Shown piece by piece: positions 1 to 25,477 of a stretch of DNA of 25,477 nt. Position 1 is the stretch's first letter. Each line of letters begins with the position of its first letter. The position numbers and the translations under genes were made by a program. Source of the stretch: a virus; the IMG/VR virus record IMGVR_UViG_3300045884_000239, positions 1 through 25,477 of that record. One strand, given 5' to 3'. The notes beneath the pieces were generated by a model. That model had not been told where the DNA came from and did no database searches. It worked only from the letters and a program-made list of their open reading frames with translations.

Positions 1-1962
1 GGCATGGGGCACCGTATCCCAGAAACCCTGTGGGATGATAATGCGGCTCTGGCGTGCGGGCAGTACTATAATGCCGAGATTAACGGCGAAACGCGCGATT
101 TTTGCGATGTGCTCATTAATCGGCGGCGTCCGGCCTGGGATCATGTCAGGGATATTTTGACTGAGGGCAATGCCGCGCTCATTCCCTCCGGTGGCAGGCT
201 CAAATACGTGATTGACGGTGCCAAAGTGCCTCAGCTCCTCTATGCCGCTCCCGGAAACATTGAGCCAGGCACACTCTCCACGGTGCTGGGATCGCAGGGG
301 CCGGTGCCCAACACGGTCAGGGGCGAGTTTCGCCATGATGCGCGCGGCTATCGGCTTCAGGTGCTGGAAGGCGTGGCCTCGGATATTGGCAGCGAGTCGG
401 TGCAGGAGTCGACCATTCAGCTCACCACCATTACCCGGGAAAGCCATGCCCTGCGTGCCCTCACCTATGCACTCAACAAATCGCGGAAAATCGTGCGGCG
501 CTATACCTGGCAGAGTCCGGTCGGGGCCATCGTGTCTGAACCGTTTGATGTGGTCATGCTGGCGTATGAAACGCCCAAGCGGCGACACGGGGTGAGCGGC
601 TTTCTGCAAGGAGGTTCCACCACACTGCTGCTCATGCTGGATCGGCTCTATGAGCAGGTGGCCGGCGAAACCTACGAGGTGCTGGTGCGTATTCAACGCG
701 CCAACCTGGTCTACACGCGCACCTGGGTGGCCACGGAAACGGGACCCTTTGGGCATCTCTATATCGCTCCAGCGTTAGGCGTTGCTCCCGCGGCAGGAGA
801 TCTGTACGCCATCGGCAAGCTGGGGCAAGAGATGGTGCCGGTGCTGATCGAGTCCGTGCAGGCGGGGGACAACGACACGTATACCATCGTCGGCGCGGAG
901 TATCGCAGCGACGTGTATGACACCTCCGGGGCCGGGCTGGTGCCGCAGACCACGACCAATTTTTTTGCACTCCCGGCCATGTACTCCTCTGATACCCTGG
1001 CGCGCTATCACGCCTCCTATCAGCCACTGGGCGGGCCAGGGCTCCTGGAGAGCGGTGAGCCACGTCCTGCCCCAACCGAGCCCTGGCCTGGCGCGTCGCT
1101 CTGGCGCACGGAGGATGACGCCAATACCCAGTACGCGCTCTCGTCCAGAGGCGCGCCACTGCCTGTGGCAGGCACCACCGAGACGGTGTTAGCGAGCGCC
1201 ATCCCCCAACTGGTGGATATGACCTCAACCGTGGATGTGGTCGTGACCGGCGGCCAACTGTCCACCATTACCACAGCATACATGCAGGCGGGACGCAATC
1301 AGCTCATGGTGGGGAGTGAGCTGATCCAGTTTCGGATAGCGACGTATCTCGGCACAGGCACCGCGGCAGGCAGTCGGCGCTACCGACTTTCACACCTGCT
1401 GAGAGGCAGGCGTGGGACGGAGTGGGCGGTAGGGACACATGCCATAGGGGAAACGGTGGTCCTTATTGGCACGGGCGTTTTTACGAGAGACATTCTGACT
1501 GTTGAGCGCAATCGTACCAGGCAGTGGAAGAGTCCCACGCTCGGCGAAGATCTGGTGGAGGCAACCGCACAAGCCTATGCCGCACCGAGTGAGAATTTAC
1601 GGCCCTGGACGGTCGGGACGCCCAGAGCACGGTATCAGGCCGATGGCTCCTGGCGACTGACGTGGTACGGACGAGCGCGGTTTCTTGGCGAGTGGCTGCC
1701 GCAAGTGGAGGCCACGCCTGATTATGACGTGAACTATTATGTCGTGACCATCTATAGCAGTGCGGCGCGCACGACTATCGAGCACACGTTTACCATCTTT
1801 CAGTCGAGTAACTATCAGGCACAGCAGGGCATGACGTATACGGCAGCGCAGCAAATGACCGATTTTGGCGCAGTGCAGACCACGCTCTATTGGAACGTAC
1901 AGCAGTATGGGGACTCCGATACTAGCTATGCCCTGGCACTGGTTGGGGAGAGTACAGAATGA
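1..1962 (+). CDS. Phage tail-tip / host-specificity protein (C-terminal part, open at left edge)
   Basis: Probable central tail-tip (baseplate hub) protein of a long-tailed phage, the part of the virion that carries the fibres and contacts the host. The frame is open to the first base, so the methionine at 4 is probably internal and the N-terminus is missing. Residues about 140-195 (TRESHALRALTYALNKSRK, then a Trp-rich strand and a 'SEPFDVVML' segment) look like the Phage-tail_3 region of gene-transfer-agent and lambda J-like tip proteins. Near residues 455-485 a segment with RYRLSHLLRGRRGTE followed by a conserved His-Ala and Gly matches the C-terminal part of the same group. The tail-fibre gene follows 34 bp downstream on the same strand, as expected. 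Family placement is by recalled motifs, not by search. Confidence 0.8.
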   Translation, partial: GMGHRIPETLWDDNAALACGQYYNAEINGETRDFCDVLINRRRPAWDHVRDILTEGNAALIPSGGRLKYVIDGAKVPQLLYAAPGNIEPGTLSTVLGSQGPVPNTVRGEFRHDARGYRLQVLEGVASDIGSESVQESTIQLTTITRESHALRALTYALNKSRKIVRRYTWQSPVGAIVSEPFDVVMLAYETPKRRHGVSGFLQGGSTTLLLMLDRLYEQVAGETYEVLVRIQRANLVYTRTWVATETGPFGHLYIAPALGVAPAAGDLYAIGKLGQEMVPVLIESVQAGDNDTYTIVGAEYRSDVYDTSGAGLVPQTTTNFFALPAMYSSDTLARYHASYQPLGGPGLLESGEPRPAPTEPWPGASLWRTEDDANTQYALSSRGAPLPVAGTTETVLASAIPQLVDMTSTVDVVVTGGQLSTITTAYMQAGRNQLMVGSELIQFRIATYLGTGTAAGSRRYRLSHLLRGRRGTEWAVGTHAIGETVVLIGTGVFTRDILTVERNRTRQWKSPTLGEDLVEATAQAYAAPSENLRPWTVGTPRARYQADGSWRLTWYGRARFLGEWLPQVEATPDYDVNYYVVTIYSSAARTTIEHTFTIFQSSNYQAQQGMTYTAAQQMTDFGAVQTTLYWNVQQYGDSDTSYALALVGESTE

Positions 1963-1996
1963 TATACGACTTTGTACCTAAAAGGGGCACACTGTC

Positions 1997-4699
1997 ATGG
2001 CCCTGACAAGCATACGAGATATAGAGCTGATTGATATAGGCTCTTTAGCTAAGGAAAGTATCACCAACACCGGGCTAGAGAACCTGGCGCGTGGCGTCTC
2101 TGGCTACCGCAGTGTCACCGTCACGGGGCTCACAACCCTCACCCTGCAATCTGCCTCCGAAGATCTGTCGCTCTACTCCGTGCTGGCGTTTGCGGGCTCA
2201 CTGGCAGCCAACTGTCTCATTACGGCTCCCAGGCGCTCCCGGCTCTACGTGCTGGATAATCGCACCACGGGCGCAGGCACGCTCTCCATCACCACGGGCG
2301 CCGGCAACACGCTTTCTCTGCCGCAATCCGCCCGCACCATGGCCTACTGTGATGGCACCAATCTCCTGACCGTGGGCGGCACGGGCTCTGGCGGCGGCAC
2401 GTCGGTTGTCGCCAGTGCCAGCGGGCAGTGGAGTTGGACCACGGCCACCAGTGGCGCGCCATCGACCGGGCAAACCGGCATCAATACCACGGGCGTCACT
2501 GTTGCCACAGAACTGCGCATGCACGCCACGGGCTCGGACGGCGTCGACCGCTCCGCCCTCCTCGATACGCTCCAGAGTGGCGACCTCTTGTACCTGCAAG
2601 ACCGCGACACCAGCGCCAACTTTGTGCGCTACCGGCTCACGGCTGATGGGGTCAAAAACGTCACCTGGTGGAGCTTTGCGGTGGCCTGGGATAGCAACGG
2701 CGGCAGCGTCTTTCCCAACAATCAGACGCTGGTCGTGGTGTTCAGTCTGGCGGCGTCGATTCAGAGCGCCACCACGACCCAGCCCGGGATTGTGCAGTTA
2801 GCGGACAGTCCGACGACGCTGGCGGGGACAAACGGGACCATGGCGGTGACACCTGCAGGGCTCCAGGCCACAATCAACGCTCTCCCTGCTGCGCCTGTAC
2901 AGGCCACCGTCTCCACGGTCGGGATCACCCGCTATGCCACCGTGGCGGAATCGACCGCCGGGACGCTCAGTACCGCTGCTGTCACGCCCAATGGCCTGGA
3001 AGCCCGTGTGGCCGCCATTCCGGTTGGCTCGACCAGTGCGGTCGGTCTTGTCGAACTTGCCACCAATGCTGAAGCCATTACCGGAACAGACACGATGCGC
3101 GTCATCAGCGCCGCAGCCATGCAGGCCAAGCTCGATACCCTGGGGCTCTCGACGAGCCCGACGTTTACGGATGTCAACATTACGCATCGCCTGGGAATCA
3201 TCAGTGCGTGGGCGAGCAACATTGCGCTGCGCGTCACCGGAGCGCTGGCCTCTGGCAACACCGCAGAATACGGCGCGGCCATTCAGCCGACATTTAATAG
3301 CAGTGTGACCGCGAATGGCTACGGTCTCCGCATTGACCTCTATACGCAAGCGGCGGCGTTTACGCTGGCAGCCATGACGGGCCTCTCGGTCGGCTCCCCG
3401 ACCCTGGGCGCGGGCTCAACGATTGGGGCGTATACCGCTATCGACATGCTCGGTGATACCGTCTCCGGCACGTCCTATGGACTCAGAGGACAGCTTGCCG
3501 CTGGGACCAATCGCTGGAATCTGTATCTTGACGGGACGGCCAATAACTATGTCAATGGGTCGCTCGGGATAGGCACGACGACCTTTGGCACCAGTGCTGG
3601 GCGCGTGCTGGCCCTGGCGTTGGGGACAGCGCCCACGACATCCCCAGCCGATAGCGTCCAGCTCTGGGCTGCAGACCGGGGCGCTGTGGTGGGCAAGGGA
3701 AGTTTGCATCTGCGTACGGAGGATGGCACCAGCCATGTGTTTGGCGACCGGGTGGGGATTGGGACCCTCACACCAATCTCCATGCTCGATATTGGCATGC
3801 CCCATAGCATCCTCTTTACGGCGCATATTGGCAGTGATACACAGAGCACATTTGCGGTCACGACGGCCCATGCCAGTAATACGTCCGTCCTGGGTTTGGA
3901 ACGCGCCCGCGGCACGCACGCCGCCATGACCAGCACCCTGGCGGAGGATTTGCTCGGGCTCATTCAGTTTGTAGGCTACACGGATACCCGGATTCCCTCA
4001 GTGCAAATCCGGGCCTATGCGGAGGCGGGCTACGGCACCACCGGGACGGATGGTCCTGGGCGGCTCAGTGTGCATACGGTGCCTGATGGCTCCAATGTAC
4101 CGATCGAACGCCTGCGCATTGAGAGCAGTGGCAATGTGGGGATCGGTGCCACGACGTTTGGCACCAGTGCGGTACGGGTGCTGGCCCTGGCAAGTGGCAT
4201 CGCGCCGACAACCTCGCCTGTGGATATGGTCCAGATATGGAGCGCCGACCGCGCGGCGACCGCTGGCAAAGCCTCCCTGCATCTGCGCACCGAAGACGGC
4301 ACCAGTCATGTCCTGGGCGACCTGGTCGGGCTCGGCACGCTGCTCACCGCCACCCTGGGCTCTGGCGCCGCCTACCAGGCCGCAAACGTCAAGGGCTCGA
4401 CCCTCCTGGTCGGCCAGTCCAGTACCCAGGAGCGCCCACAGGCGCTGCTGGCGCCGTCCTGGGTCGTCTCCACAGACGCCACCCGCACTGCCCGCCTCAC
4501 CTTCTCGGTCTATGATGCGACGGCCGCTCGCGAGGGCATGCGCATTGATACGAGCGGTACGGCGGCTCTGCTGGGCTTCTTTGGCCAGGCGGCAGTTGTA
4601 CGCCAGACGGTGCCCGTTGCCGCCACCGATGCGGCCACCGTCCAGACACTCGTGAATGCGCTGCGCACCGCTCTGGTCAACCTGGGGCTATGTGTATAG
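1997..4699 (+). CDS. Tail fibre protein with internal repeats
   Basis: A 900-residue Ala/Gly/Thr/Ser-rich protein, almost certainly the receptor-binding tail fibre, assembled as a trimer on the tail tip. Start chosen at the ATG with AGGGG about 10 bases upstream. From about residue 268 there are three tandem units of about 40 residues (GIVQLADS, GITRYATV, GLVELATN, each followed by 'TP/VI-x-GL/AM'), the pattern of short phage-fibre repeats. A second, longer repeat occurs at about residues 523 and 714 (GIGTTTFGTSA and GIGATTFGTSA), each followed by 'SLHLRTEDGTSHV' about 45 residues later, so about 75 residues are duplicated at a spacing of 190. No C-terminal intramolecular chaperone (peptidase S74) motif is visible; the end is a short helical region. 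The receptor cannot be inferred. Confidence 0.85.
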   Translation: MALTSIRDIELIDIGSLAKESITNTGLENLARGVSGYRSVTVTGLTTLTLQSASEDLSLYSVLAFAGSLAANCLITAPRRSRLYVLDNRTTGAGTLSITTGAGNTLSLPQSARTMAYCDGTNLLTVGGTGSGGGTSVVASASGQWSWTTATSGAPSTGQTGINTTGVTVATELRMHATGSDGVDRSALLDTLQSGDLLYLQDRDTSANFVRYRLTADGVKNVTWWSFAVAWDSNGGSVFPNNQTLVVVFSLAASIQSATTTQPGIVQLADSPTTLAGTNGTMAVTPAGLQATINALPAAPVQATVSTVGITRYATVAESTAGTLSTAAVTPNGLEARVAAIPVGSTSAVGLVELATNAEAITGTDTMRVISAAAMQAKLDTLGLSTSPTFTDVNITHRLGIISAWASNIALRVTGALASGNTAEYGAAIQPTFNSSVTANGYGLRIDLYTQAAAFTLAAMTGLSVGSPTLGAGSTIGAYTAIDMLGDTVSGTSYGLRGQLAAGTNRWNLYLDGTANNYVNGSLGIGTTTFGTSAGRVLALALGTAPTTSPADSVQLWAADRGAVVGKGSLHLRTEDGTSHVFGDRVGIGTLTPISMLDIGMPHSILFTAHIGSDTQSTFAVTTAHASNTSVLGLERARGTHAAMTSTLAEDLLGLIQFVGYTDTRIPSVQIRAYAEAGYGTTGTDGPGRLSVHTVPDGSNVPIERLRIESSGNVGIGATTFGTSAVRVLALASGIAPTTSPVDMVQIWSADRAATAGKASLHLRTEDGTSHVLGDLVGLGTLLTATLGSGAAYQAANVKGSTLLVGQSSTQERPQALLAPSWVVSTDATRTARLTFSVYDATAAREGMRIDTSGTAALLGFFGQAAVVRQTVPVAATDAATVQTLVNALRTALVNLGLCV

Positions 4700-4712
4700 G
4701 AGATACAGAACC

Positions 4713-4925
4713 ATGCTTGACACCGACATGACCTTACGCCAGTCCCTCACCCAACGCTTAGAGCAGTTACAGCGCGAGCGCGACACGCTCACCAGCCGTA
4801 TCCAGGCGCTCGACGAGCAGAGGAATGCGCTTGTGACGCAACTGGTGCAGTGCCAGGGGGCCACGACCTGCCTGGAAGAGCTCCTGCATGCACCCGCCGC
4901 CAATGGCGCTGGCGTGCCGGGATAG
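4713..4925 (+). CDS. Small coiled-coil protein
   Basis: A 70-residue protein starting at the ATG preceded by AGGAGA nine bases upstream; a longer in-frame start at 4656 would lie inside the fibre gene and is less likely. Residues 8-50 form a continuous amphipathic heptad pattern (LTQRLEQLQRERDTL and onward) with two cysteines near residues 48 and 54. There is no signal peptide or membrane segment. It sits between the tail fibre and a small lipoprotein gene, where phages often keep fibre-assembly or lysis genes. It could be a fibre chaperone or a soluble partner of the lipoprotein, but nothing identifies it. Confidence 0.65.
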   Translation: MLDTDMTLRQSLTQRLEQLQRERDTLTSRIQALDEQRNALVTQLVQCQGATTCLEELLHAPAANGAGVPG

Positions 4926-4928
4926 CCT

Positions 4929-5120
4929 GTGCGCGGCCTGGTGCTGGCCCTGGTGTGGCTCATTGCAGGCTGCGGTCTCACGGCGCCAGCCGTCTATGAT
5001 CGGCAGGGCTTAAGCGGCTGTGTGCGGGTCACCAGGATCGCGCCGTGGGCACACAATGATGTGCTCATGGCCACAGGCAGCGCGACGATGGACCAGTGTA
5101 TTCGCGCCATGGGGCGCTGA
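4929..5120 (+). CDS. Small lipoprotein (possible outer spanin-like)
   Basis: A 63-residue protein starting with GTG three bases after the previous stop. Residues 1-15 are a short lipoprotein signal with the lipobox LIAGC, so Cys15 would be lipidated and the mature protein (about 49 residues) held on a membrane. The mature part has two more cysteines. Position at the end of the late rightward block, after the fibre and a coiled-coil gene, fits a lysis-module lipoprotein such as an Rz1-type outer spanin, but it is not proline-rich as many Rz1 proteins are. No endolysin or holin is recognisable next to it. Its last 111 bases overlap, in the opposite direction, the possible gene at 5010-5243. Confidence 0.55.
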   Translation: MRGLVLALVWLIAGCGLTAPAVYDRQGLSGCVRVTRIAPWAHNDVLMATGSATMDQCIRAMGR

Positions 5121-5243
5121 AGGAGCAGGCATGCCCGCGCCAGGCACAGCGTCGCGGCGCGCCTTCGTCTTCTTACGGTGAGCGCGCTTGGATTTCTGCG
5201 TGCGCCGCTGTTCCTTCGCGTTCCTGTGCCAGCGTACAGGCAT
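5010..5243 (-). CDS. Small Arg/Lys-rich protein, last gene of the leftward operon
   Basis: A 77-residue reading frame with a well-placed AGGAGG seven bases upstream of its ATG. Residues 2-33 are strongly basic (RNAKEQRRTQKSKRAHRKKT), typical of a nucleic-acid-binding or nucleolar-like tail; the rest has no clear pattern and lies antisense to the lipoprotein gene. The start follows one copy of the three-copy gene-junction repeat, in the same arrangement as two certain genes upstream, which supports translation. The downstream half may be chance, so the true gene might be shorter or decayed. No family recognised. Confidence 0.4.
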   Translation of the reverse strand: MPVRWHRNAKEQRRTQKSKRAHRKKTKARRDAVPGAGMPAPSAPHGANTLVHRRAACGHEHIIVCPRRDPGDPHTAA

Positions 5244-5246
5244 GTC

Positions 5247-5313
5247 ATTTCCTCCTCTCTGCGGTGCCCTCGCACAACCATTGCGCTAAGACGGTGCCGT
5301 TGCGCGTGACGAG
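5247..5313 (-). pseudogene. Gene-junction repeat copy A: orphan C-terminal tail plus ribosome binding site
   Basis: Read leftward this encodes LVTRNGTVLAQWLCEG then TAERRK and a stop, with an in-frame stop codon immediately before it and no start codon. It is closely related to the C-termini of the methylase-like protein (copy B) and the beta-helix protein (copy C), so it is a tail that has lost its body. The codons for the two arginines are AGG AGG and form the Shine-Dalgarno of the gene at 5243. Confidence 0.7.
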
Positions 5314-5332
5314 CTAGCGGGCCATCAGCGGG

Positions 5333-5884
5333 CTATTCCACAGCCTCGTCTGAAACAAAAAGTGCCCCGCGCATATATCGCAGAGCAGCAATACGCAGGG
5401 CATCACCCGTGCCGTACATAAACCAGATTCTTTCCTCATTCAGCTTCGCAGCAAAGGTCTCAGCAAGGGCTCGATCTTCTTGTGTCAACTTGATGACTTC
5501 AGTGCCGCCATCGTAGAAGCTTTTGCCCTGGTAATTAAAGGGCGGTTGAAAGAGCTTAATGCAATGTTGTTCAATATCTTTGGCTATGAAGGCATCATAC
5601 TGCGGGAGCCAACCAATCGCTGTTGCTCCAACGCGGAGCAGTGGCTTGTAGAGTGCATGAGACTGCCACCTTCTCCGCAGATTATGTGCCATGCCAATAT
5701 AGAGGACAGTATCAGTACATTTCATGACAAAATAGACGGCACAAAAGACCGGCAAGCGTTGCCGATCATCGAAAGGGAGTTGAGGCAAATCAACAAGGTT
5801 TTTCGGGATAGAGTTCAGGGCACTTTGCAGTCTGCCCTCCCTCCTCTCTCGGTACATACTGGCATAATCGGCAAGTTCTGTCAT
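5333..5884 (-). CDS. GIY-YIG family nuclease
   Basis: A 183-residue protein. A GIY-YIG nuclease domain occupies about residues 47-125: the first strand is AVYFV (Tyr51), the second is LYIG at 61-64, followed by the catalytic-type arginine in NLRRRW (70-72), a His at 76, the metal-ligand-type Glu in KDIEQ (105) and the closing LFQPPFN. The GIY motif is degenerate (VYF) but the YIG and catalytic residues are present. Such single-domain enzymes cut or nick DNA and in phages are often homing-type or recombination nucleases. The start ATG overlaps the stop of the upstream methylase-like gene (ATGA), so translation is coupled. It lies between two copies of the gene-junction repeat, as though placed there as a unit. 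Confidence 0.85.
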   Translation of the reverse strand: MTELADYASMYRERREGRLQSALNSIPKNLVDLPQLPFDDRQRLPVFCAVYFVMKCTDTVLYIGMAHNLRRRWQSHALYKPLLRVGATAIGWLPQYDAFIAKDIEQHCIKLFQPPFNYQGKSFYDGGTEVIKLTQEDRALAETFAAKLNEERIWFMYGTGDALRIAALRYMRGALFVSDEAVE

Positions 5885-5955
5885 CAGCGTCTCCTCTGTG
5901 TTGTCCCCTGCTCACACAGCCACTGCGCTAAGACGGTGCCGTTCCTCGTCAACGC
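5884..5955 (-). repeat. Gene-junction repeat copy B
   Basis: This encodes the last residues of the methylase-like protein (LTRNGTVLAQWLCE, then QGTTQRRR) and ends in its stop. AGAGGAGA within the Gln-Arg-Arg codons is the ribosome binding site for the GIY-YIG gene. Bases match copy A closely over the central 40 positions. Confidence 0.8.
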
Positions 5956-6522
5956 GCAGCGCGCGATTGAGGGCAGCCCCCCCCACTGCTGCGCCATGGC
6001 CGCCGCAATGCCAGGGTACGTACGGCTGCGCTCCTGCGCGCGGCGTTGGCTTTGTCCCATGCGCCAGCACAGTTGCGGTCTGGGCCAGACCAGGGCTGTG
6101 GGTTGGAGTAAGGGCAGGTTTTTGAGCCACAGACACGTCTTTTTCTCGGCACAGTCGCCGTATTCCCAGGGATGAATCATTTGATCGCATTTCCTGATGG
6201 CGGTGCCAATTTTGCCTTCAGGGTTCTCCAGGGCAATACGAGGGATGGGCGCATCGAGCAACCGTGCCACAAAGCGCAGCGCGTCCGCTTGCTCCTGTCC
6301 ACGCTGTGACCACCAGCGGGCGCCACTATTGGCGAGGAACGTACAGGGTGGGTGAAAGATCGCCAGGTCCCAGTGCTCACCCAGGACGTCGAGCAGATTC
6401 CCCTGGAGGTGCTGCCCGGCGCGCTCACTCGGCAGCAGATCACAGGACCAGGCGTCATGGCCCAGGGTGGTAAATGCCTCACGGACAACGCCGCTAAACT
6501 CACAGCCAATCAGTACGCGCAT
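5884..6522 (-). CDS. Phage cytosine-methyltransferase-like protein (Dcm-like fold) with added C-terminal tail
   Basis: A 212-residue protein; the ATG at 6522 has GAGGAG eight bases upstream. It begins with the SAM-site pattern MRVLIGCEFSG, then CDLLPSE (28-34), WDLAIFHPPCT (51-61) with the PPC signature of C5-cytosine methylases, and ALENPEGKIG (97-106), in the place of the ENV motif. This is the short phage protein usually labelled DNA cytosine methyltransferase; its target-recognition part is small and activity is unproven. Relatives that I recall end soon after the segment SRTYPGIAAAMAQQWG, but here about 32 more residues follow (RCALTRNGTVLAQWLCE and an Arg-rich end), shared with the beta-helix protein. 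Likely role: protection of phage DNA from host restriction or a decoy of it. Confidence 0.75.
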   Translation of the reverse strand: MRVLIGCEFSGVVREAFTTLGHDAWSCDLLPSERAGQHLQGNLLDVLGEHWDLAIFHPPCTFLANSGARWWSQRGQEQADALRFVARLLDAPIPRIALENPEGKIGTAIRKCDQMIHPWEYGDCAEKKTCLWLKNLPLLQPTALVWPRPQLCWRMGQSQRRAQERSRTYPGIAAAMAQQWGGLPSIARCALTRNGTVLAQWLCEQGTTQRRR

Positions 6523-6523
6523 C

Positions 6524-6597
6524 CTACCGTCTCCTCTGTGCGGGTTCCTCGCACAACCACTGCGCCAGCACCGCGCCGTTGCGCGTGAACGCACACC
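6524..6597 (-). repeat. Gene-junction repeat copy C
   Basis: This encodes the end of the beta-helix protein (FTRNGAVLAQWLCEE, then PAQRRR and TAG). AGAGGAGA inside the QRR codons serves the methylase-like gene that starts one base after the stop. It is the same layout as copies A and B. Confidence 0.8.
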
Positions 6598-7768
6598 GTG
6601 CCACCTCGGGCAGCGGCGGTGGTGTGGGATCAGGTGGCTCAGGATCAGGCGGCTCGGGGGGCGTATACGGCGTACAATACGGCGCGGTGACATCACACTG
6701 GTTGCCATCCACGGTCACCCCGCCAGCCTCCACCACGAGATAGCGCGAGGCCGCTGGCAGCTCCAGCAGCGTATTGCTGAGAATCGTGCCAGCGGTTTTG
6801 CCATGCACCCCATACGTGTCGAGCGCTTGCAGCAGCGGATTGGACGGTGTGTAACCTTTGACCAGGTTGTGTTCCACCTGGGCGCTACTGCCGCCAGTCA
6901 CAATCCCGGAGGTCATCAGGTGACAGGCGTTGTGGCGGGCGCTGTTGCCTGAGCCGGCCAGCCGGATGCACCAGCGGCCCGGGCCGGTGACCACGTTGTA
7001 TTCGATCACATTCCCCTCCACCCCGCCTTGCTCTGCGGAACAGTGGATGCCGTACCCATTCGACGCCGTGACGCGATTGTACGCATAGCGGCCGCCTTTC
7101 CCGGTACAGTAGATGCCGTGTCCGCCTCCACCCGAGGTGTCCGGTGGAGTTTCATAGAGTGCTTGCCAGCAGTCGTGGATGGTATTGCCGATCACCTGCA
7201 GGTCCTCACCGCCGGTGCGCTGGCCGCTGGGCCCCTCGCGGGCGGTAAACACGCACGATTGCCGCGAATGGTGCACGGTCGAGCCGAGCAGGCGTTGGTG
7301 CGACCCGGGGCCGAGCCAGACACAGTTGGAGCTTGTGGATTGGCAGTCAAGCGTCAGCCCGGGGCCAATCTGGATGTACTGCGTGTCCGCACGTCCCAGG
7401 AACACCAGATGCGCCAGCCCCTGGGGCGGGAAGGTGAGGGTCACCGTGGCGCCAGGAGCGGCGCGAATGATGGTGGCCTGCTCCCAGGAGAGCCCGTTGG
7501 GCGGGCGCTTTGTGCCGGGATGCTCGCGGTCGTCCACGTCGGCAATTTGTTCGGCGTAGGTGCCACTGGCCAGCTCCAGGGTATCGCCCTGGTGAAGGCA
7601 CGCGATGCCTGCGTTGACGGTCTTTCTGGGGCCACTGCCGCATGCGGCCGCATCGTCGCCGGTCTCCTGGGACACCGTATACGTCGCACTCTGCGCGCAC
7701 GGTGGCAGCACCAGCACGAGCAGCACAGCCGCGAGCAGGGAGAGGAAGCAGTAGAGACTACGGGGCAT
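6524..7768 (-). CDS. Secreted right-handed beta-helix (pectate-lyase-like) protein
   Basis: A 414-residue protein. Residues 1-28 are a signal peptide: a basic start, a long Leu/Val stretch and cleavage near CAQSA. Residues about 30-355 have the repeating 'N-x-I/V…G…' pattern of a right-handed parallel beta-helix (for example VIGNTIHDCW, VEGNVIEYNVV, VEHNLVKGY, ILSNTLLELP), as in polysaccharide lyases and phage depolymerases. An N-terminal 'TVNAGIACLHQGDTLELASGTY' segment, split as in many pectate-lyase-like folds, leads into it. A Pro/Glu/Asp linker (about 365-385) joins the duplicated C-terminal tail RCAFTRNGAVLAQWLCE. Eight or more cysteines suggest disulphides outside the cytoplasm. It may degrade or modify an extracellular polysaccharide; catalytic residues cannot be assigned. 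A secreted enzyme inside an early phage operon is unusual. Confidence 0.75.
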   Translation of the reverse strand: MPRSLYCFLSLLAAVLLVLVLPPCAQSATYTVSQETGDDAAACGSGPRKTVNAGIACLHQGDTLELASGTYAEQIADVDDREHPGTKRPPNGLSWEQATIIRAAPGATVTLTFPPQGLAHLVFLGRADTQYIQIGPGLTLDCQSTSSNCVWLGPGSHQRLLGSTVHHSRQSCVFTAREGPSGQRTGGEDLQVIGNTIHDCWQALYETPPDTSGGGGHGIYCTGKGGRYAYNRVTASNGYGIHCSAEQGGVEGNVIEYNVVTGPGRWCIRLAGSGNSARHNACHLMTSGIVTGGSSAQVEHNLVKGYTPSNPLLQALDTYGVHGKTAGTILSNTLLELPAASRYLVVEAGGVTVDGNQCDVTAPYCTPYTPPEPPDPEPPDPTPPPLPEVARCAFTRNGAVLAQWLCEEPAQRRR

Positions 7769-7949
7769 GTCTCTCCTCCTTCAGGCGCTGGTACTGCGCC
7801 ACGCTGCGGGCTTTGCAGCACGTGCGGCAGTAGCGCCGGTTGTGCCACCGATAGAGGTTGGCGCCGGCATACGGGTGCCCCTTGGGGCAGTGTGTTTTGG
7901 CGCGGCAGGCGGCGCCCATGCCGGGGTGGCGCGGTGGCTTAGCAGCCAT
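7758..7949 (-). CDS. Small HNH-like / zinc-ribbon protein
   Basis: A 63-residue protein with GGGAGGA eight bases before its ATG. Residues 19-43 show C-x2-GHPY…N…YCRTC, the zinc-ribbon half that precedes the catalytic His-Asn-His in many phage HNH endonucleases; the HNH catalytic part itself is not evident at this length. It may be a truncated homing-type nuclease or a free-standing zinc protein. Its stop overlaps the start of the beta-helix gene by 11 bp, and its start overlaps the upstream gene by 11 bp. Confidence 0.6.
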   Translation of the reverse strand: MAAKPPRHPGMGAACRAKTHCPKGHPYAGANLYRWHNRRYCRTCCKARSVAQYQRLKEERHAP

Positions 7950-8118
7950 GGTCGTGGTCCTCCCTGGGCCTCTTGGCCAGCGCCCGCACCTCCTCGGGCA
8001 CGCACGTGGCGCAGTACTTCCCCCAGCCGGGCAGGTGCAGGGCCGTGAGCGGCAGCGGGCCGGCGTAGACCAGGGGGACGTCCCTTTCGCAGCGGTCGCA
8101 GATGCGCAGGTCAGGCAT
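7939..8118 (-). CDS. Small zinc-ribbon protein (59 aa)
   Basis: A 59-residue frame too short for a standard ORF cut-off. It starts MPDLRICDRCERDVPLVYAG and ends at TAA inside the next gene. Two knuckles, CDRC (residues 7-10) and CATC (about 36-39), form a four-cysteine zinc ribbon; the C-terminus is Arg/His-rich. GGAGAC precedes the ATG and the gene overlaps both neighbours by 8-11 bp, as throughout this operon. Function unknown; a DNA- or protein-binding accessory factor is plausible. Confidence 0.6.
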   Translation of the reverse strand: MPDLRICDRCERDVPLVYAGPLPLTALHLPGWGKYCATCVPEEVRALAKRPREDHDHGC

Positions 8119-8302
8119 GGTCGGTCTCCTCGGGCGCCAGTCGCCCGTTCACGAACTGGTCGATGACCTGGTCGACGCGCAGCACCAGCGCGTCCAGCGC
8201 GTCGCGCATGGGGCCAGTGCCACACTCGTCGCGGATATGCTCCAGGGCCTCCGCGATCTGCGCCAGGGCGTGAAACAGTGCAAGATTGTCGAGCGTCGGC
8301 AT
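8111..8302 (-). CDS. Small helical acidic protein (63 aa)
   Basis: A 63-residue protein starting at the ATG behind AGAGGAGACGC. It is nearly all helix: ALFHALAQIAEALEHIRDEC, then ALDALVLRVDQVIDQFVNG, with regular hydrophobic spacing suggesting a helical hairpin or dimer. There is no membrane segment and one cysteine. Overlap with the next gene indicates coupled translation; a strong hairpin lies just upstream (8334-8358). No family recognised. Confidence 0.6.
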   Translation of the reverse strand: MPTLDNLALFHALAQIAEALEHIRDECGTGPMRDALDALVLRVDQVIDQFVNGRLAPEETDHA

Positions 8303-8333
8303 AGCGTCTCCTCTTCGTTTGGGCGCTGGCCGC

Positions 8334-8358
8334 CTGGCCTGACCACGAGCCAGGCCAG
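8334..8358 (-). other. Intercistronic hairpin
   Basis: Perfect 8-bp inverted repeat CTGGCCTG / CAGGCCAG with a 9-base loop, in the 76-bp gap between the stop at 8379 and the start at 8302. No T tract follows, so it is not a classical terminator. It lies about 20 bases before a GAGGAGACG ribosome binding site, like the hairpins in the 18-20 kb operon. Confidence 0.55.
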
Positions 8359-8378
8359 CGTGTATAGACGCACATCGG

Positions 8379-8747
8379 CTACAGGGGCAGTGTAGCACGG
8401 CCAGCATCGCGCGTGGCTCCCTGGCCCTCCCACAACCAGGCTCTCCCGCACGTGGGGCACAGGAAGGGCAACGTGGTCACCGGGTGCCAGGCATTACAGC
8501 ACGCCAGCTCTGGCCCTTGCTGCACCTCAATCTGCGGGTAGCTGTGTGCCTGACGCGTCCTCCCCAGGAGCTGGGCAGCCTCCTGGATGCGCGCTTCCTT
8601 CGCCTGGCGGTCCTGTTCCTCCTCCCACAGGGCGCGTGGCAGCACCCGCCTCACCCCGCAGCGGCACAGGCAAAAGACGTAGGCGCCGCTGGCCGAGGGC
8701 GCCACGAGGGCGAGCGCGGCCAGGTCGCGGTGGGTGCAGGCGGTCAC
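8379..8747 (-). CDS. Cys-rich zinc-ribbon protein (122 aa)
   Basis: Starts at GTG (8747) overlapping the upstream stop as GTGA, with GGGAGGA six bases before it. Cysteines come in two groups: CLCRCG near residues 27-31 after an early Cys/His, and CPTCG near residue 103, with CC just before. Between them is a basic/acidic helix (EEEQDRQAKEARIQEAAQLL). The 'VFCLCRCGVRR' segment resembles the zinc-binding start of short phage proteins that recognise ribosomal or DNA partners, but I cannot name it. Confidence 0.55.
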   Translation of the reverse strand: MTACTHRDLAALALVAPSASGAYVFCLCRCGVRRVLPRALWEEEQDRQAKEARIQEAAQLLGRTRQAHSYPQIEVQQGPELACCNAWHPVTTLPFLCPTCGRAWLWEGQGATRDAGRATLPL

Positions 8748-9001
8748 GGCGTTTCCTCCCTGCGCCACACGTCGGAAAGCCGCACCGCTTCCCCCGTCTG
8801 CGTATCGAGCGCCAGCGTCGTGTTGCGCTGGTTGAGCACGTAGCGCATGCCGGCGCCCTCAGCCAGCGCCTTAAGCGCCGCTCTCGTATGCGGGCAGCGT
8901 ACGACGACGCAGCGGCGCTGCGCGTCGAAGAGTTCCGCGAACCGAGACCGGTCGCAGAACGGGCAGGGGAAGACGTCTTCGCGCACCCAGAGCGGCGTCA
9001 C
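8744..9001 (-). CDS. Small zinc-ribbon protein (85 aa)
   Basis: GTG start at 9001 with GGGAGG seven bases upstream and GTGA overlap with the preceding gene. CPFC (residues 13-16) and C-x4-CPH (31-38) make a treble-clef-like zinc site at the N-terminus; the C-terminal half has a helix (TRAALKALAEGAG) and two strands. Many phage 'restriction alleviation protein Lar'-like proteins have a similar CPFCG…V.C..C.A layout, but the second knuckle here is C/H and the gene is short, so I offer that only as a possibility. Confidence 0.55.
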   Translation of the reverse strand: MTPLWVREDVFPCPFCDRSRFAELFDAQRRCVVVRCPHTRAALKALAEGAGMRYVLNQRNTTLALDTQTGEAVRLSDVWRREETP

Positions 9002-9288
9002 GGCGCGGCCTCCCTCGAGGCGGCGCGGGCGCGGGCGCGCTGCCGGTTCATCTGGCAGCGCAGGGCCACCTCCTTCGCCGTCGGCGTCGCGTCGCGGTGC
9101 CAGTGTCCCCACTCGCTGAGGGCCGTGAGCGCCTCCTCGGGCGTGTACGGCTCGAGGCGGTGCGCGCTGGTTGGCGTCGGCTGCGGCGCAGCCGCGGACT
9201 CGTGCCACGACATCGGCACGTAGGCGTAGGAGCGCGCAATGAGCAGAACGCGCGGCAACCCCCTGGCTTTAGCCATGGGGAGGTTCAA
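8998..9288 (-). CDS. Hypothetical protein (96 aa)
   Basis: TTG at 9288 is chosen because GGAGGAA lies seven bases upstream and TTGA overlaps the preceding stop. The ATG four codons later has no ribosome binding site of its own. Residues about 48-66 form a helix with conserved Trp (PEEALTALSEWGHW); the C-terminus is Arg/Ala-rich. No domain recognised. Confidence 0.5.
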   Translation of the reverse strand: MNLPMAKARGLPRVLLIARSYAYVPMSWHESAAAPQPTPTSAHRLEPYTPEEALTALSEWGHWHRDATPTAKEVALRCQMNRQRARARAASREAAP

Positions 9289-9584
9289 CGGTGTTCCTCC
9301 AACCAGGCGATGGCTTCGTGTTCAGCAATGACCTGAATCGTGGTCCATGGGAACCCGTCGATGTAGGTCGGGAAGTCCTCTTTCCCGTGTTCGATGATCT
9401 GGAGCATATAGCGGCTATTGACGCGCACCGTTGCCACGTTCAAGACTTCAATGCCGCGCCGGTAGGATTTGACCTTGATCCAGCCATTGAGCAGCACGCG
9501 GGGAACATCGTCTGCGGCCTCATCCGGGTCAAAGGACGCATAGACAACAGGGGGCGTGGGTTCTTTCTTTGCCAAAGCGGTCAT
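9285..9584 (-). CDS. Hypothetical protein (99 aa)
   Basis: ATG at 9584 overlaps the stop of the MT-A70 gene (ATGA), with AAGAAGG just upstream. Mixed alpha/beta composition: two or three strands (LNGWIKVKSYRRGIEVLNV, TVRVNSRYMLQIIEHGK) then a helix (EHEAIAWLEEHR). There are no cysteines, unlike most neighbours, no membrane segment and no known motif. Co-translated with the methylase. Confidence 0.55.
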   Translation of the reverse strand: MTALAKKEPTPPVVYASFDPDEAADDVPRVLLNGWIKVKSYRRGIEVLNVATVRVNSRYMLQIIEHGKEDFPTYIDGFPWTTIQVIAEHEAIAWLEEHR

Positions 9585-10189
9585 CCTTCTTCTTGATGCC
9601 AGAGCGTGTGAGCAATGTCGTTTCCCCAGACGGTCCAACCGTCGATGGCGTCACGCCCAAAGAGTTCGAGATACGGGCCGGGGCTGAACTTCTCAACGAG
9701 TCGTCGGATCTGGTCGGGCTTGCGACTATGCTCGCCCCTCTTCCAGATGCCCCAATTGCGTAGATCGTGCGTTTGGGGCGGGAGATTGCCGCGTACCCCG
9801 AGCAACATGAGTTCGCTGGCATTGCGCCAGTAATTGCCCAGGCCCATGCGCTCCTTGCCCCATCCGTAGTAGCCCTTGTACTCGAATCCCCAGGCGTGCA
9901 GCACGTCAAGACCCTGGGGCAACAGCGTATTGGGTACCCACAGGTGGAGATGCGCCCGCGCCAGGGCGAGCCGTCTCACCGGCAACGCTTTGATGGTGGC
10001 CAGAGACAGCGTGCCATAATGCTTCTCTGCCGCAGCCCGTGTGCTCCTATTGCGAAAGCTCCAGGGCGGATCGGCATAGATGCAGGCATAGCGCTGGCCC
10101 TGGTCCACCATCTGCCACAGCAGATCAACCTGCCCCCGGAGGACGGCAGGTGGCGTGGGCTCATGGAGGGTAAAAAGGTCTAGCTGCAT
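9581..10189 (-). CDS. MT-A70 family N6-adenine DNA methyltransferase
   Basis: A 202-residue protein. The catalytic motif DPPW is at residues 40-43 in IYADPPWSF, followed by an AAAEKHYGTLSL segment, a Trp-rich core (YYGWGKERMGLGNYWRNASE), the late EHSRKPDQIRRLVE motif and LELFGRD, all in the order seen in phage MT-A70 enzymes. These methylate adenine in DNA, commonly protecting phage DNA from restriction or marking it for regulation. Size matches the short phage form. It overlaps the upstream zinc-finger gene by 10 bp and couples to the following gene. Confidence 0.85.
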   Translation of the reverse strand: MQLDLFTLHEPTPPAVLRGQVDLLWQMVDQGQRYACIYADPPWSFRNRSTRAAAEKHYGTLSLATIKALPVRRLALARAHLHLWVPNTLLPQGLDVLHAWGFEYKGYYGWGKERMGLGNYWRNASELMLLGVRGNLPPQTHDLRNWGIWKRGEHSRKPDQIRRLVEKFSPGPYLELFGRDAIDGWTVWGNDIAHTLWHQEEG

Positions 10190-10614
10190 GGCGTCTCAGA
10201 CTCTGCCTGATACGGGAGTTTTTTCGCCGCGCGTTTGGTCGCCATTTTTTTGAGACACTTTGTACATTGTAGTCTCCCAGAGGCAGGGCGATGTTTGCCA
10301 CAGGTAGTACAGCGCCTTCTAATCAAGCGCAGGGTATATCGCTGCTGATCTTTCCTTTGCTGCTGAGCGACATGTCTGACACAATAACGTTTCCCTGGAA
10401 CGACTGGATCGGTCCAGCAATCCAGGCACTTGCCTTCCTCCCGCGCCCGTTGCTTGCCTGCCGTCATCTTATTGAGGCAATCCTGGCAACACGCTTTCCC
10501 CTCTAACGGGGGATTCTGGCAGCGTGCGCACTTCCCCAGGCTCTTATGCGCACGGTAGGAAAGTCGTTTCCTGGCCTTTGGACCATCAAGCAGTTCTTTG
10601 ATATTGCGTCTCAT
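10180..10614 (-). CDS. Protein with three tandem zinc ribbons
   Basis: A 144-residue basic protein; the ATG at 10614 overlaps the stop of the ParB-like gene. Three successive zinc sites are visible: CARC…CQDC (residues about 29-46), CLDC…C-x2-H (about 64-82) and CTTCGKHRPASGRLQCTKC (about 101-119), separated by Lys/Arg-rich helices. The C-terminus is Lys-rich. The arrangement resembles proteins that bind nucleic acid through repeated ribbons; I do not recognise a named family. Placed between a ParB-like protein and a DNA methylase, so a DNA-binding role is plausible. Confidence 0.6.
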   Translation of the reverse strand: MRRNIKELLDGPKARKRLSYRAHKSLGKCARCQNPPLEGKACCQDCLNKMTAGKQRAREEGKCLDCWTDPVVPGKRYCVRHVAQQQRKDQQRYTLRLIRRRCTTCGKHRPASGRLQCTKCLKKMATKRAAKKLPYQAESETPCS

Positions 10615-11507
10615 GCTTTGATATCCGGGAAGGGTTCGGGGTTGTTCTTGTCCGTGCCACGCCACAACAGTTGCCGTTTCTCTATGACTTTGCCTGCTTT
10701 GACGCTATGCCACGCTTTGATAACATATGACGCAATATGTGCCTGCTCAACGTTATTGAGGTGCAAGTTGGCGCTTTGTCGCGTGATCAACAAGTCACGC
10801 AGGTGCCAGGTGGTATGCTCGCGCGCATTGATGTTTTCCCCCTTGGAGAGTTCCGTAAAAAAGGTGTTCGCCAGCGCGCCATCCTGCTGGTGAAAGCGAT
10901 AATACAGGGCGACAGCGAGCCCTTTCGGAATGAGGTGGGCCACCTTCGCCCCCCAGGAACAGGCGGCACGCAGACCGGCATTTTCCGCCAGATAGTCCCG
11001 CATCAGAGGCTCTGGGATCTGCTTGCCCGAGAGCATATCTTTGCGCATGATGCGCCAGTCATAGCGTGCCGCAGCCGAGAGCAAATTGTGATTCGGTTCG
11101 CCATCGGCGGCGAACATATCGCCCCCAGAGCGTTTGGTGCCCGTGTCGATGGTATCAAAGCACGCATCAGGCCAGCCCCAGAGAATGACCACAGGCAGAG
11201 GGAGGCCAGAGGTGATGCACGCCTGCAAACGGTTTTGCCCGTCAATGGGTTCAAGATCCTGATTGAGGATGATGGGTTCACCGTTTTCCCGAAAGTATCC
11301 CCCCTGAAGCGCGCCCACGATTTTCTCCTGGGTGCGTGGTTTCTCAGGCCGGTTGCGTTTCATGCGGGCCAAAAGCCGTGCCGCGGTGGAGGTCTGCAGC
11401 AGCACACGCGCCCCCCCGCGTTCCTGCATCGACCAGCCGTGATCGAGCAACTCTTCAAATTCCGCACTGGTCATCTGCTGCATGACATACTTTTTTGCGA
11501 TAATCAT
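10611..11507 (-). CDS. ParB/Srx-fold phage protein
   Basis: A 298-residue protein with AAGGA before its ATG. Residues about 77-112 carry the ParB-type nuclease/CTPase-fold signature (NGEPIILNQDLEPIDGQNRL, with the DGQNRLQA core at 89-96 and then 'V-V-I-L-W-G'), followed by FDTIDTGTKRSGGD. This is a widespread phage family with an N-terminal ParB-like domain and a helical C-terminal half. The chromosome-segregation motif and HTH of true ParB are not apparent. Members may bind or nick DNA near replication origins, but roles are mostly unproven. It directly follows the replication genes in the operon, after a hairpin in the gap. Confidence 0.7.
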   Translation of the reverse strand: MIIAKKYVMQQMTSAEFEELLDHGWSMQERGGARVLLQTSTAARLLARMKRNRPEKPRTQEKIVGALQGGYFRENGEPIILNQDLEPIDGQNRLQACITSGLPLPVVILWGWPDACFDTIDTGTKRSGGDMFAADGEPNHNLLSAAARYDWRIMRKDMLSGKQIPEPLMRDYLAENAGLRAACSWGAKVAHLIPKGLAVALYYRFHQQDGALANTFFTELSKGENINAREHTTWHLRDLLITRQSANLHLNNVEQAHIASYVIKAWHSVKAGKVIEKRQLLWRGTDKNNPEPFPDIKA

Positions 11508-11531
11508 CGTCGTGTCCTTGCTGTGTGTATG

Positions 11532-11563
11532 GCGGCCAGGAGAGCGTCACCTCTGCTGGCCGC
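11532..11563 (-). other. Intercistronic hairpin
   Basis: GCGGCCAG pairs with CTGGCCGC; inside it AGAG pairs with CTCT after one mismatch, giving about 12 bp in total around a six-base loop. It sits in the 149-bp gap (11508-11656) between the loader and ParB-like genes and has no T tract, so it is more likely an mRNA processing or attenuation element than a full terminator. I see no gene in this gap. Confidence 0.5.
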
Positions 11564-11656
11564 TGTTGATCGTCGTTCCCTGCCCTCGCCTTCGCCTGGT
11601 TTTTCCTCCTTTCCCCCAGGCGCAGCAGAGATCTTCTTTCCGCGCGCAGGCCTGCC

Positions 11657-12139
11657 TCACGGCCTCTCCTCCCCCTCCCGCTCCAGCCACGCCAGCTGCG
11701 CCCTGAGCTGCGCCTTCGTGATCTCGGCGTCGCCGGTCGGCTCGTAGTGCAGCGCGTCCGGCGGGCGGCGAGCGCGTGGCCTGGGGATGGGCGGCGGCGC
11801 CGGCGTCTCGCCGTTCGGCCAGATGGACGCGATCAGGGCCTTCACCTCCTCGGGGGAGACGAGTTCCTCTCGGAGCTGCAACAGCTGCTCTGTGCTGGCG
11901 GGTGCCTCATATTTCTGCTTCTCCATCCAGTCGCGCGCATAGTCTCTGAGGACAACAGGCACCGGAAATTCCCGGTCCCATTTGACGACCTGCGCGCAGG
12001 CATGCCTGAGCGCAGTGATGGGAAGATCTGTGAGTGCCATCCAATAGACCTGGAGCAGCATTTCCGTGATGCTTGTATTAAACACGAGACCCAATGAGGT
12101 AAGCATCGTGCTGAACATCACCTTGTCGTCCGTGGTCAT
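11657..12139 (-). CDS. Probable replicative helicase loader (P-like)
   Basis: A 160-residue protein. ATG at 12139 is preferred (GGAG nine bases upstream) over the in-frame ATG at 12154, which has none. The N-terminal 75 residues are helical (VMFSTMLTSLGLVF, ITEMLLQVYWMALTDLP, ITALRHACAQVV…FPVPVVLRDYA), closely resembling the loader/inhibitor family (G39P-like and related phage proteins) that brings the host DnaB helicase to the phage origin. The C-terminal half is a Pro/Arg-rich linker and a short acidic helix. It lies immediately downstream of the O-like initiator and overlaps its 3' end by 62 bases, the classic O-P order. Confidence 0.7.
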   Translation of the reverse strand: MTTDDKVMFSTMLTSLGLVFNTSITEMLLQVYWMALTDLPITALRHACAQVVKWDREFPVPVVLRDYARDWMEKQKYEAPASTEQLLQLREELVSPEEVKALIASIWPNGETPAPPPIPRPRARRPPDALHYEPTGDAEITKAQLRAQLAWLEREGEERP

Positions 12140-13061
12140 CGTGATCGTCTCCATGGATGAAGTTATGCACATGCCGCATCGTACGAAACTCTCGGTCACT
12201 CAACCGGTCTCGTGCTGCTTGCTGCTGTGCGAACTCGATCGGCACGAGGTCGTCTTCATAGCGTGCCTGGTTGAGGTAGGTCGTCGGCAGCGGAATTTTG
12301 GTTTTGTCCCTCCCGACCCAGAGGGTGATGAGGAGCCGCTCGATCTTGGCCGCGATTTCGTCGGCGCGCTCTTCGAGACCACGTGTCTGCCAGATGGCGA
12401 AGGCCTCGACCTTGCCTTCCTTGCGACCGATGGGATACGACTCCCAGAAGCGGGTAAAGCCGTCTGTGTAATTGGTGGCCGGGGTCTTGCTCGCCTTCGT
12501 GCGTACGCGAGATGTCCCCTCGCGCGCGCGTTCACGCTCGAACGAAGTGAGAGCGTGGTTTTCTGTCTTGTGTCCTTCAGTGGGAGTCCTTAAATCCAAC
12601 CCTTCCAGTCTTCCTGGTAGACTAGGTAGGTTCTCTGGTGTACCAGGGTAGTTCTCCTGGAAAACCGGGGGTAGTCTTTCTGGTGAACTAGGTAGTCTTT
12701 CTGGTGAACTAGGTAGTCTTTCTGGTGAACTAGGTAGGGGTGTACTGGTGTCTGTCTCAGGTTCGAGGATGGTATAGACGTTCGAGCCGCGTTCCCCATT
12801 GGACGCGTGTCGTGCTTCGATGCGAATGAGGCCGGCGTCTTCGAGCACTTTGAGATATTTGGCGACAGCGCCCCTGGAGATATGCAAGGTCTTCTGGAAG
12901 TACGTATAGCTGGGAAAGCACGCGCCATGTTTGTCGGCGCACCTCGCGATCACGGCGTAGAGCGCCAGGCCGATAGGGCCAATGACCTGGGCATACGTAT
13001 CAATGATATCATCCGTCATCCAAAACCATGGGCGTCTGCGTCCGTCCCGAATAATATCCAC
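12078..13061 (-). CDS. Replication initiator (lambda O-like: N-terminal winged helix, C-terminal replisome-organiser domain)
   Basis: A 327-residue protein starting at GTG 13061 (GGGGAG nine bases upstream). Residues about 25-100 are a winged helix-turn-helix (IGLALYAVIARCADKHGACF, then ISRGAVAKYLKVLEDAGLI). Residues 111-153 are tandem 7-residue repeats, three of them exact (SSPERLP). Residues about 202-270 (FTRFWESYPIGRKEGKVEA…W…PLPTTYLNQARYEDD) match the C-terminal domain common to phage replication proteins. In lambda the origin iterons lie within gene O between these same two domains, and repeats are present here at that place. It is followed by the loader-like gene. The C-terminus beyond residue 300 is His/Asp-rich. 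Confidence 0.8.
   Translation of the reverse strand: MDIIRDGRRRPWFWMTDDIIDTYAQVIGPIGLALYAVIARCADKHGACFPSYTYFQKTLHISRGAVAKYLKVLEDAGLIRIEARHASNGERGSNVYTILEPETDTSTPLPSSPERLPSSPERLPSSPERLPPVFQENYPGTPENLPSLPGRLEGLDLRTPTEGHKTENHALTSFERERAREGTSRVRTKASKTPATNYTDGFTRFWESYPIGRKEGKVEAFAIWQTRGLEERADEIAAKIERLLITLWVGRDKTKIPLPTTYLNQARYEDDLVPIEFAQQQAARDRLSDREFRTMRHVHNFIHGDDHDDHGRQGDVQHDAYLIGSRV
12608..12736. repeat. Iteron-like repeats inside the initiator gene, candidate replication origin
   Basis: Three perfect 21-bp direct repeats run from 12671 to 12733 (unit begins GTAGTCTTTCTGG and ends GAACTAG). Three diverged units lie to the left, at about 12608-12670, for six in all; one of these is 24 rather than 21 bp. 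The period is two DNA turns. Codon-level drift of the outer units with conserved bases 'CTGGTG/A' suggests selection on DNA as well as protein. By analogy with lambda oriO these would bind the initiator's own winged helix. No AT-rich unwinding stretch is obvious beside them. Confidence 0.6.
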
Positions 13062-13104
13062 CGTGCATCTCCCCTGCGTTGTGCGCCTTGAGCGTCTCTC
13101 ACCC

Positions 13105-13299
13105 CTACTGCCGCGCCTCGCCGTTCGTGCGCGCGTGCTCGTCGCCGCCCTCGCGGCGTTGCCACTCCTGCCACTGCTCCGCGTCGGCCCGCCCCCGCCG
13201 GTAGCCTGCCTCGACGCCGGCGTAAAACCCGATGAGCGCTGCCGCCAGGCCGCCCAGCATCACCAGCACGAGCAGGCCAGCGGTTTCAATCACGGTCAT
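13105..13299 (-). CDS. Small single-pass membrane protein (64 aa)
   Basis: GGAGGAGG precedes the ATG. Residues 5-28 (ETAGLLVLVMLGGLAAALIGFY) form one membrane helix, followed by a Gly-Tyr-Arg-Arg boundary and a charged cytoplasmic-type tail rich in Gln, Trp, Arg and Glu. Its first bases overlap the end of the XRE gene upstream. Small membrane proteins in this position may be superinfection-exclusion or holin-like factors, but nothing specific is seen. Confidence 0.6.
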   Translation of the reverse strand: MTVIETAGLLVLVMLGGLAAALIGFYAGVEAGYRRGRADAEQWQEWQRREGGDEHARTNGEARQ

Positions 13300-13579
13300 T
13301 GGCCTCCTCCTGCCGCCTCGCCGGCACTCTCTCCGGCAGCAGTGCCTGCGGCGTCACGTGCAGCGCGTCCGCTGCTGCGCAGCAGCAGACTCGCGCCAGG
13401 CCGCACAGCGCCGACACCGCGGGGTCCCGCACCTGCCCGGCTTCGAGCCACTCCAGCCAGCGCGCGTCGACGCCCGCCCGGGACGCGAGGTCTTCGAGCG
13501 CGAGCCGGCGCACGGTGCGCAGGTGCGCCACACGGCGGCCGATGTAGGGGCCGAGGTAGAGCGGGGCGGTGGTCCTCAA
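13286..13579 (-). CDS. XRE-type helix-turn-helix protein (97 aa)
   Basis: TTG start at 13579 forms TTGA with the preceding stop and has GGGAGG nine bases upstream. Residues about 11-75 follow the Cro/C1 layout (IGRRVAHLRTVRRLALEDLA, SRAGVDARWLEWLEAGQV), though the central helix carries unusual CCCAAA residues. It is a likely DNA-binding regulator, probably of genes in this operon, since it is embedded in it rather than next to a divergent promoter. Cys-rich region and non-ATG start lower confidence slightly. Confidence 0.6.
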   Translation of the reverse strand: MRTTAPLYLGPYIGRRVAHLRTVRRLALEDLASRAGVDARWLEWLEAGQVRDPAVSALCGLARVCCCAAADALHVTPQALLPERVPARRQEEANDRD

Positions 13580-14007
13580 ATCGTCTGCCCTCCCCCCGTG
13601 AAGTCCGGCGTCACCGCGCCATCCAGCGGACACCACAGGTGCAGGCAGGCGTGGTGGATGGAGACATGCTTGCTCCTGGGCGGGTGGATCTGGTACGCCG
13701 TGGTATCCGTCCCGCAAAAGTGCTCTTTGACCTCGCACATCTCCCTCCACGTTGGGAGGCGTCCGCCACGATGCGAGACCGACACATGCAACCAGCGTTT
13801 GCGCTCACGAATGCTGGCAGAGAGCAGGACCAGCAGCCCCGTTTGTGAGCGGTAGGCGCGTCCGTACTCGCGCTCGCGGGACCAGTGGCGCGCGTCGATC
13901 TCCTGCCAACCGGTGGGCAGCGTCTCGGGCGCGATCGTCTGCAGGTGCAGCGGCGTGCCACCGTCGCCCAGGCGGTAGGTCTGGCCCTGATACGTGATGC
14001 TGTCCAA
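13576..14007 (-). CDS. Conserved phage protein, DUF7694-like
   Basis: A 143-residue protein from TTG 14007 with GGAGG eight bases upstream. The central part WLHVSVSHRGGRLPTWREM, then VKEHFCGTD…IHPP…HHACLHLWCPLDG and a Pro-Asp-Phe near the end, is the signature of a common phage protein of unknown function (I recall it as DUF7694). The N-terminal half has short strands. It contains no nuclease or binding motif. It lies between two zinc-containing small proteins in a chain of overlapping genes. Confidence 0.65.
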   Translation of the reverse strand: MDSITYQGQTYRLGDGGTPLHLQTIAPETLPTGWQEIDARHWSREREYGRAYRSQTGLLVLLSASIRERKRWLHVSVSHRGGRLPTWREMCEVKEHFCGTDTTAYQIHPPRSKHVSIHHACLHLWCPLDGAVTPDFTGGGQTI

Positions 14008-14010
14008 CGC

Positions 14011-14280
14011 TCAGCCCTCCCTCGTCTTGTCCCAGACGATGTGCGTCTGCTGCATGCCCGGCACGCGTGGCACCGGGTCGACCGACCACTGCTCGTAGGT
14101 GACGAGCCTCCCCTGCCCGCCCAGGTGCACCAGGTGAATCACTTCCGCCAGCGGGCAGCGCTGACACGCGCGCACGCACAGCTCCGGCGTGCCCTCCGCC
14201 GTGGGCAGGTGCAGCATCAGTTCCACGCGGCGCCAGTCGTGCGCATCCTCGGCGCACCACGTGGGTTGGCGGCGTTTCAC
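14011..14280 (-). CDS. Hypothetical protein (89 aa)
   Basis: GTG start at 14280 forms GTGA with the stop of the upstream gene; no separate ribosome binding site, so it depends on coupled translation. One Cys near the N-terminus (WCAEDAHDW) and a C-x3-C-x2-C cluster at about 35-42 (CVRACQRCPL) could bind metal. The C-terminal part has a Trp-rich segment. No family recognised. Confidence 0.5.
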   Translation of the reverse strand: MKRRQPTWCAEDAHDWRRVELMLHLPTAEGTPELCVRACQRCPLAEVIHLVHLGGQGRLVTYEQWSVDPVPRVPGMQQTHIVWDKTREG

Positions 14281-14492
14281 GGCGCGCACCGCGTGCACAC
14301 CGGCGGGGTGAGTTGCGCCCAGGCGCACCCATCCTCGCACCCCACGTTGTCCGTACAGCCACACACGGTGCACTGTCTTGCGCCGTTGCGGGCGACGTCG
14401 TAGGCGCGCTCGTCGACGAGGAGCGCCCAGTCGAGATCGAGGACCAGGTCCTCACCGTCGTCGTGGTCATCCGTGGTGCTGAGGAGGTACAT
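14277..14492 (-). CDS. Small Cys-rich zinc protein (71 aa)
   Basis: AAGGAGA precedes the ATG. The first half is acidic (DDHDDGEDLVLDLDW); the second contains CTVCGCTDNVGCEDGCAW…CTRC. This C-x2-CG-C…C-x3-CAW…C-x2-C pattern is shared by a family of short phage zinc proteins of unknown function. It stands at the head of a coupled group (14492 to 13105). Confidence 0.65.
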   Translation of the reverse strand: MYLLSTTDDHDDGEDLVLDLDWALLVDERAYDVARNGARQCTVCGCTDNVGCEDGCAWAQLTPPVCTRCAP

Positions 14493-14504
14493 GGGGAATC
14501 TCCT

Positions 14505-14834
14505 TTAGGCGGTGTGCGTGCCTTCGACCTGGCGTGCTTCCCGCTCTCTGGTGCGACGGTCGAGCGCTTCTTCAGCCATGTGCAACGCCATGATGGCTTC
14601 GGCATTCTCGGCGCACTGAAAACGGCCCTCGCTGGCCGTCTGGTAAAACTCGATACGCTGTCGTACGGCCTGGATCAGATCTTCGACAAAGGCCCCGTTG
14701 GCTTCGCGGCGCTCCTCACCGCGCCCCAGTGGACCGTGTTGCCACGATATGGAGAATCCCTTGCCGGTGCTGACACCACCATTCGGATTGCCGTGCTCGT
14801 CCACCCAATGTTCGTCAAAGAAACCTTGTTTCAT
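14505..14834 (-). CDS. Acb2/Tad1 hairpin-domain-like protein (candidate cyclic-nucleotide sponge)
   Basis: A 109-residue protein with GGAGGA seven bases before ATG 14834. It has the layout I recall for phage proteins with an Acb2/Tad1 hairpin domain: a strand segment GFSISWQHGPLG (26-37), an 'N-G-A-x-V-E-D-L-I' helix start (46-54), a helix with RIEFYQ, then EGRFQCAENAEAI (69-81) opening the second helix, and the C-terminal signature RTREREARQVEGTHT (94-108). Acb2 and Tad1 sequester signalling nucleotides of CBASS and Thoeris defence. Whether this member binds any nucleotide is unknown; many relatives are uncharacterised. It lies in the early leftward operon, appropriate for counter-defence. 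Confidence 0.6.
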   Translation of the reverse strand: MKQGFFDEHWVDEHGNPNGGVSTGKGFSISWQHGPLGRGEERREANGAFVEDLIQAVRQRIEFYQTASEGRFQCAENAEAIMALHMAEEALDRRTREREARQVEGTHTA

Positions 14835-14849
14835 CAAAGTCCTCCGAGA

Positions 14850-15182
14850 AACCTCCCCGTTCAGGGGGAGGAGGAAAGGAGGTTGACCCACCGGGGCAAC
14901 ACATCTCCTGCGGCTTTGCCGCATCCACCTTGCATAGGTTACAAAATACGAGGTACAATTTCCCCAGAGCTAAAGGCACCTGCTTGCAGGCACAAACGGT
15001 TGGGCTCTGGTGTAATGCCGCCATACTTTTCTTTCAGTTAAAAGGCATGCGAGCAATCGGGCTGCAGTCAATCAGCCCAACGGAACTGGGTACCGGTTCC
15101 CGTAGTAGCGCATCCGGCACGGGCTACCCTCGTGCGCGGTGTAAGGCAGCTACAAGCTCCGCCCTTCAGGGCGGGGTCGTTG
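14850..15182 (+). mobile_element. Non-coding remnant resembling an IS200/IS605 element (omega-RNA-like right end)
   Basis: A 331-bp gap between coding regions (14835-15165). Near its right side GGTTCCCGTAGTAGC is followed by a complementary GCAGCTACAAG and then hairpin CTCCGCCC-TTCA-GGGCGGGG (15157-15176) and TCGTTGATG. This is the order I know from the 3' ends of TnpB-associated omega-RNAs. Near the left side are a hairpin with a similar loop (CCTCCCC-GTTCA-GGGGAGG, 14852-14871), GGTTGAC, and a small perfect hairpin TGCGGC-TTT-GCCGCA. No TnpB zinc-finger or RuvC motif can be read in any frame, and no TnpA. The element would be non-autonomous or decayed. It appears to have cut into the end of the gene at 15444. 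Confidence 0.45.
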
Positions 15183-15444
15183 ATGTCCCCTCCCTGGTGT
15201 TGTTGATGGCCAGAAACATGTTCCACCACGTCGTCGTCTCGGACTCTATGCGGGCCTGTCGTGCCGCCTGGTAGCGTTGCTCCATCGGTCGGACGCCGAT
15301 GGAGCGGTGCATCTGTTGCACGATCACGCGGGCTTCGTCGGTGAGCTGCTGGTGCGGGTTGGCGATGAGTGCCGTACAGACCTCGCACCACCGCGTTTCC
15401 ACAGGGACCGACCAGTTGCACACCTCACAGTGCTGCCACTGCAT
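15166..15444 (-). CDS. Zinc-ribbon protein, C-terminus probably replaced by the inserted element
   Basis: A 92-residue protein with GGGAGA five bases before its ATG and a good promoter 30 bp further up. CEVCNW (residues 6-11) and CEVC (about 20-23) form a compact zinc ribbon, followed by long helices (QQLTDEARVIVQQMHRSI, EQRYQAARQARIES). The stop codon lies within the CCGCCC-TTCA-GGGCGG hairpin of the IS200/IS605-like end, so the last several residues (TSTTPP) are probably not native. Function unknown. Confidence 0.6.
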   Translation of the reverse strand: MQWQHCEVCNWSVPVETRWCEVCTALIANPHQQLTDEARVIVQQMHRSIGVRPMEQRYQAARQARIESETTTWWNMFLAINNTREGTSTTPP

Positions 15445-15473
15445 GGGCGTCTCCCAACTTCTGATAACTATGA

Positions 15474-15479
15474 ATTATA
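15474..15479 (-). promoter_or_regulatory. Candidate -10 box of a leftward promoter
   Basis: Perfect TATAAT on the minus strand, in an AT-rich island (15460-15500) unlike the flanking GC-rich DNA, 30 bp upstream of the start at 15444. The -35 position 17 bp upstream (TGGGTA-like) is poor, so an activator or an extended -10 may be needed. It would drive the operon running to 5010. Confidence 0.5.
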
Positions 15480-15495
15480 TTAACTTGTTCTATAC

Positions 15496-15747
15496 CTACC
15501 CATAGCTCACGCCTCTCAGAGGTCGTCCTGCACCCCGCCCCACCGCTCCCGCCTCCCCGCCGGCCGGCGCGTACGTCGCCAGCCCGCCGGTGCCGGCGAG
15601 CCGCCATGGTCCAGCCCTCCAGGGGTCCGTCGTACCACACCTGCCGGGGCCAGCGGCACGCGCTTCAGACGGGCCTGGGCGTGTATATGCCTCCAGGGCG
15701 CACGATCGTGCACCACCGAGGGTGATTGGTCGTTGGACGCCGTGCAC
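15496..15747 (-). CDS. Doubtful small Gly/Ala/Arg-rich protein
   Basis: The stretch 15480-15763 holds several competing open frames, as expected in very GC-rich DNA. This one is preferred only because its GTG lies 12 bases after an AGGAGG that overlaps the previous stop, and because GTGGLATYAPAGGEAG looks protein-like. Composition is biased (Gly, Ala, Arg) and two other frames (such as 15516-15716) are equally open. The AGGAGG lies in an imperfect palindrome CGCGAAAGCCGAGCCTCC / GGAGCCTTCGCG. It may be a decayed gene. Confidence 0.25.
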   Translation of the reverse strand: MHGVQRPITLGGARSCALEAYTRPGPSEARAAGPGRCGTTDPWRAGPWRLAGTGGLATYAPAGGEAGAVGRGAGRPLRGVSYG

Positions 15748-15763
15748 GCGAAAGCCGAGCCTC

Positions 15764-16048
15764 CTAGGAGCCTTCGCGCGTGTCCTCCTCCCCCCGCCTG
15801 GCCGCCCGCGCCGCCTCAACCTGCTCCCACAGCGCCGGCGCGTGCGTCTGCAGATAGGCTTCCTCGTCGTAGCCCAGCGCCGCCATCCGCCCGGTGGCGA
15901 GCCAGATGAGCGCCAGCCCGCCGCACGCCAGACACACGAATGGCGCGTAGGCCAGCCGCTGCACGCCGTCGCCCCACGTCGCGAGCGCCAGCGACTGCGG
16001 CACCACGCCGCAGTGGGGGCAGGGGGCACGCAGTGGTGGGGTGGTCAT
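15764..16048 (-). CDS. Zinc-ribbon protein (94 aa)
   Basis: ATG at 16048 overlaps the upstream stop (ATGA). CPHC (10-13) and CLAC (about 39-42) make a zinc ribbon with hydrophobic strands between (LAYAPFVCLACGGLALIWLA). The second half is an acidic helix (EEAYLQTHAPALWEQVEAARAARR). It resembles other small phage zinc ribbons; no name can be given. Confidence 0.6.
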   Translation of the reverse strand: MTTPPLRAPCPHCGVVPQSLALATWGDGVQRLAYAPFVCLACGGLALIWLATGRMAALGYDEEAYLQTHAPALWEQVEAARAARRGEEDTREGS

Positions 16049-16233
16049 GCGTCGCACCCCTCGTCCGGCTCCGGCCACCGGTTCGTCGCGGCGTAGAACC
16101 GCAGCCGCGCGACCAGTTCGTCGGTCGTGTAGCAGCGCCCACCTTTGTGGTGCGCCTCGGCGGAAAAGCCGCACGCCGTGCACACGCCCTCGCCGCAGGC
16201 GGCGAGGCGGGGGTTGGGGGTGTCGATGGGCAT
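16045..16233 (-). CDS. Small Cys/His protein (62 aa)
   Basis: AGGAGG precedes ATG 16233, 14 bp after the stop of the XRE gene. CGEGVCTACGF, then AHHKGGRCY, give a C/C/C…H…C set that could hold zinc; then a helix (TTDELVARLRFYAATNRW). It is the second gene of the leftward operon and overlaps the next by four bases. The 'C-x2-CG…H…GRCY' layout is a recurrent small phage motif of unknown role. Confidence 0.6.
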   Translation of the reverse strand: MPIDTPNPRLAACGEGVCTACGFSAEAHHKGGRCYTTDELVARLRFYAATNRWPEPDEGCDA

Positions 16234-16247
16234 GGGGGCCTCCTGGG

Positions 16248-16490
16248 CTAGGGGGTTGGGACTGGGACACCCGTACCAGGCTGGTCCTCGAAGAGATCGC
16301 CGGTCGGTATGTGCAGCACGGCAGCGATAGCCCACAATGTGCCCAGTGGAACATTGTCGCCCTTCTCGTATTCACATATACGGGCAGTCGATTTGCCCAC
16401 AAGCGCCGCCAGAGCGGCCTGCGTCAGACGCCGCTCCTTGCGGTATTTCTCAATGGTGGTTTTGCGTATCTCCGTCATCGGTGTCTTCAT
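16248..16490 (-). CDS. XRE-type helix-turn-helix regulator (80 aa, Cro-like position)
   Basis: ATG 16490 with GGAGG four bases upstream. Residues 9-66 are a full XRE domain (IEKYRKERRLTQAALAALVG, KSTARICEYEKGDNVPLGTL, AAVLHIPTGDLF). It is the first gene of the long leftward operon and diverges from the XRE gene at 16624 across a 133-bp operator region. By analogy with lambda-type switches one of the pair would be the lysogenic repressor and the other Cro-like; the short one heading the early operon fits Cro, which is inference. Confidence 0.8.
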   Translation of the reverse strand: MKTPMTEIRKTTIEKYRKERRLTQAALAALVGKSTARICEYEKGDNVPLGTLWAIAAVLHIPTGDLFEDQPGTGVPVPTP

Positions 16491-16623
16491 GCATCCTCCA
16501 GTTCGATATCTCAAGCATAGAATAGCAGAAAGAGTCGAAATGTCGAAATTATTTTTCGTTTATTTCGAATATAAGGTGGGTATACTTTCGGAAATGTCGA
16601 ATCTATAGCATAGAGGAGGTGCT
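16491..16623. promoter_or_regulatory. Divergent promoter/operator region of the first immunity-like switch
   Basis: Two 15-bp sites TTCG-N7-CGAA lie at 16555-16569 and 16587-16601, 32 bp (about three turns) apart. A leftward promoter is visible at 16542-16547 (TTCGAC) and 16519-16524 (TATTCT) with a 17-bp spacer, overlapping half-sites TCGAAATGTCGAA. A rightward -10 (TATACT, 16581-16586) abuts the second site. The block is strikingly AT-rich. Binding would repress both directions. Confidence 0.65.
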
Positions 16624-17040
16624 ATGAAAGCGGGCGTGCAGCGTGGGTCGGGTGTAGGAAAGATCTTTGGGAGCAATGCCAGAGGGCACCGGAAGGCACG
16701 ACAGCTCAAACAGGAGACCGTGGGCCACGATATCGGCTGTGCGAAATCGACCATTTCCGAAATCGAAAGCGGTACGCATAGCCCAAATCTCGACAAGGCC
16801 GTAGCCCTGGCCCGGTATTTTGGCGTGCCGCTCGATGCGATGATCAGTGAGGACAAAGTGTTGGCGTCGCCATGGCTTGCCAAAGTGCGCCATCTTGCCC
16901 TCACACTACCATCGGAACATCAAGTCACGGTCGCGGAAATGTTGGAAGCCCTCGCAGCCGAGTTGCGCCTGTTGTCTACCACGAACTGCGCCTTCTGCCA
17001 CTTTGCCGAGATATTGCCGGCGTTGAGTGCCATGAACTAG
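16624..17040 (+). CDS. XRE-family repressor (138 aa)
   Basis: GAGGAGG five bases before the ATG. Residues 17-75 are an XRE domain (NARGHRKARQLKQETVG, CAKSTISEIESGTHSPNLDK, ARYFGVPLDAMI). A C-terminal helical part (SEHQVTVAEMLEALAAELRLL) ends in a C-x2-C pair (CAFCHFAEIL). No LexA-like autocleavage Ser-Lys domain is present, so induction by RecA self-cleavage is not expected. It diverges from the XRE gene at 16490, precedes the integrase, and shares its operator motif with the integrase promoter, which makes it the best candidate for the prophage repressor. Confidence 0.8.
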   Translation: MKAGVQRGSGVGKIFGSNARGHRKARQLKQETVGHDIGCAKSTISEIESGTHSPNLDKAVALARYFGVPLDAMISEDKVLASPWLAKVRHLALTLPSEHQVTVAEMLEALAAELRLLSTTNCAFCHFAEILPALSAMN

Positions 17041-17134
17041 CTGACGACGCCTGAGGCACCCATAGCACACCTTGACCTGGCACGCCGTGATATATGTTCC
17101 CTTTCCTCTATGACTCTCCACACTCTTCTACAGA

Positions 17135-17158
17135 TTCGAATATACCGAAATTTATATT
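17135..17158 (+). promoter_or_regulatory. Operator and -10 region of the integrase promoter
   Basis: TTCG-AATATAC-CGAA (17135-17149) matches the operator form of the 16.5 kb switch. A TATATT -10 follows at 17153-17158, with a weak TACAGA -35 eighteen bases before it, placing the operator in the spacer. The rest of the 157-bp gap 17041-17197 shows no gene. The ribosome binding site before ATG 17198 is weak (GAGAAGAG). Confidence 0.6.
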
Positions 17159-17197
17159 GAGGACGTCAAAGAGTGTCATATTGAGAAGAGAAAAACG

Positions 17198-18103
17198 ATG
17201 GCGACAGATGCTCATGAATCGGTCTATACGGTTGGAGATTTGCTCACGGTCTACATGCAGGAATATCTGCCCATAAAGACCACCCACACCCAGCAGACAC
17301 AGGGACGATGCTTACGATGGCTGAGGAAAGAGTTGGGCGCATTGCCGCTTGCTTCCCTCACGCCGCCATTCCTCAGAGCGTGGAAAGCGCAGCTCCTGGG
17401 GCGGGTCAGCCCAGGAACCGTACGCTTTTATATGTACACACTCTCTGCCGCACTGACTGCAGCGGTCGATGACTACGAATGGTTAGCACGCCATCCCATG
17501 CGCCAGGTGAAACTGCCGCCGGAGTCACCAGGGCGCGATCGCCCGCTGACCCAAGAGGAACTCCCACGGCTCCTTGCGGCGTGCCAGCAGAGCCGCAATC
17601 CTGCCCTGTATCCCCTCGTACTCCTGGCGCTCACGACCGGACGCCGCAAGAACGAACTCCGCTGTCTCAGGCGAGAGCAGCTCGATATTGGCCAGGGGGT
17701 GATTCGCTTACGGACCTCAAAAAATAAACAACCGCAGGTCGTCGCGGTTGTCGGTCTGGCCTTCGAGGTGTTGCAGACGTGGTATGTCGGACTGGGTGGA
17801 GAGAGCCTCTGGATATTCCCTGGTCGCAGTGGCACGGGGCCTTGCACCATTGATGACGCCTGGCGCCAGGCCAGAGACCGAGCTGGTCTTCACGATGTGC
17901 GCTTTCATGACCTCAGACACACCTGTGGCACGTACCTCGCCATGAGTGGTGCGAGTCTCGCAGATATCAAGGAGGTACTCGGGCATAAACACATCAAGGT
18001 CACTATGAAATATATACACCTGACGCTGCCGCATACGCGCGGCACGGTTGAGCGCATGGCGCGCCAGTTCCTCCGCCCACCCGAGCCTCCGCCAGAGGTG
18101 TAG
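17198..18103 (+). CDS. int: Tyrosine recombinase / phage integrase
   Basis: A 301-residue protein. The N-terminal SAM-like core-binding domain spans about residues 8-98; the catalytic domain spans about 115-290. Catalytic residues are all visible: Arg150 in TTGRRKNEL, Lys175 in TSKNK, His237 and Arg240 in HDLRHT, His263 in LGHKHIKVTMKY and nucleophile Tyr272. It mediates site-specific integration and excision of the phage. The length is short for a phage integrase: no N-terminal arm-binding domain of lambda type is apparent, so it may recognise simple sites. It is transcribed away from the repressor, and repeats TGTAGATG overlap its stop codon, where an attachment site could lie. Confidence 0.93.
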   Translation: MATDAHESVYTVGDLLTVYMQEYLPIKTTHTQQTQGRCLRWLRKELGALPLASLTPPFLRAWKAQLLGRVSPGTVRFYMYTLSAALTAAVDDYEWLARHPMRQVKLPPESPGRDRPLTQEELPRLLAACQQSRNPALYPLVLLALTTGRRKNELRCLRREQLDIGQGVIRLRTSKNKQPQVVAVVGLAFEVLQTWYVGLGGESLWIFPGRSGTGPCTIDDAWRQARDRAGLHDVRFHDLRHTCGTYLAMSGASLADIKEVLGHKHIKVTMKYIHLTLPHTRGTVERMARQFLRPPEPPPEV

Positions 18104-18138
18104 ACATGTAGATGTGTAGATGTGTAGATGTATGGATG
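18099..18138. repeat. Tandem 8-bp repeats at the integrase 3' end, possible attachment-site element
   Basis: Five head-to-tail 8-mers: TGTAGACA, three exact TGTAGATG, then TATGGATG, beginning inside the integrase stop codon and followed by a run of ten C (18141-18150). The next gene ends at 18221, so 18104-18220 is otherwise a GC-rich gap between convergent genes. Integrase-adjacent direct repeats often belong to attP, but no core sequence can be proved without the host junctions. Confidence 0.4.
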
Positions 18139-18220
18139 TGCCCCCCCCCCGCTCCCCGTCGTCGCGCGCGCGCCGCGGCGTGGCGGCGGGGCGGCGGGGC
18201 GTATCACGGCTCCGTGCGTG

Positions 18221-18373
18221 TTAGCGCCGCGCCACCTCGTCGCCGTGGCGCTTTGTCGCCGCGTACCAGGCGTCGCTGTATGGCTCCAACCCCTGCAGGA
18301 GCCCTTCCAGCTCGGCGTTCAGCGCGTCGAGCTCCTCCTGCGTATAGCCGGTGGTGTTGTCCTGCGTGTCCAT
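18221..18373 (-). CDS. Small acidic helical protein (50 aa)
   Basis: GAGGAGACGACG precedes the ATG. Residues 9-28 form a leucine-rich acidic helix (TQEELDALNAELEGLLQGLE), followed by a Tyr/Trp-rich turn (YSDAWYAATKRHGDEVARR). It is the last gene of the second leftward operon, converging on the integrase. No family recognised. Confidence 0.55.
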   Translation of the reverse strand: MDTQDNTTGYTQEELDALNAELEGLLQGLEPYSDAWYAATKRHGDEVARR

Positions 18374-18459
18374 CGTCGTCTCCTCTCGTGTGTGCTGGGG
18401 ACGCTGTGCCCCCCGTATGTGGTACGCCTGGCGCGGCGTGCGGCGCAGGATCTCGGCGG

Positions 18460-18672
18460 TCAAGGCGTGCGGTTTTTCAGGTGTTCCATGGTCTCGCGGT
18501 GCTGCGTCAGCATCTGCTCTAAGAGCAGGCGGTGGTCGTCGAGCAAGCGTTGATACTGCTGCTGCTGCATATCCAGGCGCCTCTGCCAGTGTGTCGCGCC
18601 ACGGGCAAGAAAGGCCAGCGTTGCCACGACGATGATGGTGAGCAGGAGCGTTTGGACGAGATCGTACACCAT
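18460..18672 (-). CDS. Membrane-anchored coiled-coil protein (70 aa)
   Basis: GGGGAGGAGAC precedes the ATG. Residues 5-24 (LVQTLLLTIIVVATLAFLAR) are a single N-terminal membrane helix; residues 28-65 are a Gln/Leu-rich coiled coil (RLDMQQQQYQRLLDDHRLLLE). This topology resembles inner-membrane spanins but the protein is short, and it lies in an early-type operon far from the late genes. It may instead be a membrane-exclusion protein. Confidence 0.6.
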   Translation of the reverse strand: MVYDLVQTLLLTIIVVATLAFLARGATHWQRRLDMQQQQYQRLLDDHRLLLEQMLTQHRETMEHLKNRTP

Positions 18673-18693
18673 GCGGTCTCCTCCCCTCGTGTG

Positions 18694-18716
18694 CGGGGGG
18701 CGAGGTGCGCCCCCCG
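18694..18716 (-). other. Intercistronic hairpin (repeat family copy 2)
   Basis: Perfect 8-bp stem CGGGGGGC / GCCCCCCG with a seven-base loop, 22 bases upstream of ATG 18672. Related sequence lies before ATG 18373 (18374-18425) and ATG 19048 (19049-19100). All three share CCAC…GGGGGC…CCCC…CACAC…GAGGAGA(C)G on the minus strand. Confidence 0.65.
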
Positions 18717-18724
18717 TGTGGTGT

Positions 18725-19048
18725 TTACGCGTCGTGGTAGTCGGCAGCCCAGGCATGGAGCGCGTCCCAATCGGCGAAGGGCCGGCGCTCGACAATCTTG
18801 CCGGCCCCGTTGAGGAGCGTCATGCCCTCGTAGTCCTCGTTGTCTGCCAGGTCGTCCTCCTCACAGGTGATCGTCAGCAGTTCGGGATGCGTGTCGTCGG
18901 CCACCCACCCCTGCACGCCTCGTGCCAGGTCGCCCAGCGAGAGAAACACGTGCACGCCGGCATCACGCGTGCCGTCACTGCACTCGCTACGGTGGCCGGC
19001 AATTTCCAGGCCAGTGGGTTGGATGCGGTAGACAGTTGTCACGGTCAT
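18725..19048 (-). CDS. Hypothetical protein (107 aa)
   Basis: GAGAGGAGAGACGACG precedes the ATG. The sequence alternates short strands and loops (TVTTVYRIQPTGLEIAGH, GVHVFLSLGDLARGVQGW, TITCEEDDLADNEDYEGM) and ends in a helix with Trp (DWDALHAWAADYHDA). Acidic, two cysteines, no membrane segment. It resembles small phage proteins with beta-rich cores whose function is not known. Confidence 0.6.
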   Translation of the reverse strand: MTVTTVYRIQPTGLEIAGHRSECSDGTRDAGVHVFLSLGDLARGVQGWVADDTHPELLTITCEEDDLADNEDYEGMTLLNGAGKIVERRPFADWDALHAWAADYHDA

Positions 19049-19119
19049 CGTCGTCTCTCCTCTCAGGTGTGCAGGGGACGCCCTCGCGCCCCCGTGGTGT
19101 TGCGTCGTGTTGCGCGGTG

Positions 19120-19767
19120 TTACTGCCGCGGTGGCCAGACTTCTTTGCAGCGGGTGCCGTCGGCCATGATCGAGGGGCAAAATCGCTGCCCTGCGACTTT
19201 GGTCGAGTCCCGGCCTTTCCCATGGTATGGGCACACCCACGCCGCCTGGGCGGTCGCTGGCGCGCTCGTCGCCTTCGCTGGCGGCGCGGGATCCAGCAGC
19301 GCGCGCACCGCCTGGACGTTGGCGGCGAAGGCCTCGAAGGTGCAGCCCCGAGCCGTGAGCAGGACCTCGACACCGCCAATATGGCCTTTGAAGGTCGCGC
19401 TAAACGGTGCCTCCACATCCCGTGGCGCGCGCGGGCGTGGCGTCGTCGGCGCGGGCGTGGCGTCGTGCAGGCCTTCGCGCATGAGGTCGCCGGCGCGTAC
19501 ATAAATCCTGGCCGCTAAAGCGTGCTTGCAGAGCCCTTCGGGGGCATGCGGCGCGCCCATGCAGGTGCAATGCCCGTTCACCGGGTACCACGTCTGGCCA
19601 TTGCTGGCGCGCACCATCGCGTGTTTGCCGTCCTCGTCGTACACCACGCCGCCGCCGAGTACGATGGCAGTGGCGCGCTCAATGTTGCCGTGGAGCGATT
19701 CCGGGAGCTTCGCGTGGGCCAGTTCCGATACCCGGCGGACAGCTTCAGGGAATAACATCGATGTCAT
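19120..19767 (-). CDS. SWIM zinc-finger protein
   Basis: A 215-residue protein with AAAGGAGAC before its ATG. Residues 67-82 are a SWIM finger: Cys67-x-Cys69 in HCTCMG, then Cys80-x-His82 in GLCKHALAARI; the preceding W-Y-P-V strand is also typical. A middle region (about 120-155, FKGHIGGVEVLLTARGCTFEAF) has a beta-rich fold, and the C-terminal 40 residues carry a second Cys/His group (CPYHGKG…FCPSIMADGTRCKE). SWIM domains bind DNA or proteins in recombination and plasmid or phage accessory proteins. The role here is unknown; a DNA-binding accessory factor is plausible. Confidence 0.75.
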   Translation of the reverse strand: MTSMLFPEAVRRVSELAHAKLPESLHGNIERATAIVLGGGVVYDEDGKHAMVRASNGQTWYPVNGHCTCMGAPHAPEGLCKHALAARIYVRAGDLMREGLHDATPAPTTPRPRAPRDVEAPFSATFKGHIGGVEVLLTARGCTFEAFAANVQAVRALLDPAPPAKATSAPATAQAAWVCPYHGKGRDSTKVAGQRFCPSIMADGTRCKEVWPPRQ

Positions 19768-19790
19768 CGTCGTCTCCTTTCCATGTTCTG

Positions 19791-19814
19791 GAGGGAGAGG
19801 AGAGCCTCTCCCTC
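19791..19814 (-). other. Intercistronic hairpin
   Basis: Perfect 9-bp stem GAGGGAGAG / CTCTCCCTC with a six-base loop, in the 57-bp gap between the stop at 19825 and ATG 19767. It is followed by AAAGGAGACGACG, the same ribosome-binding context as the other genes of this operon. Its stem sequence is unrelated to the GGGGGGC hairpins. Confidence 0.55.
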
Positions 19815-19824
19815 GTCCACCGGG

Positions 19825-20130
19825 TTAGAACAGCTCCGTCTCCGTGAGCCCGACCTGCTCGGGCGTCAACGCGCAGCCCTCGCTATCGAGCGCCGCGAGT
19901 GCCGCGAATACCAGCCCGCGGAGGGCGATATTGGTATCGAGCCCATACTCGGCAAGGTGCCACGTGCGACCCTCGTCCAGCCGAAGCAATATGCTCGTCG
20001 CGATGTCCCGCGCCAGTTGCTCTGGCGTGCGCTTCCTGCCGGCCCCGAACGCCCGGCGGTGCGCGGTGTGCGTGGCGCGTTTCGCGCGGCGGATGTGGGC
20101 AAACGCGTCGTGATGTGGTAGAGTGGCCAT
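19825..20130 (-). CDS. Hypothetical protein (101 aa)
   Basis: AGAAGGA about eight bases before the ATG. A basic N-terminus (HIRRAKRATHTAHRRAFGAGRKR) is followed by helices (EQLARDIATSILLRLDEG, NIALRGLVFAALAALDSEG) and an acidic end (TETELF). There are no cysteines. The basic tail suggests nucleic-acid contact. No family recognised. Confidence 0.6.
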   Translation of the reverse strand: MATLPHHDAFAHIRRAKRATHTAHRRAFGAGRKRTPEQLARDIATSILLRLDEGRTWHLAEYGLDTNIALRGLVFAALAALDSEGCALTPEQVGLTETELF

Positions 20131-20167
20131 GGTATCTGTCCTTCTAGCTAGGGGTAGATGCTGTGGC

Positions 20168-20206
20168 GGGCCAGTGAGAGCTTTTCCAGGGCATGCTCAC
20201 TGGCCC
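20168..20206 (-). other. Strong hairpin between the first two genes of the second leftward operon
   Basis: Perfect 11-bp inverted repeat GGGCCAGTGAG / CTCACTGGCCC around a 17-base loop, seven bases after the stop of the 20213 gene and 38 bases before the next ATG. There is no T tract in either direction, so it is an attenuator, processing or stability element rather than a classical terminator. Confidence 0.55.
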
Positions 20207-20212
20207 GTGCTG

Positions 20213-20368
20213 CTACCTGTTTGCGGTCCGCCTGAGCAACTCGTTCAGGCTGCGGTGGATGGTCAGGATGCCGTAAATGGCATAGCCGAACAATCCGCCA
20301 GTCGTCACGAATATGACGCAATTGATGATGTAGAGATTCTTCAGTAATACCTCCAACTGTGGGTCCAC
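20213..20368 (-). CDS. Small membrane protein (51 aa)
   Basis: A frame too short for a standard ORF cut-off. It starts at GTG 20368 with GGAGA seven bases upstream: VDPQLEVLLKNLYIIN, then one hydrophobic helix (CVIFVTTGGLFGYAIYGIL, residues 17-35), ending in a charged amphipathic helix (HRSLNELLRRTANR). Codon use and a strong upstream promoter support it. It is the first gene of the operon controlled by the 20.5 kb operator. It could be an exclusion or early membrane-associated protein. Confidence 0.65.
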   Translation of the reverse strand: MDPQLEVLLKNLYIINCVIFVTTGGLFGYAIYGILTIHRSLNELLRRTANR

Positions 20369-20501
20369 ATCGTTCTCCTCAAGTAAGTCGTTGAAAGATT
20401 CGTTCCGTCCTGGCCCCCGCTTCGCCCCCCGGCTTCCTCTCGGCCCGGTCGTCCTAAGCTCTGTGGCGGTGGCACCCGCTTGCGCGGTCGCTGTATGATT
20501 A

Positions 20502-20530
20502 AATATATCCTATCCAAAATGGATAGTCAA
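20502..20530 (-). promoter_or_regulatory. Leftward promoter with operator in the spacer
   Basis: On the minus strand TTGACT (20530-20525), 17 bp, TATATT (20507-20502): close to the sigma-70 consensus. The operator CTATCC-AAAAT-GGATAG (20510-20526) fills the spacer. It would transcribe the six-gene operon 20368-18221 after a leader of about 125 bases, which holds no evident gene (20369-20501). Confidence 0.75.
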
Positions 20531-20724
20531 GCGATTGGGGATACTTTCTTCGATTTGAGCGGAAATACGATATGCTGTAGCAATCTCTCGAAGCGTTCCG
20601 TAATCTCCTCGTCGCCTCGCTCCAGCCGAGATATATAGTTTGCTGTATACCCCAACATCTCACCTATCTGCCGTTGAGTCAGCTCACGATCTTTGCGTAT
20701 CTGGCGCAGCTCAGCAGGTGTCAT
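20527..20724 (-). CDS. Short XRE repressor of the second switch (65 aa)
   Basis: Residues 3-58 are a minimal XRE domain (ELRQIRKDRELTQRQIGEML, GYTANYISRLERGDEEITERF) and little else; the C-terminus is Lys-rich. ATG 20724 has AGAGGAAAG nine bases upstream. Operators of the same form lie on both sides of the gene: one immediately after its stop, on the leftward promoter, and two in the divergent promoter region ahead of it. It would therefore control its own synthesis, the leftward operon and the rightward gene at 20803. Codon use is more AT-rich than that of its neighbours. Confidence 0.8.
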   Translation of the reverse strand: MTPAELRQIRKDRELTQRQIGEMLGYTANYISRLERGDEEITERFERLLQHIVFPLKSKKVSPIA

Positions 20725-20728
20725 AGAC

Positions 20729-20780
20729 TTGCTTTCCTCTCCAAAATGGATATAATATATTGAGTATACATTTTGGATTG
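20729..20780. promoter_or_regulatory. Divergent promoter/operator region of the second switch
   Basis: Two 17-bp operators, CTCTCC-AAAAT-GGATAT (20737-20753) and, inverted, CAATCC-AAAAT-GTATAC (20780-20764). A rightward promoter is TTGCTT (20729-20734), 16 bp, TATAAT (20751-20756); operator 1 lies in its spacer and operator 2 near the start point. A leftward TATATT on the opposite strand would serve the XRE gene. Confidence 0.7.
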
Positions 20781-20802
20781 TCACCAGACAAGGAGGATTG
20801 CA

Positions 20803-21006
20803 ATGGAACCGCATGAGTTTGATGATGTTATTCGACGTCTGATCGATGTGAGTGAGCGTCAGGTGCTCATTGCCGACCAGCTCACCCGTGCTGTCTCCCA
20901 GATCGCAACCGGGCTGGAGAGGATTGACGGGCGTCTGGTGGAAATGCACGCGACACTGAAAAATCTGCTGCCGCAGAGGCGCACCAACGGACATCAGGAG
21001 CATTAA
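20803..21006 (+). CDS. Small coiled-coil protein under the second switch (67 aa)
   Basis: AGGAGG six bases before ATG 20803; an in-frame methionine at 20773 lies in the operator and is rejected. The whole sequence is an amphipathic helix of long heptads (FDDVIRRLIDVSERQVLIADQ, AVSQIATGLERIDGRLVEM) with a basic tail. No HTH, so it is not a Cro protein by sequence. It may be an oligomeric anti-repressor or accessory factor; this is inference from position. Confidence 0.65.
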   Translation: MEPHEFDDVIRRLIDVSERQVLIADQLTRAVSQIATGLERIDGRLVEMHATLKNLLPQRRTNGHQEH

Positions 21007-21078
21007 CCGCCATGCCCGCTCCACCAGCGCCAGCTCGCCCGCAAGGGGCAGGAGCACTGACGCGCGTCGTCGTCGCCA

Positions 21079-21138
21079 GCGTGCGACGCCCGCCCCACGC
21101 CGCCGGCCGTGACGCCGGACGGGGCGTAGGGCGCACGC
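21079..21138. other. Long imperfect inverted repeat
   Basis: GCGTGCGACGCCCGCCCC is mirrored by GGGGCGTAGGGCGCACGC across 60 bp with an inner CCGG/CCGG pairing. It lies in the 232-bp gap 21007-21238, 73 bp after the coiled-coil gene. No T tract, so terminator function is uncertain. Open frames across it are GC artefacts without ribosome binding sites. Confidence 0.4.
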
Positions 21139-21184
21139 CGCACACGTCGCCACATGCCGCTGCACTTTTCTTGGACATCTGTAT

Positions 21185-21190
21185 TATAAT
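21185..21190 (+). promoter_or_regulatory. Candidate -10 box upstream of the ribbon-helix-helix gene
   Basis: TATAAT in an AT-rich island (21165-21215), with no good -35 at the expected distance: TGCACT lies 18 bp upstream and TTGGAC only 8 bp. Dyad-like TGTAT…ATACA (21180-21209) surrounds it and could be the operator of the RHH protein encoded 49 bp downstream. Confidence 0.4.
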
Positions 21191-21238
21191 CTAGGTACAA
21201 TATCCATACAACAGCGGTACGTCAGAGGAGAGCGGTGC

Positions 21239-21415
21239 ATGGAGACCAAACGTAATACAAGTTTCAGGCTCTCAGAGGAAGCCCTGGACATGCTCGCACA
21301 GCTTGCCCGGCACTTTGGCATTACGAAAACGGCGGTCATAGAAATGCTGCTGCGTGAACAATGGCGTACGAACATCACCCAACCGTCTCGAAAGAAAGGT
21401 TCGAATCATGCGTAA
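21239..21415 (+). CDS. Ribbon-helix-helix (CopG/Arc-type) regulator (58 aa)
   Basis: A frame too short for a standard cut-off; AGGAGAG eight bases before the ATG. Residues 5-12 form the DNA-contacting strand (RNTSFRLS), followed by helix A (EEALDMLAQLARHFG), the conserved turn, and helix B (TKTAVIEMLLREQW). This is the standard dimeric RHH fold of small repressors. It heads the rightward block leading to the terminases and overlaps the next gene by eight bases, so it may regulate that block. Confidence 0.75.
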   Translation: METKRNTSFRLSEEALDMLAQLARHFGITKTAVIEMLLREQWRTNITQPSRKKGSNHA

Positions 21416-21893
21416 GTTTTTCTCTGTGTCCCCCCGCCTTCCCCGCGCCGCGGCGTGCGCCGCCGTCGTGCTGGCGCTGAGTGTCATCCTGTCCGCCGTC
21501 GCACCCGCGCTCGCGTCCGGGTTTATCGCGTCGATGCATCGTCAGGCCAGTGCCAACACCGGGGCGCAGCCTGTCAGTCCTCAAGATGACACGTTCACCA
21601 TGCAGGAACAATTCTGCATTCAACGCGGGAAACTCGCTGGATCCTATGCCAAGGCGCGTGATGTTGGCATACCACTGTCGAAGTTGGTACACATGGCACG
21701 CAACAACCCTCTCCACGATCACGAGACGCTCAAGGACGTCGAATCCATGATTCTCCAGGTCTATACGAAGTGGTATTTGACACCGATAACAGCCCAACAA
21801 GAGATGGAACTCCAGTGTTTGCGTGTGCTGCGAGATAGGCAGAACGTGCCGCAGCCATCCTCTGCACTGCGTCCGACATCTCGCGCGAAATGA
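21408..21893 (+). CDS. Secreted or periplasmic protein (161 aa)
   Basis: ATG 21408 overlaps the RHH stop; the signal peptide begins exactly here (MRKFFSVSPRLPRAAACAAV, then a Leu/Val/Ala core ending ALAS), which supports this start. The mature part is helical, with FCIQRG and LQCLRVLRDRQ providing two cysteines that could pair, and a central segment DVGIPLSKLVHMARNN. No enzyme motif is seen. Its place just before the membrane protein and terminases could indicate a lysis or exclusion function. Confidence 0.6.
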   Translation: MRKFFSVSPRLPRAAACAAVVLALSVILSAVAPALASGFIASMHRQASANTGAQPVSPQDDTFTMQEQFCIQRGKLAGSYAKARDVGIPLSKLVHMARNNPLHDHETLKDVESMILQVYTKWYLTPITAQQEMELQCLRVLRDRQNVPQPSSALRPTSRAK

Positions 21894-21917
21894 CCGCCAA
21901 TAGTTAGGAGCTGCGCC

Positions 21918-22331
21918 ATGCTGCTGTCACGCCGCGAGACGATCCGGTTCTATACCAGTATCGGCATCCAGATTGGCCTGGCGCTGTGTGTGCCGCTCGT
22001 GCTGGTGTGGGGCATGCTCCTCCTCACCGGCCTGGTCGCCGACATGCGCCAACAGATTCGCCAGGACATCGAACGCGACCGTCGCAGCCAGCAGGAACAC
22101 GATACGTGTATCGTCAATGCGTCGATCAGGCGACTGGCCGGCGTCAAGAGCTCCCTATGCCCGACGACCTCAACCCCCTGCTGGCGCGCCTCACAGCGTT
22201 CGGCCAGGTGCTGGAGCGTGCACTGCACACCCGCGACAACGGCGACCCTGGCGCTTGACACAGCGCCCAGAACGCTGCACAGTTGTCCTCTCCATCTGGG
22301 ACCTGGGGAGGGAGCGGGGCGGGACGCATGA
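21918..22331 (+). CDS. Membrane-anchored protein, C-terminal half uncertain
   Basis: AGGAG seven bases before the ATG. Residues 13-41 contain one long membrane helix (IGIQIGLALCVPLVLVWGML), followed by a charged coiled-coil stretch (MRQQIRQDIERDRRSQQEHD). After about residue 78 the sequence turns Cys/Ser/Thr/Trp-rich and looks like out-of-frame translation. In another frame, 22157-22258 encodes a tidy 33-residue peptide (MPDDLNPLLARLTAFGQVLE). This could be two overlapping genes or a frameshift near 22150. The stop overlaps the small terminase start (ATGA), which argues that the whole frame may be translated. Confidence 0.5.
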   Translation: MLLSRRETIRFYTSIGIQIGLALCVPLVLVWGMLLLTGLVADMRQQIRQDIERDRRSQQEHDTCIVNASIRRLAGVKSSLCPTTSTPCWRASQRSARCWSVHCTPATTATLALDTAPRTLHSCPLHLGPGEGAGRDA

Positions 22332-22861
22332 CGGCCTATGAGCAGCTCAGCGAACGTCAGCGGAAATTTGTCGATGGCTATCTGCAGCACGGCAACGCCA
22401 CTGAAGCCTGTCGCCAGGCGGGATACACCTGGCCGGAAAAACAGAGCCATCAGCAACTAGGAAAAACTAGGATCCAGGCCGCCCTTGCCGAACGCCGCGC
22501 AGCGCTCATCCGCACGTACGACGTGACCCCCGAGCGTGTCATTGCCGAGCTGGCGCTGATCGCCTTCAGCGACATGTACGATTACGTCACCTGGGGACCC
22601 GAGGGTGTCACGCTGCGTGACTCGCAGACGCTCGACGCCCGCGCCAGGCGGGTGGTCGGCGAAGTCTCCCAGACCATCACGCTGGCCGGGGGCACGGTCA
22701 AGTTCAAGCTGCATAGCAAGGTCGACGCCCTCGACAAATTGGCCAGGCACCTCGACCTCTACGGCGACAAAGCCGCCATGGACGCGTTCGGCCAGGGCCT
22801 GATGGATCTGCTCACCCGTACCCGTACGGCACACACCAATGGCCACCAGCCTGTCTCCTAG
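22328..22861 (+). CDS. terS: Terminase small subunit
   Basis: A 177-residue protein of the Terminase_2 type. Residues 6-50 (LSERQRKFVDGYLQHGNATEAC, then AGYTWPEKQSHQQLGKTRIQ) are the DNA-binding helix-turn-helix domain that recognises the packaging site. A conserved middle (YDVTPERVIAELALIAFSDM), a beta segment, and KVDALDKLARHLDLYG form the oligomerisation part. It directs the large subunit to phage DNA. The ATG overlaps the previous stop; GGGAGGGAG lies upstream. The large subunit follows with a 23-base overlap. Confidence 0.92.
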   Translation: MTAYEQLSERQRKFVDGYLQHGNATEACRQAGYTWPEKQSHQQLGKTRIQAALAERRAALIRTYDVTPERVIAELALIAFSDMYDYVTWGPEGVTLRDSQTLDARARRVVGEVSQTITLAGGTVKFKLHSKVDALDKLARHLDLYGDKAAMDAFGQGLMDLLTRTRTAHTNGHQPVS

Positions 22862-24383
22862 CGCCCTCCACGCCTCCGTCGAGGCGTATCTTGAGCTGCG
22901 TCCGTACTGGCGTCACGATCCTGTCCTCTACGCCCACGATCGTCTCGGCCTCACCCCCACGCACCAGCAGCGCCGCATCCTGGAGGCGATTGCCCCCGCG
23001 GGCGCCAAGGTCACGGTACGCAGTGGTCACAACATCGGCAAATCCTCCGCCGCTGCGGCCATCCTGTGGTGGATGCTGGAGACGCACGACCTGGCGCGTA
23101 TCCCGTGCACAGCGCCCACCTCCGCCCAGCTCCGCCAGGTGCTGTGGGGCGAACTGGGGAAATGGTTGAGGCAGGCGGACACCCTGTCCAGAGTCCGTGG
23201 CGATCCCAAACGCCTGTGGCTCTCCACCCTGTTCCACGTGACCCAGGACCGGGTGTACGACCGGGGCGCACCCCTGGAGTGGTTCGCCGTGGCGCGGACG
23301 GCGCGCAAAGAAGCCCCCGAGGCGCTGCAGGGGTTTCACGCCACTGCCATCACCGTGGCGGAGGACGGGACCACCCTCGCCTCCGAGGACGCCGCGCCGC
23401 TGCTGTTCCTGGTCGACGAGGCCTCGGCTGTGGATGATCAAATATTCGAGGTCGCGGAGGGCGCCATCGCGGCCAGGGGCTCGCGCTTCCTCATGCTCGG
23501 CAACCCGACCCGCACGCAGGGCTATTTCGCGCTCTCGCACCGCTCCCGGCGGGCGCAGTACACAGCGCTGCACTTCCGCTCGCAGGATTCGCCGCTGTGC
23601 CCCGAGGGCTACCGCGCGAGCCTGGTGGCCAAATTCGGCGAGGGCTCGAACGTGGTGCGCGTGCGTGCCGACGGCGAGTTCCCCGAGGCCGACGACGACA
23701 CCCTCATTCCCCTCGCCCACACCGAGGCGGCGCTCTCCCGTGAACGCCCTGCCCTCGTGACGGGACCGAGACGCCTCGGCGTCGACGTGGCCCGCCTGGG
23801 CACGAACCGCACCGCCCTGGTGCTGCGCCAGGGCCGGCTCGTCGAGCACGCCCGCATCTTCAGCCGGCAGGACACGATGGTGACGGTGGGCTGTGTGCTG
23901 ACCGCGTTGGTGGAGTGGGAGGCTGACGAGGTGGCTATCGACACCATTGGCCTGGGCGCTGGCGTCTACGACCGCCTGGCTGAACTGACGCCGCAGTCCG
24001 TGGAGCTGGCCACGGACGTGCGGGCCTACATGCTGGCGCGCTCCTGGGGCACCCTGCCGCTCGTCGCCGTGAACGTGGCGCTGCCGGCACCGCCCAGGAG
24101 GAAGGGCGAGCCGCAGGGGCGGACATTGCGCGATCACATCTGGTTAGAGATGGCGGCCTGGCTCAGGGACGAGGCACCCGTCTTTGCGTGCGCCGCGCCG
24201 CTCAGGGACGACCTGGCGGGGGAGCTGGCGACACCGACGAGCCATCTCGATTCCTCCGGCCGCATCGTGGTGGAGTCGAAAGACGACCTGCTGGCCAGGC
24301 ATGTGCAGTCCCCTGACCTGGCTGACGCCACCGGGGCGACCTTTTGTCCACCGCCCGCAACCGTCCGCGCTGGCGTGTGGTAA
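22839..24383 (+). CDS. terL: Terminase large subunit
   Basis: A 514-residue packaging motor. Walker A-type motif RSGHNIGKSS at 61-70, Walker B LLFLVDEAS with Asp193-Glu194, coupling motif GNPT at 221-224. The nuclease domain has Asp316 (LGVDVARLGTNRTALVL), Asp368 (VAIDTIGLGAGVYDRL) and an Asp pair at 493-496 (SPDLADAT), the expected RNase H-like acidic triad. ATPase and nuclease are both intact, so it should translocate and cut DNA into the prohead through the portal. No separate ribosome binding site is seen; the start is inside terS. Confidence 0.95.
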   Translation: MATSLSPSALHASVEAYLELRPYWRHDPVLYAHDRLGLTPTHQQRRILEAIAPAGAKVTVRSGHNIGKSSAAAAILWWMLETHDLARIPCTAPTSAQLRQVLWGELGKWLRQADTLSRVRGDPKRLWLSTLFHVTQDRVYDRGAPLEWFAVARTARKEAPEALQGFHATAITVAEDGTTLASEDAAPLLFLVDEASAVDDQIFEVAEGAIAARGSRFLMLGNPTRTQGYFALSHRSRRAQYTALHFRSQDSPLCPEGYRASLVAKFGEGSNVVRVRADGEFPEADDDTLIPLAHTEAALSRERPALVTGPRRLGVDVARLGTNRTALVLRQGRLVEHARIFSRQDTMVTVGCVLTALVEWEADEVAIDTIGLGAGVYDRLAELTPQSVELATDVRAYMLARSWGTLPLVAVNVALPAPPRRKGEPQGRTLRDHIWLEMAAWLRDEAPVFACAAPLRDDLAGELATPTSHLDSSGRIVVESKDDLLARHVQSPDLADATGATFCPPPATVRAGVW

Positions 24384-24390
24384 TTGGTCC

Positions 24391-24419
24391 TTGTCTCCCT
24401 TCAGAAGTTACTTTACTAT
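24391..24419 (+). promoter_or_regulatory. Candidate promoter after terL
   Basis: TTGTCT (24391-24396), exactly 17 bp, TACTAT (24414-24419); four of six bases match consensus in each box. It lies eight bases after the terL stop, inside a 176-bp gap that holds no gene, and 64 bp before an intrinsic terminator. Confidence 0.45.
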
Positions 24420-24425
24420 TACCCG

Positions 24426-24519
24426 CAAACCTTCGGCGCCACCGGTGTCGCGCACCACCGGGTTGGCGCCACCCTTCAAGAGGCATGAGGCTGTACAGCC
24501 CCTCGTGCTTCTTTTTTTT
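24426..24519 (+). ncRNA. Possible short structured RNA or leader between terL and portal
   Basis: Bounded by the promoter-like boxes at 24391-24419 and the terminator ending at 24519, predicted length about 95 bases. It contains a strong stem: GGCGCCA (24435-24441) pairs with TGGCGCC (24464-24470), and GGTG inside it pairs with CACC at 24453-24456. The terminator stem follows directly. It could be a free small RNA, an attenuated leader for the portal gene, or a packaging-associated element. No coding frame with a start and ribosome binding site is present. Confidence 0.4.
24483..24519 (+). terminator. Rho-independent terminator
   Basis: Stem GCATGAGG / CCTCGTGC (eight pairs, one G-U) around a ten-base loop, followed at once by TTCTTTTTTTT. 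It is the clearest intrinsic terminator in the window, yet it stands between two late genes that are usually co-transcribed. Confidence 0.75.
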
Positions 24520-24559
24520 GTCCGGCGTCTGGCGCCGAGGGTGCCAGGAGGGCACGACG

Positions 24560-25477
24560 TTGAGCGAGCACAACGGCAACCTGATGACGCTGCAATCTGG
24601 TCTGGATGCCCTGTCTCAACTGGGCATGACGTTTCAGGGCCAGCGCTCGCTGTACACCGCCCTGGGGTGGAAAAAGGATCTCGGGCCTGACGACTTCCTC
24701 AATAAATACCTGCGCCAGGACCTGGCGGCACGCCTGGTCGATATTTTCCCCGAATACACCTGGCGCCAGCCACCCCGCGTGACCGACGATGCCGAGGCGG
24801 ACCCGCTGACCCCGTTCGAGGCGGCGTATGAGGCCCTGGCCACCCGGCTGCGGCTCACGCACATCTGGACGACGCTGGACCGGCTGGCCGGTCTGGGGCA
24901 GTATGCCGTGCTGCTCCTGGGGGTAGCGGATGGACGGCCCCTGCAGACCCCCATTACCAGGGCCAGGGACGTTGCCTATGTGTCGGCCTATGGCCAGCGC
25001 TCTGCCGAGATTACGCGCCTGGAAGAGGACCCGCAGCAGCCGGGCTTTGGCAGGCCGCTCACGTACACCATCGATCTGACGCGGCGCACCGAGGGAGGGC
25101 TCACCACGCCCAGGGGGCGGGCGCCAGCCACCATGATCCTCCCGGTGCATGCCTCACGCGTGGTGCATTTTGCCGAGATGCCCCTGGATGGCGCGGTCTA
25201 TGGTCTGCCCCGCCTGGAGCGGGTGTTTAATCGTCTCGACGATCTCGAAAAGCTCTTAGGCGGGTCAGCGGAAATGTTCTGGCAGGGCGGGCGAGGCAAC
25301 ATTGTCGCGGCGCTGAGAGACGGGGCCGCGATCCCGGACGATGCGACCAGGGAGGAATTGCGGCGCCAAATTGACGAGTGGACCCACGGCCTCAGGCAGT
25401 GGCTGCGCGTTTCCGGCATCGACGTGACGCGCCTGCCGTCGTCCCTCGCCTCCCCCAAAGACGCCATTGAGGCCCAG
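24560..25477 (+). CDS. Portal protein (N-terminal part, open at right edge)
   Basis: The frame begins at TTG 24560 with AGGAGG seven bases upstream and stays open to the last base (306 codons). Residues about 41-72 (LGPDDFLNKYLRQDLAARLV, then FPEYTWRQPP) and the segment DRLAGLGQYAVLLLG match the DUF1073-type portal family. Later RPLTYTIDL, HASRVVHF and GLPRLERVFNRLDDLEKLLG are the usual stem/wing and crown-side helices of portals. Twelve copies would form the head vertex ring through which terminase pumps DNA. Gene order terS-terL-portal supports it. In some members of this family the C-terminus carries an Acb1-type domain; that region is outside the window. Confidence 0.85.
   Translation, partial: MSEHNGNLMTLQSGLDALSQLGMTFQGQRSLYTALGWKKDLGPDDFLNKYLRQDLAARLVDIFPEYTWRQPPRVTDDAEADPLTPFEAAYEALATRLRLTHIWTTLDRLAGLGQYAVLLLGVADGRPLQTPITRARDVAYVSAYGQRSAEITRLEEDPQQPGFGRPLTYTIDLTRRTEGGLTTPRGRAPATMILPVHASRVVHFAEMPLDGAVYGLPRLERVFNRLDDLEKLLGGSAEMFWQGGRGNIVAALRDGAAIPDDATREELRRQIDEWTHGLRQWLRVSGIDVTRLPSSLASPKDAIEAQ

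Follow-up and report, generated by a model that had tools for sequence, protein, structure and literature searches.

The gap between terL and the portal gene

The window, i.e., the whole stretch of DNA analysed here (25,477 nucleotides), is a 25.5-kb virus record of a tailed phage. The phage is temperate: it carries an integrase gene (17198–18103), a CI-like repressor gene (16624–17037), and a Cro-like gene (16251–16514). A 31.9-kb virus contig, G002 (L057, L058), is 99.4% identical to window bp 1–16887 and overlaps the portal end of the window at bp 25351–25477, from which we infer that the two probably belong to a single phage genome of about 40 kb.

The genes for the terminase subunits lie near the right end of the window and are separated from the portal gene by 176 bp. 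The preliminary description placed a promoter-like site, a GC-rich hairpin, an intrinsic terminator, and a TTG-started portal gene here, and all four are present. The layout is as follows, where L006 is a second phage with a related unit.

about 22328–22858: terS
22839–24383, plus strand: terL (PHROG 2), the upstream neighbour of the gap, with its TAA stop codon at 24381–24383
24384–24559: the terL–portal gap
24391–24419, plus strand: promoter-like site TTGTCT-17-TACTAT (TTGTCT at 24391–24396, TACTAT at 24414–24419); the L006 counterpart is TTGACG-18-TATGGT
24425–24438, plus strand: 14-nt stretch GCAAACCTTCGGCG, identical in the window and L006, spanning the predicted RNA start
24427–24519, plus strand: predicted small RNA of about 93 nt, its start placed by the spacing from the -10 element
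24427–24434, plus strand: unpaired 5′ tail of the RNA, AAACCUUC, inside the invariant 14-nt stretch
24430–24440, plus strand: 5′ arm CCUUCGGCGCC, the pairing partner of the post-terminator arm
24435–24470, plus strand: hairpin 1, GC-rich, carrying a small 3′-side bulge
24478–24519, plus strand: intrinsic terminator, with a stem at 24478–24513 followed by T8 at 24512–24519
24531–24541, plus strand: post-terminator arm GGCGCCGAGGG, forming 11 pairs with the 5′ arm; the L006 equivalent is GACGCCGAAGG
24546–24551, plus strand: AGGAGG, the Shine-Dalgarno sequence of the portal gene
24560–25477, plus strand: portal gene (Pfam PF06381 Phage_portal_3, PHROG 146), starting with TTG and running off the window

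The promoter-like site is weak taken alone, as it has 8 of the 12 consensus bases; it thus falls below the 9-of-12 threshold of the consensus scan and was not listed by it. The same scan found no promoter between the terminator and the portal gene, so that the portal gene would be reached by transcripts reading through the terminator, either from the promoter-like site or from upstream. For the predicted 93-nt transcript the folding energy is -44 kcal/mol (z = -5.4), which none of 200 dinucleotide shuffles matches; the whole 176-nt gap folds at z = -3.8. No reading frame inside the 93-nt RNA is common to the window and L006. In both phages a start codon followed by AGG lies within the terminator hairpin (window 24485; L006 5693) and its frame is open into the portal gene, which may be a matter of chance.

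Relatives of the phage

Relatives were taken to be six further contigs with a TerL 78–82% identical to that of the window, plus the near-identical contig L002, whose gap is 176 nt long and identical to the window's. In L006, a 37-kb contig (G001), the gap holds the whole unit in diverged form ahead of a different portal gene. The order is TTGACG-18-TATGGT, then GCAAACCTTCGGCG, a hairpin, a terminator that has T7, and lastly GACGCCGAAGG, and the promoter-like site occupies the same position with respect to the RNA as it does in the window. In L003, L004, L005, L007, and L008, terL directly adjoins a PHROG 113-type portal gene with no gap (the portal family was tested for L005). The unit is also absent from the rest of the contigs of these relatives, whose TerL is 78–82% identical. 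Conservation of the structure, whose absence the preliminary description had counted towards a refutation, is borne out in one diverged relative, L006, and is absent from the others.

Because terL and the portal gene are directly adjacent in L003, L004, L005, L007, and L008, the unit is extra DNA. The L006 portal is a PHROG 113 protein fused to a MuF-type domain, and that of the window is a member of PHROG 146. It follows that the unit is not bound to one portal type, and also that a plain insertion into one and the same gene pair is not demonstrable for the window. By TerL identity the window is the outgroup; the L006 TerL is closest to those of L003–L005 and L007 (88–89%), so that L006 is nested among phages without the unit. 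Presence of the unit is patchy and independent of portal type.

The distribution bears on a proposal of the preliminary description that the gap encodes a structural RNA linked to packaging. Such an RNA would act with terminase and portal in the manner of the φ29 packaging RNA, likewise a phage RNA near packaging genes, and the unit does sit between the genes for two motor parts in both carriers. The proposal is not supported: the portals of the two carriers differ, no Rfam family matches the unit, the φ29 RNA included, and, since phages with a TerL 78–82% identical manage without the RNA, a packaging role is highly improbable.

In the contigs G003, G004, and G005, which are without the RNA unit, the MuF gene is followed by a terminator that is very strong (-28 to -34 kcal/mol). 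It stands behind a reading frame of 67–70 aa (L005 7979–8182, L008 9101–9304, L003 4616–4828), the first codons of which contain a near-consensus promoter sequence, TTGACA-17-TAGACT, identical in all three. The differences by codon position among copies of this frame (3/5/19, 8/7/14, and 7/7/13) suggest that it is coding. Its assignment to a known family was rejected, as neither Pfam nor PHROGs gave a match. This second unit is missing from the window contigs and from G001. From the distribution of the two units, there is one clear promoter–terminator unit among the head genes of every phage in the group, and it is either the RNA or the small ORF.

Conservation of the RNA structure

The first 46 nt, i.e., the invariant 14-nt stretch and hairpin 1, align without gaps between the window and L006. 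In the hairpin 1 helix formed by positions 16–21 and 30–35, five of the six inner pairs are changed on both sides and are Watson–Crick in both phages; sliding one partner by 1–3 columns destroys the pairing. For the two hairpins together, both sides differ in 7 pairs and pairing holds in 96% of cells, with slides of 1–3 columns doing far worse, in an alignment that was fitted to the structure and hence leans towards it. The L006 RNA folds at z = -6.7 compared with -5.4 for the window RNA, both far better than shuffles.

An independent test of the structure was a covariance-model search. A model built from the window copy and its identical twin alone found L006 at 47.6 bits, with E-values from 1e-12 to 3e-11; calibration was short and these values are rough. 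The same alignment stripped of its structure gave L006 14.1 bits and missed it under default filters; thus, about 33 bits come from base pairing. As only two distinct copies are known, the covariation is that of one sequence pair. Retention of the shape of the RNA but not of its sequence in a second phage makes it very probable that the predicted RNA is a real, previously undescribed phage RNA.

Searches for further copies

Patterns for the invariant parts, which as exact patterns miss diverged copies, found only the two distinct copies already known in 2.9 million viral contigs; a similar pattern scan of 257 billion bases of genome sequence, with the same blind spot, gave six matches, all at chance level. 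No TerL relative was found among the genome contigs. A blastn search with the gap found nothing in annotated phages, and its plasmid matches (E 0.5) are at chance level. Rfam gave no match at the gathering score, and chance-level matches only at a relaxed threshold. Model R3, run over 34 related virus records, matched L002 alone.

Several candidates were rejected, as follows. Matches of model R1 in G003 (L059 10532) and G004 (L062 1510) are antisense in tail genes and have no T run; a one-mismatch match in G003 lies inside an HNH gene; and the further pattern matches in viral contigs are coding or do not have the structure of the unit. Separately, L164 has two GC-rich hairpins and a terminator at bp 2472–2557, about 550 nt upstream of the terS and terL of another phage. 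Its model match is weak, with an E-value of 1.2e-4, and it has neither the shared 5′ tail nor the bulge, and it was left unproven as a further copy.

The arm beyond the terminator

The most unusual and least explained part of the unit is the post-terminator arm. RNA positions 4–14 (CCUUCGGCGCC; CCUUCGGCGUC in L006) are complementary at 11 of 11 positions to an arm 11–22 nt past the T run, which is GGCGCCGAGGG in the window and GACGCCGAAGG in L006. When the tail was shuffled at constant composition, 11/11 pairing was reached in 0.6% of shuffles for the window (0.006) and 0.05% for L006 (0.0005). At RNA position 13 a C-G pair in the window is U-A in L006, i.e., both sides have changed in step. 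The arm–arm pairing is possible only in RNA that extends past the terminator, where it competes with the lower part of hairpin 1. No alternative helix that would disrupt the terminator was seen.

The arm enters into several readings of the unit. One is plain insulation, in which the terminator alone matters, with the promoter and hairpin 1 being incidental or vestigial. Terminators are indeed common at module borders, and the window promoter has a low score. An insulator would not be expected to show compensatory changes in hairpin 1, an invariant 5′ stretch, or conservation of the post-terminator arm, however, and we hold this reading to be improbable.

A second reading is a gate on late genes of the λ pR′–tR′ kind. 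Here a late promoter would make a short RNA as a by-product, and an antiterminator, or an alternative fold using the post-terminator arm, would let polymerase pass on to the portal and tail genes. The layout is alike: promoter, short transcript, terminator, then late genes. The λ arrangement also offers a precedent for a terminated RNA being regulatory, as the small RNA StxS derives from the terminated pR′–tR′ late-promoter transcript (PMC7873438). A strong terminator within late genes, the lack of a promoter found between it and the portal gene, and an arm found in read-through RNA only yet conserved with a compensating C-G to U-A change at position 13 all fit a gate. On the other side, the unit lies between terL and the portal gene, so that terS and terL are upstream of the supposed gate; relatives have no gate at that place; and no helix breaking the terminator was seen. 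The preliminary description had also called for a search for an antiterminator gene. None was recognizable, the Q family included, among the 28 window proteins scanned, in a scan that can miss divergent antiterminators. A gate is possible, if rather unlikely.

Read-through might instead be driven by the RNA itself, for which HK022 putRNA is the precedent (PMC9378689). The nascent two-hairpin RNA would bind RNA polymerase and make it terminator-resistant with no protein needed. The put RNAs are about 70–90 nt long with two stem-loops beside the promoter (PMC9378689), and the unit likewise has two stem-loops right behind its promoter-like site and is of a length similar to putL. In the unit, however, the second stem-loop is itself a terminator with U8, and the unit is in a late region, whereas put sites are found in early operons. 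Moreover, the HK022 genome, putL and putR included, has no significant match to model R3 (best E 0.26). We give this reading little credence.

A proposed small-RNA cassette

The explanation that we prefer, and regard as moderately probable, is that the unit is an autonomous small-RNA cassette with a moron-like layout that a temperate phage carries in its late operon. Morons are insertions between phage genes that bring a promoter and a terminator with them (PMC4378225). Similarly, the unit is an extra one with a promoter-like site and a terminator, set among the structural genes of a temperate phage and carried by some relatives but not by others. In both carriers the predicted promoter and terminator flank a unit between two phage genes, and the unit is absent from close relatives in which the flanking genes are adjacent (L003, L004, L005, L007, and L008, the window portal being of a different family). 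The difference lies in the content: a moron is usually a protein gene, and here a structured RNA, with no shared frame in its 93 nt, is combined with a complementary arm beyond the terminator.

We suggest that a σ70-type promoter starts the RNA at about bp 24427, and that the RNA consists of the unpaired 5′ tail AAACCUUC, hairpin 1, and the terminator hairpin, ending after U8 with a length of about 93 nt. The terminator would shield the portal and later head genes, which are silent in the prophage, from cassette transcription; these genes would therefore be expressed only by polymerase reading through during lytic growth. In the read-through RNA, the arm at 24531–24541 would pair with the 5′ arm, closing a structure around the terminator. 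On the cassette reading, the terminated RNA is the product and read-through is a late-phase event. The terminated RNA is most likely a regulatory small RNA, presumably acting in trans; promoter activity, termination, and the manner of read-through are likewise predictions made from the sequence. Read-through might use an antiterminator protein, leakiness of the terminator, or the alternative fold. Some points sit uneasily with the cassette: a simple small RNA does not need the conserved post-terminator arm, the promoter of the window fits the consensus only weakly, the portals of the two carriers differ, and there are two distinct copies only.

The preliminary description had offered a small regulatory RNA or an antitermination-controlled leader. 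As a class, this proposal is supported by the compensatory changes, the promoter-like site, the terminator, and the lack of a promoter found before the portal gene; the present analysis does not separate the two options within it. A more speculative combination, which we judge to be quite unlikely, is that the late operon contains an RNA switch that works without a protein. The terminated and read-through RNAs would fold differently, using hairpin 1 or the post-terminator arm, respectively. In the lysogen the leader would thus yield a small RNA acting in trans, and in lytic growth the same leader would give the head-gene mRNA a stable, sealed 5′ end.

The locus is of interest because a covarying RNA with a promoter-like site and a terminator is found where head genes are normally adjacent, and because the arm exists only in read-through RNA. 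Accessory cassettes of prophages are usually sought as protein genes. If confirmed, the unit would be a compact example of a non-coding moron, would offer a simple way of testing how late-gene expression deals with an internal terminator, and would add a new phage RNA family.

Repeats elsewhere in the window

A 58-nt repeat is present in three copies on the minus strand (5252–5309, 5894–5951, and 6531–6588) and was not found in the related contigs G001 and G003–G005. In two of the three copies it encodes a gene C-terminus (CA[LF]TRNG[TA]VLAQWLCE..RR), and the third copy lies behind a stop codon; the repeat is followed by a Shine-Dalgarno-like AGAGGAG. The replication initiation gene (12078–13061) contains 21-bp tandem repeats (12604–12737) that encode repeated SSPERLP units. 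Within the large ORF at 1997–4699, a segment is duplicated at 3566–3768 and 4139–4341, with about 70% identity between the copies.
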